Shown piece after piece: positions 1-64,000 of a DNA stretch of 64,000 nt (positions are counted from its first letter, which is position 1; the number at the start of each line of letters is the position of its first letter). The notes below the pieces were generated by a model. The model was given only the letters and a program-made list of their open reading frames with translations. It ran no database searches and had not been told where the DNA came from. Source of the stretch: Algoriphagus halophilus (GTDB taxonomy: Bacteria; Bacteroidota; Bacteroidia; Cytophagales; Cyclobacteriaceae); assembly GCF_900129785.1 (NCBI RefSeq), contig NZ_FSRC01000003.1, forward strand, positions 372,001 through 436,000. Reading direction: 5' to 3'. The translations under genes were made by a program, and so were the position numbers.

Positions 1-2
1 GA

Positions 3-746
3 TGGGACGGAGCTGCTAAAACTTGGATGAGATATGAGTCAGTTTCCTTGATTTTGGCTGGTTTGGCAACTCCATTGGTACTTTCGGTTCACACCATTGT
101 ATCCTTTGACTTTGCAACTTCGGTTATTCCAGGTTGGCATACTACAATCTTCCCTCCATACTTTGTGGCTGGTGCGATTTTCTCTGGATTCGCGATGGTA
201 TTGACGCTGATGATCATTACCAGAAAGGTGTTCAAATTGGAAGATTACATTACCATGACCCACATTGAATTGATGAATATCGTTATTATCATCACTGGAT
301 CAATTGTAGGTATTGCATACATCACTGAATTCTTCATCGCTTGGTACTCTGGCGTAGAAGCAGAACAATATGCGTTTATCAACCGTGCTACTGGACCTTA
401 TTGGTGGGCTTACTGGTCAATGATGACTTGTAATGTGATCTCTCCTCAGTTATTCTGGTTCAAGAAAATTAGAACTTCTATCATTGCGACATTTGCCTTG
501 TCAATTGTTGTAAACATCGGTATGTGGTTTGAACGTTTCGTAATTATCGTTACTTCTCTTCACAGAGATTACTTGCCATCTTCTTGGGCAATGTTCTACC
601 CGTCTATTACAGATATTGGAGTTTACTTATTCACCTTTGGATTGTTCTTTACTTTATTCTTCTTGTTTGCCAAGTTCTTCCCGGTGATCAACATGGCTGA
701 AGTAAAATCAGTATTGAAGTCTACATCTGAAAAAGTTCGTAAATAA
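3..746 (+). CDS. actC: Alternative complex III subunit ActC (NrfD-like), 3' part
   Basis: Integral membrane subunit of alternative complex III (quinol oxidation, electron transfer towards the aa3 oxidase). The frame is open from the window edge and reads [17 protein letters not shown] before the first internal Met at 27, so this is the C-terminal ~247 residues of a longer gene and not one starting at 27. Several hydrophobic spans are visible, for example around [18 protein letters not shown] and [19 protein letters not shown]. Three bases separate its stop from actD, and actD, actE and actF follow, which fixes the assignment among NrfD/PsrC proteins. In the family ActC and ActF are paralogous quinone-side membrane subunits. 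Confidence is high for identity; the true start is off-window. Confidence 0.93.
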
Positions 747-748
747 TC

Positions 749-1279
749 ATGGAAAGAGATAAGAATTTTATTTTGGGAGTTTACGACGATGAGGACGTAT
801 TACTCCATGCTGTTTCTGAAGTAAGAACTAGCGGTGTCAAAATACATGAAGTATATACTCCGTATCCAGTTCACGGATTGGAAGATGTACTTGGTTATAA
901 AAGAAGCCGATTACCGATTGCTGCATTCCTATTTGGATTGTTAGGAACTTCCTTGGCTTTGACCATGCAGTTATATATGATGAGATTTGACTGGCCAATG
1001 ATTATTGGAGGTAAGGATTACGCTGCTATTCCTGACTTTATTCCAGTTACGTTTGAATTGACTGTATTGCTTGCGGCATTTGGAATGGTGGGTGTATTTA
1101 TGATCAGTTCTGACTTGAAGCCTTGGGCTCAGCCTCGAATCTTTGATTTGAGAAGTACTGATGATAAGCATATCATGGCAATTGATATTGCAAATAACAC
1201 GAGTATGGAAGTAGCAAAAATTCAGGAGATTCTTAAGTCTTCCGGTGCTACAGAGGTGAATAATAAAAGTTTTGAATAG
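749..1279 (+). CDS. actD: Alternative complex III subunit ActD (DUF3341)
   Basis: Membrane subunit of alternative complex III, 176 residues, the usual ActD length. The N-terminal ~60 residues are soluble (GVYDDEDVLLHAVSEVR, then VYTPYPVHGLEDVLG, a typical DUF3341 stretch). Two transmembrane segments follow, near residues 60-80 (FLFGLLGTSLALTMQLYMM) and 100-122 (FELTVLLAAFGMVGVFMIS). ActD has no cofactor and is thought to scaffold the complex. It begins just after actC, and its stop lies 13 bases before the chosen actE start, so it is translated within the operon. Confidence 0.93.
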   Translation: MERDKNFILGVYDDEDVLLHAVSEVRTSGVKIHEVYTPYPVHGLEDVLGYKRSRLPIAAFLFGLLGTSLALTMQLYMMRFDWPMIIGGKDYAAIPDFIPVTFELTVLLAAFGMVGVFMISSDLKPWAQPRIFDLRSTDDKHIMAIDIANNTSMEVAKIQEILKSSGATEVNNKSFE

Positions 1280-1292
1280 TAATTCTGGAAAA

Positions 1293-1922
1293 ATGAAGAT
1301 TGCTAAAGCACTAAGTTTATTGGGGTTTGCTGTTGCTGGAATCACGTTAGCTGGCTGTAAGGCTGGTGGTGATAATCAGGGACTGGAATATGCTCCACAG
1401 ATGTATCACTCTGTAGCATACGAGCCATTGACTCAAATCAAAGATGAGTCTCAGGGAGATTGGTTATCTAACAGAGAAGATGAGAAAGGTGAGTTTTTCA
1501 ACAGTAATGTGTATAACCCTCATGGAATGAACATGAGAGAGCCAGTTGAAGGAACAGTTCCTAGAAATAAAGGAGGATATCTTCCATATAGATACAAAGC
1601 TTTCGAAGTAGAAGCTGCTGCTGCAAATTTGACAAACCCGGTTGAATTGACAGATGAAGTGTTAGAAGATGGAGAGCGGTTATTTTTACAATATTGTTCT
1701 GCTTGCCATGGAAAAGGTGGACAAGGAGACGGTAAAGTAGGAGAAATTATCGGTGGTGTGGCTAACCTTACAGGTGGCGCTTACATTAACCTGCCGGAAG
1801 GACATATTTACCATGTAATTACTAAGGGAAAAGGAAGAATGGGAGCGCATGGTTCTCAGATTTCTCCTGAAAGAAGATGGAAAATTGTTCACTATGTTAA
1901 ACAAGTAATTCAGAAGCAATAA
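1293..1922 (+). CDS. actE: Alternative complex III subunit ActE, monoheme cytochrome c lipoprotein
   Basis: Periplasmic membrane-anchored cytochrome c of alternative complex III, 209 residues from the chosen start. The frame can be read from a TTG at 1272 overlapping actD, but the ATG at 1293 gives a clean lipoprotein signal (MKIAKALSLLGFAVAGITLAGC, split here only by the Lys-rich start) with lipobox L-A-G-C. One heme site, CSACH, covers residues 135-139, and a Met in GRMGAHG is the likely sixth ligand. ActE is expected to pass electrons from the ActA/ActB heme and Fe-S chain towards the oxidase. It is followed two bases later by actF. Confidence 0.93.
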   Translation: MKIAKALSLLGFAVAGITLAGCKAGGDNQGLEYAPQMYHSVAYEPLTQIKDESQGDWLSNREDEKGEFFNSNVYNPHGMNMREPVEGTVPRNKGGYLPYRYKAFEVEAAAANLTNPVELTDEVLEDGERLFLQYCSACHGKGGQGDGKVGEIIGGVANLTGGAYINLPEGHIYHVITKGKGRMGAHGSQISPERRWKIVHYVKQVIQKQ

Positions 1923-1924
1923 TC

Positions 1925-3217
1925 ATGGCTCACGACGTACAGCATTATAATTTGGATCAAAAATTTGATTTTACCGCTGCGACTAAGAAGTCGGTTTTCA
2001 CGGTATTGATCATTGGTGCAGCATTGTTGGTCATTGGTATTGTGATGGCAATGTTTGGTGGACACCACGAAGAAGCTGCTGAAGCTGGAGGACATGCATT
2101 TCATTGGTATGAGCGTTTATATGCCAACCTTTGGATCAACAATGTCTACTTTACAGGAATAGCTATTATCGGAGTATTCTTCTTTGCTGTGCAGTATGCT
2201 GCGCAAGCTGGTTGGTCTGCTCCAATTTCTAGAGTGATGTTATCATTTGGTAACTGGCTTCCATATGCAGGGATTTTAATGATTGTTACATTCTTCGTAG
2301 CAAATCATGACTTGTTCCACTGGACGCATGCTTATTTATTTGACACCAACTCTCCAGAATATGATAAAATCATTGATGGTAAGGGATCTTTCTTCTATTG
2401 GCCAATGGCTAAAGGAACTTTCCCTGCATTCTATATTTTGAGAATGGTTTTATTCTTTGGGTTCTGGGTATTCTTCTTTACGAAGTTCAAAAAAATATCA
2501 GCTCAAGAAGATCAGTTAGGTGGGACAACTCATTGGTTTAAAATGAGAAGTTGGTCTGCTTACTTCATTATTTTCTTTGCAGTATCCTCTTCCGTAAGTG
2601 CATGGGATTGGGTGATGTCAATTGATACGCACTGGTTCTCTACCTTATTTGGATGGTATGTGTTTTCTTCTTGGTTTGTTTCTGGTCTTTCTGCAATTAC
2701 TTTATTGGTAATTTTCTTAAAGAGCAGAGGTTACCTAGAAATGGTCAATGAAAACCACGTTCATGATATGGGTAAATTTGTATTCGGATTTACCATTTTC
2801 TGGACTTATTTATGGTTCTCTCAGTTTCTCTTGATCTATTACGCAAACATTCCTGAGGAATCTGTGTATTTCATAGAGAGACTTTCAAGTGATATCTATG
2901 GTCCATATATCTTTGTGAATCTGATTATGAATTTCTTCTTGCCTTTCTTGATTTTGATGACAAGGGATGCTAAGAGACATGGAATTTTCCTTAAAGTAGT
3001 ATGTACCTTGATCATTGCAGGCCATTGGGTAGATTTCTTCTTAATGGTTCAGCCAGGTACCTTAGGTCATAATGGAGGAATTGGATTTATGGAAATTGGA
3101 ATGTTCTTAGTTTATGGTTCCGCTGTAACATTTGTTGTACTTACAGGGTTATCTAAAGGAAACTTGATTCCTAAGAATCATCCAATGCTTGAAGAAAGCT
3201 ATCATCATCACATTTAA
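1925..3217 (+). CDS. actF: Alternative complex III subunit ActF (NrfD-like)
   Basis: Polytopic membrane subunit, 430 residues, paralogous to ActC. After a short cytoplasmic N-terminus, about ten hydrophobic helices are visible (for example SVFTVLIIGAALLVIGIVMA at 23-42 and AYFIIFFAVSSSVSAW near 213). A His/Glu-rich loop (GGHHEEAAEAGGHAFHW) follows the first helix. Family knowledge: ActC and ActF form two four-helix bundles at the membrane core, with a proposed proton path. It ends 23 bases before coxB, the usual arrangement in which the complex and its partner oxidase are co-transcribed and can form a supercomplex, as shown for Flavobacterium. Confidence 0.93.
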   Translation: MAHDVQHYNLDQKFDFTAATKKSVFTVLIIGAALLVIGIVMAMFGGHHEEAAEAGGHAFHWYERLYANLWINNVYFTGIAIIGVFFFAVQYAAQAGWSAPISRVMLSFGNWLPYAGILMIVTFFVANHDLFHWTHAYLFDTNSPEYDKIIDGKGSFFYWPMAKGTFPAFYILRMVLFFGFWVFFFTKFKKISAQEDQLGGTTHWFKMRSWSAYFIIFFAVSSSVSAWDWVMSIDTHWFSTLFGWYVFSSWFVSGLSAITLLVIFLKSRGYLEMVNENHVHDMGKFVFGFTIFWTYLWFSQFLLIYYANIPEESVYFIERLSSDIYGPYIFVNLIMNFFLPFLILMTRDAKRHGIFLKVVCTLIIAGHWVDFFLMVQPGTLGHNGGIGFMEIGMFLVYGSAVTFVVLTGLSKGNLIPKNHPMLEESYHHHI

Positions 3218-3240
3218 TTATTAGCCGAAAAAATTAAGCT

Positions 3241-4260
3241 ATGTACGGATTTCTGATCGGAGTAGGAGTTCTATTATTACTATCCATAATTTGGATGGTT
3301 TACAGAATTCAAACCTTGGTATCTGTAGTAAAAGGATCTGATAAAAAGATCGCTACAGGTAGCAATAAGGTAAATGCTATTTTATTTATTCTATTTATGC
3401 TGGGTACCGGTTTCTTAATGTTCTGGTATTCCATCAAGGAATTTGATACCTATCAATTACCCATTGCCTCTGAGCATGGAGTTGTGACGGATCGTTTGTT
3501 TTGGATCACAATGGCAGTAACTGGAATTGTATTCCTGATTACGCATGTGCTATTGTTTATCTTCCCTTACAAGTACCAATACAAGGAAGATAGAAAGGCT
3601 TCTTTCTACCCTGATAATAACAAACTGGAAATTATATGGACAGCTGTTCCTGGTGTGGTATTAGCCCTATTGGTTATCTCCGGTTGGATGGCATGGTCAG
3701 ATATTACTGCTCCAGCACCTGAAAATGCCCATGTTGTTGAAATTATGGGGTCTCAGTTCCAGTGGGATGTAAGATATCCAGGTAAGGACAACGTGTTAGG
3801 AGATTACGATTACAGATTAACTTCTGCTACTAATGCACATGGTATTGACTTTACAGATAAGAACTCAATGGATGATTTTCCGTCTCCTGTAGTGGTAATT
3901 CCTAAAGGAGAGCCTGTGCTTTTCAAAATTAGAGCTAGAGATGTACTTCATTCAGTTTTCTCTCCTCATATGAGATTGAAAATGGATGCAGTTCCTGGGA
4001 TGCCAACTCGTTTTTGGTTTGTGCCTACAAAGACTACAGCTGAAATGCGTGTGGAAACTGGAAATCCTGACTTCCAATATGAAATCGCTTGTACTGAGAT
4101 TTGTGGCCGTGGTCACTTTTCTATGAGAAAGATTATTGAAGTGGTGGAGCCAGGTGAATACCAGAAATGGTATGCAGAACAAAAGTCTTTTATTCAGATG
4201 AACCCTGCTTTGGCAGAAGGTACTCAAGCTGAGACAAAGGAACTTGCAGAAAATAATTAA
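3241..4260 (+). CDS. coxB: Cytochrome c oxidase subunit II (CuA)
   Basis: Subunit II of an aa3-type heme-copper oxidase, 339 residues; it takes electrons from the partner complex through CuA. The CuA ligands are visible as C-x3-C-x3-H-x2-M in CTEICGRGHFSM, with the upstream His in DVLHSVFSPH. The N-terminal part is longer than in classical subunit II. Hydrophobic stretches at about 3-23, 45-65, 83-105 and 130-148 suggest extra helices before the usual two, a feature common in Bacteroidota proteins. No CxxCH is present, so this is not a caa3 type with a fused cytochrome c; ActE or a soluble carrier would supply electrons. Confidence 0.95.
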   Translation: MYGFLIGVGVLLLLSIIWMVYRIQTLVSVVKGSDKKIATGSNKVNAILFILFMLGTGFLMFWYSIKEFDTYQLPIASEHGVVTDRLFWITMAVTGIVFLITHVLLFIFPYKYQYKEDRKASFYPDNNKLEIIWTAVPGVVLALLVISGWMAWSDITAPAPENAHVVEIMGSQFQWDVRYPGKDNVLGDYDYRLTSATNAHGIDFTDKNSMDDFPSPVVVIPKGEPVLFKIRARDVLHSVFSPHMRLKMDAVPGMPTRFWFVPTKTTAEMRVETGNPDFQYEIACTEICGRGHFSMRKIIEVVEPGEYQKWYAEQKSFIQMNPALAEGTQAETKELAENN

Positions 4261-4288
4261 GCGAAGGTAATTAACAAAATTATAGATT

Positions 4289-6175
4289 ATGTCTACAGCA
4301 TCTGTCGCAAATCATGATAGCACAGCGCACGATCATCACGATCATGAGCATCATGGTAATTTTGTAACAACATATTTATTTAGTACTGATCATAAAATGA
4401 TCGGTAAACAGTTCTTGATTTCAGGTATCTTCTGGGCTTTGATAGGTGGACTCTTGTCTATTCTTTTCAGATTACAACTGGGATTTCCTGACATGAGCCT
4501 TGAATTCCTTCGACCAATTCTAGGTGGTTGGTTGGATGATGCAGGGCATTTGGATCCTACATTTTATCTTGCCTTGGTAACAATGCATGGTACCATCATG
4601 GTATTCTTTGTATTGACGGCTGGTTTGAGTGGTACTTTCTCTAATTACCTTATTCCACTTCAAATTGGTGCACGTGACATGGCATCTGGCTTTATGAACA
4701 TGCTTTCATTCTGGTTCTTCTTTATGGCCGGAGTGCTTATGTTTATTTCCTTATTCATTCCAACTGGTCCTGCAGCGGGTGGTTGGGTTGTTTACCCTCC
4801 TTTATCTGCTTTGGAACAAGCAATTCCTGGTTCTGGATTAGGGATGACCTTATGGTTGACCTCTATGACCTTGTTTATTGCTTCTCAGTTGTTAGGTGGT
4901 ATTAACTATATTACTACGGTTATTAACCTTAGAACCAAAGGGATGTCTTTCTCAAGACTTCCACTGACCATCTGGGCGTTCTTCTTGACAGCAGTAATCG
5001 GTTTGTTATCTTTCCCAGTTTTGGTAGCAGCTGCATTGTTGTTGATCTTTGACAGAAGCTTCGGTACTTCTTTCTACTTGTCTGATATTTATATCAATGG
5101 GGAAGCGCTTCCAAATACAGGAGGTAGCCCAGTTCTTTACCAGCACTTATTCTGGTTCCTAGGTCACCCTGAGGTATATATCGTATTATTGCCAGCTTTG
5201 GGTATTACTTCTGAAGTAATAGCAACTAACTCAAGGAAACCAATCTTTGGTTACAAGGCGATGATTATTTCCATGTTGGGAATTACGATTCTTTCTTTTA
5301 TCGTGTGGGCTCACCACATGTTCGTGTCAGGAATGAATCCTTTCTTAGGTTCGATCTTCATGTTCTTGACGTTGATTATTGCGGTACCATCAGCAGTAAA
5401 AGTATTTAATTACCTGACTACGCTTTGGAGAGGTAATTTGATCTTTACACCTGCGATGTTGTTTTCTATAGGTTTGGTATCCTTCTTTATTTCTGGAGGT
5501 TTAACAGGTATTTTCCTTGGAAACTCAGCAATTGATATTCAATTGCACGACACTTATTTCGTAGTAGCTCACTTCCACTTAGTAATGGGTTCTGCATCAT
5601 TCTTCGGTCTTTTGGCAGGTGTGTACCACTGGTTCCCTAAGATGTTTGGTAGAATGATGGACGAGAAGTTAGGTTACATCCACTTCTGGTTGACCTTTGT
5701 GGGAGTATACATGGTATTTTTCCCAATGCACTACATCGGAATCGCAGGATTCCCAAGAAGATACTATTCTTGGACCAACTTCGATTTCGCCAACATGTAT
5801 ACTGATTTGAACATGTTTGTTTCTGCCGCTGCAATCATCACGTTTGCTGCCCAATTCATCTTCTTGTTCAATTTCTTCTATAGTATGTTCAGAGGACGCA
5901 AAGCTTCTTTGAACCCTTGGAGATCTACTACTTTGGAATGGACCACTCCATTGCATCCTGGTCATGGAAACTGGCCTGGTGAAATCCCTACTGTATACAG
6001 ATGGCCATATGATTATTCTAAGCCAGGAGCAGAGGAAGACTTCATCCCTCAAACAGTTCCACTTTCAGCTACCCCTGAGTCTAACTTGCCACATGAACAA
6101 GAGCAAGTGAAATTAGAGATGGAGATTATGAAAGATGAGGAAGAGGGTTTGGTAGCTAATGAATCAAAGCACTAA
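4289..6175 (+). CDS. coxA: Cytochrome c oxidase subunit I (aa3 type)
   Basis: Catalytic subunit of the terminal oxidase, 628 residues, with heme a, heme a3 and CuB. Visible ligand motifs are MHGT (heme a His), LGHPEVYIV (CuB His and cross-linked Tyr), AHHMFVSGM (two CuB His) and HDTYFVVAHFHLVMG (heme a3 and heme a His). HPEVY together with these residues marks an A-type proton-pumping oxidase. The N-terminus carries a short His-rich tract (HDHHDHEHH) that could bind metal or simply be a linker. The 3' end overlaps ctaA by 17 bases, so translation is probably coupled to heme A synthesis. Confidence 0.97.
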   Translation: MSTASVANHDSTAHDHHDHEHHGNFVTTYLFSTDHKMIGKQFLISGIFWALIGGLLSILFRLQLGFPDMSLEFLRPILGGWLDDAGHLDPTFYLALVTMHGTIMVFFVLTAGLSGTFSNYLIPLQIGARDMASGFMNMLSFWFFFMAGVLMFISLFIPTGPAAGGWVVYPPLSALEQAIPGSGLGMTLWLTSMTLFIASQLLGGINYITTVINLRTKGMSFSRLPLTIWAFFLTAVIGLLSFPVLVAAALLLIFDRSFGTSFYLSDIYINGEALPNTGGSPVLYQHLFWFLGHPEVYIVLLPALGITSEVIATNSRKPIFGYKAMIISMLGITILSFIVWAHHMFVSGMNPFLGSIFMFLTLIIAVPSAVKVFNYLTTLWRGNLIFTPAMLFSIGLVSFFISGGLTGIFLGNSAIDIQLHDTYFVVAHFHLVMGSASFFGLLAGVYHWFPKMFGRMMDEKLGYIHFWLTFVGVYMVFFPMHYIGIAGFPRRYYSWTNFDFANMYTDLNMFVSAAAIITFAAQFIFLFNFFYSMFRGRKASLNPWRSTTLEWTTPLHPGHGNWPGEIPTVYRWPYDYSKPGAEEDFIPQTVPLSATPESNLPHEQEQVKLEMEIMKDEEEGLVANESKH

Positions 6176-7235
6176 CAAAAAAATAAACAGCTTTCGTAAA
6201 GTCAGTTTTCTGACCGTGTTAGCTGTTTATTTCCTAATCTTAGTCGGTGGGATAGTCAGAACTACGGGTTCTGGTATGGGCTGTCCTGATTGGCCGAAAT
6301 GTTTTGGAAGTGTTGTTCCTCCAACGAATGTGAACCAACTTCCAGACAACTATCAAGAGATATACCTTCAAAAAAGAATTGCCAAAAACGAAAGGTTTGT
6401 GGCTACCCTTGAAAATCTTGGATTTGTAGAAACGGCCCAAGCTATAGCAAATGACAAATCTATTCTGATAGAACAGGAATTTAATCCATTGAAAACTTGG
6501 ATTGAATACGTCAATCGCTTGGTGGGTGTATTGATTGGCCTGTTTATCATTTTGACAGTATGGAAATCTTTTCCTATCTGGAAATTAGATAAGTGGATTC
6601 CGATTATAGCTATAGCCTCTTTGATTCTTGTTTTGTTTCAGGGATGGATAGGGTCTTTGGTAGTCTCTACAAACCTACTTCCCTGGATGATTACCTTTCA
6701 CATGATGCTTGCTATTTTGCTGGTTTTGATGTTGATCTATTTGTACCATCGTTCAGGTAAATTAAAAGAGGGGAAAGGTGTAGTAATGGATGTTCCAGCA
6801 AAGATTGAATGGGTATTAATCGCTGCTCTAATCCTGATGATCATCCAAGTTGTTTTGGGTACTCAGGTAAGGGAAGAGATCGATCAAATTTCTTTCGCAC
6901 TAGGGAATATGTTGAGAGGAACATGGATTGAACAATTGGGGTTACCATTTATCATTCATAGATCTTTCTCACTCATCTTATTGGGAGTACATGTGTTATA
7001 TTTCTTTTGGGCCTATAAATATGTCCTGAGAGGTTCTAACATTAGTTTATGGTCTCAATTATTGATGATTTTGGTGATTATTGAAATTGCCACGGGAATG
7101 GGAATGGCATATTTTGCGATTCCAGCATTTCTTCAACCCATTCACTTAGTGATTGGGACAATTATAGTAGGAATTCAATATTTCTTGATCCTACAATTGC
7201 GAGAGCATAAACAGTATCGATTAAATTCAAATTGA
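6159..7235 (+). CDS. ctaA: Heme A synthase (COX15/CtaA)
   Basis: Converts heme O to heme A by oxidising the C8 methyl group; needed for the aa3 oxidase encoded just upstream. The 358 residues hold eight predicted helices. Motifs seen are GGIVRTTGSGMGCPDWPKCF near residues 30-50, EYVNRLVGVLIG (heme-ligand region) and FIIHRSFSLILLGVH. The ATG at 6159 lies inside the coxA 3' end, and the stop TGA at 7233-7235 lies two bases before the chosen ctaB start. The extended loop between helices 1 and 2 (about residues 50-110) is typical of COX15 type 1/2 from Bacteroidota. Confidence 0.94.
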   Translation: MNQSTNKKINSFRKVSFLTVLAVYFLILVGGIVRTTGSGMGCPDWPKCFGSVVPPTNVNQLPDNYQEIYLQKRIAKNERFVATLENLGFVETAQAIANDKSILIEQEFNPLKTWIEYVNRLVGVLIGLFIILTVWKSFPIWKLDKWIPIIAIASLILVLFQGWIGSLVVSTNLLPWMITFHMMLAILLVLMLIYLYHRSGKLKEGKGVVMDVPAKIEWVLIAALILMIIQVVLGTQVREEIDQISFALGNMLRGTWIEQLGLPFIIHRSFSLILLGVHVLYFFWAYKYVLRGSNISLWSQLLMILVIIEIATGMGMAYFAIPAFLQPIHLVIGTIIVGIQYFLILQLREHKQYRLNSN

Positions 7236-7237
7236 TA

Positions 7238-8143
7238 ATGAGGACAGTTGGAGTAACTGACCAGAGTATTTACCACTTGGTTATCACTAGAGCAAAGGCT
7301 TACTATGAATTGTTGAAATTCAGATTGTCTGCTTTAGTTACATTTTCTGCTGTATTTGGTTTCATCTTAGGTGATTCAGGAAGTTCCTTTGGGTGGTCTA
7401 GTTTTCTTGGATTAGCATTAGGAGGCTTTCTAATTAGTGGTGCTTCTGGTGCCGCCAATGAAATCATGGAGCGGGATCTGGATAAATTGATGAAGCGTAC
7501 CAAAAACCGTCCTCTTCCTTTACAGATTATTTCTCTTACAGAGGCTTATTGGTTTACCTTTGGTATTGCCTTTATTGGTCTTGCTTTGCTTTGGATGTAT
7601 ACTAATCCTCTGACTACTTGGTTGGGAGTGCTGAGCATGGTGTTGTACGTTTTTGTTTATACTCCATTGAAAAGAGTGGGACCTATTGCTGTTTTCGTAG
7701 GTGCGATACCAGGGGCAATGCCGCCTTTGTTAGGTTGGACTGCTGCTACAGGTGCTATTTCCTATGAAGCATTAATCATCTTTGGAATTCAATTTATCTG
7801 GCAGTTCCCTCATTTCTGGGCAATTGCTTGGGTAAGTGATGAGGATTATAAAAAAGCAGGGTTTAAGTTATTACCTAGTGGAGGTGGACAGGATTTGAAT
7901 ACTGCAATTCAAATTATGATCTATACCTTATTTTTATTGCCTTTGGGATTATTGCCAAGTTATTTTGGCTTAACAGGACTGAATTCAGGAATAGTGGCTA
8001 CCGTTTGTGGGGTGTTGTTTTTAGCTCAAACATTTTCTTTGATGAGAGATTGTTCAAGAAAATCCGCCTTAAAAATTATGTTTGGCTCGTTCTTGTATTT
8101 GCCAATCGTTCAAATTGCTTATTTACTAGATAAATTACCTTGA
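7238..8143 (+). CDS. ctaB: Protoheme IX farnesyltransferase (heme O synthase)
   Basis: UbiA-superfamily prenyltransferase that adds a farnesyl group to heme B, giving heme O for CtaA. The diphosphate/Mg site NEIMERDLDKLMKRTKNRP is near residue 77. A second Asp-rich loop, WVSDEDYKKAGFKLLP, follows the FPHFWAIAW signature. The reading frame can be extended to a TTG at 7232, but the ATG at 7238 is preferred; it gives 301 residues. One base separates its stop from the next subunit III gene, so ctaA, ctaB and the oxidase subunits look like one transcript. Confidence 0.94.
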   Translation: MRTVGVTDQSIYHLVITRAKAYYELLKFRLSALVTFSAVFGFILGDSGSSFGWSSFLGLALGGFLISGASGAANEIMERDLDKLMKRTKNRPLPLQIISLTEAYWFTFGIAFIGLALLWMYTNPLTTWLGVLSMVLYVFVYTPLKRVGPIAVFVGAIPGAMPPLLGWTAATGAISYEALIIFGIQFIWQFPHFWAIAWVSDEDYKKAGFKLLPSGGGQDLNTAIQIMIYTLFLLPLGLLPSYFGLTGLNSGIVATVCGVLFLAQTFSLMRDCSRKSALKIMFGSFLYLPIVQIAYLLDKLP

Positions 8144-8144
8144 G

Positions 8145-8726
8145 ATGGAACATGAGTTGAAGTATATTGATTTAGTAGAGCAGCCTATTTCCATGCATGC
8201 CAAGAAGTTCGCTCTTTGGTTATTCATGGTGACTGTGGTCATGATTTTTGCGGCTATGACATCCGCTTATATTGTTAGGCAGTCAGAAGGGAATTGGCTT
8301 GAATATGATTTACCTCAGATATTTTGGTTAACTTCTGGAATAGTAATACTGAGCAGTGTCTTTCTTCAGTATGGATATTATTCTGCCAAGAAGGATAATA
8401 TGCTAGGTTTGAAAATAGGATTGGCCGGCGCTGTAATTCTTGGGATTGCCTTCCTTGTTGGGCAATGGTATTCTTGGGTAGCATTGGTTGATGAAGAGGT
8501 TTTCTTTGTAGGGAATCCTTCTGGATCCTTTCTTTATGTATTTACAGGACTTCATGCTCTTCACTTGATCAGCGGTGTGATATTTCTGATTATTGTATTA
8601 ATTTCGAGTTTTAGATACCAAATTCATTCAAAGGCCATGGTCAGAATGGAAATGGCTACAACATATTGGCATTTTCTAGGTGGGCTTTGGCTTTACCTGT
8701 TTATGTTTTTGCTTTTGAATCATTAA
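8145..8726 (+). CDS. Cytochrome c oxidase subunit III-like protein (first of two)
   Basis: Heme-copper oxidase subunit III family, 193 residues, five predicted helices. Visible family features are TSAYIVRQSEGNW after helix 1, GLHALHLISGVIFL in helix 4 (the conserved GxHxxH pattern) and ATTYWHFLGGLWLYLFMFLL at the C-terminus. It is the short form, lacking the first two helices of seven-helix subunit III. The gene sits directly after ctaB and before a second, longer subunit III gene. Whether both copies are in one oxidase, or the short one helps assembly, cannot be told from sequence. Confidence 0.88.
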   Translation: MEHELKYIDLVEQPISMHAKKFALWLFMVTVVMIFAAMTSAYIVRQSEGNWLEYDLPQIFWLTSGIVILSSVFLQYGYYSAKKDNMLGLKIGLAGAVILGIAFLVGQWYSWVALVDEEVFFVGNPSGSFLYVFTGLHALHLISGVIFLIIVLISSFRYQIHSKAMVRMEMATTYWHFLGGLWLYLFMFLLLNH

Positions 8727-8753
8727 AATAACTATAGTACAAACCGATAATTT

Positions 8754-9530
8754 ATGTCTGCGCATTCTACTGCTATTGGAGTAAGCTCAAAAAGAGGCGT
8801 TTGGGGAGGTGGTAATGAACCTCTTAAAGCCAGCTATGGAAAACTTATGATGTGGTTTTTCCTACTCTCCGACATTTTCACTTTTGCTGCGTTCCTGATT
8901 ACTTATCTTTCTATAAGGGTAAGTTATCCTGCTTATGCCGGTCCTGCTGGGGAATTCGTTGGATCCAATGAATATTGGCCAGTTCCAGAATTGGTATTTG
9001 ATGCCATTCCATTTGTACATGGTGTTCATGCACCTTTGGTATTCGTTGGGATTATGACATTCATTTTGATTTCATCTTCTGTAACCATGGTATTGGCAGT
9101 AGAAGCTGGACACAGAAATGATAGAAACGATGTAGTGAAATGGTTACTTTGGACCATTCTTGGTGGCGCAACTTTCCTTGGCTGTCAGGCCTGGGAGTGG
9201 AACCACTTCATTCATGGCACTGAGGGAGGAAGCACAATGACCTTCATTAATTCCATGAACCAATTAGTAACAGAAGTAGTACATGGAGCTAATTTATCCG
9301 TGAACGAATATGGACCTGGGTCTTTTGCCCAATTGTTCTTCTTCATTACTGGATTCCATGGTTTCCACGTAACAATCGGTGTATTCCTATTATTCTTATG
9401 CTTCTACCAAGCGGCAGTAGGAATTTATGATCAAAGAGGTCATTACGAAATGGTTGAGAAAATTGGTCTTTACTGGCACTTTGTAGACTTGGTGTGGGTA
9501 TTCGTATTTACCTTATTCTATCTTATCTAA
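8754..9530 (+). CDS. coxC: Cytochrome c oxidase subunit III (second of two)
   Basis: Subunit III, 258 residues. Helix and motif order: LMMWFFLLSDIFTFAAFLIT (helix 1), a helix with PLVFVGIMTFILISSS, FLGCQAWEWNHFIH (conserved WEW), ITGFHGFHVTIGVFLL (GxHxxH) and YWHFVDLVWVFVFTLFYL at the end. This FHGFHV and WHFVDxVW pairing is the canonical subunit III signature, so this copy is the more likely structural subunit. A loop between helices is enlarged by ~45 residues (EGGSTMTFINSMNQLVTEVV and after). Subunit IV follows after 19 bases. Confidence 0.93.
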   Translation: MSAHSTAIGVSSKRGVWGGGNEPLKASYGKLMMWFFLLSDIFTFAAFLITYLSIRVSYPAYAGPAGEFVGSNEYWPVPELVFDAIPFVHGVHAPLVFVGIMTFILISSSVTMVLAVEAGHRNDRNDVVKWLLWTILGGATFLGCQAWEWNHFIHGTEGGSTMTFINSMNQLVTEVVHGANLSVNEYGPGSFAQLFFFITGFHGFHVTIGVFLLFLCFYQAAVGIYDQRGHYEMVEKIGLYWHFVDLVWVFVFTLFYLI

Positions 9531-9549
9531 GCATTAAAATTTTCGAGAT

Positions 9550-9879
9550 ATGGAAATTCAACAAAATAAATCTACGCTGGAGGTTCAACCACGTAACGAC
9601 GAGAAGATTAAAAAAATCTGGAAAACTGCTGGTATCCTTTTGGCAATCACGGTAGCTGAATTTATCATGGCATTTACAATGCCTAGAGGTTTGTTATTGT
9701 ACTTTCTATTTATTGTATTGACAATTTGGAAGGCCAGATATATCATGCTTGAGTTTATGCACCTAGGAGATGAAGTGAAACCACTATTTTACTCTATTAT
9801 GGTTCCTTTGGTGTTTTTGATCTGGTTGCTTATCGCGCTTGCTAAAGAAGGCTCTGAGATATTCATGATGCGCTGGTAA
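9550..9879 (+). CDS. Cytochrome c oxidase subunit IV (prokaryotic, CtaF type)
   Basis: Small membrane protein of 109 residues with three predicted helices (about 25-44, 49-66 and 78-98), matching the bacterial COX subunit IV family. A polar N-terminus (QQNKSTLEVQPRNDEKIKKIW) lies on the cytoplasmic side. The core reads AGILLAITVAEFIMAFTMPRG followed by KARYIMLEFMHLGDEVKPLF; the YIMxxFMHL stretch is characteristic. It is the last gene before a clear terminator, so the core oxidase operon ends here. It stabilises subunit I/III contacts and is not catalytic. Confidence 0.88.
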   Translation: MEIQQNKSTLEVQPRNDEKIKKIWKTAGILLAITVAEFIMAFTMPRGLLLYFLFIVLTIWKARYIMLEFMHLGDEVKPLFYSIMVPLVFLIWLLIALAKEGSEIFMMRW

Positions 9880-9905
9880 TCATAAAATAAATGAAAAAAA
9901 AGTAC

Positions 9906-9939
9906 AGGTTGAAGAGAAACACTTCAACCTTCTTTTTTG
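9906..9939 (+). terminator. Rho-independent terminator after oxidase subunit IV
   Basis: A perfect 9-bp inverted repeat, AGGTTGAAG (9906-9914) and CTTCAACCT (9922-9930), with a 7-base loop is followed by TCTTTTTT. It separates the core ActC-CoxIV operon from the SCO/DUF420 genes, though only 13 bases lie between the T-run and the SCO start, so read-through or a promoter further up may still link them. Confidence 0.85.
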
Positions 9940-9952
9940 TAAATACAATATT

Positions 9953-10621
9953 ATGAGAGGAATAAGGATTTTGCAGGGGATGGTTTTGGTGTGCATCCTA
10001 TTGATACCTGTTTTGATATTCATGTTTCTTAAGGGTTTTGGGACTAATACCTATGAAATTCCAATACTCTATCAAAAAGGGACTGACAGTCCATTTAGCG
10101 AGTGTGTTCAAGGAGATACCACTCAGCATTATATTCCTGATTTCACCTTTACCAATCAAGAAGGACAGCCAGTAGGAAAAGCCCAAATGGAGGGGAAGAT
10201 TACCATTGTTGATTTCTTCTTTACTTCTTGCCCAAGTATCTGCCCAGTGATGTCCCAAGAGATGGAGCGGGTTTATGATATGTTTCAAGATGAACCTAAT
10301 GTTCAGATTTTTTCAATTAGTATAGACCCTGAATTTGATACTCCTGAAATCCTGAAGGAATATGCTGAGGATCACCATGCTCAAGCTGGGAAATGGGATT
10401 TCCTTACCGGAGACAAACTGGAAACCTATAAATTGGCAAGATGTGGATTTATAATTCCAACAATCGATGGGAACGGAATTCCTGATAACTTTATTCACAG
10501 TGACAAGTTTACTCTAGTAGATGGACAGGGTAGAATAAGAGGTTATTATAGTGGAACCTCAAGAGAGGATGTTGATTTGTTAATGCTTGAAACAAAGATC
10601 TTATTACATGGAAACAAGTAG
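9953..10621 (+). CDS. SCO1/SenC family copper chaperone
   Basis: Thioredoxin-fold protein that helps metallate the CuA site of subunit II. One N-terminal membrane anchor (GMVLVCILLIPVLIFMFL, residues ~9-26) is followed by the soluble domain. The copper-binding C-x3-C is in TSCPSICPVM and the third ligand His is in FIHSDKFTLVD near the C-terminus. The length of 222 is normal for the family. The gene follows the oxidase genes and overlaps the next gene by 14 bases, fitting an assembly module. The start is the ATG at 9953, right after the terminator. Confidence 0.93.
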   Translation: MRGIRILQGMVLVCILLIPVLIFMFLKGFGTNTYEIPILYQKGTDSPFSECVQGDTTQHYIPDFTFTNQEGQPVGKAQMEGKITIVDFFFTSCPSICPVMSQEMERVYDMFQDEPNVQIFSISIDPEFDTPEILKEYAEDHHAQAGKWDFLTGDKLETYKLARCGFIIPTIDGNGIPDNFIHSDKFTLVDGQGRIRGYYSGTSREDVDLLMLETKILLHGNK

Positions 10622-11162
10622 ACCGACCCTATTACAAGATGAGAAAAAGGTAAAAACCTGGATCATTGCGATCTCTATTGTAATTCCTTTAGCTGTAGCG
10701 GTATTATTATTCATGCCTGCAAAAGTAGATGTAGGAAGTGAATGGGTTTATTTTCTCCCTCATTTAAATGCTGTAATTAATTCGGCAGCATCAATTGCTT
10801 TGGTTTTTGGGTTAATCTTTATCAAGCAAAAGAACATTGCTTATCATAAAGCATCCATGAGTATTGCCTTTATTTTGGGGGCAATATTCCTGGTTTCATA
10901 CGTAGTGTATCATGGTGCAGCAGAGAGTACAAGTTTTGGAGGAGAAGGCTGGATTCGTCCGGTGTATTACACCTTATTGTTGACTCATATTGCATTTGCG
11001 GCTATCGCCTTGTTCCCGATTTTGTTTGCTTATTATTATGGGTTGACAGACCAGCGTGAAAAACACAGAAAACTGGTTAAATTTGCCTATCCTATCTGGT
11101 TATATGTGACGATTACGGGTGTGATTGTTTACTTTATGATCAGTCCCTATTATTTACACTAA
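10608..11162 (+). CDS. DUF420 membrane protein (CtaM-like)
   Basis: Integral membrane protein of the DUF420 family, 184 residues from the ATG at 10608. The longest frame starts at a TTG at 10587 inside the SCO gene and was not chosen. Five hydrophobic segments are seen (e.g. WIIAISIVIPLAVAVLLFMP and SAASIALVFGLIFI). Conserved polar and His positions appear in YFLPHLNAVINS, SYVVYHGAAE and LLTHIAFAAIAL. The Bacillus/Staphylococcus relative CtaM is needed for aa3 oxidase activity, and this gene sits with SCO after the oxidase operon, so an oxidase-assembly role is inferred. Confidence 0.85.
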   Translation: METSRPTLLQDEKKVKTWIIAISIVIPLAVAVLLFMPAKVDVGSEWVYFLPHLNAVINSAASIALVFGLIFIKQKNIAYHKASMSIAFILGAIFLVSYVVYHGAAESTSFGGEGWIRPVYYTLLLTHIAFAAIALFPILFAYYYGLTDQREKHRKLVKFAYPIWLYVTITGVIVYFMISPYYLH

Positions 11163-11191
11163 ACCGAATAGGTTTAAAATCGTAAATTGGT

Positions 11192-11446
11192 ATGATGAAT
11201 CGATTAGTAAAGATATTCTTCCTACTTACCTTCTTCTTGTTGACACAGGCAAATACATTTGCGCAGTGTGCGATGTGTAGGGCTTCTGTTGAAAATAATG
11301 TAGCGAATGGGGAGACGAGTATTGGCGCCGGTTTGAATGCTGGGATTCTATACTTATTTGTGATGCCTTATTTAATGGCAATGGTCATTGGATTTTTTTG
11401 GTATAGAGCTGCCAAAAAGAAAAAGGCGAAATTGTCATTTCATTAA
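11192..11446 (+). CDS. Small membrane protein with CxxC after a signal peptide
   Basis: 84 residues. An N-terminal hydrophobic signal (FFLLTFFLLTQANTFA, ~9-24) precedes QCAMCRASVENN, giving a CxxC motif just after the expected cleavage point. A second membrane span follows (GILYLFVMPYLMAMVIGFFWY), then a basic tail KKKKAKLSF. I do not recognise a named family. Its position as the last gene after SCO and DUF420, before a terminator, and the exported CxxC suggest a role in copper or disulfide handling for the oxidase; that is inference. Two adjacent ATG codons (11192, 11195) could each be the start. Confidence 0.78.
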   Translation: MMNRLVKIFFLLTFFLLTQANTFAQCAMCRASVENNVANGETSIGAGLNAGILYLFVMPYLMAMVIGFFWYRAAKKKKAKLSFH

Positions 11447-11458
11447 TGGCTAACAGAG

Positions 11459-11487
11459 AGCAAAGTTTGATACAGGCTTTGCTTTTT
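11459..11487 (+). terminator. Rho-independent terminator closing the oxidase assembly genes
   Basis: AGCAAAG (11459-11465) pairs with CTTTGCT (11477-11483) around an 11-base loop, followed by TTTTT. It lies 12 bases after the small CxxC gene and 15 bases before the kinase gene. Confidence 0.72.
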
Positions 11488-11502
11488 ATATTTTTAGCAT
11501 AA

Positions 11503-14500
11503 ATGAGCTATGAATCCCGACGTTTGGTCATTTTGGTCAGCGTGTTCTCTCTACTTGCCGTCTTAATTCTGAATTTCTTTTTTTTTCAAAAAAGCAATGA
11601 GGAACGTTTTTTGGAAACTCTACAAGAGAAAATCCAAAAAGTAGATCGTGAATTCGATGAGGATTTTATTCAAATTCTTATGAATGTCCGGTCTACTGAT
11701 TCCATTTCTTTTGAAAGAATGGAATTGTCTGGCAATATCCATCCTTACTTTTTATTGGATTCTAATAGGAATTTAATCTATTGGTCGGACTTTACCTTTT
11801 CTTTTGATTTTGAACAAATAGACCAGGATAAAGAATATCAGCTGATTGAAGACCCTTTTGGGTCAATATTGATCAAAGTCCGGCAAATTAGTAGGAATGG
11901 AGCCCCTGTATTGATGGTGCAGGCCCTACGGCTTATTTATCCTGGGAATATTGAAAATGATTACCTGGTTACCGGAGCCAACCCCGAAATTTTTGGTAAT
12001 AATAGATTTACCCTCTTTACCAATGCGGAGGAAGGTAGGTATCAAGTCAAAAACCCAGGTGGTATTCCTATTTTTGGGATAGATTTCTTATTTGGCTATC
12101 AGCCAGCCGATCGATTAGCGAATCCAGCTATCCTCATTTTTTTTACTTCAGTATTTTTACTCTACTTCCTTTTGAGTTCTGATTTTGTAAGAAGCAAATG
12201 GAATAAAAAACATCGATGGCAGGCTATCGGGTATGCCATTATAGTTTTGATTGCTTTTAGGTTAATCATGCTGCTATTGGATTTTCCTGGGAGCTATTTA
12301 AATATCTCTCTATTTGATCCAGCTAATTATGCTTCCTCTTGGTTGAACCCAAGCCTTGGTGATTTATTGCTCAATACGGTTTGTGCGGTGATCGTATTTG
12401 GGATGATCATTTATCACTTGGCTTCTCAAGAAATGAGGTACAAGGTTCAGTCCTTGAAAGAAGCTACAGAAATAAGAGTATTTGGAGTAATAATTTTGGC
12501 CATTAGCTCCATGGCCTTATGGATGGTCTGGGTACTTCCAAGAGATATTATATCCAATTCCCAATGGGCATTGGATATTAGTTCAATCCCTTCTTTTGAT
12601 TGGTTTAAAGGACTAAGCTTTTTAATCCTTTTTCTATGGGGAGCGATATATGTGTTGATTTCCCTGACCTTCATCAGTCTTATTTTGGAAGTAGCCAAGA
12701 AGAAAGCCGAATTATACAAAGGGTTACTCATTTTGGGCTTGCCCGTCGCGGGTGTTTTATTGATTTTTAGTATTTGGGGAGCTGTGGTTTGGTTAATTCA
12801 TTTACTACTGATTGCCTTAGTTATTCGTTTTGAATTGTTTAGGAATGTTTTTAAGCTCGGGTTTGATACATTCTTGACCTTCTTTTTTGCTTGTTTAATT
12901 ACAGCGGGAATTTGTGGGATCAGTACATTTCAAACAGAGCGAAATCAATTGATTCAGTCAAAAATCAGATTTGCCAATCAAAACTTGATTGAAAATGATG
13001 TCATGACAGAATTTTTCCTCAGCGAAATATTTACCAGGATTAAGTCAGATTTATTTATTCAAAATAGGATGGGAGATCCCCTTCTTTCCAAAGATCCCAT
13101 CGAAAGCAAAATCAGAAAAATATACTTAGATAATTATTTCGATCAGTTTGAGGTGAAAGTAGGGATTTATTCCTCCTCAGGACAGCAAATGCAAGGAGGG
13201 TTAGATTTGGGAAGTCTCAATGATTTAAGACTTAAATACATTAATAGCGATTTTGCTACCTCTGTCAAAGATCTCTATTTCATAAGAGGTAGTGATGGAA
13301 ATAATGGAAATCAATTCATTGCCTTTATCCCTTTATCAAAGGACAATGCTTCGCTGGGTACAATTTTTCTTGAGTTGAACCAATTGAGAGTTCAACCGAC
13401 TAGTGTTTATCCTAAGCTGCTTTTAGATAAAAAATATTCTGAAAGATTAGACCCCATCAGGTATGATTATGCAGTATTTAGAGGCGAAGAGCTTCTTAGA
13501 AACACAGGGAGCTTTAATTACTTATCCCAGGCATTAACCTCTAGATTTGGGGAAGAAAAGCTGTTTGAGCAAGGAATTCATGTTGGACAATATCATCACT
13601 TTGGAATTCGAAATGGAGAGGATTTAATCATCATTTCATCTCCAAACAGGACCTTGTCCCATTTTTTCGGAAACATCTCCTTGTATTTTGTTGCTTTCGT
13701 GTTTCTGACCTTCCTCACGATATTGATCAATACCTTTTTGAAAGGCTACAAGAAATTTGAATTTAATTATTCTACCAAGCTTCAGCTTTACCTTAATTTT
13801 GCATTCTTCTTCCCGATCATAATTATCAGCATTATTACCATTGGTTTATTGGCTAACAGTTATCGAGAAGATTTGGATAGGCAGTATATTCAGAAAGCAA
13901 ATTTAATTCGTGGTAATTTGACCAGTTTTTTGAATAATCAAAGTGCAGAAAACGTGGACAGAGAAGTGTTGAATGAGGAGGTGAATAATTTAGCGAATAC
14001 CATTGCAAGTGATTTACATATTTATACCGGAGAAGGGAAATTGCAAGCTTCCAATAGACCCAATATTTTCGATAAAAAGATTCTTTCTAATTGGATAAAC
14101 CCTGTCGCTATTTCAGAAATAGAAGAGAAAAATCAGTCTCGCTTTTTGGCAGAGGAAAAAATAGGGAAGCTGATTTATAAGTCAGTTTATTTGGCCATAC
14201 CTTCCACAACAAGTCAAAGTAATTTGGGGATTTTGGCTGTTCCTTTCTTTGAATCTGAAGCGGAATTGAATTCACTGATTTCGGATGTGTTGAGTAATAT
14301 ATTTAATGCATTCGTAGTGATATTTATCCTTTTCTTGATCGTCTCTTATTTTGTATCCAAGAACCTGACTTTTCCATTTAAGTTATTAACCCAAAAACTA
14401 AAAACGACTAACCTGGAAAATAATGAACCCATGTATTGGGGGTCCAAGGATGAAATTGGGCTATTGGTAAATGAATACAATAACATGTTGTTTAAGCTGG

Positions 14501-15207
14501 AATCCAGTAAAAAAGTCTTGGCATCCACTGAAAAGGAATCTGCTTGGAGAGAAATGGCAAAGCAAGTAGCACATGAAATTAAGAATCCGCTTACTCCTAT
14601 GAAGTTGACTTTGCAGCATTTATTGAGGTTGCAAAGTGCTGGTCAGTTAGATGATCATGAGCGTCTGAAAAAATCATTGGAGACTTTGATCCATCAGGTT
14701 GATGCATTAAGTGGAATCGCTTCCTCATTTTCCACTTTTGCCAAAATGCCACTTCCAAAGAATGACTTGATGAATTTCAAGGAAGTTTTAAATCAGGTGA
14801 TTGAATTGTTTAAAAATGATGAGCGATTGGATTTGACATTTAAGGATGATTCTTACACCGATAATATTCCGATTCTTGGAGATGATAAATTATTTGGAAG
14901 AGTCATTGCCAACTTGATTATCAATGGAGTTCAAGCGGTGGAATCAGGTAAAAAGCCAGAAATTAGAATTTGGCTTTGGATGAGTGATCAGGCAGTATTT
15001 CTTGAAATTACTGACAATGGAAATGGAATTCCTCCGGAATTAAGGGATAAAATCTTTATTCCTAATTTCAGCACCAAGAGCCAGGGTTCAGGACTTGGAT
15101 TGGCAATCGCAAAAAGTGGAGTAGAAACTGCAGGAGGTAAGATATGGTTTGAAACGGAAATGAATGTTGGGACAACATTTTATCTTACTTTTCCATTACT
15201 CGAATAA
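11503..15207 (+). CDS. Large membrane sensor histidine kinase, NtrY-like
   Basis: Two-component kinase, 1234 residues, far longer than usual. One N-terminal helix (~7-27) is followed by a ~180-residue extracytoplasmic domain. A block of about seven to eight helices follows (~210-480), then a second extracytoplasmic domain (~490-720), two more helices, a third sensor-like region and a final helix (~925-950). A HAMP-like linker precedes the H-box AHEIKNPLTPMKL with the phospho-accepting His at residue 1024. The ATPase domain has NLIINGVQAV (N-box), DNGNGIPP (G1) and GSGLGLAIA (G2). The H-box is of the NtrY/NtrB class. No response regulator lies next to it, so its partner is elsewhere. It may form a short operon with the next gene, 45 bases away. 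Confidence 0.9.
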   Translation: MSYESRRLVILVSVFSLLAVLILNFFFFQKSNEERFLETLQEKIQKVDREFDEDFIQILMNVRSTDSISFERMELSGNIHPYFLLDSNRNLIYWSDFTFSFDFEQIDQDKEYQLIEDPFGSILIKVRQISRNGAPVLMVQALRLIYPGNIENDYLVTGANPEIFGNNRFTLFTNAEEGRYQVKNPGGIPIFGIDFLFGYQPADRLANPAILIFFTSVFLLYFLLSSDFVRSKWNKKHRWQAIGYAIIVLIAFRLIMLLLDFPGSYLNISLFDPANYASSWLNPSLGDLLLNTVCAVIVFGMIIYHLASQEMRYKVQSLKEATEIRVFGVIILAISSMALWMVWVLPRDIISNSQWALDISSIPSFDWFKGLSFLILFLWGAIYVLISLTFISLILEVAKKKAELYKGLLILGLPVAGVLLIFSIWGAVVWLIHLLLIALVIRFELFRNVFKLGFDTFLTFFFACLITAGICGISTFQTERNQLIQSKIRFANQNLIENDVMTEFFLSEIFTRIKSDLFIQNRMGDPLLSKDPIESKIRKIYLDNYFDQFEVKVGIYSSSGQQMQGGLDLGSLNDLRLKYINSDFATSVKDLYFIRGSDGNNGNQFIAFIPLSKDNASLGTIFLELNQLRVQPTSVYPKLLLDKKYSERLDPIRYDYAVFRGEELLRNTGSFNYLSQALTSRFGEEKLFEQGIHVGQYHHFGIRNGEDLIIISSPNRTLSHFFGNISLYFVAFVFLTFLTILINTFLKGYKKFEFNYSTKLQLYLNFAFFFPIIIISIITIGLLANSYREDLDRQYIQKANLIRGNLTSFLNNQSAENVDREVLNEEVNNLANTIASDLHIYTGEGKLQASNRPNIFDKKILSNWINPVAISEIEEKNQSRFLAEEKIGKLIYKSVYLAIPSTTSQSNLGILAVPFFESEAELNSLISDVLSNIFNAFVVIFILFLIVSYFVSKNLTFPFKLLTQKLKTTNLENNEPMYWGSKDEIGLLVNEYNNMLFKLESSKKVLASTEKESAWREMAKQVAHEIKNPLTPMKLTLQHLLRLQSAGQLDDHERLKKSLETLIHQVDALSGIASSFSTFAKMPLPKNDLMNFKEVLNQVIELFKNDERLDLTFKDDSYTDNIPILGDDKLFGRVIANLIINGVQAVESGKKPEIRIWLWMSDQAVFLEITDNGNGIPPELRDKIFIPNFSTKSQGSGLGLAIAKSGVETAGGKIWFETEMNVGTTFYLTFPLLE

Positions 15208-15252
15208 ATTCTCCTTTTTATTACCTTGAAGGGAAAAGGGCTTTAATTGAAC

Positions 15253-18200
15253 ATGCATAAATGGATTGTTTCCTGTGTACTTTTAGTTGGCTTATTTGCA
15301 TCTGCAAAAGCTCAGGAAAAATGTCTATGGGTGAAAAGTTCGGATTATGTCCAGCCAGCCATACTTGATTCACTTTCGATTTTAGAAGAAAGTATTCGCG
15401 TGAAAGGGGGTAACGGAGAAACCTATGCCTTTCAATACGATCTCAACACCAATAAACTTCAAGTGATTTTCGGGGATGCATCCTTGCCGGATTCTGTCAA
15501 CATTTGTTATCAGACATTCTCTATTCGCCTAGATCAAGCTGTGACCAGAAGAACGTTACTTGCGGACTATGATTCGATGGCCCAATTTCGGGATACTCGA
15601 TTATTAGAGTCTCCAACTTTTGATTTTAGAGAAGAACTTTTTCCAAGTACGGATCTCTATAAATCAGGAAGTCTGACCCGTGGGATTTCTTTTGGGAATA
15701 CCCAAAATGTATTTGTCAATTCGGCTTTGAACTTACAGTTGGAAGGAAGTATTTCGGATAACTTGAAAATCAGAGCCAGTATAACAGACCAAAATGTCCC
15801 TTTTCAACCTGAGGGAAATACTCAACAAATACAGGATTTTGATAATGTTTTGATTGAGCTATATAATGATGATTTTAGTTTGGCAGCGGGAGATGTTGTC
15901 CTCCAGCAACGGGAGTCGCAGTTTTTGAGGTATTACAAAAATGTCCAAGGACTTCAGTTTACCTCTAATTACAAGATGAAGGGGAGTTGGAAAGCAAGTT
16001 CACAAGGATTTGCTTCTATCGCGAAAGGAAAATTTGCTTCCATTCAGCTCCCTATTTTAGAAGGAGTTTTGGGGCCTTACCGGATTCAAGGTCCCCAAAA
16101 TGAGCGGTTCGTAATTATCATGGCAAACTCGGAGCGCGTGTTTTTAGATGGAAAGCAATTACAAAGAGGGTTTAATGCGGATTATGTAATTGATTATAAC
16201 CAGGCTGAAATCACCTTTACACCCAATGTGCTGATCACTCAATATTCTAGAGTAAGGGTTGATTTTGAATATGCTGAACGGAACTATAGCCGCTCAATTT
16301 TAGGAGCAAACCACACCCAGAGTAATGGTTCTGTGGATGTTTATATGAATTATTACCAGGAAAAAGATAATAGAAATAGACCCTTATTTACAGAATTTAG
16401 CCAAGAAGAGCTTCGGTTATTGGCCATTGTAGGAGATCAAACAGAAAATGCATTAATTCCTAGAATAGATAGCGTAGCATTTGATCAGAATCGAATTCTA
16501 TATCAAAAAATACAAGGCTTTGATAGTCAGGGAGAGCCATTCGTTTATTATGAATATTCCACAGATCCAGAATTAGCTCATTTTGCCCTTTCATTTTCCC
16601 AAGTTGGGCTGGGCAATGGGGATTACCGTCGGAAAAGTCAATTAGCGAATGGTACGGTATACGAATATGTAACCCGTGTCAATGGGCAGCCCCAGGGGGA
16701 TTATTCCATTTTAAGCCAATTGGCAGCACCTGATAGTAAAAGAATGGTGACGGCAGGGACCCGGGTGAAATTAGGAGCCCATGAAAAAGTGTATACGGAG
16801 TTGGCACTTTCTTCCTTAGATAAAAATTTGTTTTCAGACCTGGACGATGCAGATAATCAAGGGTTAGGTTGGAAAATAGGGTTGGAATCGGAAAACAGAA
16901 AACTAAAATGGCTAGATGGGTATCAATTTTCAGGTCAGACAGAACTGGAATATAATTCCACCAACTTCAACTTCATTGATCGATTCAGATACATTGAATT
17001 TGACAGGGATTGGGGACTGACCCAAGAGGACTTGCAACTCGCAGCACAGGAACAATTTTTTTGGACCCAGGTCTCATTAACAAAAGACCTTTCCAATCGA
17101 TTTGATTATAGGATTTACCTTCGAAATAGGAAGAATGTGCTAAATGGAAGCCAGCATACAGTGAATTGGAATTTGCAACTGGGGAAGAGAATTGATTTGC
17201 GGCAGGAGTTTTTCAAACTGAATAGTCAGAAAGATAGTCTGAAAACGGATTGGATAAGATACCTAGGTGATGTTTCATTCAAGAGTAAATTATTGGTCCC
17301 CGGATATCAATTTTCTGTGGATAGAAACACCCTCCGAGACTCCAGACGTGATTCAATCCTTAGCACGGCCATGAATTTTCAACAACATTTAATCTATATA
17401 AAGAGTAACGACTCACTTTCTACTTCTTTTTTGATGGATGCTGCTTGGAGAGAGGATAGAGCTCCTTATTTGGGAAAGCTGGAAAACGACACGAAAGCAT
17501 TTACATCCAATTTCACCTTTAAAAAGCAATGGTCCAAACATAGTTTGAGCAGCACTTTTACTTATAGAGAGTTGGAATATTTACAAAGAGAATTGCCATC
17601 TGAATTAAATGTCATGGGGAGACTATTTTATGAAGGAAGTCTTGGAGAAAATGTAATTCGAAATGAGGTTAGTTATGCAATTGGGAATGGGAGGGAACTT
17701 CAACGTGAATTCGTTTTTCTACCGGCACCTAATGGAGACGGGACGCATACCTGGAGGGATGATAATGGGGATGGTGTGCAGCAATTGAATGAATTTTATT
17801 TAGCGATCAACCCTGAGGAAAAACAGTACATTAAAATTTTTGTGCCTACTGATACCTATGTGCAAGCATATACAAGTATTTTGAATTATAGAGTTCAAGC
17901 CAATTTCCCCCAATCTTGGAAAGAGGCAGGTGGATTAAAATCCATTTTGCATAGATTTTCCAATACGACCAGCTTAAGTATAGAAAAGAAAGTGACTACT
18001 GATGATTTTGGAGATCGAATCAATCCATTTATCGGGCACTTGGATAGAGAAGATATCCTTTCACTTCGACAAGTAATCAGGACTTCTTTTTTCTTTAATA
18101 GGGCCTCTGCCAATTATGGGTTTGATCTCTCTCTGTTTGATTCACAATTGAAACAATTACTATCTGGGGGATTTGAAGATTTAATTCAAAAGGACTGGAA

Positions 18201-18717
18201 ACTGAATACGAGATATAACTTTACTCCAAGTGCTTCTTTGAGGGTTCACGCGAGTACAGGAAACAGGCTGTCTGGCTCTGATTTTCTTGAGAATAGAAAT
18301 TACACCATTGAACAACAAACCATCGGGCCTGAATTTGCATGGCAGCCATCACCTTTTTTCCGAAGTACCATTTCCTATTCTTTTACAGATAAAGAGAATG
18401 TAGAGAACATGGAGTTTGAGGAGAAGGCAGCATTGCACCAGGTAGCTTTGGACTTACGGTATGCAAAAGCAATTAAAACCACCTTATCCGGGAATTTAAA
18501 GTTGATTCAAATAGACTATAATGGAGTGTCCAACTCTCCTGTAGGGTATGAAATGTTACAGGCATTGACTCCAGGTACCAATGTGACTTGGACATTAAAT
18601 TGGTTACAGAAAATAGGGGAAGGTCTGCAATTGAATTTAGTGTACGAAGGCAGAAATTCTCAGGGCCTTGACCGGCTGGTTCACGTGGGAAGAATGCAAG
18701 TTTCAGCTCTATTTTGA
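15253..18717 (+). CDS. Large exported protein, probable outer-membrane beta-barrel
   Basis: 1154 residues from the ATG at 15253 (a TTG at 15247 gives two more). Signal peptide LLVGLFASAKAQ ends at an A-x-A-Q type site. A stretch near residue 130-200 (SGSLTRGISFGNTQN, then NLQLEGSISDNLKI and NTQQIQDFDNVLIELYNDDF) resembles the repeated N-terminal segments of Bacteroidota SprA-like outer-membrane proteins. The rest is alternating aromatic/polar strand-like sequence, including a DDNGDG turn and ending in MQVSALF with terminal Phe, as many barrels do. It is about half the length of SprA, so I call it a relative at most. Function unknown; surface location is likely. Confidence 0.72.
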   Translation: MHKWIVSCVLLVGLFASAKAQEKCLWVKSSDYVQPAILDSLSILEESIRVKGGNGETYAFQYDLNTNKLQVIFGDASLPDSVNICYQTFSIRLDQAVTRRTLLADYDSMAQFRDTRLLESPTFDFREELFPSTDLYKSGSLTRGISFGNTQNVFVNSALNLQLEGSISDNLKIRASITDQNVPFQPEGNTQQIQDFDNVLIELYNDDFSLAAGDVVLQQRESQFLRYYKNVQGLQFTSNYKMKGSWKASSQGFASIAKGKFASIQLPILEGVLGPYRIQGPQNERFVIIMANSERVFLDGKQLQRGFNADYVIDYNQAEITFTPNVLITQYSRVRVDFEYAERNYSRSILGANHTQSNGSVDVYMNYYQEKDNRNRPLFTEFSQEELRLLAIVGDQTENALIPRIDSVAFDQNRILYQKIQGFDSQGEPFVYYEYSTDPELAHFALSFSQVGLGNGDYRRKSQLANGTVYEYVTRVNGQPQGDYSILSQLAAPDSKRMVTAGTRVKLGAHEKVYTELALSSLDKNLFSDLDDADNQGLGWKIGLESENRKLKWLDGYQFSGQTELEYNSTNFNFIDRFRYIEFDRDWGLTQEDLQLAAQEQFFWTQVSLTKDLSNRFDYRIYLRNRKNVLNGSQHTVNWNLQLGKRIDLRQEFFKLNSQKDSLKTDWIRYLGDVSFKSKLLVPGYQFSVDRNTLRDSRRDSILSTAMNFQQHLIYIKSNDSLSTSFLMDAAWREDRAPYLGKLENDTKAFTSNFTFKKQWSKHSLSSTFTYRELEYLQRELPSELNVMGRLFYEGSLGENVIRNEVSYAIGNGRELQREFVFLPAPNGDGTHTWRDDNGDGVQQLNEFYLAINPEEKQYIKIFVPTDTYVQAYTSILNYRVQANFPQSWKEAGGLKSILHRFSNTTSLSIEKKVTTDDFGDRINPFIGHLDREDILSLRQVIRTSFFFNRASANYGFDLSLFDSQLKQLLSGGFEDLIQKDWKLNTRYNFTPSASLRVHASTGNRLSGSDFLENRNYTIEQQTIGPEFAWQPSPFFRSTISYSFTDKENVENMEFEEKAALHQVALDLRYAKAIKTTLSGNLKLIQIDYNGVSNSPVGYEMLQALTPGTNVTWTLNWLQKIGEGLQLNLVYEGRNSQGLDRLVHVGRMQVSALF

Positions 18718-18727
18718 TAAAAAAATG

Positions 18728-18735
18728 TAACTTTG
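18728..18735 (+). promoter_or_regulatory. Bacteroidota-type -7 element for the SDR/ispG genes
   Basis: TAACTTTG is a perfect match to the TAnnTTTG -7 box known for Bacteroides/Flavobacterium primary sigma factor. It would give a transcript start near 18742 and a ~40-base leader before the ATG at 18781. No clear TTTG box is seen at about -33. Confidence 0.5.
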
Positions 18736-18780
18736 TGCAAGGTAGATAGTTGTCATACTAACTATTAAAATACGAAATAA

Positions 18781-19485
18781 ATGAGTAAAAGTATCTTGGT
18801 CACAGGAGGCACAAAGGGCATAGGAAGGGCCATTATCGAGCGTTTTGCAAATGAGGGGTTTGATGTGATTACCTGTGCTAGAAATGAAGAGGAACTAGCC
18901 TCCTTGAAAGCTTCTTTAGAGGAAAATCATGCTCTGATCCATGTTTTGGCCGTGAAAGCTGACCTTTCCAAAAAAGAAGAAGTGTTGGAGTTTGCTGAAA
19001 AGGTAAAAGCTTTTGGAGTTCCTGATGTGTTAGTGAACAATACGGGGGTTTTCCTTCCAGGAGCAATTTTGGATGAACCGGAAGGTAATTTTGAGCTGAT
19101 GATGAATACCAATTTATACTCAGCCTACTATTTAACTCGTGCGTTAATAGCTGGTATGGTAGCCAGAAAAAGTGGTCATATTTTTAGTATGGGCTCCATT
19201 GCTGGACTGACAGCCTATGCCAACGGAGGCAGCTATGCCATTTCTAAATGGGCGATGTTAGGAATGACCAAATGCCTTAGAGAGGAATTAAAAGATGATC
19301 ATATAAAAGTTACTTCCATTCTTCCTGGAGCCACATATACAGCTAGTTGGGAAGGGGTAGACTTGCCGGAAGAAAGGTTTATGAAAGCGGAAGATGTAGC
19401 AGAATCTGTTTGGTCTGCTTATAACCTTTCACCCCAAACTGTTGTTGAAGAATTAGTGATCAGACCCCAATTAGGAGATATTTAA
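18781..19485 (+). CDS. Short-chain dehydrogenase/reductase (classical SDR)
   Basis: NAD(P)-dependent oxidoreductase of 234 residues. Cofactor motif TGGTKGIG is at residues 8-15, the NNAG structural motif is changed to NNTG near 86, the catalytic Ser is in SMGSIAG, and the active-site pair is in YAISKW. Length and motifs fit the FabG/sepiapterin-reductase-like group, but the substrate cannot be told. The stop is two bases from ispG, so the two are co-transcribed; no metabolic link to isoprenoid synthesis is known to me. The NNTG change is tolerated in some family members. Confidence 0.9.
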   Translation: MSKSILVTGGTKGIGRAIIERFANEGFDVITCARNEEELASLKASLEENHALIHVLAVKADLSKKEEVLEFAEKVKAFGVPDVLVNNTGVFLPGAILDEPEGNFELMMNTNLYSAYYLTRALIAGMVARKSGHIFSMGSIAGLTAYANGGSYAISKWAMLGMTKCLREELKDDHIKVTSILPGATYTASWEGVDLPEERFMKAEDVAESVWSAYNLSPQTVVEELVIRPQLGDI

Positions 19486-19487
19486 TT

Positions 19488-21470
19488 ATGGAGCCAATTA
19501 TAAAATCGCAGGATCAATTGTATTGCAATAGCCTTACTTCCTATTCGAGAAGGAAAACCATTCCTGTCAATGTAGGAGGGGTGTTGATCGGTGGGGATAA
19601 TCCCATTGTGGTGCAATCCATGACGACCGTGGATACCATGGATACCCAAGGGTCCGTGGAGCAATGTATTCGAATGATTGAATCAGGTTGTCAATTGATA
19701 CGTATTACGGCTCCAAGTATTAAAGAGGCAGAGAATTTAAAAAATATCAAAGATGAGCTACGTAAAAGAGGTTATAGTACCCCTTTAGTAGCAGACATTC
19801 ATTTTACTCCCAATGCGGCAGAAGTTGCTGCAAAAATAGTGGAGAAGGTTCGAATCAATCCGGGTAACTATGCGGATAAAAAGAAATTTGAAGTCATAGA
19901 ATATACGGATGAATCTTACCAGGAGGAATTGAATAGAATCCGCGACCGATTCTTACCATTGGTAAAGATTTGTAAACAGCATGGTACTGCCATGAGAATT
20001 GGTACCAACCATGGTTCTCTTTCGGATAGAATTATGAGTCGCTATGGAGATACTCCTTTGGGAATGGTGGAATCTGCACTGGAGTTTTTAAGAATTTGTG
20101 AGGACGAAAACTATCATGATATTGTCATTTCTATGAAGTCCTCCAATACGCAGGTGATGGTGCAGGCGTATCGTTTGTTAGTTCAAAAATTAGACGAAGG
20201 GGGCTTCAAACCTTACCCTCTTCATTTGGGAGTAACTGAAGCAGGTGAAGCGGAGGATGGAAGGATTAAGTCCGCAGTAGGAATTGGTACCTTGCTGGAA
20301 GATGGGTTGGGTGATACAGTTCGGGTTTCCTTAACAGAGGATCCGGAATTTGAAGCGCCTGTAGCCAAAGCATTGATTGATCGGTATTCAAATCGGACTC
20401 CTCATGCAGAAATAAAGAAAATAGACGAATATCCTATTCATCCTTTTGACCATGAGAAACGACATTCCTACGAGGTTTTCAATTTTGGAGGGCATCATGT
20501 CCCTAGGGTCATCACAGATATATCTAAAATCGAGAAAATTACAGAGAAGGAAATAAAGCAAACCGGGCATTTCTATTTACCGGAATTGGACAAATGGAAA
20601 ATGAATGATCAAGGTTGTGATTTTGTTTTTTCAGGCTACAACCCCATTCCGTTTATGTTGCCAAATGGGATGAAGGAAATTCAATATGTAGCCATTTGGA
20701 AACAACAATCAGATCAAATCAACAAGTTTCCGTTGTTTAACTTGGCTGAATATGTTAGTTCTTCGGTTTTTCATTTAGAGCTGAATTTCCTGGAAATTTT
20801 TGATACCGAAATAGAGGAAGTCATTCCTCTTGTTGCCAATAGAAAGGACACGGTGTTAATTTTGAAAACTTCCAATAAGCATGCGATGCCTGCTTTAAGG
20901 AGGGCTTTTGTCAGCCTTATGGAATCAAATACTGAGATACCTGTGGTGGTAAAAATTGCCTATCCAGATCAGGATCATGATTTAACCATGTTATATGCTG
21001 CCACTGATGTTGGAGGCTTGCTAATAGATGGCTTAGGGGATGGAATATTTATTTCTTTGGAAAAAGAAAACCAGACGGATCGACAGGAGGTTTTGGACCA
21101 AGTAAAATTGCATAATTCTGTAGGCTTTGGGGTACTTCAGGCAGCAAGAACAAGAATGTCCAAGACGGAGTACATATCTTGTCCTTCTTGTGGTAGAACC
21201 TTGTTTGACCTTCAGGAAACTACTGCCATGATCCGAAAAAGAACAGATCATTTGAAAGGTGTGAAAATTGGAATTATGGGTTGTATCGTGAATGGACCTG
21301 GAGAAATGGCAGATGCAGATTATGGATATGTAGGTTCAGGGAAGGGAAAAATTACCCTTTACAAAGGAAAAGAAGTGATGAAAAGATCAGTTCCTTCAGA
21401 ACGTGCGGTAGATGAACTGATAGAGATTATTAAAGAAGATGGGATGTGGAGTGAATCCGATTCGATTTAA
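19488..21470 (+). CDS. ispG: 4-hydroxy-3-methylbut-2-enyl diphosphate synthase, long insert form
   Basis: Penultimate MEP-pathway enzyme: reductive ring opening of MEcPP to HMBPP using a [4Fe-4S] cluster. The N-terminal TIM barrel begins with KTIPVNVGGVLIGGDNPIVV and contains RIGTNHGSL. The C-terminal cluster domain has CPSCGRTLFDLQ and GCIVNGPGEM, giving the three Cys ligands. The protein is 660 residues compared with ~370 in E. coli; the extra ~270 residues lie between the two domains (about 280-540) as in plant, Chlamydia and Bacteroidota enzymes. Confirms isoprenoid synthesis by the MEP route. Confidence 0.96.
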   Translation: MEPIIKSQDQLYCNSLTSYSRRKTIPVNVGGVLIGGDNPIVVQSMTTVDTMDTQGSVEQCIRMIESGCQLIRITAPSIKEAENLKNIKDELRKRGYSTPLVADIHFTPNAAEVAAKIVEKVRINPGNYADKKKFEVIEYTDESYQEELNRIRDRFLPLVKICKQHGTAMRIGTNHGSLSDRIMSRYGDTPLGMVESALEFLRICEDENYHDIVISMKSSNTQVMVQAYRLLVQKLDEGGFKPYPLHLGVTEAGEAEDGRIKSAVGIGTLLEDGLGDTVRVSLTEDPEFEAPVAKALIDRYSNRTPHAEIKKIDEYPIHPFDHEKRHSYEVFNFGGHHVPRVITDISKIEKITEKEIKQTGHFYLPELDKWKMNDQGCDFVFSGYNPIPFMLPNGMKEIQYVAIWKQQSDQINKFPLFNLAEYVSSSVFHLELNFLEIFDTEIEEVIPLVANRKDTVLILKTSNKHAMPALRRAFVSLMESNTEIPVVVKIAYPDQDHDLTMLYAATDVGGLLIDGLGDGIFISLEKENQTDRQEVLDQVKLHNSVGFGVLQAARTRMSKTEYISCPSCGRTLFDLQETTAMIRKRTDHLKGVKIGIMGCIVNGPGEMADADYGYVGSGKGKITLYKGKEVMKRSVPSERAVDELIEIIKEDGMWSESDSI

Positions 21471-21518
21471 ATAAACTTATTATTCCATTTTCCTGTTGAA
21501 TATTCAAATTCAGAAACT

Positions 21519-21713
21519 ATGTCAGAAAATAATAAAGTTAAAGAGTTCTTTAAGTTAGGCGAAGTTGGAAATTACTTTGTGCGAGTTTTTCAAAAACCTG
21601 ACCCAAGCCAAAAATCCAACTTGAATTTGAGAATGATGCATGGTATCAATAAGATTTCCATCATTGTTTTTATTTTGGCTTTGATCGTTTGGACCCTTAA
21701 AAGATTTATATAA
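21519..21713 (+). CDS. Small single-span membrane protein, possibly DUF6728
   Basis: 64 residues. A soluble N-terminus contains VGNYFVRVFQKPDPSQK and the segment NLNLRMMHGINKISI, followed by one membrane span (IIVFILALIVWTL) and a basic end KRFI. The MHGINKIS motif before a terminal helix recalls the small DUF6728 family of Bacteroidota from memory; I could not check it. It follows ispG by 48 bases and precedes a strong terminator, so it is likely the last gene of the SDR-ispG operon. Function unknown. Confidence 0.78.
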   Translation: MSENNKVKEFFKLGEVGNYFVRVFQKPDPSQKSNLNLRMMHGINKISIIVFILALIVWTLKRFI

Positions 21714-21733
21714 GATTAATCGAGTACCCTAGT

Positions 21734-21768
21734 AAAAGGTCATCTGAATTTCCAGATGACCTTTTTTT
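21734..21768. terminator. Bidirectional terminator between convergent genes
   Basis: A perfect 13-bp stem, AAAAGGTCATCTG (21734-21746) with CAGATGACCTTTT (21753-21765), loop of 6, followed by TTT. A- and T-runs on both sides let it serve the small membrane gene on the + strand and the acyltransferase gene on the - strand. Confidence 0.92.
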
Positions 21769-21771
21769 GGA

Positions 21772-22875
21772 CTAAATTTTAAAGAAGATTTTTTTGCGGT
21801 AAAGAAAATAGCAAAGACCCCACATGGCAGCCAAGGTACAGAATGCTGTGATGATATCTAATGAATGCTCTCCAAAACCAATTGGCTCAAGAAAACCGGT
21901 GGTGAAAATCCCTATAGTACTATTAAGCCAGCGATGTCCGAGTATTTCTGCAAACAGGTAAATGAAGATGGAGTTCATTCCTACTATGATGAAAGGAAAA
22001 GCTTTGGATTGGTATTTTTTTACGTCAATCAGCCAGTAGGAAAAAGCTAAGGCCAATAAAGCCCATCCACCAGAAGCAAATGCGAAGGAGCTGGTGCTGA
22101 TTCTCTTAATAATAGGAGTAATTCCGATCAAGTCAAGCCCATATCCTAAGATTAAGCCTATAATTCCTCCAATAACAAATGTCTTAATTTTATCTTTCGG
22201 CAGACTTTTGGATAAAAGGATATTTCCGCAAATAGCTCCCCAAATGGTATGTGCCGCTGTAGGAATGCAGTTGATTGCTACCCAGCCCCCATTGTTGATC
22301 TTACCCATCAAAATCATGTCGATATAGTTACCGAAATTCGTTCCATGTTCATAAGGAACTTCGGGGTTATACCATCTATAAAGAACTTCTGTAAGGGCTA
22401 ATAAGGCTATGGAAACTCCCAATTGAATTTTCCAGGATTTCTTAAGGAGGAAGAAGGTTACTAAAATCGTGAAGGAAAGTTGGGTCAATACATTCCAAAG
22501 TTCAAATACTAATTTACCTGCATAGATGCAATGGAGTCCAGTGCCAAATAGAAATAACAATAGACATCTTTTAAGGATATGTCTTGTTACTTTGGATCGG
22601 TCTTCATGATTTGCTAGTCGTTTATTCAAAGAGAAGGGCATTGCTACACCTACTATAAACATGAAAAAGGGTTGGATCAAATCCCAAAATCGAAGTCCGT
22701 TCCAAGGATGGTGAGTAAACTGCGTGAAAAGGGAATTTAAAAATCCAGGTTCCGGAAAAGCCTCTAATAAACTATGATAAACTGAAGCAGCTTCTGCCAC
22801 TAACAGAAACATGGTCAGCCCTCTAAAGGTGTCCAGTGAAACAAGCCTTCCAGACTTGATTAAAGTTGAATCCAT
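21772..22875 (-). CDS. DUF5009/HGSNAT-like membrane acyltransferase
   Basis: 367 residues with about ten predicted helices. The N-terminal signature RLVSLDTFRGLTMFLLV, then HHPWNGLRFWDLIQPFFMF and GVAMPFSL, matches the COG4299/DUF5009 group related to heparan-alpha-glucosaminide N-acetyltransferase. Members are thought to acetylate amino sugars across the membrane using acetyl-CoA; the human enzyme uses a luminal His. Here it would act on an amino sugar such as glucosamine or on cell-wall sugars, but the substrate is not shown. It is transcribed alone and ends at a bidirectional terminator. Confidence 0.86.
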   Translation of the reverse strand: MDSTLIKSGRLVSLDTFRGLTMFLLVAEAASVYHSLLEAFPEPGFLNSLFTQFTHHPWNGLRFWDLIQPFFMFIVGVAMPFSLNKRLANHEDRSKVTRHILKRCLLLFLFGTGLHCIYAGKLVFELWNVLTQLSFTILVTFFLLKKSWKIQLGVSIALLALTEVLYRWYNPEVPYEHGTNFGNYIDMILMGKINNGGWVAINCIPTAAHTIWGAICGNILLSKSLPKDKIKTFVIGGIIGLILGYGLDLIGITPIIKRISTSSFAFASGGWALLALAFSYWLIDVKKYQSKAFPFIIVGMNSIFIYLFAEILGHRWLNSTIGIFTTGFLEPIGFGEHSLDIITAFCTLAAMWGLCYFLYRKKIFFKI

Positions 22876-22965
22876 TTGGTTGTAGGTTGGGTTTTACCCT
22901 AAACTAACCAAAATAGATAAATATGGCCTTGCCAATAATATAAAAAGCTTTGCCCCATTTGGACA

Positions 22966-22984
22966 AAATCACAATTCGTGATTT
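22966..22984 (-). terminator. Possible weak terminator after the sterol desaturase-family gene
   Basis: AAATCAC and GTGATTT form a perfect 7-bp stem with a 5-base loop (AATTC on the + strand) directly after the stop codon. Read on the - strand, it is followed by only a short TG-broken T-run, so termination strength is uncertain. Confidence 0.4.
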
Positions 22985-23875
22985 TTAACCTTTTTTCTTT
23001 CCAAAAATCCGCTGAAAAGGGGCAAGATTTTGACCTATGAAATCTTCAGGATAGTGTTCTTCATCGGGAAGCCCTACTGGAAGATTTTCATCATCAGAAG
23101 GCCAATAATTAGTCTTAAAAATAAAGTCCCAAAGACTTAAGGAGATCCCGTAGTTAAACCCATTTGGATGGGATTCAGGAAGTTCTTTTGCATGATGCCA
23201 AAGGTGCATTTGGGGCCCATTGATAATATATCGGAGAGGCCCTAATGGAATATATAAGTTGGAATGACCCAGTTGCCCTACCACAAGTGTGAAAATATGG
23301 ACAATGAAAAAGTCTGTAATCCCCACCCCAATCATAGCCAAAGGGATATATTCCAGTGTCCTATACAAGATATTTTCCATCCAATGGTATCTCAGTAATG
23401 CCGCAAAGCCCATTTCTCGGGTGCTGTGATGGACTTTATGAAATTCCCACATCCAGCCAACATGATGATACATCATATGAATCGCCCATTGCATAAAGTC
23501 TCGTACGATGAAGATGATAAATAATTGAACCCAGACTGGGAGTTGATCGATTTTGATCGCAACGGTATTGGTTATTCCAAATAGTCCCAGAAAATCATTG
23601 AAGGCTTCTACTGCGACCATTGAAAGCGCATTGTAAGCCACAAGGGAAAAAAGGAAATAATTCCAGAAAAGGTAGAAAATGTCCAGCCAAAAATGTTCTC
23701 GGATAACGGGTTGGTTTTTTCTCCAAGGGAAAAATACTTCCAGCAGCCAAATCACAAAAGAGGCTCCAATGAGCCAATAGAAGTAATTATGCCATGAAGG
23801 ATTTAATATTTCATTTACCAAATAATTCCAATAGCCATAATAGCCGTCAGAAATTGCTTTGATGTATTTTTCCAT
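22985..23875 (-). CDS. Sterol desaturase / fatty acid hydroxylase superfamily protein
   Basis: Membrane di-iron enzyme of 296 residues. The histidine clusters of the superfamily are present: HMMYHH, HKVHHS and HLWHH, preceded by WAIHMMYHHVGWMWEFHKVHH in the core. Four to five hydrophobic spans surround them. The family inserts hydroxyl groups or double bonds in lipids (sterol C5 desaturase, carotene hydroxylase, lipid hydroxylases); the bacterial substrate here is unknown. Transcribed alone, divergent from the MmcQ gene with a 145-base gap. Confidence 0.9.
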   Translation of the reverse strand: MEKYIKAISDGYYGYWNYLVNEILNPSWHNYFYWLIGASFVIWLLEVFFPWRKNQPVIREHFWLDIFYLFWNYFLFSLVAYNALSMVAVEAFNDFLGLFGITNTVAIKIDQLPVWVQLFIIFIVRDFMQWAIHMMYHHVGWMWEFHKVHHSTREMGFAALLRYHWMENILYRTLEYIPLAMIGVGITDFFIVHIFTLVVGQLGHSNLYIPLGPLRYIINGPQMHLWHHAKELPESHPNGFNYGISLSLWDFIFKTNYWPSDDENLPVGLPDEEHYPEDFIGQNLAPFQRIFGKKKG

Positions 23876-24020
23876 GCAACAAAGATGTTTATTTTATCCT
23901 AACCCTTACGTGACATCCCTCACAAAAATATTGCTGAATATGAAATTGTCTTTTGATAAATTTAAATTGAGATAAAGATTCAGATCGAATTCTTTATTTT
24001 CAATGAATTATTGAAGCTCA

Positions 24021-24371
24021 ATGACATTAACCTATTATCGAGATTATTGTTTGTCAAAACCCGGTACCACCGAAGATACTCCATTTGATGAGGATGCACT
24101 TTGTTTTCGGGTAGGAGGAAAAATATTCTCCATTACTTCTATCAGTCAATTTCAGTACATCAATCTTAAATGTGATCCTGAGAGGTCCATAGAGTTACGT
24201 GAGCAGTACGAAGGGATAACTCCTGGATATCATATGAACAAAAAACAATGGAATTCTGTCAGTACCACTGGCAATGTTCCAGATCCTTTGATCCTTGAAT
24301 TGGCAGATCACTCCTACGAACTTATCTTTGCTAGCCTGCCAAAGAAAATCCAGGCAGAAATACGCCTATGA
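24021..24371 (+). CDS. MmcQ/YjbR family protein
   Basis: Small DNA-binding-like fold protein, 116 residues. Family pattern: YCLSKPGTTEDTPFDEDALCFRV at the start, with FDxDxLxFRVGGK, then NLKCDPERSIELREQYEGI and GYHMNKKQWNSV. Function of this family is not settled. It overlaps the ABC ATPase gene by ATGA (24368-24371), so the two are translationally coupled. A role with that ATPase is not known. Confidence 0.9.
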   Translation: MTLTYYRDYCLSKPGTTEDTPFDEDALCFRVGGKIFSITSISQFQYINLKCDPERSIELREQYEGITPGYHMNKKQWNSVSTTGNVPDPLILELADHSYELIFASLPKKIQAEIRL

Positions 24372-25327
24372 GTTACTTTTCCGTTCGTCATGTGTCAAAA
24401 TCCTATGACCAGAACCCAGCCTTAGTTAATTTTTCACTAGAACTAAATAAAGGAGATTTCCTTTCCATCGTTGGAGCGAGTGGATCCGGGAAAAGTACCC
24501 TTCTAAGAATTATGGCAGGTCTAGAGATCCAAGATGAAGGAGAGGTCCACCTAGATGGAGAGTTGATATTAAACCCGAAGCATAAATTGGTTTCAGGCTA
24601 TGATGAAATCAAATTGATCCATCAAGATTACCATTTGTTTCCAAATTCCTCAGTAGAAGAAAATATTGCTCGTCCGCTGCTTCATTATGAAAGGGAATAT
24701 GCAAAATCCAGAGTGGAAAATCTTTTGAATTTATTGGGTTTAAAAGCGTTTAGAGATCGATATCCAAGACAGCTTTCAGGTGGACAGCAGCAGAAAGTGG
24801 CTATAGCCAAAGCATTGAGTGTAGAGCCTGAATTATTATTGCTGGATGAGCCTTTTAGCTCTTTAGATACCATTCAAACTCACCAATTGATATTTGAGTT
24901 AAAGGAATTATTTCAGGAATTGGGGACTACTGTGATTTTTGTGACTCATGACTTGGATGATGCGCTCAGACTTACCGATAACCTTTTGATTTTGCAAAAA
25001 GGGAAAACCGTTCAGCAGGGGACTTCTCAAGAATTGTGTGAACACCCTATGTCTAAGTACGTTGCTCAGCTGTTTAGCCCTATCAACCTCATTCCAGATC
25101 GATTTAACTCATATATAAGACCTTCCAATGTCAAGTTAAGAACCAAAGGGCCACTTCTTGGACATGTAGTGGACACTCGTTATTTGGTGCATTTTAATAG
25201 CCTGCAAGTTCGGTTGAAAAATGGGGGTGAAATTTGGGAAGTAGATGATCCGCTCCGCAAATTTAAAATTGGTGACAGGGTATATCTTCAGTTTGATGAG
25301 GATAAAGTCATGGTATTGAAAAAGTAA
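24368..25327 (+). CDS. ABC transporter ATPase, orphan, with C-terminal TOBE-like domain
   Basis: 319 residues. Walker A GASGSGKST (~37-45), Q-loop HQDYHLF, signature LSGGQQQK, Walker B LLLLDEP and H-loop VTHD are complete, so it is an active-type ATPase of the PotA/CysA importer class. The last ~75 residues (after SPINLIPDRF) look like a small beta domain of TOBE type that often senses substrate or regulates transport. No permease or binding-protein gene is near, which is unusual. Co-transcribed with the MmcQ gene. Confidence 0.9.
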   Translation: MSYFSVRHVSKSYDQNPALVNFSLELNKGDFLSIVGASGSGKSTLLRIMAGLEIQDEGEVHLDGELILNPKHKLVSGYDEIKLIHQDYHLFPNSSVEENIARPLLHYEREYAKSRVENLLNLLGLKAFRDRYPRQLSGGQQQKVAIAKALSVEPELLLLDEPFSSLDTIQTHQLIFELKELFQELGTTVIFVTHDLDDALRLTDNLLILQKGKTVQQGTSQELCEHPMSKYVAQLFSPINLIPDRFNSYIRPSNVKLRTKGPLLGHVVDTRYLVHFNSLQVRLKNGGEIWEVDDPLRKFKIGDRVYLQFDEDKVMVLKK

Positions 25328-25385
25328 TAATCTAATATCTGATTAATCGTGTGGCCGCTGACTTATGCAGGTTTAAAATTAAAGT

Positions 25386-25805
25386 TTAATCTCGTAAATT
25401 TTCCATTGACAATACAAAGGCAGCCATGGCCTTTGAATCTTCAACGGTTAGATTAGGATGGGCTGACATAACAGGATATCCCCATGATCCATTTCCTCCA
25501 GATATGATCCTTTGAGATAGTAAATCTATGTAAACCTCTTGGTAAGGATACCTTTTTGAAATGTCTAAAAATGCTGGTCCCTTTGCTCTATTTTCAATTT
25601 TATGGCAGTCTAAACAATCCGAATAAGCGATTAGAATTTCTCCTCTTTTAACTAAGGAGGTGTCAATTTCTTCATCTTGACCCTCAATCACCCGAAAGTA
25701 ATCATCTGCTTTTGAGCTGATCACTTCATTTTCAATTGATTTCTTCTTATCAATAGAAGTACACCCTACAAAAGACAAAAAAAGAAGGAGGAATATTCTA
25801 GTCAT
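25386..25805 (-). CDS. Cytochrome c class I lipoprotein
   Basis: 139 residues. Lipoprotein signal with FVGC (Cys15). One heme motif CLDCH (in YSDCLDCHKIENR), Pro after KGPAF, and the Met ligand probably in GYPVMSAHPNL. The last helix VEDSKAMAAFVLSM closes a class I cytochrome fold, about 80 residues. The segment from 15 to 50 is a low-complexity linker. Such small outer- or periplasmic-facing lipoprotein cytochromes carry electrons to the terminal oxidase; that is inference. Monocistronic, with convergent ABC gene downstream. Confidence 0.9.
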   Translation of the reverse strand: MTRIFLLLFLSFVGCTSIDKKKSIENEVISSKADDYFRVIEGQDEEIDTSLVKRGEILIAYSDCLDCHKIENRAKGPAFLDISKRYPYQEVYIDLLSQRIISGGNGSWGYPVMSAHPNLTVEDSKAMAAFVLSMENLRD

Positions 25806-25838
25806 TGGCCAAAGATGTTTGTGAAAATATAATAAAGA

Positions 25839-25866
25839 AAGGGCATGAATTAATTTTCATGCCCTT
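25839..25866 (-). terminator. Rho-independent terminator after the SlyD-like gene
   Basis: AAGGGCATGAA (25839-25849) and TTCATGCCCTT (25856-25866) form an 11-bp stem with a 6-base loop. On the - strand it is followed by TTTCTTTATT. Confidence 0.85.
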
Positions 25867-25891
25867 CATATTTAATAGAATAAGAATAATT

Positions 25892-26416
25892 CTAATGGTC
25901 AGTTCCATGTTCTCCATGAATGTGTCCATGCTCTATCTCTTCTTTAGTTGCTTCACGGACTTCTATTACTTTTCCATCAAAGTGCAAGTCAAAGCCGACT
26001 AAAGGATGGTTGAAGTCCAACAGCAAATCCTCTCCTAAATCCTTTAAGATTTTTGCCTGCATAGGGTATCCGTTTTCATCCATGAGAGGAAGAAAGTTCC
26101 CTTCTTCAAGCATTTCCTTTTTAAACCCTTGCTCCCCCGAAAACTGAGATTTGGGAAGGTTGATGATTAATTCATCATCGGCTTCACCATATGCTTCCTC
26201 CACAGAGAGGGTAAATGAAAATTCCTCGCCTTCTGATTGACCACCCAACAATTCTTCAAATTTACCGGGAAGTCCACTTTGTCCGAAAAGAAAATAGAAT
26301 GGGTCTTCTGTGTCTCTAACTTCTACGGAGAAAGGAGCTGATTCAATTTCATCTTCAGTCTTACTTACCTTTAATTCGTAAGTAAGCCCAACCACCTTAT
26401 TGTTTTCAATTTTCAT
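25892..26416 (-). CDS. SlyD-type FKBP peptidyl-prolyl isomerase
   Basis: 174 residues from MKIENNKVVGLTYEL, the usual SlyD N-terminus; the frame extends upstream to 26437 into the methyltransferase gene but the ATG at 26416 was preferred. FKBP features are LFGQSGLPGKFEELLGG, the inserted-in-flap domain (EEAYGEADDELI to DENGYPMQA) and NHPLVGFDLHFDGKVIEV. The C-terminus EHGHIHGEHGTDH is a short His-rich tail that may bind Ni or other metal. Cytoplasmic chaperone/isomerase. It follows the methyltransferase gene and ends at a terminator. Confidence 0.9.
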   Translation of the reverse strand: MKIENNKVVGLTYELKVSKTEDEIESAPFSVEVRDTEDPFYFLFGQSGLPGKFEELLGGQSEGEEFSFTLSVEEAYGEADDELIINLPKSQFSGEQGFKKEMLEEGNFLPLMDENGYPMQAKILKDLGEDLLLDFNHPLVGFDLHFDGKVIEVREATKEEIEHGHIHGEHGTDH

Positions 26417-26423
26417 ATCTTCT

Positions 26424-27140
26424 TTATTTAATTCCATGTCTTAATCGGATACTTAGTCTTTCCTTGAGAATTTTCCATTTGTTTCTTGGGGTGGAATGTT
26501 CCAAAGGTTTCTGAGATCTGAAGACAAAATATTGGTAATCTTTTTCTTCAAAAAAGACGGAATAGGTTTCCATTTTTTCAAGGTAAAAACCACTAGAGGT
26601 AATGCTTTTGATTAAGTCTCCCGAGTCTAAAGGCTGATCGATCACCTGAAGTTTTTCAGGCTCATTTTGAATCATCCATTGCAAATACCTTGGAGCAGGT
26701 ATGTGAATAAAAATCACGGAATCCTGATGTGAATGTTCCTGAATAGTTTGAAATAAACGTGGATGCTGATCCACTGGAATATGTTCCAATACATCCGGAA
26801 AGACAAAGAAGTCAAATTTCTGATTGGTTTTGTGAAAATCAGACATGTCAGAAACTTCAAACTTTAAGTTGTCAAAACCCTTCCAGATCACTTTGGCTTT
26901 ATCTATACTTTCTGGACTGATATCTACAGCCAATACTTCACCTTTTTTAACCTGACCTGCAATTAGGCTACTAACTGTGCCAATGCCACAGCCTACTTCA
27001 AGTACGCGATGATGTTCTTTAAGACCGGCAGCCATTACCTTGTCCAGAATACTAAGATGCCTGGAGTTGATTCCAGTCTTTTCCTGTTTTTCGGAAAACT
27101 GGTCGTAGTAGCTGATGATTTTGTCTTTAGGCTCTTCCAT
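26424..27140 (-). CDS. Class I SAM-dependent methyltransferase
   Basis: 238 residues. SAM-binding motif I is VLEVGCGIGTVSS, the acidic residue after beta-2 is in VLAVDISPESI, and DVLEHIP follows beta-4. The fold is UbiG/UbiE-like but the substrate is unknown. It starts inside the end of the yfhO-like gene (14-base overlap), suggesting joint function in envelope polymer synthesis, but that is only context. Confidence 0.88.
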   Translation of the reverse strand: MEEPKDKIISYYDQFSEKQEKTGINSRHLSILDKVMAAGLKEHHRVLEVGCGIGTVSSLIAGQVKKGEVLAVDISPESIDKAKVIWKGFDNLKFEVSDMSDFHKTNQKFDFFVFPDVLEHIPVDQHPRLFQTIQEHSHQDSVIFIHIPAPRYLQWMIQNEPEKLQVIDQPLDSGDLIKSITSSGFYLEKMETYSVFFEEKDYQYFVFRSQKPLEHSTPRNKWKILKERLSIRLRHGIK

Positions 27141-29538
27141 TTTCTTCTTTTATAGTGAAGTATACACCGCCAATTAATCCTAAAATGATCAGGTATTGGA
27201 AGATGATCATAGGTGTTTTGGTTTTGGTATAGCTGCTTGGGGCAAAATGAAATTCAATTTCATGCTGACCGGCAGGAATAGTTAACCCTCTAAGCAAATA
27301 ATCAGTTCTTAAAATTTCGGATTCTTGCCCATCAATTGTCGCTGTCCATCCCACAGGGTAGTAGATTTCTGAAAATATAGCCAATCCTCCCTGGCTCATA
27401 TTGGCGGTATAGGAAAGATGGTTTGGCGCATAGGAAGTTAACTCAATGGTTCCAACTCCTGTAGCAACTTGACCAAATTCATCTGTGTTAATCGTTGCTT
27501 CAGTTTTAGTGTTGATTTCTCCCAGTACTGTGATCTCTTCCAAATTTGAATCAACACTGCGTACACTAGAAGGAATCCATGCAGGCCCATTTGCTTCAGG
27601 GTTTTCAAATACTGAATTGGCTGCTTTTCCAGCAATGATGTATTTGGTGTTGAGCATATTAAATGTTTGGATGCCTGAAAAATCGAAGTCTCCCTCCTGA
27701 GCTTTGGTGACAAAATTATTGAGCTCACTGGAAAGTCTGTAATCGATCAGGTCTTGGAAACGTCTCAATTTGGCACCATGATATCCTCCAATGGCGTGGA
27801 ATCTATAACTCGCTTTTCCTGCTGATTGTATCCCTTCTGTTAAATCCAAAACTCGGAAATAGGATTCATCCTTTAAGATTTCAGTTTCAGCCGGGGTTTC
27901 AGCAAAATAGGTGTTGGTTGGACTCTTTTCAAAGGAGTCCGAATTTAAATAAGGGCGATTGATGGTCCAAAGGTCAAATAGGACTAAAATAAATAGACCT
28001 GCACCAAGAATAAGATCGCTCACTTTTCCTTTGACCGTAAAATAACTCAAGGCAAAGGCAGCTGCTAAGAATCCTAAGCTCTTTAATGCACTGGATTGTA
28101 GCATGGCCTTTCTATCTTCTCTCAATGCCCCAAGAAGCCAATCAGGGAGCCCCTGATCTGCCGCTCCTTCAAATCGAAACATACCAGCACCTAGGACAAA
28201 AAGTAAAATAAGACCACCAGTTACAGCTCCTGCCATATACAGTGACTTCAATTTTTTCTCTTTGACAAGTTTTTCTAATGAGACCATTCCTAAAACAGGA
28301 ATAGCAAACAAGGTCATACCCAAAGCCATGGAAACTGCTCGAAACTTGTTGTATCCAGGCAAGTAGTCAAAAAGCACGTAATTGAACCAGGACAAGTTTT
28401 TACCCCATGAAAGCATCAAAGAGAAGACGATAATTGCACCAAAGATGACTAGAGTTTGCTTAGGTGCTGCCCAGATCCCTAAAACTGCTAAAAAGACTAG
28501 TATTACTCCTCCATAAATAGGTCCTCCAGTAAAAGGTTGGTCACCCCAATAAGTGGGCGCTCCTTGAACAAAACCATTGATTTGAGCAGGGTCTAAGCCT
28601 TGTTGTCTCAGTACTTTTTCTGAAGCTGAATTTTTGGGTAAAGGAGTATTGGATCCGCCTCCATAAAAATCAGGAATCAAAAAAGTGAAGGATTCCATAA
28701 TTCCGTTGGACCATCCAAAAGCATATTCTTTATCGAGTCCAGCTTCTTTTGTTTCAATAGTTATCTCGCCCCTTGTGGAATAGGTAGAGTATTCCAACGC
28801 AGTCGCCAGTCTACCTATATTTCCTCCAATGGCTAATATGGCACCGATGGCTAAGATTCCTACTGTTTTGGCCATTGGAACTAGACCTTCTTTCTTCCAT
28901 TCAAAAATAACTCTTACCAAAACGTATATTCCTGCCATCAGGAATGTGTAGTAAGTGATTTGAACGTGATTGAATTTGAATTGTAGGAGAAGGCCTAAAG
29001 CCAAAATGGATGCACCTAGGATTCTCTTTTTTTCAAAGGCCAAATGAATGCCTAGAATAATGAGAGGGATTAAACATTCTGCCCAAATTTTAGCGTTATG
29101 TCCTGCAGCTAAACTGAGTAAATTGTAGGTGTTAAAGGCAAAAGCAACACTGCCTAAAATGGCAAATATTGGCCTTACCCTGAAGCTTAACAATAGAATG
29201 TACATTCCCACCATTCCAAAAAACAATCCATTGACAGGGTGAGGTAATCCCAAAGAAAGGATGGAGACTAAAGCATTGGTGATGTCTCCGGGGAAATCCA
29301 TGCTTATAAAATAGGCAGGCATGCCACCAAACATGCTGTTGGTCCAAAGCGCTTCCTCACCGGTCGCTTCTCTGAAATCCATTGTTTCTTTTGCAGATCC
29401 TTCCCATTTCAAGATGTCACCTTGAAATATAACCTGGTTTTCAAAAACCACTGGGGAAAAATAGATCGCAACAATGGCGTAAAATAGGGCAATTCCCACT
29501 GCGTGAGGGAGAATGTCTTTCTTAAAATCTATGGTCAT
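27127..29538 (-). CDS. YfhO family membrane protein
   Basis: Polytopic membrane protein, 803 residues from MTIDFKKDILPH; the frame reaches upstream to 29577 but the shorter start gives the family N-terminus. Signature early region: YFSPVVF, GDILKWEGSAKET and EALWTNSMFGGMPAYFI. About ten or more helices, then a soluble C-terminal part (~560-770) and a last helix. YfhO proteins are GT-C-like and linked to glycosylation of teichoic acid or other polymers in Firmicutes; in Bacteroidota the substrate is unknown. Co-transcribed with the methyltransferase by a 14-base overlap. Confidence 0.88.
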   Translation of the reverse strand: MTIDFKKDILPHAVGIALFYAIVAIYFSPVVFENQVIFQGDILKWEGSAKETMDFREATGEEALWTNSMFGGMPAYFISMDFPGDITNALVSILSLGLPHPVNGLFFGMVGMYILLLSFRVRPIFAILGSVAFAFNTYNLLSLAAGHNAKIWAECLIPLIILGIHLAFEKKRILGASILALGLLLQFKFNHVQITYYTFLMAGIYVLVRVIFEWKKEGLVPMAKTVGILAIGAILAIGGNIGRLATALEYSTYSTRGEITIETKEAGLDKEYAFGWSNGIMESFTFLIPDFYGGGSNTPLPKNSASEKVLRQQGLDPAQINGFVQGAPTYWGDQPFTGGPIYGGVILVFLAVLGIWAAPKQTLVIFGAIIVFSLMLSWGKNLSWFNYVLFDYLPGYNKFRAVSMALGMTLFAIPVLGMVSLEKLVKEKKLKSLYMAGAVTGGLILLFVLGAGMFRFEGAADQGLPDWLLGALREDRKAMLQSSALKSLGFLAAAFALSYFTVKGKVSDLILGAGLFILVLFDLWTINRPYLNSDSFEKSPTNTYFAETPAETEILKDESYFRVLDLTEGIQSAGKASYRFHAIGGYHGAKLRRFQDLIDYRLSSELNNFVTKAQEGDFDFSGIQTFNMLNTKYIIAGKAANSVFENPEANGPAWIPSSVRSVDSNLEEITVLGEINTKTEATINTDEFGQVATGVGTIELTSYAPNHLSYTANMSQGGLAIFSEIYYPVGWTATIDGQESEILRTDYLLRGLTIPAGQHEIEFHFAPSSYTKTKTPMIIFQYLIILGLIGGVYFTIKEENGRA

Positions 29539-29670
29539 GAAAAAGAAATTTCGAGGATTTTTTAGATGCAGCCGCAAATTAGGAATTTAAAGGCAAAGAG
29601 TCCTAATCACATTATTTGCTTGGTGGCAGTATTAGATGAAATGATGCTTTCTATCCCTGATGAAAATCAT

Positions 29671-29678
29671 TACTTTTG
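29671..29678 (+). promoter_or_regulatory. Bacteroidota-type -7 element for ffh
   Basis: TACTTTTG matches TAnnTTTG exactly, 22 bases before the chosen ATG of ffh (29700). A partial -33 box (CTTTC) lies about 20 bases upstream. Confidence 0.55.
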
Positions 29679-29699
29679 CCACAAATAGCCGCAATAGGA

Positions 29700-31034
29700 A
29701 TGTTTGATAATTTAAGTTTAAAATTAGACCGGGCTTTCAAAACGCTGAAAGGTACTGGTACGATCACAGAAATAAACGTAGCCACCACGGTTAAGGAGAT
29801 AAGAAGAGCCTTAATTGATGCTGACGTTAACTATAAAGTAGCGAAGGAAGTAACTGATACGATCAAAAAAGAGGCACTTGGTCGCGATGTATTGATTTCA
29901 GTTTCTCCAGGTCAGTTATTGGTTAAAATCACACAGGAAGAGCTGACCAAACTCATGGGTGGCACCAAAGTGGAAATCAATTTATCTGGAGACCCTTCTG
30001 TAGTATTGATTTCTGGTCTTCAAGGTTCTGGTAAAACTACTTTTTCAGGGAAATTAGCAAGTTTACTTAAGAAACAGGGTAGACAAGTTCTTTTAGTGGC
30101 TTGTGATATTTACAGACCGGCTGCGATTGACCAGTTGAAAGTGCTAGGTGAGCAAGTAGGGGTTGAGGTGTATGCGGAGCCAGAAAATAAAAATGCATTA
30201 GAAATAGCAAACAATGCGATCGCATATGCTAAGAAATCAGGGAAGAAAACCGTGATTGTCGATACAGCAGGTCGTTTGGCTGTGGATGAGCAAATGATGC
30301 AGGAAATTGAGGAGTTGAAAAAAGAGCTCAATCCTTCCGAGACCTTGTTTGTTGTTGACTCCATGACTGGTCAAGATGCTGTAAATACCGCAAAAACTTT
30401 TGACGAGCGTTTAGATTTCAATGGGGTGGTGTTGACGAAATTAGATGGTGATACCCGTGGTGGTGCAGCTATTTCTATTCGTCACGTAGTCAATAAACCA
30501 ATCAAATTCATCTCTACAGGTGAAAAGATGGAGAATATTGACGTATTCCACCCAGATAGAATGGCCCAACGTATTTTGGGTATGGGAGATGTAATCTCCT
30601 TAGTAGAACGTGCTCAGCAATCCTTTGATGAGGAAGAGGCCAAAAGGATCAATTCAAAAATCCGAACCAACAGTTTCAATTTTGATGATTTCCTTTCTCA
30701 ACTAGAGCAGGTGAAGAAAATGGGTAATATCAAAGATTTGATGGGAATGATCCCTGGTATGGGCAAGGCTATGAAGGGCTTGGATATTGATGATGATTCT
30801 TTCAAACCTATAGAAGCTATTATCAAAAGTATGACCCCTTTGGAAAGGCAACAACCTGATGTGATCGATGGAAGTAGAAGAAAGCGTATTGCAAATGGAT
30901 CAGGAAGGACCATTACTGAAGTCAATAATTTGATGAAGCAATTTAGCGATATGCGTAAGATGATGAAGCAGATGAATAAAATGGGCGGGGCTAAAGCAGC
31001 CATGAGCCGATTGATGCCAGGAGGCAAAAGATAA
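29700..31034 (+). CDS. ffh: Signal recognition particle protein Ffh
   Basis: SRP54 GTPase that delivers membrane-protein ribosomes to FtsY, 444 residues. The start ATG at 29700 gives MFDNLSLKLDRAF; a TTG at 29676 would sit over the -7 box. N domain ~1-85, then G motifs GLQGSGKTT (G1), DTAGRL (G3) and TKLDGD (G4). The M domain at the C-terminus is Met-rich, with GMGKAMKG and KMMKQMNKMGG. Expressed alone and closed by a strong terminator. Confidence 0.98.
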   Translation: MFDNLSLKLDRAFKTLKGTGTITEINVATTVKEIRRALIDADVNYKVAKEVTDTIKKEALGRDVLISVSPGQLLVKITQEELTKLMGGTKVEINLSGDPSVVLISGLQGSGKTTFSGKLASLLKKQGRQVLLVACDIYRPAAIDQLKVLGEQVGVEVYAEPENKNALEIANNAIAYAKKSGKKTVIVDTAGRLAVDEQMMQEIEELKKELNPSETLFVVDSMTGQDAVNTAKTFDERLDFNGVVLTKLDGDTRGGAAISIRHVVNKPIKFISTGEKMENIDVFHPDRMAQRILGMGDVISLVERAQQSFDEEEAKRINSKIRTNSFNFDDFLSQLEQVKKMGNIKDLMGMIPGMGKAMKGLDIDDDSFKPIEAIIKSMTPLERQQPDVIDGSRRKRIANGSGRTITEVNNLMKQFSDMRKMMKQMNKMGGAKAAMSRLMPGGKR

Positions 31035-31038
31035 AAGT

Positions 31039-31066
31039 AAAAAGGGAGCTTCAAGCTCCCTTTTTT
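31039..31066. terminator. Bidirectional terminator between ffh and the LytTR regulator gene
   Basis: Stem AAAAGGGAGC (31040-31049) and GCTCCCTTTT (31055-31064), loop TTCAA, followed by TT. The flanking A- and T-runs serve both strands. Confidence 0.9.
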
Positions 31067-31072
31067 AATTCT

Positions 31073-31822
31073 TTAATTCATCCATTTGCTTAGAAACTCA
31101 AGGAAAGCTTCTTTGTAATTATCTCCTACGGCAATGTGGTGTTTTCCAATCTGAATTACATTTTTTGAAACCGAATCAATATGATCTAATGAAACAATAT
31201 AGGATCGGTGTACCCGCATAAAGTGGGAGGAAGGGAGTAGCTCTTCCATACTTTTCAAACTTGTCAAAGAGAGTAGAGGGTTGGGCTTGGAAATTAAATG
31301 AACTTTGACATAGTCCTTGTAAGCTTCTACGTAGGCAATATCTTTTAAAATCACTTTCACCAACTGATACTCCACTTTTAAAAAAATGTATTCGGGAACA
31401 GCATTAGACTCAGCTAGATTACTGCTGATAGGTGTTGCGGAGTTTAACTTTTCAAAATAGCTAAAAGCCTTTGTGGCAGCATTTAGAAATTCTTCGTAGC
31501 TATAAGGCTTTAGCAAATAATCCAAAGCTTCCACTTTATAGCCCTCTATGGCGAATTGATGGTAAGCTGTGGCAAAAATGATTCTTGTCTTATCAGAATT
31601 CTTTTTTCCATCCAATACCCTAGCAAGTTCCATCCCGGAAAGATCAGGCATTTGGATGTCCATGAATATTAACTGGACTTCATTTTGGTTGATAAAGCCT
31701 AAAGCTTCGATTCCATTACTGAACCGGCCTTCTAGTTGTAGGAAAGAGGTTTGCTCAATGAACTTGCAGATCAAGTCGAGGGCTAATGGCTCGTCATCTA
31801 TCGCTACACATTTGAGTTTCAT
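31073..31822 (-). CDS. LytTR-family response regulator
   Basis: 249 residues. Receiver domain at the N-terminus with AIDDEPLAL (acidic pocket), FMDIQMPDLSG (phospho-acceptor Asp) and YLLKPYSYEEF (Lys). LytTR DNA-binding domain from ~150, with FLKVEYQLVKVILKDI and HFMRVHRSYIVSLDHID. LytTR regulators bind direct repeats with a GTT core. It overlaps the kinase gene by 4 bases, so they form a pair. The likely target, the divergent TonB-type receptor gene, has LytTR-like half-sites upstream. Confidence 0.96.
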   Translation of the reverse strand: MKLKCVAIDDEPLALDLICKFIEQTSFLQLEGRFSNGIEALGFINQNEVQLIFMDIQMPDLSGMELARVLDGKKNSDKTRIIFATAYHQFAIEGYKVEALDYLLKPYSYEEFLNAATKAFSYFEKLNSATPISSNLAESNAVPEYIFLKVEYQLVKVILKDIAYVEAYKDYVKVHLISKPNPLLSLTSLKSMEELLPSSHFMRVHRSYIVSLDHIDSVSKNVIQIGKHHIAVGDNYKEAFLEFLSKWMN

Positions 31823-32901
31823 GCAAGATTAATTGTAAGGTTTACCCAATACTCATTATTGGATTCTTCTTTACCAAATTTAAGCCGATGTTTTTCAGGA
31901 TATAATAAAGCAAGCCTTCTCTGAGTATTGACCATGCCAATCCCATTTTCTTTAGCTTCAGGGCTATCTGAGTGGATAGGAAAAATTTGATTTCGAGTTT
32001 CAAAAAATAAGGTTTCACCCATTACTTCCAGACGGATGGTTATTTCACATTCCTTCTGACTACTGATTCCATGCTTAAAAGAGTTTTCTAAAAAAGGAAG
32101 CAATAACATAGGAGCAATGATATGATCATCTTTGGGCTCTTCTATTTTCAGATTTAATTTGACATTATTCGAAAGCCTCATCTTCATTAACTCAATATAG
32201 TCTTGAATAAAGTTGACTTCTTTTTTTAGTAGCGTGACATCCTTTTGATTTTCATACAGTACATATCGCATCATTCTAGAAAGTTTTAATAAAGCTTCCT
32301 GTGCTTTTTTCACATCTAGATTGGTGAGTGAATAGATGTTATTTAAGGTGTTAAAGAAGAAATGAGGATTGATCTGTGCTTTTAAATAGGATAGTTCTGT
32401 ATTGATTTTCTGCTTTTCAAGATCTTGACGTTCCACTTCATCCCGCTGCCATTTTTGTACCAATGCCAAAGAAGTACTTAATCCTATAGATACCATATAT
32501 AATAGAATCTGGAAGACATCTCCTGGCAACCATCTTCCCCTTGGTGAATAGGGCTTATTTGGATTGAAGAATTCATGCATCTTTTGGGGATACTTAATGA
32601 ATTGCTCAAAATAAATAATGGAAAAGTAAAAAAGGATAGCCCCTCCCACCACCAATAAGATGTATTGATAGTTTTTTCCTTTAAGAAGAATCCTCGGGAC
32701 GGTGATGGAAACATTGGAGTAGAAAACTCCAATGAGGAATATGATGAGAAAAACCTGCTTATACCAAAATGCATCTGGTAATTCATTATCTCCCATTCTC
32801 CAAGATAGCGGAGATAGCAAGATTAGAATGATGCAGAGCATCAACCAACCAAGTATATGGACGATAAATGAAAGGTTCTTTTTTGAGCTAAATGGAGGCA
32901 T
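31819..32901 (-). CDS. LytS/YehU-type sensor histidine kinase
   Basis: 360 residues. Four predicted helices in the N-terminal ~150 residues, then the His_kinase signature INPHFFFNTLNNIYSL with the phospho-accepting His, and an ATPase domain with LLLPFLENSFKHGIS and ENGIGMVNTQRRL. It has no periplasmic sensor domain, so the helices themselves probably sense the signal. Co-transcribed with the LytTR regulator; divergent from the receptor gene. Confidence 0.95.
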   Translation of the reverse strand: MPPFSSKKNLSFIVHILGWLMLCIILILLSPLSWRMGDNELPDAFWYKQVFLIIFLIGVFYSNVSITVPRILLKGKNYQYILLVVGGAILFYFSIIYFEQFIKYPQKMHEFFNPNKPYSPRGRWLPGDVFQILLYMVSIGLSTSLALVQKWQRDEVERQDLEKQKINTELSYLKAQINPHFFFNTLNNIYSLTNLDVKKAQEALLKLSRMMRYVLYENQKDVTLLKKEVNFIQDYIELMKMRLSNNVKLNLKIEEPKDDHIIAPMLLLPFLENSFKHGISSQKECEITIRLEVMGETLFFETRNQIFPIHSDSPEAKENGIGMVNTQRRLALLYPEKHRLKFGKEESNNEYWVNLTINLA

Positions 32902-33000
32902 TTGTTTGTATTTCGATCTGAAACTAAGGAAAAGTCCCTAAACACCTAAAATAAAATCTACCAATCTAAGAATTACATCTCTAGAACATCCATTTGAATA

Positions 33001-33133
33001 GATAAACCCGTTTATCGGCTGATTTTTGGGTTTAATCCGGCGGTTTCCCTGTTTAGTCGATAAAACTAAAGGAATGGTCTATTACACCGTTAGAGTGTAA
33101 AACAATCGGTGTTGTTTTGCTGTACATAACTGT
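33001..33133. promoter_or_regulatory. Inverted repeats and LytTR-like half-sites between kinase and TonB-type receptor
   Basis: Seen directly: GATAAA-CCCG-TTTATC (33001-33016), TTACAC-N7-GTGTAA (33082-33100) and AAAACAA-N6-TTGTTTT (33099-33118). ACCGTTAGA (33086-33094), CCCGTTTAT (33007-33015) and, on the - strand, ACAGTTATG (33125-33133) each match 8 of 9 positions of the AgrA-type LytTR consensus [TA][AC][CA]GTTN[AG][TG]. A -7-like TTGTTTTG lies at 33112. Their grouping between a LytTR pair and a receptor gene points to direct regulation, not shown. Confidence 0.5.
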
Positions 33134-33158
33134 GTAAAGCAACTCAGCAACAACTATC

Positions 33159-35690
33159 ATGAAGAAATTATTTTACTTAACCTTAATTTTTAGCACCATT
33201 ACTTCGGTGGGGATTTTTGCCCAAAGTACTGATGGGGATAAAAAAACTCCTGCAAGGATTATTGGAGTAGCTAAAGATCAAAATACCGGAGAGGCCGTTC
33301 CTTATGCGACTGCCGCTCTTTATAAAGCTGGTACAGAAGAAAACATTGCCGGTGGTGTGGCTGATGATGAAGGGAAGTTCTTTATCACAGGAATGAAGCC
33401 AGGATCCTATACTCTTAAAGTAAGCTTTTTGGGATTCGAAACTCAAACAGTAGATAATATTCAGGTTACTTCTCCCAATGGAGATGTGAATCTAGGAGAT
33501 ATTCTTATGGCAGATGAAGGGGTAGCTTTGGAAGAAGTTACTGTCCAAGGCCAAAGAGAATTGATCGAAGAGCGAGTAGATAGAACCATCTATAAAGCAG
33601 AAAATGACAAAACTACGGCTGGGGGAGATGGTACAGATGTTCTTAGAAGGGTTCCAATGCTTTCAGTTGATTTGGATGGTAACGTATCCATGAGAGGAAG
33701 TAGTAATATCACGGTTTTGATTGATAACAGACCTTCTGCCATTGCGGCAAGCAGTATTACAGATGCATTGAAGCAGATTCCTGCTGATGAAATTAAGGCT
33801 GTAGAAGTAATTACTTCGCCTTCCGCTAGGTTTGACGCAGAAGGAACATCTGGGGTGATCAATATTGTGACTAAGAAAAATAACCTTCAAGGTATGTCAT
33901 TGAATGTTCGTACTGGAACTGGCTTAAGAGGTTCTGATTTAGGTTTGAACGCAAGTGCCAGAAAAGGAAAGTTCGGATTTACTCTTGGAGGTTTTGGCCG
34001 TGCAGGGTATAATGTTTTAGGAAGTTTCGAAAACAACCAAGTACTGACCAACCCAGATAATTCTATCTCTACCATTTCTCAATCTGCTGATACGGAAAGA
34101 ACCTACATGTTTGGTAGATACAATTTTGGAGTGGATTACGAAATCGACAAATACAATTTCTTGACTGGTGCTGTGAACTTTGGTATTAGAAACTCCAAAA
34201 ATAGCCAAGACAACTTCTTGACTCAAAATTATCTTAATGGAGATTTGGTGAGAAATGCCTTAAGAGAAACTAACTCCAAAGACAATTCTAACTCGATCGA
34301 CCTGAGTTTGAACTATACCAGAACTTTTGAAAAGAAAGGAAAGGAAATCAGTTTATTGACTTTGTATAGTAGAGATAACCGTGAGAGCTCCTTTATTAAC
34401 ACCTTATTTAATGAAGATTTCCAAACTATTGATTCTAGGTTGAAGAATGACAACCCTAGCAAGAATGAGGAATACACAGTTCAATTGGATTTTGTTGAGC
34501 CTTTAGGAAAAGATGGTAAGTCCATCCTAGAATATGGAGCAAAAAATATATTAAGAAAATCAGTTTCTGATTTCACGTATTACCAAGCAGAAGGAGCAGA
34601 TGGGGAATTTGTGATCAATCCAGATCCAAACATTTCCAATGCATTTAATTATGATCAAAATGTAACTGCTGGGTATGTTTCTTATACCGCTACCTTATTT
34701 AAAAATTATACCATCAAGCCAGGATTAAGGTATGAATACACAACCATTAATGCAGATTTTGAAACAGAAGCAGCTGCAGATATCCCTTCTTATGGAACCT
34801 TCGTGCCAAGTGTAAACTTGAGCAGAAAAATGAAGAATGGCAACCTGATCAAGGCAGCATATAATAGACGTATTTCTAGACCTTCCATGAGATACTTGAA
34901 CCCTAATTTGGATGTTTCTAACCCAACACAATGGTCTCAAGGTAACCCAACATTGGATCCAGAATATACAGACAATTACGAAATTGGATATAGTACCTAT
35001 TTCAAAGAGACGATGTTAAATTTCACAGGTTACTTCAGAAATACTACGGGTTCAATTCAAGCAGTTAGAACAATTCAAAATGATGGAGTGATATTCACTA
35101 CTTATGAAAACATTGGAGAGGAGCAAGCAATTGGTGTGAATATCTTTACAAATATCAACATCAGTAGCAAGTTCTCTTTGAACGGTAGTATTGAAACATA
35201 TTACTCTATGCTTGATAATGGTTTGACCGATCCTCTATACGCTGCATCTAATCAAGGGTTTGTAGTTTCAGGTCGTATGTTTGGTAACTATTCCTTACCA
35301 AAAGACTGGCAGATTCAATTGTTCACATTTGCTAGAGGTAGTAGAGTTCAGCTTCAAGGTACTTCTGGTGGTTTTGCAGCTTATGGTTTAGGTATCAACA
35401 AGCAGTTTAACGAGAAGAGAGGAAGTATTGGATTTGGAGCAGATAACTTCCTGTCTAAAGAGTTTACAGTAAGAAATGAAATCGTTACTCCTACGATCGT
35501 TCAAAACAGTACGAACGTGATGCGAAACATGAATTTCAAAATCAACTTTAGCTACAGAATAGGAAAGTTGAGTATGGATCAAAGATCAAGAAGGAAGAAA
35601 TCCATCAATAATGATGATCTGAAAAGTGGAGGAGATGGAAACGATATGAACCAAGGTGGTGGTGCTACTGGGGTTTCAAATAATAAATAA
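33159..35690 (+). CDS. TonB-dependent-receptor-like outer-membrane beta-barrel protein
   Basis: 843 residues. Signal peptide FSTITSVGIFAQ, then a CarboxypepD_reg-like domain (~30-115: ATAALYKAGTEENIAGG, GSYTLKVSFLGFETQTV). The plug follows, with VEVITSPSARFDAEGTSGVI, and then a long barrel region with family-3 outer-membrane beta-barrel features. The tail after ~800 is Lys/Arg- then Gly/Asp/Asn-rich and looks unstructured. Likely an outer-membrane receptor or barrel of unknown ligand. It has a 257-base upstream region with inverted repeats, divergent from the LytS/LytTR pair. Confidence 0.92.
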   Translation: MKKLFYLTLIFSTITSVGIFAQSTDGDKKTPARIIGVAKDQNTGEAVPYATAALYKAGTEENIAGGVADDEGKFFITGMKPGSYTLKVSFLGFETQTVDNIQVTSPNGDVNLGDILMADEGVALEEVTVQGQRELIEERVDRTIYKAENDKTTAGGDGTDVLRRVPMLSVDLDGNVSMRGSSNITVLIDNRPSAIAASSITDALKQIPADEIKAVEVITSPSARFDAEGTSGVINIVTKKNNLQGMSLNVRTGTGLRGSDLGLNASARKGKFGFTLGGFGRAGYNVLGSFENNQVLTNPDNSISTISQSADTERTYMFGRYNFGVDYEIDKYNFLTGAVNFGIRNSKNSQDNFLTQNYLNGDLVRNALRETNSKDNSNSIDLSLNYTRTFEKKGKEISLLTLYSRDNRESSFINTLFNEDFQTIDSRLKNDNPSKNEEYTVQLDFVEPLGKDGKSILEYGAKNILRKSVSDFTYYQAEGADGEFVINPDPNISNAFNYDQNVTAGYVSYTATLFKNYTIKPGLRYEYTTINADFETEAAADIPSYGTFVPSVNLSRKMKNGNLIKAAYNRRISRPSMRYLNPNLDVSNPTQWSQGNPTLDPEYTDNYEIGYSTYFKETMLNFTGYFRNTTGSIQAVRTIQNDGVIFTTYENIGEEQAIGVNIFTNINISSKFSLNGSIETYYSMLDNGLTDPLYAASNQGFVVSGRMFGNYSLPKDWQIQLFTFARGSRVQLQGTSGGFAAYGLGINKQFNEKRGSIGFGADNFLSKEFTVRNEIVTPTIVQNSTNVMRNMNFKINFSYRIGKLSMDQRSRRKKSINNDDLKSGGDGNDMNQGGGATGVSNNK

Positions 35691-35777
35691 TTGAATTAAC
35701 ATGCTGGGTTTGAGGTTGCTCAAATCCAGCTTTCATAAAACATCAAAAAAACTATTTTAGATAGATTGGGTATAAAC

Positions 35778-35810
35778 AAAAAAGCCAACCTTTTTGAGGT
35801 TGGCTTTTTT
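35778..35810. terminator. Bidirectional terminator between receptor gene and pdhB
   Basis: A 13-bp perfect stem, AAAAAAGCCAACC (35778-35790) with GGTTGGCTTTTTT (35798-35810), loop TTTTTGA. It serves the receptor gene (+) and pdhB (-). Confidence 0.93.
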
Positions 35811-35825
35811 TATGTTTTGGGATTC

Positions 35826-36803
35826 TTATTTGTAGCTTACTTTTTTGATTGCGTCTACCGTTCTTTGAACGTTTGGAATAGTCACATCAATATAAGTAGG
35901 AGAGTAACTCAAAGGAATATCCATAGAGTTTACTCTAACTATTGGTGCATCTAAATAATCAAATGCATATCTCTGAAAATGATAGGTTAATTCAGATGAA
36001 ATAGCCGCCAATGGATTTGCTTCCTCTACAATTACTGCTCTATTTGTTTTCTTAAGGGATTCAACGCAAGTAGCATAATCGATAGGTCGTACAGTTCTTA
36101 GGTCAATTACCTCACAGTCGATACCTTCTTTTGCCATTTCTTCTGCTGCTTGAAGCGCTACTTTCATCATTTTACCAAAAGAAATAACAGTCACATCATT
36201 TCCTTTTCTTTTGATGTCAGCTATTCCAATAGGAAGTAAATATTCCCCATCAGGCACTTCGCCTTTATCACTGTACATGACTTCAGACTCCATGAAAATT
36301 ACTGGATCTGGGTCACGTATTGCCGCTTTTAATAAACCTTTGGCATCGTATGGATTAGAAGGAACAATTACCTTCAAGCCAGGAGTATTTGCAAACCAGT
36401 TTTCAAAGTTGGAAGAGTGCGTAGCTCCCAGTTGACCTGCGTTTCCAGTAGGACCTCTAAATACGATAGGCACACTATAGGCCCCGCCTGTCATTGCTAG
36501 CATTTTTGCAGCTGAATTGATGATTTGATCAATGGCAACCAAAGAAAAGTTGAATGTCATGAACTCGATGATAGGTTTTAGGCCATTCATGGCTGCACCT
36601 ACCCCTAATCCTGCAAAACCAAGTTCTGCAATCGGAGTGTCATAAATTCTTTCAGGGCCGAACTCATCTAGCATCCCCTGTGACACTTTATATGCACCGT
36701 TATATTCAGCAACTTCTTCGCCCATTAAAAAAACGCTCTTATCACGTCTCATTTCTTCAGACATGGCCTCTCTCAGGGCTTCACGAAACTGTAATTCTCT
36801 CAT
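35826..36803 (-). CDS. pdhB: Pyruvate dehydrogenase E1 component, beta subunit
   Basis: 325 residues from MRELQFREALREAM; the frame runs upstream to 36857 through non-conserved sequence. Transketolase pyrimidine-binding features: FLMGEEVAEYNGAYKVS, GFAGLGVGAAMNGLKPIIEF, RGPTGNAGQLGATHS and the C-terminal transketolase domain starting IKRKGNDVTVISFGKM. It pairs with an alpha subunit encoded elsewhere. A branched-chain 2-oxoacid dehydrogenase beta subunit is the alternative, but the sequence fits PdhB better. A TATTTTTG -7 box lies upstream. Confidence 0.93.
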   Translation of the reverse strand: MRELQFREALREAMSEEMRRDKSVFLMGEEVAEYNGAYKVSQGMLDEFGPERIYDTPIAELGFAGLGVGAAMNGLKPIIEFMTFNFSLVAIDQIINSAAKMLAMTGGAYSVPIVFRGPTGNAGQLGATHSSNFENWFANTPGLKVIVPSNPYDAKGLLKAAIRDPDPVIFMESEVMYSDKGEVPDGEYLLPIGIADIKRKGNDVTVISFGKMMKVALQAAEEMAKEGIDCEVIDLRTVRPIDYATCVESLKKTNRAVIVEEANPLAAISSELTYHFQRYAFDYLDAPIVRVNSMDIPLSYSPTYIDVTIPNVQRTVDAIKKVSYK

Positions 36804-36854
36804 TAGTGTAAGACAAAATTTGGTTCGTAAAAATAGAAAGGAATTGGGCAATTG

Positions 36855-36862
36855 CAAAAATA
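36855..36862 (-). promoter_or_regulatory. Bacteroidota-type -7 element for pdhB
   Basis: TATTTTTG on the - strand matches TAnnTTTG and lies 52 bases before the chosen pdhB start, between pdhB and the aldehyde dehydrogenase gene. Confidence 0.5.
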
Positions 36863-36885
36863 CACCGCGTGATTAATATTCTTAT

Positions 36886-38256
36886 TTAACCCAAATAGAC
36901 AGTTTTGGTGTTTACAAATTCCAAAATGCCATATCTGCCTAGCTCTCGACCAAATCCGGATTTTTTGATGCCGCCAAAAGGGAGGTGAGGATTAGAAGCA
37001 ACCATGGAGTTGATAAATACAGCTCCACTTTCAATTTTACTCGCCAGTAACTCTCCCTTCTTGAGGTCTTTAGTCCAAATTGAGCTGCCTAGTCCAAATT
37101 CAGAATCATTTGCCAACTTGATGGCTTCTTCCTCATTTTTTACAGAAAACAGGGTGGCTACTGGCCCAAAAAGCTCTTCCGAATAGGCTGGAGAATTTGA
37201 AGAAATGTCCGTTAAAACGGTGGGAGTGAATAATGCTTTCCCATCCTCAGGTTTTACTCCCCCTACTAGCACTTTTGCTCCTTTTTCTACACTCGTTTTC
37301 ACTTGATCATACAACTCTGACGCTAAATCAGCTCTAGCCATACATGCATAATCTGATTTTTCATCCAAAGGATCACCTTGATTCAATTCTTTTAATTTTC
37401 CAGAGAAAAGTTCTACAAATTTGGAATAGACGTCTTGTTCTATAATAAACCGTTTGGCAGCAATACAACTTTGTCCATTGTTGATCATTCTGGCCTTGAC
37501 GGCAGTTTCAGCTGCTAAATCAATGTCTGCGTCTTTTAAAACGATAAAAGGGTCGCTTCCCCCAAGCTCCAAAACGGCTTTTTTGATGTTTTTCGCCGCT
37601 TCAGATGCTACACTGGCACCTGCTTTTTCGCTTCCAGTAAGTGTGACGGCTTTGATGATTGGATTGGAAATTACTTGAGTTGTGGCTTTTGAGTCAATCA
37701 ATAAACTTTGAAAAACACCTTTTGGGAATCCTGCTCGTTCGAAAACCTCCTCAATTGCCAAAGAACATTGCGGGACATTCGATGCATGTTTTAAGAGTCC
37801 GGTATTTCCAGCCATCAAAGTGGGTGCAGCAAAACGAAAAACCTGCCAAAAAGGGAAATTCCAAGGCATTACTGCTAATACAGCGCCTATGGGTTCATGG
37901 CTAAGTTTTGCCTTCTTTCCATCTGGTAATTCGATGGGTTCATCTTGAAGGAATTCAGATGCGTTTTTGGAATAATACTCACAGACCCAAGCGCATTTTT
38001 CCACTTCTGCTACGGATTCTTTGATTACTTTGCCCATTTCTAAAGAAATGATGTTGGCATATTTCTGTTTTTCCTTTAGTAGCTGTTTTCCCGCATTTGA
38101 CATGAGTTCAGCGCGTTCAGAAAAAGATGTGTTTTTCCAATTATTGTAGGTTTGATCTGACAATTCTAACTTTTCCCGAATTCCAGGTTCATTTAAAGAG
38201 GGATAGCTTTTTAACAATTCTCCAGTGTATGGATTAACCGATTTGATTTCACTCAT
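36886..38256 (-). CDS. NAD(P)-dependent aldehyde dehydrogenase, succinate-semialdehyde type
   Basis: 456 residues, the short GabD/AldA-like length. Active-site motifs: general base Glu in LELGGSDPF, nucleophile Cys in GQSCIAAKRF, and the ending LPFGGIKKSGFGRELGRYG. The N-terminal PYTGELL and MPWNFPFWQ complete the family pattern. Best guess is NAD(P)-dependent succinate-semialdehyde dehydrogenase, but substrate range is uncertain. It overlaps the rhodanese gene by 4 bases, so both are translated from one message. Confidence 0.93.
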   Translation of the reverse strand: MSEIKSVNPYTGELLKSYPSLNEPGIREKLELSDQTYNNWKNTSFSERAELMSNAGKQLLKEKQKYANIISLEMGKVIKESVAEVEKCAWVCEYYSKNASEFLQDEPIELPDGKKAKLSHEPIGAVLAVMPWNFPFWQVFRFAAPTLMAGNTGLLKHASNVPQCSLAIEEVFERAGFPKGVFQSLLIDSKATTQVISNPIIKAVTLTGSEKAGASVASEAAKNIKKAVLELGGSDPFIVLKDADIDLAAETAVKARMINNGQSCIAAKRFIIEQDVYSKFVELFSGKLKELNQGDPLDEKSDYACMARADLASELYDQVKTSVEKGAKVLVGGVKPEDGKALFTPTVLTDISSNSPAYSEELFGPVATLFSVKNEEEAIKLANDSEFGLGSSIWTKDLKKGELLASKIESGAVFINSMVASNPHLPFGGIKKSGFGRELGRYGILEFVNTKTVYLG

Positions 38257-38654
38257 TTTTTTGTTGGTTTGCCTTCTTTCATCCAGTTGTCGATTCCACC
38301 TTCCAATAGATAGACATGCTTAAAACCAGATTCCTTCATGTATGTTGCGGCCTTTGCTTGCCGGATACCGGATTTACAATAGACCACATAGGATTTATTT
38401 TTGTCTAGATTTTCTATTTGTTTTTGAAAATCATCTCCCAAAAAGTTGGTAAGCATGGCTCCATTTATGTGACCTTCAGCATATTCTTCTGGTGTTCTGA
38501 CATCTAAAATAACCGGTTGCGAATTTTGGGATAACAGCTCCTCAAATTCCTTGACAGAAATGTCCTTGATCGGTTCGTCTTTGGATTCAGTTGAACAGGC
38601 AACAAGGATCGACATTAAGAGGAAAGCAAGGAAAGTTTTTAGATAAGATTTCAT
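38253..38654 (-). CDS. Rhodanese-domain lipoprotein
   Basis: 133 residues from MKSYLKTF; the longest frame begins 12 codons earlier. Lipoprotein signal LLMSILVACS with lipobox L-V-A-C. The rhodanese domain holds VILDVRTPEEYAEGHINGA and the active-site loop YCKSGIRQA, with the catalytic Cys. Such exported single-domain sulfurtransferases are thought to move sulfur or protect thiols; role here unknown. Upstream of and overlapping the aldehyde dehydrogenase gene. Divergent from YfcE. Confidence 0.93.
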   Translation of the reverse strand: MKSYLKTFLAFLLMSILVACSTESKDEPIKDISVKEFEELLSQNSQPVILDVRTPEEYAEGHINGAMLTNFLGDDFQKQIENLDKNKSYVVYCKSGIRQAKAATYMKESGFKHVYLLEGGIDNWMKEGKPTKK

Positions 38655-38721
38655 GGGTGAATTGTTTGAAGTGAACTTTTTGAGGGCCAAATTGAAAGGA
38701 ATTTAAGTCCTTTATTTATAA

Positions 38722-39225
38722 ATGTCCACTAAGATTGCACTCATTTCTGATTCACACAGCTTTATTGATCACAAAACCCTTACCTATTTACAAGAAGTAG
38801 ATGAGATTTGGCATGCGGGGGATATTGGAGACCCTAAAGTAATGGAGTCCCTTCCTAAAGGAAAGCTTATTAGGGCCGTTTTTGGGAATATAGATGATAT
38901 GGGAATTCAACAAACTTATCCAGAATGGGAATGCTGGGAGACTGAGGGAGTGACTGTTTTGATGACTCACATTGGGGGGAAACCTCCACGATATGCGAAA
39001 GGAGTGAAGTCAAAAATCAAGGAATTCAGCCCCCAACTTTTTATTTGTGGACATTCTCATATTTGCAAGGTGGAGTTTGATCCTGCTTTAAACTGTCTGT
39101 ATATGAACCCTGGAGCAATCGGTCAACAAGGATTTCATCATATGCGTACAATGCTGCTATTTGAATTGGAGCAAGGGAAAGTGAAAGATCTAAAAGTGGT
39201 GGAATTAGGAAAAAGAGGGAAATAA
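38722..39225 (+). CDS. YfcE-type metallophosphoesterase
   Basis: 167 residues, the normal size for YfcE/MJ0936-like phosphodiesterases. Metal-site motifs: LISDSHSFID (D-x-H), WHAGDIGD (GD), FGNIDDM (GN[HD]-like), LMTHIGG (H) and CGHSHI (GHTH-like). Cuts phosphodiester bonds in small substrates in vitro; natural substrate unknown. Separate gene ending in a strong terminator. Confidence 0.93.
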   Translation: MSTKIALISDSHSFIDHKTLTYLQEVDEIWHAGDIGDPKVMESLPKGKLIRAVFGNIDDMGIQQTYPEWECWETEGVTVLMTHIGGKPPRYAKGVKSKIKEFSPQLFICGHSHICKVEFDPALNCLYMNPGAIGQQGFHHMRTMLLFELEQGKVKDLKVVELGKRGK

Positions 39226-39226
39226 A

Positions 39227-39250
39227 AAAGGCGATCGTTAGATCGCCTTT
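39227..39250. terminator. Bidirectional terminator between YfcE and the 47-residue gene
   Basis: AAAGGCGATC (39227-39236) and GATCGCCTTT (39241-39250) form a perfect 10-bp stem with a 4-base loop GTTA and A/T-rich flanks. Confidence 0.88.
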
Positions 39251-39271
39251 ATACCTTACGGTGAAGGTCAA

Positions 39272-39415
39272 TTATTTTTCAAAAGACTTTTTTAATTCTT
39301 CAACGTCCACGTTTTTGATTACTGGCTTAGCGCTCAGTTGCTTGATTTTAATTACGCGAGTATTTTGAGACAATCTTTTTCTTTTCAACTTTCTCTTTAA
39401 TGTAGTAACTGCCAT
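39272..39415 (-). CDS. Small, highly basic 47-residue protein
   Basis: A 47-residue reading frame on the - strand, MAVTTLKRKLKRKRLSQNTR then VIKIKQLSAKPVIKNVDVEE and LKKSFEK. The N-terminal half is strongly basic (KRKLKRKR) and the C-terminal half contains PVIKNVDVEELK. A perfect -7 element TAATTTTG lies ~40 bases upstream and a strong terminator 21 bases downstream, which supports a true gene. It resembles small basic Bacteroidota proteins of unknown function; an RNA- or ribosome-associated role would fit the charge but is not shown. Confidence 0.85.
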   Translation of the reverse strand: MAVTTLKRKLKRKRLSQNTRVIKIKQLSAKPVIKNVDVEELKKSFEK

Positions 39416-39455
39416 GGTCGTATATTTTTATATGTTTTTATTCCGAAACGAAGCG

Positions 39456-39463
39456 CAAAATTA
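39456..39463 (-). promoter_or_regulatory. Bacteroidota-type -7 element for the 47-residue gene
   Basis: TAATTTTG on the - strand matches TAnnTTTG and lies 41 bases before the ATG. Confidence 0.5.
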
Positions 39464-39548
39464 AGAAAACAAATCTTTTTAGCCTAGTATATTCTTGAAA
39501 TAAATTCTAATTGATTTCAATTAAGGGGGCTGTTTCCCATTTTTTAAA

Positions 39549-39556
39549 TAAATTTG
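39549..39556 (+). promoter_or_regulatory. Bacteroidota-type -7 element for hisS
   Basis: TAAATTTG matches TAnnTTTG, 24 bases before the hisS ATG at 39580. Confidence 0.5.
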
Positions 39557-39579
39557 AAGTCTAAATCACCAGATTAAGC

Positions 39580-40947
39580 ATGCAAAAACCTAGTCTTCCA
39601 AAAGGAACAAGAGATTTTGGGCCAATACAAATGGCTCGAAGAAATTTTATTCTAAATACGATTAAAGACACTTTTCAGCTATTTGGATACCAACAGATTG
39701 AGACTCCTGCCATGGAGAACCTGAGTACCCTGACAGGGAAATATGGGGATGAAGGAGATCAGTTGCTTTTCAAGATTTTAAATAGCGGTGATTTTCTTAA
39801 AAAAGTCAATTCAGAGGACATTGCTTCAGGAGCAGCTGCCACTTTACCAAAAGTGGCAGAAAAGGGACTTCGATATGATTTAACAGTTCCCTTTGCGCGA
39901 TTTGTGGTGATGAACAGAAATGAATTGACTTTTCCATTTAAAAGATTTCAGATTCAGCCGGTTTGGAGAGCTGACCGACCACAAAAGGGGAGATATAGGG
40001 AGTTTTACCAATGTGATGCAGATGTGGTAGGTACGGATAGCTTAGTTTGTGAGGCGGAGATTATTCTAATGATTCGTAATGTCTTTGCTAAGCTTGGACT
40101 TTCCAATTATGATATAAAAGTCAATAATCGGAAAATATTGACTGGGATTTCTGAAGCCATCGGGGAGGCAGGCAAAGAAGGGTCTCTATGTGTAGCGATA
40201 GATAAACTAGATAAGATAGGTTGGCAAAAAGTCAAAGAGGAACTAGGTGAACGAGGATTTGCTTCCCACTCTGTAGATAAATTGGAGCCTCTAGTCCAGT
40301 TGAAAACGGATCTGAAAGGGAAAATTGCCTTTTTAAAGGATTTCTTAGCGACTAGTGAAGTGGGGTTGAAAGGCGTTTCTGAATTAGAGGAAATGCTTGA
40401 TATTCTTGATCAGATGGGGGCGAATTTAGAGCATGTGGATTTTGATATTATGCTAGCAAGAGGTTTGTCCTATTATACAGGAGCTATTTTTGAAGTAAAA
40501 GTGAATGGAGTTTCAATAGGCTCCGTAAGTGGCGGTGGTCGATACGATAATTTGACAGGAGTATTTGGCCTTTCCGGTGTATCTGGAGTGGGATTCTCCT
40601 TTGGTGTGGATAGACTTTATGATGTGTTGGAAGAGTTGGATTTGTTTCCAGAGGAAAGCTTAAAAGGAACCACTCTGTTGTTGACCCACTTTGACCAAAA
40701 AGGATTCCGTTATGCCTTGAACGTATTGAATCAATTCCGAAATGCAGGAATCAAAGCTGAAATTTATCCTGATGTAGTGAAAGCGAAAAAGCAATTTGAT
40801 TTTGCCAATAAAAAAGGTATCCCTTTTGTTGGGATTTGTGGAGACAATGAGATTATGACTGAGACCCTTGCTTTGAAGAACTTGGAGACGGGGAATCAGG
40901 AAAATTTAAAAGTAGAAGAAGTGATTTCTTTACTTAAAGGGAATTAA
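39580..40947 (+). CDS. hisS: Histidyl-tRNA synthetase
   Basis: Class II aminoacyl-tRNA synthetase, 455 residues. Motif 1 region GTRDFGPIQMARR, motif 2 PVWRADRPQKGRYREFYQCD, histidine-binding motifs LARGLSYYTG and GGGRYDNLTG, motif 3 GVGFSFGVDRLYDVL, then the anticodon-binding domain (~360-450). Ends with a 4-base stop overlap with a convergent small gene. Confidence 0.97.
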   Translation: MQKPSLPKGTRDFGPIQMARRNFILNTIKDTFQLFGYQQIETPAMENLSTLTGKYGDEGDQLLFKILNSGDFLKKVNSEDIASGAAATLPKVAEKGLRYDLTVPFARFVVMNRNELTFPFKRFQIQPVWRADRPQKGRYREFYQCDADVVGTDSLVCEAEIILMIRNVFAKLGLSNYDIKVNNRKILTGISEAIGEAGKEGSLCVAIDKLDKIGWQKVKEELGERGFASHSVDKLEPLVQLKTDLKGKIAFLKDFLATSEVGLKGVSELEEMLDILDQMGANLEHVDFDIMLARGLSYYTGAIFEVKVNGVSIGSVSGGGRYDNLTGVFGLSGVSGVGFSFGVDRLYDVLEELDLFPEESLKGTTLLLTHFDQKGFRYALNVLNQFRNAGIKAEIYPDVVKAKKQFDFANKKGIPFVGICGDNEIMTETLALKNLETGNQENLKVEEVISLLKGN

Positions 40948-41225
40948 TCTACTTCCAAAATAGAAGAGACCGGAATCGTTAAACCACCTTTTAAAGAAAT
41001 GTAATCATTTCCAACAGCCCAAACGGTGGTGTGAGTTTGATAAATGTTTCCGTCAGCTGCTTCAAACGTAAGGTATACTTTTGTTTGAAGGAGGTTTCCT
41101 AGCGTCTGAGATCTGAATAGTTTGGAAAGTCTCAACTTCTGTAAATCAGGATCAGGAAGAACTTCTTTTTTGCTGAAAAAGAGGTGTGCAATGTGCTCTT
41201 TTTCAATGGATTCTATTGGTTTCAT
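40944..41225 (-). CDS. Hypothetical protein, 93 residues
   Basis: No family recognised. N-terminal helix (MKPIESIEKEHIAHLFFSKK) and a charged middle with DPDLQKLRLSKLF, then beta-rich sequence (KVYLTFEAADGNIYQTHTTV, WAVGNDYISLKGGLTIPVSS) ending ILEVD. No signal or membrane span, so cytoplasmic. The GNDYISLKGG and IPVSSILEVD ending looks like a small SH3-like barrel. Convergent overlap with hisS (TTAA shared by both stops). Transcribed alone, followed upstream by a 193-base gap with no other gene. Confidence 0.72.
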   Translation of the reverse strand: MKPIESIEKEHIAHLFFSKKEVLPDPDLQKLRLSKLFRSQTLGNLLQTKVYLTFEAADGNIYQTHTTVWAVGNDYISLKGGLTIPVSSILEVD

Positions 41226-41418
41226 GTAGGTTAAGATTAGATAGTATAAATACTAAAAAACCTATATAAAAGTTACATGTTTTTTAAAAAGGAAGAAACT
41301 TTAATTTACAAATGGTTATTATCGTTTTAAAATTGATTTAAATCGTTGATATCCGTCAAAAGCACAGATGCCAAAATTGAAATTGAAATAAAATTTAAAG
41401 TAGAGATAAAGAAAAAAT

Positions 41419-41754
41419 ATGTTTGATATCATGGGGATGATGGGCAAGATCAAGGAAGCCCAATCGAAAATTAAAGATGCACAGGCAAAATTAGTTCACC
41501 TTACAGCAGAAGGTGAATCCGGAGCTGGATTGGTAAAGGTTACGGTAAATGGAAATCGGAAAGTTCTGAAAATCGACATTGATGAATCTTTACTGACACC
41601 AAACGATAAAGAAATGCTGAGCGATCTAGTGGTTGCAGCAACCAATATCGCTATGGATGCCATTGAGGTAAAGATTAAAGCCGCTATGAAATCTGCGACA
41701 GATGGTGTTATCCCCAATATTCCGGGAATGGACCTTGGCGGGATGTTTGGGTAA
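41419..41754 (+). CDS. YbaB/EbfC family nucleoid-associated protein
   Basis: 111 residues. Start MFDIMGMMGKIKEAQSKIKDA then VTVNGNRKVLKIDIDESL and the ending GMDLGGMFG, which match YbaB/EbfC. Dimers bind DNA with a tweezer-like shape and may affect transcription. Not linked here to dnaX/recR, its partners in other genomes. It is followed 88 bases later by a glycosyltransferase gene. Confidence 0.95.
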   Translation: MFDIMGMMGKIKEAQSKIKDAQAKLVHLTAEGESGAGLVKVTVNGNRKVLKIDIDESLLTPNDKEMLSDLVVAATNIAMDAIEVKIKAAMKSATDGVIPNIPGMDLGGMFG

Positions 41755-41842
41755 AAGTCCAGCAAGTAGAAATTCACATCGTTCTAAGGGTCCATCCTTG
41801 CGTGATTCCATTTGACATGGAGAAAATTATAATTAACTCATC

Positions 41843-42850
41843 ATGAAATCCTGTGCAGTAGTCATTCTCAATTACAATGGGGAGGAAATGCTTCAAAAAT
41901 TTCTTCCTTCTGTAATAGAATATAGCCAATCGGATGTTTGGGTAATTGATAATTCGAGTACTGACCAATCTACTACACTTCTATCAAGAGAATTTCCCCA
42001 AGTTAATTTAATCCCATTGAAAGCAAATTTTGGGTATGCAGGGGGGTATAATTGGGGTTTAGAAGAACTAAAGGGGAAATACAAATACTACATACTGCTC
42101 AATTCAGATGTGGAGGTGACGCCAGAATGGGATTTGGACCTGGTAGCATCAGCTGACTTAAAATCTGGATATGCAGCCATACAACCTAAAATTCTTTCTT
42201 TTCAAAACCCGGATTATTTTGATTATGCCGGTGCAGGAGGAGGATTCATTGATGCTCTAGCTTATCCCTATTGTCGAGGGAGAATTTGGGAACATATTGA
42301 AAAGGATGAAGGACAATACGATGATTTTATTGATGTAGATTGGGCATCTGGCGCTTGCATGCTTGTTAATGCCAAGATATTTCATCAAATGAACGGTTTT
42401 GATGCGCATTTCTTTGCACACATGGAAGAAATTGATCTTTGTTGGAGAATGAGGAATAAAGGTTGGAAAATCGGATATGATGGAAAAACCAAAGTATATC
42501 ATGTAGGAGGTGCCACTTTGGCAAGAACTAATCCCAAAAAATTATTTCTTAATATCAGAAATAGTCTTTCTATGATTTTTAAGAATGAAGGGTGGTTGAA
42601 TTTTGGCTTGATTTTTCTGACAAAATTTTGCCTAGAGATGATGGCTGCTATTTCATTTTTCCTAAAGGGTGAAAAGGCAAATGCACAAGCGATTTGGAAA
42701 GGGTATAAAGAGTTTCTAATTCATAGAAACATTTCTGAGGATCAAATTGTGAAAGAAAATAAAGGGAAATCAGTTCCTGGAAAAGGGCCCGTTAAATTCT
42801 TAATATTGAATACGGGGATATTGAAGAAAAAGACTTTCCAGTCTCTTTAG
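41843..42850 (+). CDS. Glycosyltransferase family 2
   Basis: 335 residues. GT-A fold: VVILNYNGEEML at the N-terminus (~6-17), IDNSSTDQSTTL, NSDVEVTPEW (the DXD-like metal site as SD-x-E) and ASGACMLVNAKIFHQMNGFD with FFAHMEEIDLCWRMRNKGW (acidic active-site pair). It resembles rhamnosyltransferase-like enzymes. One amphipathic or membrane segment at ~250-270 (FGLIFLTKFCLEMMAAISFF) suggests membrane association. Acceptor unknown; envelope polysaccharide is likely. Confidence 0.92.
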   Translation: MKSCAVVILNYNGEEMLQKFLPSVIEYSQSDVWVIDNSSTDQSTTLLSREFPQVNLIPLKANFGYAGGYNWGLEELKGKYKYYILLNSDVEVTPEWDLDLVASADLKSGYAAIQPKILSFQNPDYFDYAGAGGGFIDALAYPYCRGRIWEHIEKDEGQYDDFIDVDWASGACMLVNAKIFHQMNGFDAHFFAHMEEIDLCWRMRNKGWKIGYDGKTKVYHVGGATLARTNPKKLFLNIRNSLSMIFKNEGWLNFGLIFLTKFCLEMMAAISFFLKGEKANAQAIWKGYKEFLIHRNISEDQIVKENKGKSVPGKGPVKFLILNTGILKKKTFQSL

Positions 42851-43065
42851 TCAAACAAGATTGGATTATTACTTTTTCTGAAGTATTTCCGAATTTTCAT
42901 CATCATTGCCATACTGACATAAATGATTACTGGTGATCCCATCGTGATGAAGGAGGTATAAATAAAAAATAAACGAATGCTGTCGATAGGGAAGTTTAAC
43001 TTCTCACCTAATCTGGAACATACTCCAAAAGCCCTTTCTTCAAAGAATAATTTTATCTTTTCCAT
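42847..43065 (-). CDS. PspC domain protein
   Basis: 72 residues. PspC pattern: GVCSRLGEKLNFPIDSIRLFF then IYTSFITMGSPVIIYVSMAM and a basic end. One or two membrane spans. PspC domain proteins take part in envelope-stress response, by contact with PspB or a sigma factor; here it is alone. Its stop overlaps the convergent GT2 stop by four bases. Confidence 0.88.
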   Translation of the reverse strand: MEKIKLFFEERAFGVCSRLGEKLNFPIDSIRLFFIYTSFITMGSPVIIYVSMAMMMKIRKYFRKSNNPILFD

Positions 43066-43127
43066 GGTCTTGTAGTGGTTTAGTAATTTAAATTTATAAA
43101 AAATGTTGATCCAAACTATAAAGCAAA

Positions 43128-44903
43128 ATGTTTAATCGATTGTTTTTGAAAACAATAACTTTATTTATCATAACTTTTTTACTTACAGCCTGTGGTTCAA
43201 GAATAGTGCCTGAAAGTAATTTTTTGGAGAATTCTGAAATTACCCCTTCTAAATTAGTCTATCAAAGAGATTCTGTACACTTCAACATAAAAGGTGAAAT
43301 CCCAATCATTTCAGCTTTAAGTCCTAAGAATCCCCGAGTTGAAATTGAGTTAAGGGGATCCAATCAACGAGTTAATTTGGGTGAGCTTGAGCTCCAAAAG
43401 GAATTGGGGAAATATACCTATGGAAATAATTTTACCATTCAATACCAACCTTGGATGGAAGGGGCAGTGTTGGAAGCTTTATTTTATCAAGGGAAAGATC
43501 AAAGTAGTCCCAATGAAAAGAAGATTTTGGCAAAAGGAGTGATTACAACTCCATTATTGGTAAAAGTAGGAGAAGTAAGGCCGGATGAACCGATTCCCCA
43601 GGTGGGATTATATATCCCTACGGGAAGTATGGACAAAGACTTATCCCGGTACTCAGATTTTTCTTTTTATTTTCCCGCAGGATCTTCCAAAGTAGTTGAG
43701 ACGAATCAAAACCATGCGACTTTAGATAGTCTCAAGAATTTCATTTTACTATATCCCTCAATTTCAGGTATAAAGATTACAGGTATTCAATCTCCTGAAA
43801 ATAGCGAAGGCAAAAACAGTAAATTGGGGATGGATCGTGCAGAGGCAACGCTGGATTATTTAAAAAAATCTAATATTCGGATTTTGGATAGCCTACTGGA
43901 TATTAGTTCAAGGTGGAATGACTGGTTTGATTTTAGGCTATTGCTGCGGGATTATGAAAAATTATCTACTCAGCGTAAAGATCAGTTTTATTCGGTTCTT
44001 TTGAATGGGCAAGATTATCAAACTCAAGCAAATGATTTGAGAAAAATTAATGGGTTTAGAGAAGTTTCTAGAGACCTTTTTCCAAAGCTTCGAGCGGCAA
44101 AAGTAGAAATCCAGGCCAAACCACTTGCTGGGCTTGATCAACAGCAAGCTGCGCAGCTAAGAGCTGCATTGGAAAGCTCTGGGTTTAATTCAGGTTTAAG
44201 TCCTGCTGACTGGGCCATTGCAGGAGAGTCTTCTCCAAGGTTGGAAGATAAGGAGGAGATTTATAGTAAGATGACAGAATTGTTTCGCTCTGCTTTACCA
44301 TATAATAATTTGGCAGTGGTAAAAATGAGGCAAGCACAGCGTACCTTGGATCCAAAGAAAAAGAGTTTATTATGGGAAGAAGCTAACCGTCTCCTTGATC
44401 AAGCTCTCCGGATTGAAAATAATCCTTACGTTCTACATAATCAGGGCCAGATTTTGGTCCTTCAAGGTAGGGTAGAAGAAGCGTATAAAAAGTTATCGGA
44501 TGCGTCAGTGCTCACCAAAAACGAAGACTTTATTAGATTGAATGAAAGTCTTAGGGGATCCATAGATATTATCCGAGGGGATTATAAGTTGGCTACTTTG
44601 CGTTTTCAATATCAATATTCCACTCCACAGGATTTTTTTAATAAAGGTTTGGCTTTTTTCATGAGTGGTGATTATGCAAATGCAAGTATTTCTTTTGAGG
44701 AGTCGGTCACAGCAGGACGGTCATTTGGATATGGCTATTATGGGCTTGCTTTGTTAGCAGCGGTCAGTGGGCAGGATGAGGTAGCTTTAATCCATTTAAA
44801 GCAAGCTATTGACAAAAGTGAGGTGCTTTATCAAAAAGCTTTAATTGACCCTGAATTCGAAGAATTAAGACAAACTCAGGCCTTTTTTGAAATATTTAAG
44901 TAG
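43128..44903 (+). CDS. TPR-containing lipoprotein, OmpA-like region possible
   Basis: 591 residues. Lipoprotein signal FIITFLLTAC with Cys22. The N-terminal ~140 residues are beta-rich. The middle part (~180-250: FSFYFPAGSSKVVETNQNHA, then LGMDRAEATLDYLKKS) recalls an OmpA-like peptidoglycan-binding domain by its NxxxGxxRAxxV-like layout, but the match is weak. The C-terminal half has TPR-like helices (EEANRLLDQALRIENNP, FNKGLAFFMSGDYANASISF, EVALIHLKQAIDKSEV). Probably anchored in the outer membrane, with a scaffolding role. Alone between the PspC gene and the SusC leader. Confidence 0.78.
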   Translation: MFNRLFLKTITLFIITFLLTACGSRIVPESNFLENSEITPSKLVYQRDSVHFNIKGEIPIISALSPKNPRVEIELRGSNQRVNLGELELQKELGKYTYGNNFTIQYQPWMEGAVLEALFYQGKDQSSPNEKKILAKGVITTPLLVKVGEVRPDEPIPQVGLYIPTGSMDKDLSRYSDFSFYFPAGSSKVVETNQNHATLDSLKNFILLYPSISGIKITGIQSPENSEGKNSKLGMDRAEATLDYLKKSNIRILDSLLDISSRWNDWFDFRLLLRDYEKLSTQRKDQFYSVLLNGQDYQTQANDLRKINGFREVSRDLFPKLRAAKVEIQAKPLAGLDQQQAAQLRAALESSGFNSGLSPADWAIAGESSPRLEDKEEIYSKMTELFRSALPYNNLAVVKMRQAQRTLDPKKKSLLWEEANRLLDQALRIENNPYVLHNQGQILVLQGRVEEAYKKLSDASVLTKNEDFIRLNESLRGSIDIIRGDYKLATLRFQYQYSTPQDFFNKGLAFFMSGDYANASISFEESVTAGRSFGYGYYGLALLAAVSGQDEVALIHLKQAIDKSEVLYQKALIDPEFEELRQTQAFFEIFK

Positions 44904-45391
44904 GCTTTTTAAAATTAATTGAAATTACATTTTCCTAATGGAAGATAGGATTTTTTGAAAATTCTCTAAATTATCGATCTGAAAAAATAGTTATGTTTAA
45001 ATTTTTTGATACTTTATTAATTATATCATCATTTTAGTTTCATTTTTTTTCGAAAAATAATATCTCTACCAAATTTTATTTTTCGCTTTTGGATTTGAAA
45101 TTTGTTTTAGAATCTTTAACATTGACGATCAAGTAAAATAATAAAACCCAAAATGATTGCCAATGAAGTATCTTTCCTACAACTAGTACCTCACCCAGCA
45201 TCTACCGATGCGCTCAAACCTATAGGGTAAAACCCCTTTGCAGGTATTCTACCACGGTATAGCAACTATTAAAAACTTCTGATTTAGATCAGCACCAGTT
45301 GCTGTTAATTTGCGAGCTTTCGCAATCGATTGCATTAACAATTGAAAACAAGCATTTACAATTAATCTTGTTACCCAATCTATCTATGTTT
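44904..45391 (+). other. 488-base non-coding region before the SusC gene
   Basis: AT-rich up to ~45150. No reading frame of merit is seen. From ~45190 it holds structured sequence: hairpin GCATC-TACC-GATGC (45198-45211), GGGT-AAA-ACCC (45225-45235), TACC-AC-GGTA (45250-45259) and the nested palindromes at 45303-45340 listed separately. This is probably the promoter and leader of the susCD operon. No TAnnTTTG box was found with confidence. Confidence 0.6.
45303..45340. promoter_or_regulatory. Nested inverted repeats with a LacI-like palindrome before susC
   Basis: Seen directly: TGTTAAT (45303-45309) with ATTAACA (45334-45340) encloses TTGCGA-GCTT-TCGCAA (45310-45325), which overlaps the perfect 12-base palindrome GCAATCGATTGC (45322-45333). 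CGCAATCGATTGCA has the central CG and A/T half-sites of LacI/GalR-family operators such as PurR. It lies 50-90 bases before the SusC start. A binding site or a mRNA fold is possible; not tested. Confidence 0.5.
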
Positions 45392-48300
45392 ATGAAAAAT
45401 GTTTACAAAAGTCTAAGCGCCTTATTTTTGCTCTTAGTTCTTTCCAGTGCGGCAACATTTGCACAAAAAACCGTGACTGGAACAGTGTTGGACGAGTATG
45501 ATGTAGGACTTCCAGGAGTTTCAGTTCTTGTGAAGGGAACCACTACAGGTACTGCCACTGATATTGACGGGAAATTCTCCCTCAATGTCCCTAATGATCA
45601 AGCTGTATTGGTCTTTTCTTTTATTGGTTACGGCTCAGTAGAGCAGTTAGTAGGCAATAGAAGTATAATTGATGTCAAATTAAATCCAGATGAAACTACA
45701 CTTTCTGAACTTGTAGTAACTGGTTATACAATTGACAGCAGAAGAGAAACCACTGGTGCGATTGCCACAGTGGATCCTAAAGATTTGACAATAATTCCAA
45801 CAGGTAACGTAGAACAGACTCTTCAGGGTCGTGTTTCTGGTGTTACAGTAATTACAAACGGTCAGCCAGGTACTTCTTCCATTATTCGTGTTAGAGGTTT
45901 TGGAGCATTTGGTGGTAATGAGCCACTTTATGTAGTGGATGGAGTTCCTGTAGGTTCTACCGACTTCTTGAATCCAGATGACATTGCTTCAACTACTGTA
46001 TTGAAAGATGCTGCTGCTGCTTCCATTTATGGTGCGCGTGCTGCAAACGGTGTAATTATTTATACTACTAAAAGAGGAAGAAGAGGAAATCAGAAAATCC
46101 GAGTTGATTACAACGGTATGTTCGGTGTTACTACACCAGGCAAAGGATTGGATATGATGAATCCTCAAGATTTCGCAGAATACACTTGGTTGGCTGAAAC
46201 GAACCAAGCAATCATTGATGGAAGAGATCCAGCTTATGGACATCCTCAATTTGGTTCTGGAACTTCCCCAGTTTTGCCATATTATATTAATGTAGGAGGA
46301 GCTTCAGGTGTTCCTGGACCTTTTACAGCGGCACAATTAGAAGAAGAAAGAGCCAAGTATAACATTGATCCTACCAAAGGTCCAGTTTATCAAGTGGTGA
46401 GAGCTGCTACAGGTGAAGGTACTGATTGGTATGATGCTTTGACTAGAAATGCTCCATTGAACAGACATTCCATTGGTTTGAATGGTGGTTCTGAGACTTC
46501 AAGATTCTACATCGGTTTCGGTTACCAAGATCAAGCTGGTATCATGATCGGTAATAGTTTCAAGAGATATTCCTTAAGAGCTAACTCTGAATTTGATGTG
46601 ACCAAAAGATTCAGAATTGGTGAGAACTTCCAGGCTACTTATCGTCAGGTGTTAGGCCAGCAAGGTGGAACAGGCGGTAGAGGTGTTTCTGATGATGAAA
46701 ATGATATTCTTCAGGCCTTCAGAATGCCTTCCATTATCCCAGTTTATGATGAATTTGGTGGATATGGTGGTACTGCAGCAAGAGGTTTTAATAACCCAAG
46801 AAACCCTGTAGCTAACAGAGATGGTCAAAAAGACAATAGAAACTTCAATGCCAATATCTTCGGTAACGTTTATGCAGAATACGATATCCTTGATGATTTG
46901 ACTTTCAGAACATCTATGGGTGGTCAGTATAACAACTATTATTTCTGGGGTTATTCAAGACTACAATATGAAAACTCTGAAAACAACTCTGCTTTTGGAT
47001 ACAATGAAGGTGCAGGTTTCGTATTCGGATGGACTTTCACAAACACGCTATCTTGGAAACATACATTTGGAAAGCATGCATTTGATGTGATTGCTGGTCA
47101 AGAAGCGTTAAATACCGGTGCTGGTAGAAATATGAGTGCAAGTGGACAGAATCCATTCTCAAGAGATCCTGACTTCATTAATATTTCAAACCTTCCAGTG
47201 TCATCAAGACAGGTTAACTCTGATTTATTTAAAGGAGTAAACTTTAACTCTTACTTCGGTAGAGTGAATTATACCTTCAATGACAAGTATTTAGTAAGTG
47301 CGGTTGTTAGACGAGATGGATCTTCAAGATTTGGTTCTAACTCAAGATATGGTGTGTTCCCAGCATTCTCTGCTGCGTGGAGATTATCTTCCGAACCATT
47401 CCTTCAGAGTGCTACATGGATTGATGACTTGAAGATTCGTGGTGGTTGGGGTCAAATGGGTAACTCCAATAACGTAGACCCTAATAACCAATACTCTCTA
47501 TTCGGAGGTACTGTTGGTGCATCTTCTTATGACGTTAATGGTTCCAACAGTTCTGCCTTAATTGGTTTCAGAAGAACTAGAATTGGTAACCCTAATGCAC
47601 AGTGGGAGACTGCTGTAACTCAAAACATTGGTTTTGATGGTACATTCTTCAATGGTCGTTTAGACGTGATTTTTGATTGGTGGAAAAAGGATACCAAAGA
47701 CTTGCTCTTTACTGTACCTATCCCATTGACTGCAGGTTCTAATGCCGCTCCTCCAGCTGTAAACATCGGTCAGATGCTGAACAGAGGTTTGGATTTATTT
47801 GTGTCTACCAGAGGTAACCTCACAAGTGATTTCACTTATGAGTTGACAGTAACAGGAAGTACGTTGAAAAACGAGATTGTTTCTCTAGCTCCTGGATTGG
47901 AAATCATTACTTCTGTAAACCCAGCATATCGTGGAATTACTCCTATCAGAAACCAGGTGGGTGAGCCATTGTCTACTTTCTTTGGTTATGATGTAGAAGG
48001 TTTATTCAGAAATGCTGAAGATGTAGCTAACCATGCTGTACAAGATGGTGCTGCACCAGGTAGATTTAAGTTTAGAGATGCTGATGGTGATGGTACAATC
48101 ACTCCTGCTGACCGTGTAGTTCTTGGAAATCCAGTTCCTGATTTTACAGGTGGTGTGAACTTCACTGTTGGTTACAAAGGACTTGATCTTTCTGCATATT
48201 TCTATACTTCTATTGGTAATGAGATTTGGAATCAGTCTAAGTGGTTTACTGATTTCTTCCAGACATTTGAAGGAGCTGCAATTTCTGAGCGTTTGAAAGA

Positions 48301-48640
48301 TGCTTGGACTCCTGAGAATTTGGATGCTGAAATTCCTGTAGTAGAAAAGACTTCAAACTTCTCTACTTCTAACGTAGCTAATTCATTCTACGTAGAAGAC
48401 GGTTCTTACTTAAGATTACAGAACGTAAGCTTAGGTTATACGCTTCCAGCTTCTTTATTGGAAAGATGGAGAATGGAAAGAGTTAGAGTTTTTGCATCTG
48501 CAAACAACTTATTTACTATCTCTGGATATTCAGGATTGGATCCAGCTGTAGGTGGAGATGCGGATTTGAGCTTCGGTATTGACGTTGGTAACTACCCAGT
48601 TACACGTGGTTATACTTTTGGTATCAATCTTAGCTTCTAA
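45392..48640 (+). CDS. SusC/RagA family TonB-linked outer-membrane protein
   Basis: 1082 residues from MKNVYKSLSALFLLL; MFMKN two codons earlier is possible, and the longest frame reaches back to 45299. Signal peptide LSSAATFAQ. CarboxypepD_reg-like domain (TVTGTVLDEYDVGLPGVSV, GTATDIDGKFSL), then plug with LVVTGY, QGRVSGVTV, RVRGFGAFGGNEPLYVVDG and DAAAASIYGARAANGVI, and a 22-strand type barrel. A Ca-like loop RDADGDGTITPAD is near 900, as in many SusC proteins. It imports a large substrate with SusD. Start of the susCD operon. Confidence 0.96.
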   Translation: MKNVYKSLSALFLLLVLSSAATFAQKTVTGTVLDEYDVGLPGVSVLVKGTTTGTATDIDGKFSLNVPNDQAVLVFSFIGYGSVEQLVGNRSIIDVKLNPDETTLSELVVTGYTIDSRRETTGAIATVDPKDLTIIPTGNVEQTLQGRVSGVTVITNGQPGTSSIIRVRGFGAFGGNEPLYVVDGVPVGSTDFLNPDDIASTTVLKDAAAASIYGARAANGVIIYTTKRGRRGNQKIRVDYNGMFGVTTPGKGLDMMNPQDFAEYTWLAETNQAIIDGRDPAYGHPQFGSGTSPVLPYYINVGGASGVPGPFTAAQLEEERAKYNIDPTKGPVYQVVRAATGEGTDWYDALTRNAPLNRHSIGLNGGSETSRFYIGFGYQDQAGIMIGNSFKRYSLRANSEFDVTKRFRIGENFQATYRQVLGQQGGTGGRGVSDDENDILQAFRMPSIIPVYDEFGGYGGTAARGFNNPRNPVANRDGQKDNRNFNANIFGNVYAEYDILDDLTFRTSMGGQYNNYYFWGYSRLQYENSENNSAFGYNEGAGFVFGWTFTNTLSWKHTFGKHAFDVIAGQEALNTGAGRNMSASGQNPFSRDPDFINISNLPVSSRQVNSDLFKGVNFNSYFGRVNYTFNDKYLVSAVVRRDGSSRFGSNSRYGVFPAFSAAWRLSSEPFLQSATWIDDLKIRGGWGQMGNSNNVDPNNQYSLFGGTVGASSYDVNGSNSSALIGFRRTRIGNPNAQWETAVTQNIGFDGTFFNGRLDVIFDWWKKDTKDLLFTVPIPLTAGSNAAPPAVNIGQMLNRGLDLFVSTRGNLTSDFTYELTVTGSTLKNEIVSLAPGLEIITSVNPAYRGITPIRNQVGEPLSTFFGYDVEGLFRNAEDVANHAVQDGAAPGRFKFRDADGDGTITPADRVVLGNPVPDFTGGVNFTVGYKGLDLSAYFYTSIGNEIWNQSKWFTDFFQTFEGAAISERLKDAWTPENLDAEIPVVEKTSNFSTSNVANSFYVEDGSYLRLQNVSLGYTLPASLLERWRMERVRVFASANNLFTISGYSGLDPAVGGDADLSFGIDVGNYPVTRGYTFGINLSF

Positions 48641-48692
48641 GAGAACAAAAGAATCAGAATCGAGTTATAGACAATATAATTGATTAAAAAAA

Positions 48693-50423
48693 ATGAAGAA
48701 TTATAAATTAAAAATCGGAGCACTTTTGTCCTCAGCAGTCATGATGGTGGCAGTTAGCTGTAGCGATGATTTTCTAGATGTGCCGCCGACAGGTTTACTT
48801 GCAGAAGCGCAGTTAACATCACTTGGAGGTATTGATGCCTCTTTGATAGCTGCTTATTCTCAAGTCAATGGTCGGGGAAATAGATTAGGTTCTCCATCCA
48901 ATTGGGTTTGGGGAAGTATTAGAGGTGGTGAAGCTAATAAGGGTACTGACCCTGGTGATTTTACCACAATCAACCCTATCCAGCGTTTCGAAAATAATGC
49001 TGCGGGTGGTGATATGGGTTCTAAATGGAACGTTTGTTACGAGGGTATTGCCCGTGCAAATAACGTTTTGAGACTTCTTGAAAGTGCGCAAGAAGATGTG
49101 ACTGATGCAGATAAAATTAGAATATCTTCTCAGGCTCGTTTCTTAAGAGCACATTTTTACTTTGAGTTGAAAAGGGATTATAACAATACTCCTTATGTTG
49201 ACGAGACAGTAGATTATGGAAGTGGCTTAGAAGATATCAGTAACAATCAAGATCTATGGCCTTTTATTGAGGCTGATCTTAAGTATGCTGTTGATAATTT
49301 GCCTGCAACTCAATCTCAAGTGGGTAGAGTTAACTCTTGGGCTGCTAAAGCTTATTTAGGTAAAGTATACTTGTATCAAAACAAATTCTCTGAAGCAAAA
49401 TCAATGTTTGATGATGTTATCGCGAATGGTGTTACAAGTAATGGTTTGAAGTATGGTCTAGTAGATTATTATGACGATATGTTCAGAGGTGCAAATGATA
49501 ACCACCAAGAGTCTGTTTGGGCTTATCAAGCAGCTGCTGGTACTGGTTCTGTATTGAATGCAAACCCTGAGTTTGACTTGAACTTCCCTTACAATACTGG
49601 TCCTTCTGGTCCAGGTAACTGTTGTGGATTCTTCCAGCCAAGCTTTACTTTCGTAAATGCATTTAGAACAAGCAATGGTTTGCCTTTGCTAGATAAAACA
49701 TACAATGATCCTGCTAATCAGGTTAAAAACGATATGGGATTGGTATCAGCTGACCCATTCACTCCAGATGCAGGTCCTCTTGATCCAAGATTGGATCATA
49801 CAGTAGGTAGAAGAGGTATTCCTTATCTTGATTGGCAAGATCATCCAGGTGCTGCTTGGATCAGAAATCAACCAAACGGTGGACCATATTCTCCTAAGAA
49901 GTATGTTTACCAAAAAGCTGAAGAAGGATCTTATCAAGATAATAGTTCTTGGACTCCAGGTTATACTGGTATCAACTTCATGATCATTCGATTTGCTGAT
50001 GTTCTATTGATGGCTGCTGAAGCTGAGATAGAGACTGGTGGATTAGAGAAAGCTCGTGAATATGTAAATAGAGTAAGAACTAGAGCAATTAATTCTAAGC
50101 TTATGAGAGAAAATGGAGATATGGCAGCTAACTATCAGATTAGCACTTATGATTCTCCATGGTCTGATGCTGATCTAGCTAGAAGAGCGGTTAGAATGGA
50201 AAGAATGCTTGAACTTGGAATGGAAGGTCATAGATTCTATGATCTTGTAAGATGGAATATTGCGAAAGAAGAACTTGATTTCTACTTCGCTTTGGATGGT
50301 AAGCTATTAGCTGCTGCTTTGGGTGGTGCATCCTATTCTGAAAAATTCAAGTATGTTCCAATTCCACAAGATCAAATAGATTTGGTTGGATCTGATATTT
50401 TGATACAAAATCCAGGTTTCTAA
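48693..50423 (+). CDS. RagB/SusD family lipoprotein
   Basis: 576 residues; signal ending at AVSC (Cys23). SusD pattern: FLDVPPTGLLAE after the Cys, then helix-rich TPR-like sequence with RFLRAHFYFELKRDY and WAAKAYLGKVYLYQNKFSEA. The C-terminal part has FADVLLMAAEAEIETG and MERMLELGMEGHRFYDLVRW. It caps the SusC barrel on the outer surface and captures substrate. Follows SusC by 52 bases; ends at a terminator, so the pair forms one unit. Confidence 0.96.
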   Translation: MKNYKLKIGALLSSAVMMVAVSCSDDFLDVPPTGLLAEAQLTSLGGIDASLIAAYSQVNGRGNRLGSPSNWVWGSIRGGEANKGTDPGDFTTINPIQRFENNAAGGDMGSKWNVCYEGIARANNVLRLLESAQEDVTDADKIRISSQARFLRAHFYFELKRDYNNTPYVDETVDYGSGLEDISNNQDLWPFIEADLKYAVDNLPATQSQVGRVNSWAAKAYLGKVYLYQNKFSEAKSMFDDVIANGVTSNGLKYGLVDYYDDMFRGANDNHQESVWAYQAAAGTGSVLNANPEFDLNFPYNTGPSGPGNCCGFFQPSFTFVNAFRTSNGLPLLDKTYNDPANQVKNDMGLVSADPFTPDAGPLDPRLDHTVGRRGIPYLDWQDHPGAAWIRNQPNGGPYSPKKYVYQKAEEGSYQDNSSWTPGYTGINFMIIRFADVLLMAAEAEIETGGLEKAREYVNRVRTRAINSKLMRENGDMAANYQISTYDSPWSDADLARRAVRMERMLELGMEGHRFYDLVRWNIAKEELDFYFALDGKLLAAALGGASYSEKFKYVPIPQDQIDLVGSDILIQNPGF

Positions 50424-50443
50424 ACCTAGATTTGGAAATAATT

Positions 50444-50477
50444 AAAAAGAGAAGGTCTTTGGCCTTCTCTTTTTGTT
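50444..50477 (+). terminator. Rho-independent terminator after susD
   Basis: AAAAAGAGAAGG (50444-50455) pairs with CCTTCTCTTTTT (50463-50474), loop of 7 bases, followed by a T-rich tract. Confidence 0.9.
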
Positions 50478-50562
50478 TTTTTAACTACATAATCACTTTT
50501 ATTTTTTCTCATATCTACCAAAAATGCTAATTTGAAGCCAATCATACCCAATTTTATCCATT

Positions 50563-53500
50563 ATGAAATCCCAGTATTTTCTCTTTTTGGGAGCCTTACT
50601 AATCTTGGTAAGCTCCTGTCAAAAAGAGTCAAGTTTATTTGAATTAAAGTCTCCGGAATCTACCGGAATTGACTTTGCAAACAATATTGTAGAAACAGAC
50701 TCCTTTAACATTCTCACCGATGAATACATATTTAATGGTGGAGGATTAGCCATCGCAGATTTTGATAATAATGGATATCCAGATGTTTTTTTTACTGGAA
50801 ATCAAGTGCCTAATAAGCTTTTTTTAAATCAAGGAGGGTTTAAATTTAAAGACGTTTCTTCTGAGGCAGGCATTGAAGCTGCTAACAGGTGGTGTACCGG
50901 AACTACTGCTGTTGATATCAATCAAGATGGTTTGATGGATCTTTATGTGGCTGCTGCCATGATGAAAGGTGAAGAAGAACGCAATAATTTACTTTTTGTA
51001 AATCAAGGAGTTGATGCGAACGGAAAAGTAGTCTTCAAGGAAATGGCTTCCCAATATGGTATTGCTGATAGTGGTAATGGAATGGGGGCAGCTTTTATTG
51101 ATTATGATCTAGATGGTGATTTGGATTTGTATGTTCTCAACAATGAGCAAAGCAGAGTTACCCCAAGTAATTATAAAGAGAAAATTGTAGATGGAAGTGC
51201 TATTAATAATGATGCATTCTATAGAAATAATGGAGATGGGACGTTTACCAATGTAACGCTAGAAGTAGGGATCACTATTGAAGGCTTTGGTTTAGGGTTG
51301 TTGATTGCTGATATCAACAATGATGGATGGCCCGATATACATGTTAGTAATGACTACGTCACTAATGACATTCTTTATATCAATAACCAAGATGGTACAT
51401 TTTCAAATAAAATCAGCCAGGCTTTAAGACATCAAAGTCAATTCTCTATGGGATCAGATATCGCTGATTTTAATAATGATGGATTGCCTGATATTTTCAC
51501 TTTAGACATGTTGGGGGAGGGGAATTATAGAAAGAAAACTACCATCGGAAATAATGTATATCAGACTTACATCAACAACGAGCAATGGGGTTACGAATAC
51601 CAGTATGTAAGAAATATGTTACATATGAATAATGGACCCGACATGCCTTTTAGTGAAATTGGAATGATGGCTGGAGTATATCAGACAGACTGGAGTTGGG
51701 CGCCTTTGTTCGGTGATGTGGATAACGATGGGATGAGAGATCTGCTCGTCACCAATGGATTTCCAAGAGATATTACTGATAAGGATTTTGCAAATTATCG
51801 TGCAGATGTAGGAAGTATTGCTACTACGAGGCAATTATTGGATTCCATTCCTATTGTCAAAATTCCCAATTATGCGTTTAGAAATGTGGGCAATTTGGAA
51901 TTTGAAGACACAGGAGCTGAATGGGGTTTGAGTAAACCTTCATTTTCAAACGGTGCTGCCTTAGTTGATTTTGATTTGGACGGGGATCTGGATTATGTGG
52001 TTAATAATATCAATGATCCAGCCTTTGTTTTTGAAAATAAACTTTCAGAAGAAAAAGAAAAAGGGAATTACCTACGGATTCAATTAAATGGAACTGCTGC
52101 AAATCCTCAAGGATTAGGGTCAAAATTAACGCTTGAGTTGAAAGACGGCACTACTTTATACCAAGAACAACAAGTTGTAAGAGGATATATGTCCTCCATT
52201 GATCCGATATTGCATTTTGGTCTTGGGGCTAATCCTGAGGTAGAAAAGTTAACGATTATTTGGCCTGACGGTAAATTGGAATCTCTTTCTAATGTATCCG
52301 GAAATCAGGTTATTACTTTGGATTATAAGAATGCTTCCAATGGGAAAGCAAATAGGGCAATTCTGAACTATCATGCTGGACCAACTTTATTTTCTGAAGT
52401 TTCAGCGTCATTAGGGATAAACTATACGCATCAAGAGGAGGATAAAGTAGATTTTTATATTCAGCGGACCATTCCTCATAAACTGACACAATATGGTCCT
52501 AGTTTGGCAGTGGGAGATATCAATGGAGATGGGATCGAAGATTTGTTGGTTGGATCTGCAAGTGGCTATTTTCCAAAAGCTTATTTTCAAAATCAAAGTG
52601 GTGAGTTTGAAGAGGTGGATATATTGAAGGGAGAAAATCCAGTCTTTGAAGAAATGGGTATGTTGCTGGTAGACATCGACAACGATTCAGATTTGGATTT
52701 ATATTTAGTAAGTGGAAGTAATGAGTTTTTGCCTGAATCTGCGGAATATGGGGATCGATTATATCTAAATGATGGGCGTGGTGGATTTACACTTGACAAG
52801 AATTTTTCTTCTGTAAAAGCAAGTGGATCCACAGTCAGAGCGGCTGATTTCGATGGAGACGGTTTCTTGGATTTGTTTGTAGGTGGAAGAGCTCCAGTTT
52901 CCCAATATCCAATGCCTGAAAAGAGTTTTTTATTAAAAAACAACAATGGAAGTCTGGAAGATGTGACGGAAAATTTAGCGCCTGGTCTAAGAGAAATAGG
53001 AATGGTGACTGATGCAGTTTGGTCCGATATTGATTCAGATGGTCAAGTAGACCTGGTGGTAGTTGGAGAATTAATGGCGATCACCATATTCAAAAATACT
53101 AATGGAGAGTTTACCAAATTGGAAAGTTCGGGATTAGAGGACTATTTGGGTTGGTGGAACTCCATATCTACCGGAGATTTTGATCAAGATGGAGATACAG
53201 ATTTTATAGTGGGGAATTTGGGTGCAAATAACCCGCATCACCCGAGTGAAGAGATGCCAGTTAAAGTCTATGCAAAAGACTTTGATAAAAATGGAAGTGT
53301 TGACCCAGTGACTTTTGCTTACTATAAAGATCGAGAAGGTAATTATAAATCGTATCCAAGTCATTTCTGGGGAGATTTATATGGTCAAAGCACCCTGTTT
53401 AGAAAGAAATACGAGCGTTACAAAACTTATGCTTTAAGTACAGAAGAAGATCTATTTACTCCCGAAGAGAAAGAAGGAGCGTTGATCTTAACTGGTAATT

Positions 53501-54084
53501 ATGATAATTCGGCATATGTTGAAAACTTAGGAAACGGGCAGTTTAAGTTAAAAGCATTGCCTAGAATTGCTCAGGTAGGACCGGTTAATGGAGTTGTTTC
53601 TGAAGATTTTGATCAGGATGGGAATTTGGATGTTGCCTTAATTGGTAATGATTATGGAAATGAAATTTTTATCGGGAAACTTGATGCCCATATTGGCTTA
53701 ATTCTTAAGGGAAATGGGCAGGGTGATTTTGAGCCAATGAAAGTTTTGGAAAGTGGATTTTTGGTGCCTGGAGATGGAAAAGCTTTAGTGAAAATACCTT
53801 CTGCTCAAGGCTCTCCACTGCTTGTTGCCTCTCAGAATAGAAGTGATTTAAAAGTATTTAAAACCCAAAGTCCGAAAGGGAAAAGTTTCAGTCCTGGATT
53901 AGGGGTCATGGCAGTATTGTTAGAACTAGAAAACGGAAAGACACAAAGAATAGAAACCACCTTTGGTTCTGGTTTTCTTTCTCAATCTACTCGTGAAATA
54001 GCCATTCCAAATGGTACAAAGGGAATTAAGACCATAGACTACCAAGGTGAAATGGAAATAATTGATCTTAACTCCCTGGATTAA
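50563..54084 (+). CDS. CRTAC1-like FG-GAP repeat lipoprotein with ASPIC/UnbV domain
   Basis: 1173 residues. Lipoprotein signal LLILVSSC with Cys19. The first half holds FG-GAP/VCBS repeats with Ca loops: DFDNNGYPDVFF, DINQDGLMDLYV, DYDLDGDLDLYV, DINNDGWPDIHV, DFNNDGLPDIFT. An ASPIC/UnbV domain follows (~500-590: GSKLTLELKDGTTLYQEQQ, then WPDGKLESL). A second set of repeats comes after ~640 (DINGDGIEDLLV, DIDNDSDLDLYL, DFDGDGFLDLFV). Forms beta-propellers, likely binding sugars or proteins outside the cell. Such genes often follow susCD in Bacteroidota; a terminator lies between, so it may have its own promoter. Confidence 0.93.
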   Translation: MKSQYFLFLGALLILVSSCQKESSLFELKSPESTGIDFANNIVETDSFNILTDEYIFNGGGLAIADFDNNGYPDVFFTGNQVPNKLFLNQGGFKFKDVSSEAGIEAANRWCTGTTAVDINQDGLMDLYVAAAMMKGEEERNNLLFVNQGVDANGKVVFKEMASQYGIADSGNGMGAAFIDYDLDGDLDLYVLNNEQSRVTPSNYKEKIVDGSAINNDAFYRNNGDGTFTNVTLEVGITIEGFGLGLLIADINNDGWPDIHVSNDYVTNDILYINNQDGTFSNKISQALRHQSQFSMGSDIADFNNDGLPDIFTLDMLGEGNYRKKTTIGNNVYQTYINNEQWGYEYQYVRNMLHMNNGPDMPFSEIGMMAGVYQTDWSWAPLFGDVDNDGMRDLLVTNGFPRDITDKDFANYRADVGSIATTRQLLDSIPIVKIPNYAFRNVGNLEFEDTGAEWGLSKPSFSNGAALVDFDLDGDLDYVVNNINDPAFVFENKLSEEKEKGNYLRIQLNGTAANPQGLGSKLTLELKDGTTLYQEQQVVRGYMSSIDPILHFGLGANPEVEKLTIIWPDGKLESLSNVSGNQVITLDYKNASNGKANRAILNYHAGPTLFSEVSASLGINYTHQEEDKVDFYIQRTIPHKLTQYGPSLAVGDINGDGIEDLLVGSASGYFPKAYFQNQSGEFEEVDILKGENPVFEEMGMLLVDIDNDSDLDLYLVSGSNEFLPESAEYGDRLYLNDGRGGFTLDKNFSSVKASGSTVRAADFDGDGFLDLFVGGRAPVSQYPMPEKSFLLKNNNGSLEDVTENLAPGLREIGMVTDAVWSDIDSDGQVDLVVVGELMAITIFKNTNGEFTKLESSGLEDYLGWWNSISTGDFDQDGDTDFIVGNLGANNPHHPSEEMPVKVYAKDFDKNGSVDPVTFAYYKDREGNYKSYPSHFWGDLYGQSTLFRKKYERYKTYALSTEEDLFTPEEKEGALILTGNYDNSAYVENLGNGQFKLKALPRIAQVGPVNGVVSEDFDQDGNLDVALIGNDYGNEIFIGKLDAHIGLILKGNGQGDFEPMKVLESGFLVPGDGKALVKIPSAQGSPLLVASQNRSDLKVFKTQSPKGKSFSPGLGVMAVLLELENGKTQRIETTFGSGFLSQSTREIAIPNGTKGIKTIDYQGEMEIIDLNSLD

Positions 54085-54087
54085 TGA

Positions 54088-54849
54088 TTATTTGTAAAGT
54101 TTGTCCGGTTGAACCTCGCAGATCTCTACGATTAACTCAGCTACTTTGTTGGTGACATCTTCGAAATAAAGCCTTCCTTTTTCTGGGGAGGCTTTTTTTG
54201 GATTTCCAATTCCAGTATCCTCCGTTACTTCAGACCATTTCCGTTCGGCCCAAGCCCATTTTTCTCTCAATCCGGAAATCACTGATTTTTTTTCCGCTCC
54301 ATTACCTGCCTCATTTAGAGGAGAAACTAAATGAGGTTGAAGGTGCATGATCAAGGAAGTTTCCATTTCATCAGCGTGATCTCCCTTTTCTTCAAAATAT
54401 TTGGTTTTATCCAATGCTTGAAACCAATTGCAAGTGAATAATAGCATGTCGGGAAAACTAAGTCCTAATTCTCTGAGCATGGTTTTAAAATCATTGCCAC
54501 CATGACTATTTACGATCAAGAGCTTTTTCACTCCCTGCCTGTCTAGAACAGTGATCAAATCTCTTAAAATGGCAAGTTGAGTACTAGGATTAAGATTCAT
54601 GTCTAAGTAGATGTCAGACTGACCAGTATTCACTCCGAAAGGGATGGTAGGTAAAACCATTACCTTGGCTCCTTTTTCCCAGGCTTTTCTTCCGCTTTCC
54701 TCAGCAACTCCATCGGCCTCGTAAATGTCTGTACCATAAGGCAAGTGATAATTATGAGCTTCGGTAGCTCCCCATGGAAGAACAGCTAGTTCAAATCGAT
54801 CGGATTTTAAATTTTTCCAACTTGCTTCTTTTAAAATATATGGTCTCAT
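54088..54849 (-). CDS. Creatininase-family amidohydrolase
   Basis: 253 residues from MRPYILKEASW; a start six codons earlier is possible. Metal-site motifs: LPWGATEAHNYHLPYGTDIY (E-x-H pattern), IPFGVNTGQSDIY, VNSHGGNDFKTML and ADEMETSLIMHL (Glu ligand). The family holds creatininase and MftE-like peptidase, and also N-formyl or amide hydrolases; the substrate is unknown. It is the only - strand gene in a run of + strand genes of related theme, ending 3 bases from the FG-GAP gene stop. Position next to glycosylasparaginase suggests amide-bond cleavage. Confidence 0.9.
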   Translation of the reverse strand: MRPYILKEASWKNLKSDRFELAVLPWGATEAHNYHLPYGTDIYEADGVAEESGRKAWEKGAKVMVLPTIPFGVNTGQSDIYLDMNLNPSTQLAILRDLITVLDRQGVKKLLIVNSHGGNDFKTMLRELGLSFPDMLLFTCNWFQALDKTKYFEEKGDHADEMETSLIMHLQPHLVSPLNEAGNGAEKKSVISGLREKWAWAERKWSEVTEDTGIGNPKKASPEKGRLYFEDVTNKVAELIVEICEVQPDKLYK

Positions 54850-54938
54850 TTTGAGGGGTTTTAGCAATGAATTGACAGAAGGTTCACATTTTTAAAGGCA
54901 ATTTTGATAATTTGAAGCCTCATTCGAAATTAAGTTTT

Positions 54939-55916
54939 ATGTCTGAAAGAAGAAAGTTTATTAAGAAGTCCATTTTAGGTTCTGCGATTTTAGTTCCAGG
55001 GATTTCAGGTGCGTTTGCCAATTCCTCCAAAAAAGAATTAATAGGTGAAAAACCATTGATATTATCAACTTGGAATCATGGCTTGCCTGCCAATGCTGCT
55101 GCTATTTCAAAATTAAAAGAAACAGGAAGTATCCTAGATGCAGTGGAAGCTGGGGTAATGGATACCGAATTAGATATGGATAACCTTTCTGTCGGTCTAC
55201 AAGGATTACCAGATAGAGAGGGGATTACCACTTTGGATGCCTCTATCATGACTGGAGATGGTTCTTGTGGATCAGTGGCGTTTGTTCGCCAGGTGAAACA
55301 CCCAATTTCATTAGCCAGGGTGGTTATGGAGAAGACTCCACATGTCATGATCGTAGGTGAAGGGGCTAGACAGTTAGCTATTTCGGAAGGATTTCCAATA
55401 GAAAAAGAGGAGCTTAGCCCAAAGGCTAAGGAGGCCTATGAAAAATGGAAGGTAACCAGTAAATACAAGCCGGTGATCAATATTGAAAACCATGATACCA
55501 TTGGTATGATTGGAATTGATAAAAATGGTCAAATGGCCGGAAGTTGTACCACAAGTGGACTTGCTTATAAGATGCACGGGAGAGTGGGAGATAGCCCAAT
55601 TATCGGAGCAGGATTATACGTGGATAATGAGGTTGGAGCTGCCACCGCTACCGGACTTGGAGAAACTATTATCAGAGTATGTGGAAGTTTCTTAATCGTT
55701 GAGCTGATGAGACAAGGTAGGACTCCACAAGAAGCTTGTGAGGAGGCTGTCAGAAGACTTGTTTCTAAAAGCAAAAACATCAAAGATGTTCAGGCGGGAT
55801 TCCTAGCGATCAATAAAGAAGGACAAGTAGGAGCTTATGCAATTCATCCAGGATTTAATTTCGCTCAAGGTACTTTAAGCTCCAATGCATTGATAGATTC
55901 AAAAAGCTACTTTTAA
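54939..55916 (+). CDS. Exported N4-(beta-N-acetylglucosaminyl)-L-asparaginase (glycosylasparaginase)
   Basis: Ntn-hydrolase, 325 residues from the ATG at 54939; the frame also reads from a TTG at 54912. Cleaves the GlcNAc-Asn bond of N-glycan remnants after self-cleavage before a Thr. The precursor site is HDTIGMIGID with Thr187, followed by SCTTSGLAYKMHGRVGDSPI and GATATGLGE, the family active-site pattern. The N-terminus MSERRKFIKKS is Tat-like (ERRKF), so export folded is likely, to periplasm or beyond. The two other Ntn asparaginase groups (isoaspartyl-peptidase) differ in these motifs. Followed one base later by CutC; a + strand unit. Confidence 0.93.
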   Translation: MSERRKFIKKSILGSAILVPGISGAFANSSKKELIGEKPLILSTWNHGLPANAAAISKLKETGSILDAVEAGVMDTELDMDNLSVGLQGLPDREGITTLDASIMTGDGSCGSVAFVRQVKHPISLARVVMEKTPHVMIVGEGARQLAISEGFPIEKEELSPKAKEAYEKWKVTSKYKPVINIENHDTIGMIGIDKNGQMAGSCTTSGLAYKMHGRVGDSPIIGAGLYVDNEVGAATATGLGETIIRVCGSFLIVELMRQGRTPQEACEEAVRRLVSKSKNIKDVQAGFLAINKEGQVGAYAIHPGFNFAQGTLSSNALIDSKSYF

Positions 55917-55917
55917 G

Positions 55918-56664
55918 ATGGCGAAAATAACACTTGAAGCTCCCGTATTTAGTGTAGAAGCTGCTTTGGAGGCAGCAACTTATGGAGTAAATAGACTTGA
56001 ATTATGTTCTAATTTTCCAGAAGGTGGAGAAACACCAAGTGCGGGCATGCTCAAGTTTCTAAAATCTGAAGTGGATATCCCGGTTTTTGTAATGATTAGG
56101 CCTAGTGGAGGTAATTTTGCTTATACACAAAAGGAGCTAATGGTTATGAAAAGGGATATTGAATTGCTTGGGGAGTTGGGGGCTGATGGGTTTGTATTTG
56201 GTGTTCTAACCAATGAAGGGAGTGTAAATGTTGCTGCTTGTGAAACATTAATCCGGACTGCCTCAGGTAGGCCTTGTACTTTCCATAGGGCATTTGATGC
56301 ATTGTCAGATCAATTTGAAGCACTTGAAATAATTAAGAGCTTGGGGTTTCAAAGAATACTTACTTCAGGCGGTAAAAACTCAGTAACTGAGGGGTTGGAT
56401 GTGATTCTTGCCTTAATTAATAAGGCAAATGGAGGAATTTCCATCATGCCTGGTGGAGGAACTAAGCCTGAACATGTTTCGGTTTTATCTAAAACTGGCC
56501 ATTTAACAGATATCCACGCTTCATGTAAAACCTGGAAAAAAAGCCCAAACAACTATGTCAATCCAGATGTTTCTTTTTCTGATGACCCAGAAGCTTTCCT
56601 GAAAGATTTAAGGGTAGATCAAGAAACTGTATCCCAATTTTTAGATGCGATCGAATCTATATGA
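55918..56664 (+). CDS. cutC: CutC family protein
   Basis: TIM-barrel protein of 248 residues, named for copper homeostasis in E. coli. Conserved segments: NRLELCSNFPEGGETPS, MIRPSGGNFAYT, PCTFHRAFDAL, RILTSGGKNSV and DIHASCKTWKK. Residues such as Arg in IRP and His/Arg/Asp in FHRAFD line a barrel pocket, as an enzyme would. The N-terminal Cys-Cys I recall from E. coli CutC (ICCYS) is replaced by APVFS here. Joined to glycosylasparaginase (1-base gap) and overlapping the next gene by 4 bases. A role in the amide/glycan pathway is more likely than copper handling; that is inference. Confidence 0.92.
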   Translation: MAKITLEAPVFSVEAALEAATYGVNRLELCSNFPEGGETPSAGMLKFLKSEVDIPVFVMIRPSGGNFAYTQKELMVMKRDIELLGELGADGFVFGVLTNEGSVNVAACETLIRTASGRPCTFHRAFDALSDQFEALEIIKSLGFQRILTSGGKNSVTEGLDVILALINKANGGISIMPGGGTKPEHVSVLSKTGHLTDIHASCKTWKKSPNNYVNPDVSFSDDPEAFLKDLRVDQETVSQFLDAIESI

Positions 56665-58214
56665 ATTCTTTCCGTTTAATAGCCATTTATTCACTGATTC
56701 TGCTAGGAGCGGTTTTCTGTAAGCCGATTTCTGAGCGAAAACAACCTCCGCCAACGCTTGAGCAGCTAGCCTCCGAAGACTTAAATTTGAATGGAGAGCA
56801 ATTAGCAAATGCATATTGTGCAACTTGTCATCTAAAGCCAGAGCCTCAGATTTTAGACAAATCTACATGGAAAGACAAAGTTCTGCCAGATATGAGGAAA
56901 AGGATGGGGCTTTATTTAGAAGAGGATTTTGGTACTATCATGCCCATTGATATGGATGTGCCAAAAGGGATTTATTCTGATATTCCTTTTATAAATAAAG
57001 ATAATTGGGAAAAACTCAAGACCTATTATTTAGACAATGCGCCAGATATTCCCAACCCACAAGCTGATAAGGCCTCCATCAATTTAGGGGTTCCTGGTTT
57101 CGAAATAGTCCGGCCTAAATTCACAAACTTTTACCCTGATTTAGTTACACTTTTGAGAGTGGAACCTAGTTCTGGTAAACTTTGGTTGGGACATCGTTTC
57201 AAATCGATTTTTGTGCTAGATCCAAGTCGTAATTTTCAAATCTTGGATTCTATCGCGACAGATACCGCTCCAATAGATATTCATTGGGATAAGAGCTCCA
57301 ATTCATTTGAATTGTTGACCATGGGGGTGATGGATCCCTCTAATGATTCCTCTGGGGTTGTAAATGAATTTTATAAATCAGGACAAGATTGGAAAAGTAA
57401 GCCCGTTTTGGAAAACCTGAAAAGACCAGTCAATCTGGAATATGCAGATTTTAATGGAGATGGGATACTGGATAAAGTAGTCTGCGAGTTTGGGAATCAT
57501 GTTGGAGAGTTAAGTTTGTATCTATCGAATGGGGATCATTGGGAGAAACAGGTATTGAAAAATTCTCCAGGAGCTAGGAGGGTAGTCATTGAGGATTTGG
57601 ATGATGATGGTGATTTGGATATTCTAGTTTTAATGACACAAGCAAATGAAGGTTTTTTTGCTTTCTTAAATCAAGGGGAGGGAGAATTTAGAGAAAAGAT
57701 CTTATTAAGATTTCATCCAGCATTTGGATCAAGTGATTTCCAATTTCTGGATGTTAACCAAGACGGCCTAAAGGATCTTATTTTGGTCAATGGGGATAAT
57801 GCGGATCTATCTCAGGTTTTGAAAAGCTTTCATGGAGTGAGAATCTTTTTAAACCAAGGTGATTTAGATTTTGAACCTTCTTGGTTTTATCCCATGCATG
57901 GGGCGAGTGGCCTTGAAATAGATGATTTTGATCAAGATGGAGATCAAGATTTTTTTGTACTCTCATTTTTTCCAGATCAAAATCAAAGCCCAAAACAAAA
58001 CCTACTTTATTTTCAACAGAATGAGAAGATGGATTTTCAAGCTTATTCACCAGTAATTGAAGAGGATTCACATTGGCTTACAATGACCAAAGGGGATTTA
58101 GATGCCGATGGTGACCTTGATTTGGTGGTGGGAGTTTTTGAATTTGATGATTTATATAAACAACCTCAGGAGGCATGGTCTCCTATTGTGGTTTTTAAAA
58201 ATCAAAAGAAATAA
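56661..58214 (+). CDS. FG-GAP repeat protein with N-terminal heme CxxCH site
   Basis: 517 residues. Hydrophobic N-terminus SLILLGAVFC with Cys20, a non-standard lipobox (Phe at -1). A heme site CATCH is at residues 53-57, within LANAYCATCHLKPEP, followed by the ~65-residue helical part. Then FG-GAP-like repeats with Ca loops: DFNGDGILDKVV, DLDDDGDLDILV, DVNQDGLKDLIL, DFDQDGDQDFFV, DLDADGDLDLVV. So a c-type cytochrome-like domain is fused to a beta-propeller, an uncommon mix. Its ATG lies within cutC, so it is translated in the same operon. Possible exported electron-transfer or binding protein; function unknown. Confidence 0.88.
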   Translation: MNSFRLIAIYSLILLGAVFCKPISERKQPPPTLEQLASEDLNLNGEQLANAYCATCHLKPEPQILDKSTWKDKVLPDMRKRMGLYLEEDFGTIMPIDMDVPKGIYSDIPFINKDNWEKLKTYYLDNAPDIPNPQADKASINLGVPGFEIVRPKFTNFYPDLVTLLRVEPSSGKLWLGHRFKSIFVLDPSRNFQILDSIATDTAPIDIHWDKSSNSFELLTMGVMDPSNDSSGVVNEFYKSGQDWKSKPVLENLKRPVNLEYADFNGDGILDKVVCEFGNHVGELSLYLSNGDHWEKQVLKNSPGARRVVIEDLDDDGDLDILVLMTQANEGFFAFLNQGEGEFREKILLRFHPAFGSSDFQFLDVNQDGLKDLILVNGDNADLSQVLKSFHGVRIFLNQGDLDFEPSWFYPMHGASGLEIDDFDQDGDQDFFVLSFFPDQNQSPKQNLLYFQQNEKMDFQAYSPVIEEDSHWLTMTKGDLDADGDLDLVVGVFEFDDLYKQPQEAWSPIVVFKNQKK

Positions 58215-58334
58215 TATTTTGTTTTAAGTGTAAATATATTATCAATTTATTGAATATATAAGGATTAGTGATTTCTGTTTTGATAAATGCTAATTTTTCA
58301 GTAAATTATTTTTCACCTTAAAATTATTTCATCT

Positions 58335-58796
58335 ATGGTAAAGAGTTTCCAAGGAGTAAGAATGGTGGAGCCCAAAAAATCTCCTGCAACCCAAATTTTA
58401 GTAAAAGATCATATGAGTACCAATTTGGTCACTTTTCATCCGGATGATACCATTGACAAGGTGTTGGACGTTTTGACTAAAAGGAAAATCTCCGGTGCCC
58501 CTGTTGTAGACGAATCAGGTGCTTTGATTGGAATTATTTCAGAGGTGGATTGTTTAAAAGAAATAATAAAAGGCAAGTATACCAATACTCCAAAATTCCC
58601 TGGTAAAGTGAAAGAGCATATGAGTACCGATGTGATTACCTTAGGTCAGGAATTATCGCTTTTTGATGCTGCACAAAAGTTTTTGGAACTAAAAATCAGG
58701 AGATTTCCAGTATTGAAAGATGGAGTGTTAATTGGTCAAATAAGTTTAAGTGATGTCATAAGGGCTTTTCCTAAACTCAAACAAACAACCTGGTAG
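58335..58796 (+). CDS. Two-CBS-domain protein
   Basis: 153 residues; two CBS domains, about 22-80 (VKDHMSTNLVTFHPDDTIDK, then ISGAPVVDESGALIGIISEV) and 92-150 (VKEHMSTDVITLGQELSLFD, then RRFPVLKDGVLIGQISLSDV). Stand-alone CBS pairs bind adenosine ligands and regulate partners; no partner is visible. Cytoplasmic. Ends at a strong hairpin shared with metZ. Confidence 0.92.
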   Translation: MVKSFQGVRMVEPKKSPATQILVKDHMSTNLVTFHPDDTIDKVLDVLTKRKISGAPVVDESGALIGIISEVDCLKEIIKGKYTNTPKFPGKVKEHMSTDVITLGQELSLFDAAQKFLELKIRRFPVLKDGVLIGQISLSDVIRAFPKLKQTTW

Positions 58797-58801
58797 AAAT
58801 A

Positions 58802-58838
58802 GAAAGCGCCCCCATATAATACTTATGGGGGCGCTTTC
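58802..58838. terminator. Bidirectional terminator between CBS gene and metZ
   Basis: A perfect 14-bp stem, GAAAGCGCCCCCAT (58802-58815) with ATGGGGGCGCTTTC (58825-58838), loop ATAATACTT, and T-rich sequence after it. The stem is unusually GC-rich for this region. Confidence 0.9.
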
Positions 58839-58849
58839 ATTTTGATTTT

Positions 58850-60022
58850 TTATTTGGATAAGTGCAAGGCTCTCTCTACATCTTCAATAATATCATCCAC
58901 ATGTTCTAGTCCTACGGATAGTCTTACGAGTCCATCAGAAATCCCGACTCTTGCCCGTTCTTCTACCGATAATTTGCTATGGGTAGTAGAAGCCGGGTGA
59001 GTAATAATACTTCTACTATCCCCTAGATTGGCAGTAATTGAAATCATTTGAAGATGATCAATAAATTTCCTTGCACGCTCTTCTCCACCTTTTACGGTCA
59101 AAGTAATAATGCCTCCACCATGTTTCATTTGTTTGATGGCCAAATGATGTTGGGGATGTGATTTTAAGAAAGGATATTTTACGTTTTCTAATTCTGAATT
59201 CCCTTCAAAATACTGGGCAGTCTTTAAAGCGTTTTCGCAATGTCTGTCCATTCTCACCCCCAGGGTTTCCATACTTTTGGAAAGTATCCAAGCATTAAAT
59301 GGGGAAATAGCAGGCCCAGTATGTCTGGTGAAAAACTGCACTTCCTTCATTAATTCTGCGGTTCCAAGAATCAAGCCTCCAAGCACTCTTCCCTGACCAT
59401 CAATATATTTCGTGGCACTATGGGTGACAATATGTGCGCCCCATTTAGCGGGTTGTTGTAAATAAGGAGTAGCAAAACAATTGTCCACTACCAATATCAG
59501 ATTATGTACCTTGGCGAAGTTGCCCGCCCATTCCAAATCAATAATTTCCAGTCCAGGGTTGGACGGAGTCTCAATAAAAAGCATTTTGGTGTTAGGCTGC
59601 ACTAACTTTTCCCAGTTGTCAATATCAGAAATATCCCCATAAGTTGAGGTGATGCCCCATTTAGGAAATACTCGAGTTAACAATTGGTGCGTAGACCCGA
59701 ACAAAGATCTTGATGCTAGGACATGATCTCCCTGTTGTAATAAAGAAGCAATACTTCCAAACATGGCTGCCATTCCAGATGCTGTGGCAATACCCATCTC
59801 AGTACCTTCTGCTGCACAGATTTTCTCAATTAGATCGCTTGAATTGGGATTGGCATATCTTGAATAAATATTACCCTGTATCTCTTCAGAAAAGGTAGCT
59901 CTTGCTTCTTCGGCAGATTCAAATGTAAAGCTGGAAGTAAGGTAAATCGGAGCTGAATGCTCCTTTTGATTCGATTTCGACGGAGTGATTCGGATGGAAT
60001 TAGTTTCAAAATGCTTGCTCAT
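58850..60022 (-). CDS. metZ: O-succinylhomoserine sulfhydrylase (PLP, Cys/Met metabolism)
   Basis: 390 residues from ATG at 60022 (a GTG one codon earlier is the longest frame). PLP fold type I: YSRYANPNSSDLIEKICAAE, SGMAAMFGSI, the PLP Asp in VVDNCFATPYLQ and the Schiff-base Lys in HSATKYIDGQGRVLGG. The IDGQGRVLGG segment typifies MetZ-type sulfhydrylase, which makes homocysteine directly from O-succinylhomoserine and sulfide. Cystathionine gamma-synthase or O-acetylhomoserine enzyme are close alternatives. A SAM riboswitch in its leader supports methionine synthesis. Confidence 0.95.
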   Translation of the reverse strand: MSKHFETNSIRITPSKSNQKEHSAPIYLTSSFTFESAEEARATFSEEIQGNIYSRYANPNSSDLIEKICAAEGTEMGIATASGMAAMFGSIASLLQQGDHVLASRSLFGSTHQLLTRVFPKWGITSTYGDISDIDNWEKLVQPNTKMLFIETPSNPGLEIIDLEWAGNFAKVHNLILVVDNCFATPYLQQPAKWGAHIVTHSATKYIDGQGRVLGGLILGTAELMKEVQFFTRHTGPAISPFNAWILSKSMETLGVRMDRHCENALKTAQYFEGNSELENVKYPFLKSHPQHHLAIKQMKHGGGIITLTVKGGEERARKFIDHLQMISITANLGDSRSIITHPASTTHSKLSVEERARVGISDGLVRLSVGLEHVDDIIEDVERALHLSK

Positions 60023-60133
60023 CACGGAATGCCTTATTTATTGGTATGACATAGATAGGCTCTAGTTAGTTTGAGAAAGTCAAACCAAAAGCGGTCAAAT
60101 CGAACTAAAAAGGGGATTTTTGTTTTTAAAGCC

Positions 60134-60237
60134 AATTTATAGTTCCCGCTAAGGGTAGGACTTGGCACCTTTCCGCCCAAGGGGGATGGTTGCCAGAGGG
60201 TCAATGAGCCTATTCTCTCGCCTCTTCTTTATAAATC
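60134..60237 (-). ncRNA. SAM-I (S-box) riboswitch in metZ leader
   Basis: On the - strand: P1 5' arm ATTTATA (60236-60230) pairs with TATAAAT (60141-60135). Between them stand AAGAAGAGGCGAGAGAATAGG, then CTCATTGACCCTCTGGCAACC, and AAGGTGCCAAGTCCTACCC. The GGCAACC and GGTGCCAA-TCCTACC blocks and their order match the S-box core, though the 5' part (GAAGAGGCGAGAG) differs from the AAGAGAGGTGGAGGG typical of Firmicutes. It lies ~110 bases before the metZ ATG. Ligand-bound folding is expected to reduce expression when SAM is high; the expression platform between 60133 and 60023 has no clear terminator, so translational control is a possibility. Confidence 0.85.
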
Positions 60238-60254
60238 AGTTGCCTGAAGTGATA

Positions 60255-60262
60255 CAAAGTAA
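60255..60262 (-). promoter_or_regulatory. Likely promoter for the riboswitch-metZ transcript
   Basis: TTACTTTG on the - strand matches TAnnTTTG in 7 of 8 positions, with TTTGG about 20 bases upstream as a -33 box. The start would fall near 60248, just before the riboswitch. A small hairpin ACCCG/CGGGT (60263-60277) lies within the spacer. Confidence 0.4.
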
Positions 60263-60277
60263 ACCCGTGTTTCGGGT
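60263..60277 (-). terminator. Possible weak terminator after pth
   Basis: ACCCG and CGGGT form a 5-bp stem with a 5-base loop, 19-33 bases after the pth stop on the - strand, followed by TTACTTTG. Short and without a firm T-run; it overlaps the proposed metZ promoter spacer. Confidence 0.3.
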
Positions 60278-60295
60278 ATTTCCAAATCTATTGAT

Positions 60296-60856
60296 TTAAT
60301 TATTGTATTGATTCATCGTTCGTTCGATTCCTATCGTACAAAATGACAATATCATCTCGATGGCTTTATCCATGATGAGAGGAAGTTCTATAAATTCATC
60401 TTGCGTAAACTTGCCTAACACATAATCGACCTGCCTTCCTTTTGGATAATCATCCCCAATACCCATTCTCAATCGGGGGTAGTTTTGTCCCCCAGTCAGT
60501 GCTTCAATATTTTTCAGGCCATTATGCCCGGCAGCACTACCCTTTGGTTTCATTCGAAGACTTCCAAAAGGAATGGCTACATCATCAACCAGAACCAAGA
60601 CATTTTCTTTGGGGATATTCAGTTCCTTCATCCAGTAGTTCATGGCTTTCCCACTGAGGTTCATATAGGTAGTAGGCTTGATCAAGTGGATGGACCTTCC
60701 TTTGTATTTAAATTCTGATTTAAAGGCAAGTCGATTACTTTCCCAAGAAATGGATTCTTTGTCTGCGAGCCGATCTACAGTAAGAAAACCAATATTATGT
60801 CGAGTCAATTCGTATTCAGGCCCGATATTTCCCAAGCCTACAATGAGGTATTTCAT
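60296..60856 (-). CDS. pth: Peptidyl-tRNA hydrolase
   Basis: 186 residues. Catalytic His is in ELTRHNIGFLTVD near the N-terminus. Other conserved segments: YLIVGLGNIGPEY, KPTTYMNLSGKAM, LVDDVAIPFGSLRMKPKGSAAGHNGLK and RLRMGIGDDYPKG. Releases tRNA from stalled peptidyl-tRNA. Follows rplY; a terminator lies between them, but read-through from prs-rplY is possible. Confidence 0.97.
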   Translation of the reverse strand: MKYLIVGLGNIGPEYELTRHNIGFLTVDRLADKESISWESNRLAFKSEFKYKGRSIHLIKPTTYMNLSGKAMNYWMKELNIPKENVLVLVDDVAIPFGSLRMKPKGSAAGHNGLKNIEALTGGQNYPRLRMGIGDDYPKGRQVDYVLGKFTQDEFIELPLIMDKAIEMILSFCTIGIERTMNQYNN

Positions 60857-60880
60857 AAGAGGGGTTGATCAATGCGTAAA

Positions 60881-60916
60881 AATAAAAAATCCTGCCCGTT
60901 TTAAAGGGCAGGATTT
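60881..60916 (-). terminator. Rho-independent terminator after rplY
   Basis: AAATCCTGCCC and GGGCAGGATTT form an 11-bp stem with an 8-base loop; on the - strand it is followed by TTTATTTTT. Confidence 0.88.
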
Positions 60917-60936
60917 CTGTGTTGATGCTATGAAGA

Positions 60937-61515
60937 TTAAGCTTCTTCAGTTTTCTTTCCTCTAAGTGCTCTTGGAATACCGATCGTAACAAGAGAAACA
61001 TTAGGGCTAGTTAGGATTTCGAATCCATCAGCTGATAATTCAGCTACTTTGAAAGATTTACCTAAATCAAGGTTTGAAATATCTGCTTCGATAAAATCAG
61101 GAAGTTGAGATGCCAATCCTTTTACTTTAAGCTTTCTTGTTTTGAATTCAAGCTTACCACCTTTTGCGATACCTGGAGAGTTACCAACAACTTTTACAGG
61201 AATTTCAAATTTGATTGGCTTGTCTTCAGTATAAGCCATGAAATCTGCATGAAGCAAAGTTTCACTTACTGGGTGGAATTGCGCATCTTTCAAAACAGCC
61301 TTTACGATTGTTCCTTCAATGTTCAATTCTACTAAATGTACTTCTGGAGTGTAAATCAAATCTCTAAACAAAATGATTGGAGAAGAGAAGTGGATTTGCT
61401 CAGGAATACCTGGTCCATAAACTACACAGGGAACATTGCCGCTTTCTCTGATTTCATTTAGAGAGGCACTGTCGAGATTTGCTCTTTTAAACCCTATAAT
61501 CTCAAGTGTTTTCAT
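60937..61515 (-). CDS. rplY: 50S ribosomal protein L25/general stress protein Ctc
   Basis: 192 residues, the long Ctc form with L25 N-domain (~1-90: RANLDSASLNEIRESGNVPC, VVYGPGIPEQIHF, HADFMAYTEDKPI) and C-terminal beta domain (LPDFIEADISNLDLGKSFKV). It binds 5S rRNA. Ends EEA after a basic RGKK. The prs gene lies upstream with a 27-base gap, the common Bacteroidota order prs-rplY-pth. Confidence 0.95.
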   Translation of the reverse strand: MKTLEIIGFKRANLDSASLNEIRESGNVPCVVYGPGIPEQIHFSSPIILFRDLIYTPEVHLVELNIEGTIVKAVLKDAQFHPVSETLLHADFMAYTEDKPIKFEIPVKVVGNSPGIAKGGKLEFKTRKLKVKGLASQLPDFIEADISNLDLGKSFKVAELSADGFEILTSPNVSLVTIGIPRALRGKKTEEA

Positions 61516-61542
61516 AAGATATATATTTAATAAAATTGGTTC

Positions 61543-62469
61543 TTAAATGAATAAAGAACTGATAGAAGTGTGACCCGTTACCGCATGTATAGCTTTGGCA
61601 AATAAGTCTGCTACTGTCAATACTTTAATTTTTGAAGATTTTTGTTTTAAAGGGATGGTGTCTGTGATCACCAATTCTTCCAAAACTGAATTTTCAATAT
61701 TTTCATAAGCCTTTCCAGAAAGAACGCCATGAGTTACTATGGCTCTTACGGAAGTAGCTCCTTTTTCCATGATGATTTGAGCTGCTTTGCACAAGGTTCC
61801 GGCAGTATCCACCAAATCATCCACTAAAATCACGTCTTTCCCTTCAACATCCCCGATTACCTGCATTGAAGCAATTTCATTGGCTCTTTTTCTGTGCTTA
61901 TCACAGACTACCATTTCCACTTCAAAGTGCTTAGCATAGGCTCTTGCTCTTGCAACTCCCCCGACATCTGGTGCCGCGAAAATCATGTTGTTTAAGCTGA
62001 GTCCGCTCAAATAGGGCACAAAGATAGCTGATCCATTCAAGTGATCCAAAGGTAGGTCAAAAAAACCTTGAATTTGTCCAGCATGTAGGTCGCAAGTCAT
62101 AATCCTGTCTGCTCCTGCTGAGGTAATCATATTGGCAATTGCTTTCGCTGCAATGGAAACCCTTGGACGGTCTTTTCTATCTTGTCTGGCATATCCAAAG
62201 TAAGGAATAACAGCACATACCTTATAAGCACTTGCTCGCTTAGCAGCATCTATCATTAGGCAAAGTTCCAAAAGATTGTCACTTGGTGGGTTCGTGCTCT
62301 GGATTAAAAACACAGTGCATCCTCGAATTGACTCATCAAAGCTTGGAGACATTTCCCCATCGCTGAATTTTGACATGGTTAGATCGCCAAGTTTTTTACC
62401 GTAGTTTTTTGCTATTTTTTCTGCTAAAACAAGGCTGTTTCCGCCTGAGAAGATTTTGACTTCGGACAT
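61543..62469 (-). CDS. prs: Ribose-phosphate pyrophosphokinase
   Basis: 308 residues. Makes PRPP from ribose 5-phosphate and ATP. Motifs: FDESIRGCTVFLIQST, RQDRKDRPRVSIAAKAIANM (flexible and catalytic region), DLHAGQIQGFFD, and the PRPP loop VDDLVDTAGTL. First gene of the prs-rplY(-pth) unit; a TATTTTTG box lies upstream. Confidence 0.98.
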   Translation of the reverse strand: MSEVKIFSGGNSLVLAEKIAKNYGKKLGDLTMSKFSDGEMSPSFDESIRGCTVFLIQSTNPPSDNLLELCLMIDAAKRASAYKVCAVIPYFGYARQDRKDRPRVSIAAKAIANMITSAGADRIMTCDLHAGQIQGFFDLPLDHLNGSAIFVPYLSGLSLNNMIFAAPDVGGVARARAYAKHFEVEMVVCDKHRKRANEIASMQVIGDVEGKDVILVDDLVDTAGTLCKAAQIIMEKGATSVRAIVTHGVLSGKAYENIENSVLEELVITDTIPLKQKSSKIKVLTVADLFAKAIHAVTGHTSISSLFI

Positions 62470-62897
62470 ATTCGGTGGTTTATTCGGAGAAGAAAGAAAG
62501 GTTTCAGAGGCAAAAATAGTAAAAATTGATGGTAAGGCTAAATCAAATGGAATTCATTCAAAATATATGTTTGCAAAGACTTTATTTGATTGGAATTTTC
62601 ATTCTTTAATCAAGATGAAATAGACTTTAGGGACCTGATTTCTGAAGGGTCTCTTGTACAACCCTCCGTTTGCCCATGTTTATCATTCCAAATAAAACTT
62701 AATTTTTGGTCTTGTTTCGATCTGAAAATCGATGATTTATTTTAAAAATTTGAAATTTTTCTATTTCAATTAAACTTCATTGACGTATAGTTCCGATCCT
62801 GTAAAAAAAGACAGAAAGTATGTAAGTGGAATGCAAACCTTTTTTTTTCATAGTATTTTAGAAATGGTTTAATCAACCATCAACCAAAAATTATCAC
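62470..62897. other. 428-base non-coding region between prs and the M14 gene
   Basis: AT-rich, with no reading frame of merit. It holds the prs -7 box (62511-62518) on one side and, before the M14 start, a hairpin ATGGTT-TAATC-AACCAT (62864-62880) that ends 17 bases before the ATG. A nine-T run lies at ~62839. Nothing else recognised. Confidence 0.6.
62511..62518 (-). promoter_or_regulatory. Bacteroidota-type -7 element for prs
   Basis: TATTTTTG on the - strand matches TAnnTTTG, 42 bases before the prs ATG. Confidence 0.5.
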
Positions 62898-64000
62898 ATG
62901 AAAAAACGTTTTACGCTCTTTACATTACTATTGAGCATTTGGTCATTTGGACTTTTTGCTCAATCCATCCCAACACCTAAATCTCATTTTGGGTTTGATA
63001 TTGGTGATGATTATAAGCTAGCCACCTTCTCTCAATCAGAAGAATATTTTAAAAAAGTTGCTGATGCCAGTGACCGAGTAAAATTGGTAGAGATAGGAAA
63101 AACGGAGTATGGAAGATCCCATCCCATGATGATCGTAACTGCTCCCGCCAATTTCGAAAAATTAGATCGATATAAGGAAATTTCCCAAACCCTTGCTCGT
63201 GCTGAAATAACCAAAGAAGAGGCAGAGAGCCTGGTAATTGAAGGAAAACCAGTAGTTTGGATTGATGGAGGTCTTCATTCTACGGAAGTGGTAGGTCCCC
63301 ATCAATTAATCGAAACGTTGTATCAATTGGCTTCCAGAACTGATGAGGAGACCATGAAGATTTTGGATAATGTTATTATCCTTTTGGTTCATGCCAATCC
63401 TGACGGAATGGAGATTGTTTCTGATTGGTACATGAGTGAGGAAGACCCCGAAAAAAGAAATCAGAATATTCCCATCCTTTATCAGAAATATGTTGGGCAT
63501 GATAATAACAGGGATTTTTACATGAATAATATGAGTGAGGCGGCAAATATGTCACTTCAACAATATGTAGAATGGATCCCTCAGATTATTTACAATCACC
63601 ACCAATCTGGACCAGCAGGGACAGTAGTGGCAGGACCTCCTTATAGAGATCCCTTCAACCATGTTTTTGATCCGCTAATTATTACCAGTTTAGATGGAGT
63701 AGGGGCTGCCATGATCAATAGATTACATCAAGAAGATAAACCAGGTTATACCAGATTAGACGGTTCAGTTTTTTCAACTTGGTGGAATGGAGGCCTAAGA
63801 ACTACTCCTTACTATCATAACATCATCGGGATTTTGACTGAAATTATTGGTAGTCCGACCCCTTCTTCTGTTCCATTGGTTCCGGATAGATTAATTCCTA
63901 ATAATGGTACTCCTTACCCAGTGGCTCCACAAGATTGGCACTTTAGAAGATCCATCGACTACTCTGTATCTCTCAACTATGCCATCCTAAACCATGCAGT
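62898..64000 (+). CDS. M14 zinc carboxypeptidase family protein, 5' part
   Basis: About 367 residues are visible and the frame is open at the window edge. Signal peptide: SIWSFGLFAQ. Zinc site H-x-x-E is in IDGGLHSTEVVGPHQLIETL. Downstream, HANPDGMEIVSDWYM, GHDNNRDFYMNN (substrate Arg) and PQIIYNHHQSGPAGT (third zinc His region) follow the carboxypeptidase layout. Exported metallopeptidase for peptide scavenging is likely. The catalytic Glu region would be near or past the end and the remaining C-terminus is unknown. Confidence 0.9.
   Translation, partial: MKKRFTLFTLLLSIWSFGLFAQSIPTPKSHFGFDIGDDYKLATFSQSEEYFKKVADASDRVKLVEIGKTEYGRSHPMMIVTAPANFEKLDRYKEISQTLARAEITKEEAESLVIEGKPVVWIDGGLHSTEVVGPHQLIETLYQLASRTDEETMKILDNVIILLVHANPDGMEIVSDWYMSEEDPEKRNQNIPILYQKYVGHDNNRDFYMNNMSEAANMSLQQYVEWIPQIIYNHHQSGPAGTVVAGPPYRDPFNHVFDPLIITSLDGVGAAMINRLHQEDKPGYTRLDGSVFSTWWNGGLRTTPYYHNIIGILTEIIGSPTPSSVPLVPDRLIPNNGTPYPVAPQDWHFRRSIDYSVSLNYAILNHA

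Follow-up and report, generated by a model that had tools for sequence, protein, structure and literature searches.

Glycosylasparaginases (AGAs) split GlcNAc-Asn into aspartate and 1-amino-GlcNAc. The closest described gene cluster is alf-2 of Lactobacillus casei (alfHC, asdA, alfR2, pepV, asnA2 and sugK), whose glycosylasparaginase and GlcNAc kinase allow the use of fucosyl-GlcNAc-Asn, and in whose account one step of GlcNAc-Asn catabolism is left to spontaneous decay (PMC6960285). It resembles the system proposed below in bringing together AGA and a GlcNAc kinase for a GlcNAc-Asn type compound, with 1-amino-GlcNAc as first product, but differs in its cytoplasmic AGA, its MFS uptake and its lack of SusCD; the main text of PMC6960285 does not name CutC. 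A preliminary description of our locus held that no such pathway had been described, which the alf-2 work shows to be wrong in kind. The nearest described enzyme is the glycosylasparaginase of Elizabethkingia meningoseptica (PDB 1p4k, 1ayy, 2gac; PMC13204146), which is like ours in sequence over 280 residues, in its autoproteolysis site and in export, and PMC13204146 makes no mention of an operon, gene cluster or CutC. A third likeness is to the GlcNAc operons of Alphaproteobacteria (nagA, NagB-II-like SIS, ROK/GlcNAc kinase, murQ, GH20), since CutC adjoins these families or is fused to them elsewhere; unlike here, AGA was not detected in 20 of the 26 such genomes searched. Our literature search, in which some co-mentions were checked in excerpts, found no link of CutC to AGA or GlcNAc catabolism.

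The locus lies in a 64,000-nucleotide stretch of the Algoriphagus halophilus genome (the window). Using Pfam and NCBIfam profiles, we recovered in place all seven genes named in the preliminary description, from SusC to the heme FG-GAP protein. On the forward strand, susC (45392..48640; TIGR04056, 861 bits), for a SusC/RagA-family TonB-dependent outer-membrane importer, is followed by susD (48693..50423; PF07980, PF14322), for a SusD-family surface lipoprotein, and by an intrinsic terminator-like hairpin (50443..50475; 15-pair stem and T run, z −4.16) that ends the susCD unit. Next, as a unit of its own, comes a gene for a 1173-residue FG-GAP/ASPIC-UnbV lipoprotein (50563..54084, forward; PF13517, PF07593 (UnbV_ASPIC)). 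Convergent to it and divergent from AGA is a creatininase-family hydrolase gene on the reverse strand (54088..54849, with 54849 as its most likely start; PF02633, 195 bits), whose nearest solved sequence is 3lub (E 1e-61). The forward-strand operon then begins with the exported AGA (54939..55916, most likely starting at ATG 54939; PF01112 (Asparaginase_2)). The gene for CutC, a TIM barrel (55918..56664; PF03932, 197 bits), starts one base past the AGA stop codon and overlaps by 4 bases the gene for an FG-GAP protein (56661..58214; PF13517) whose translation has one c-type heme motif (CATCH). The operon probably reaches a gene for a two-CBS-domain protein (58335..58796; PF00571), a conserved neighbour of AGA-CutC and probably the last gene; a bidirectional terminator-like hairpin (58802..58838; 15-pair stem, 9 GC) separates it from a convergent PLP-enzyme gene.

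CutC carries the strongest signal of the locus, and the preliminary description did not dwell on it. Across 247 Bacteroidota genomes, AGA was present in 75 of the 76 that have CutC, with the pair less than 2 kb apart in 37; among 249 Pseudomonadota genomes, CutC was found in 8 of the 10 with AGA, less than 2 kb away in 6. The Fisher tests of these co-occurrences ignore phylogeny. In 46 of 120 Bacteroidota genomes AGA was present and CutC absent, so AGA does not depend on CutC for its function, and two genomes (G288, G041) had CutC without any PF01112 protein. The gene adjoins ROK kinase, nagA, NagB-II-like, murQ or GH20 genes in many Alphaproteobacteria. The neighbour cluster c4 matched the NCBIfam glucosamine-6-phosphate deaminase-like profile above cut-off at two loci (L060, L142) and below it at a third (L133), and had no Pfam match in the single member scanned. 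The picture is not uniform: at 20 of 33 Pseudomonadota CutC loci there was no amino-sugar or N-glycan gene and no ROK gene next to CutC; neighbourhoods of the argS, peroxiredoxin and GNAT types were among them (one example each checked), and two of the eight CutC plasmid loci examined lacked an amino-sugar gene. Our set of 80 loci exaggerates the link of CutC to amino sugars, because the CutC sequences used to assemble it had themselves been met in GlcNAc clusters.

CutC also occurs naturally fused to NagB-II-like and to ROK proteins, the NagB-II name being used for a SIS part that scored 334 bits, below the NCBIfam cut-off of 430. Fusions with GNAT and with FAD-oxidoreductase proteins (nine entries each) have no obvious place in an amino-sugar role. 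No single-chain AGA-CutC fusion was present in the ORFs of loci L034-L073 and L114-L193, no PF01112 domain was among the CutC fusion partners listed, and the long AGA frames of two genomes (G237, G089) had no CutC inside. By PF03932 profile and barrel fold, the window CutC is a member of the CutC family (PDB 3iwp, 1twd, 2bdq, 4r9x). Its AF2 model (mean pLDDT 91.9) is closest to epimerase, isomerase and synthase sugar-phosphate barrels, and thus resembles in fold the phosphate-binding TIM-barrel enzymes of sugar phosphates, although fold similarity alone shows no function.

Because its gene neighbours and natural fusions point there, despite the copper label of the family, we consider it fairly probable that CutC is an amino-sugar(-phosphate) enzyme beside AGA in a module for GlcNAc-Asn catabolism, the two-module architecture set out below being part of this reading. 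The AGA-CutC operon would serve the GlcNAc-Asn stub of N-glycoproteins, which the exported AGA would split into aspartate and 1-amino-GlcNAc. CutC has no evident signal peptide and is thus placed in the cytoplasm, so 1-amino-GlcNAc would need uptake. There, CutC may act downstream on GlcNAc or a derivative, as a putative phosphate-binding type TIM barrel that would partner AGA in Bacteroidota and ROK kinase, NagA or NagB-II-like proteins in Alphaproteobacteria. As a candidate reaction, CutC might hydrolyse the C1-N bond of the glycosylamine 1-amino-GlcNAc or of its 6-phosphate, with removal of ammonia. Within the amino-sugar reading, CutC might instead catalyse anomer exchange or epimerisation of amino-sugar phosphates, being needed where beta-GlcNAc is released fast. 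This variant agrees with the nearest folds, with the fusion to a NagB-II-like part and with several Alphaproteobacteria in which CutC occurs with GH20 and no AGA is in view, but free GlcNAc alone would not account for CutC being nearly confined, in Bacteroidota, to genomes with AGA, and we regard it as unlikely.

The preliminary description had joined the whole interval into one uptake-and-cleavage system. We find it best explained as two adjacent gene modules that are also found apart: one would comprise the operon AGA-CutC-(heme FG-GAP)-CBS with the divergent creatininase-family gene, and the other susC-susD followed by the FG-GAP/ASPIC lipoprotein. The gene order, which the preliminary description had asked to be checked in other Bacteroidota, is kept within the genus: the whole block is intact in all three congeners seen (L134-L136), and its clustering is therefore beyond chance. 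It is whole or mostly whole at four further loci (L035, L036, L039, L045). SusD (at least 48% identity) was found in 19 of 60 family genomes, and all 19 have AGA. Nevertheless, SusCD stands away from AGA at eleven loci (L114, L116-L121, L123-L125, L128) and is absent around AGA in many close relatives (L037, L038, L040, L042-L044, L046). AGA-CutC is frequently found without SusCD, AGA-CutC-CBS stands alone in several close relatives, and in two genomes (G043, G026) the SusCD-FG-GAP set and AGA are on different contigs. The hairpin at 50443-50475 splits SusCD from the following genes; a hairpin with a T-rich tail occurs 3' of susD in all eight readable relatives (nine tried), at the same position with different stem letters. 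These neighbour labels come from ORFs and BLAST against few references, an approach that overlooks small or diverged neighbours.

Given the synteny and the hairpin kept after susD, we reject a one-locus pathway with an obligatory SusCD. The version put forward in the preliminary description, in which all 13 kb form a single pathway that takes up glycosyl-asparagine or other amides by SusCD and cleaves them by creatininase and AGA, gains from the intact blocks, from the 19 SusD genomes and from the creatininase-family gene, which is divergent to AGA even with SusCD elsewhere (L034, L041), lies close to SusCD-FG-GAP without AGA in one genome (G009, L121) and adjoins NagB-like and ROK genes at L133. 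The terminator and the separate occurrences of the two parts count against it, as does the creatininase gene's standing apart from AGA in 20 of the 28 family genomes that have it (compared by eye), and we consider this version doubtful. The link of that gene to the remaining genes is weak. Its product matched three NCBIfam equivalogs, creatininase among them, all far below cut-off (TIGR04448, 69.4 bits against 235), so we reject identity as a true creatininase and place it in the wider PF02633 family only. Like the PUL importers of Bacteroidota, the locus has a tandem susC-susD pair with SusC and SusD profiles; it differs in that the neighbour is an FG-GAP/ASPIC lipoprotein and, in agreement with the preliminary description, no glycoside hydrolase profile was matched among the 10 proteins scanned (39580-58211). 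Related SusCD-FG-GAP sets of two genomes (L120, L124) contain a DUF5009/HGSNAT-like gene, and one a GH20 gene too. SusCD may deliver substrate in some species, but would not be required.

What supports the earlier interpretation, besides the genus-level synteny, is the identity of AGA, by homology, as an exported glycosylasparaginase, its N-glycan/GlcNAc neighbours elsewhere, the related SusCD-FG-GAP sets of L120 and L124, and the creatininase gene close to such a set in G009. AGA aligns with Elizabethkingia glycosylasparaginase structures (1p4k and others) over 280 residues (E 4e-104), retains the autoproteolytic D-T site (NHDTIG) and starts with a Tat-like SERRKFIKK, an RR start shared by 19 of 21 relatives' N-termini; by homology it is predicted to be an ordinary exported glycosylasparaginase (EC 3.5.1.26). 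AGA genes elsewhere adjoin GH20, GH2 beta-mannosidase, GH92 and ROK genes, which points to a setting of N-glycan/GlcNAc catabolism. Both the neighbours and the far stronger Elizabethkingia match argue against this homologue being mainly an isoaspartyl peptidase or asparaginase in an operon for amino-acid salvage rather than N-glycan stubs, a role that we find improbable even though the family includes isoaspartyl peptidases, matched in the PDB search at about 1e-37.

It is highly improbable that CutC is a cytoplasmic copper-handling protein whose position beside AGA is historical. Annotation, the early genetic work on copper tolerance in E. coli (cited in PMC3548706) and an invariant Cys30 speak for it, but PMC6338753 (citing Guo 2014, sRNA MicL) ascribes the tolerance conferred by extra cutC to the sigma-E response, the near-invariant second Cys (C9) is replaced by Pro in the window CutC and is lacking from 30 of 50 Bacteroidota sequences by simple pattern scoring, and amino-sugar genes are among its neighbours and fusions in two phyla. 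A copper chaperone next to a heme protein is disfavoured, as the heme FG-GAP gene is absent from many AGA-CutC loci.

CutC is widespread, animals included, and what it does at the molecular level is not settled, the E. coli effect having been put down to a stress response (PMC6338753). Should AGA, ROK kinase and NagB-II-like proteins indeed be its partners, only a few amino-sugar compounds would be left as candidate substrates, and the old question of its function would become a bench assay; CutC would also be a candidate enzyme for the step left to spontaneous decay in the alf-2 account (PMC6960285). We suggest, tentatively, that the family from bacteria to animals may be primarily an amino-sugar rather than a copper family, a phosphate-binding type of barrel that either clears glycosylamines such as 1-amino-GlcNAc or its 6-phosphate or prepares amino-sugar phosphates for NagA/NagB in some other way, and that the AGA-CutC operon may be the enzymatic completion of a GlcNAc-Asn pathway formerly taken to depend on spontaneous hydrolysis.

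Open reading frames and profile searches confirmed every gene named in the preliminary description. susC (45392-48640), susD (48693-50423) and a gene for an FG-GAP/ASPIC-UnbV lipoprotein (50563-54084) are followed by a minus-strand creatininase-family gene (54088-54849), and then by genes for an exported glycosylasparaginase (AGA, 54939-55916), the TIM-barrel protein CutC (55918-56664), an FG-GAP protein carrying a single CATCH heme motif (56661-58214) and a protein of two CBS domains (58335-58796). Because AGA and cutC are spaced by one base and cutC overlaps the heme FG-GAP gene by four, these three genes read as an operon. The CBS gene is followed by a hairpin that is strong and bidirectional (58802-58838), and the gap between susD and the lipoprotein gene holds a stem of 15 pairs with a T run (z -4.16). 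In this gap, a hairpin with a T-rich tail was found in all eight readable relatives of nine tried, the lipoprotein gene being absent from the contig of the ninth (L115); these hairpins have 7 to 15 pairs, lie 32 to 50 bases into the gap and differ in their stem letters. Further along, a SAM riboswitch (RF00162, 68.5 bits; 60134-60237, minus strand) lies upstream of a minus-strand PLP enzyme of Cys/Met metabolism (58850-60025).

We searched 60 genomes of the family for AGA, CutC, creatininase, SusD and the heme FG-GAP protein, fetched the loci and labelled their genes. The order SusC-SusD-FG-GAP-creatininase-AGA-CutC-FG-GAP-CBS was kept in all three congeners seen (L134, L135, L136), and L035 and L045 kept every gene of the block, as did L036 and L039 except for the heme FG-GAP gene. 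L034 and L041 kept creatininase-AGA-CutC-FG-GAP-CBS, with the best SusCD-FG-GAP set on a different contig (L114, L116). AGA-CutC-CBS stood alone, with the rest of the block absent, in L037, L038, L040, L043, L044 and L046, and AGA-CutC was present in L042. SusC-SusD-FG-GAP sets were also found away from AGA in further genomes (L117-L121, L123-L125, L128). Since the two parts occur separately, the block is two modules that adjoin in the window's genus and some relatives. The single uptake and cleavage system for amides or glycosyl-asparagine proposed as a candidate in the preliminary description is not supported as one joined unit: its genes stay together in the congeners, L035 and L045, and come apart in other relatives. 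In the genome carrying both L034 and L114 (G043), the lipoprotein gene is found close to the MetC-Pth side of the gene order seen in the window and creatininase-AGA-CutC-FG-GAP-CBS lies elsewhere, which looks like one module relocated as a block. In L034, L035 and L041, a gene for a maltose-acetyltransferase-like hexapeptide protein (about 193 residues; one member scanned) separates CutC from the heme FG-GAP gene.

The SusCD-FG-GAP sets of L120 and L124 include a DUF5009/HGSNAT-like gene, and that of L124 also GH20, so SusCD paired with FG-GAP lipoproteins may take up glycans that contain GlcNAc. A DUF5009 protein is encoded at 21772-22875 (minus strand) of the window; as DUF5009 also matches the HGSNAT-like proteins near these two sets, this might be another GlcNAc-related gene of the Algoriphagus halophilus genome. 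CutC was present in 26 of the 28 genomes with a creatininase-family gene in the 60-genome sample (p 0.0014), and this gene faces AGA in eight of the 28. Elsewhere it lies near CutC (L130), near SusCD-FG-GAP (L121) or adjoining NagB-like and ROK genes (L133). By NCBIfam, the window gene does not classify as a true creatininase.

The window AGA aligned to the Elizabethkingia glycosylasparaginase across 280 residues (E 4e-104) and conserves the autoproteolytic D-T site described in PMC13204146; by homology, it is a glycosylasparaginase. It has a Tat-like RR start, as do 19 of the 21 N-termini inspected from 81 homologues, the other two coming from a frame that is truncated and from a match of 32% identity. 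Relatives' AGA genes lie near GH20, GH2 beta-mannosidase, GH92, ROK and NagB-like genes, as counted in loci partly picked for AGA-CutC linkage.

Among 247 Bacteroidota genomes, we found AGA in 120 (E <= 1e-40), CutC in 76 and both in 74. Including G155, where AGA lies 144 bases from CutC, 75 of the 76 CutC genomes carry AGA; in the CutC genome G288, a PF01112 protein was looked for and none was found. Thirty-six of the 74 pairs lie within 2 kb, in eight families (30 AGA>CutC on the same strand, six divergent; four from the window's genus), G155 brings these to 37 pairs and nine families, and the remaining 38 are at greater distance or on separate contigs. In the 60-genome family sample, which overlaps slightly with the Bacteroidota one, AGA was found in 43 of 44 CutC genomes, 27 of the 43 pairs were linked, and three AGA genomes had no CutC. 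Among 249 Pseudomonadota genomes, CutC was present in 33, AGA in 10 (E <= 1e-37) and both in eight, one of which (G529) depends on a 36%-identical AGA match (p 1.6e-6; all co-occurrence tests ignore phylogeny). The two genes lie within 2 kb in six of these eight (36 to 1952 bases), arranged as AGA>CutC, CutC>AGA or divergently. Leaving out the Caulobacter genome at the sample's centre (G324), which was chosen for having CutC, seven of nine AGA genomes have CutC and five of seven pairs are linked. CutC is coupled with AGA, statistically and by position, in two phyla.

Five alphaproteobacterial plasmid CutC regions lie in GlcNAc clusters with no AGA in view, among eight examined from 67 plasmid records with a CutC match, some chosen for informative-looking neighbours. 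In S. meliloti, amidase-ROK-CutC adjoins nagA, SIS, GlcNAc kinase and murQ; the Peteryoungia and Loktanella plasmids carry GH20-M81-MFS-CutC, that of Qingshengfaniella murQ and ROK-CutC, and that of Kozakia nagA, MFS, ROK, CutC, GH20 and nagB. The Hymenobacter plasmid locus holds ROK, GH92, AGA-CutC and GH2, and two of the eight regions (Cetobacterium, Parabacteroides) showed no amino-sugar-type neighbours. Scanning genomes with an alignment built from four plasmid CutC proteins gave a set biased by its query (the best 80 of 578 loci, mostly Rhizobiales), in which a ROK gene lies within 500 bases of CutC in 50 of 80; in 43 of 80, nagA, nagB, SIS, GlcNAc kinase, murQ or GH20 is no more than about 8 kb away. 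No AGA (E <= 1e-15) was detected in 20 of the 26 genomes of this set searched whole; matches in four of the other six, at 31-39% identity, look like isoaspartyl peptidases. In a less biased set, 33 Pseudomonadota CutC loci, 11 had AGA, GH92, GH2, nagA, SIS or a related neighbour, two more had an adjacent ROK gene as their sole such neighbour, and 20 had neither an amino-sugar/N-glycan-type neighbour nor an adjacent ROK gene; one of these 20 (L326) has a weak match to ROK at a distance of a few kb. These 20 include argS neighbourhoods (five), peroxiredoxin (four) and a GNAT gene (five), one example of each being Pfam-checked. The GNAT gene is separate and adjoins CutC in L317 and L319-L322 (the one checked, in L321, is a GNAT by Pfam).

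A fusion search, relying on the CutC portion of a 548-residue artificial query for which only longer proteins qualified, returned 108 proteins. In seven of them SIS domains come after CutC (four of the seven were rescanned); being 66-83% alike, these represent one clade. The SIS part of one tested fusion matched NagB-II best in NCBIfam, at 334 bits and so short of the cut-off of 430; among its relatives in the PDB is glucosamine-6-phosphate deaminase 8eol (E 6e-73). ROK and CutC are joined in five proteins, all confirmed by Pfam; one or both parts are incomplete in P0030, P0037 and P0043, and P0037 has the reverse order. One CutC-GH125 fusion lies on a short contig. GNAT-CutC fusions (P0039, P0049, P0052, P0053, P0056, P0057, P0066, P0073, P0085) and FAD amine-oxidoreductase-CutC fusions (P0061, P0063, P0064, P0072, P0075, P0076, P0084, P0086, P0088) account for nine rows each, and are not directly predicted if CutC is an amino-sugar enzyme. 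Two of the FAD rows have an organism name, Planctomycetes and Gemmata. Many other rows held the CutC domain alone or single-copy partners of other kinds. At position 9, the window CutC has Pro in place of the Cys found in 32 of 33 aligned CutC proteins.

Lactobacillus casei uses a GlcNAc-Asn-type compound, and according to the authors of that study the product of AGA is 1-amino-GlcNAc, a compound that is not metabolizable and would break down spontaneously at acid pH (PMC6960285). Speculatively, CutC might remove ammonia from 1-amino-GlcNAc or its 6-phosphate. Such a reaction fits because AGA makes 1-amino-GlcNAc, ROK could phosphorylate it, and NagA and NagB follow. Alone, it leaves CutC in GH20 clusters without AGA unaccounted for, and for these CutC as an anomerase or epimerase is a reasonable rival. 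CutC is annotated for copper; a copper-handling role is disfavoured. Over part of its range CutC is coupled with, and fused to, amino-sugar genes, and we infer that it acts on an amino sugar or an amino-sugar phosphate.
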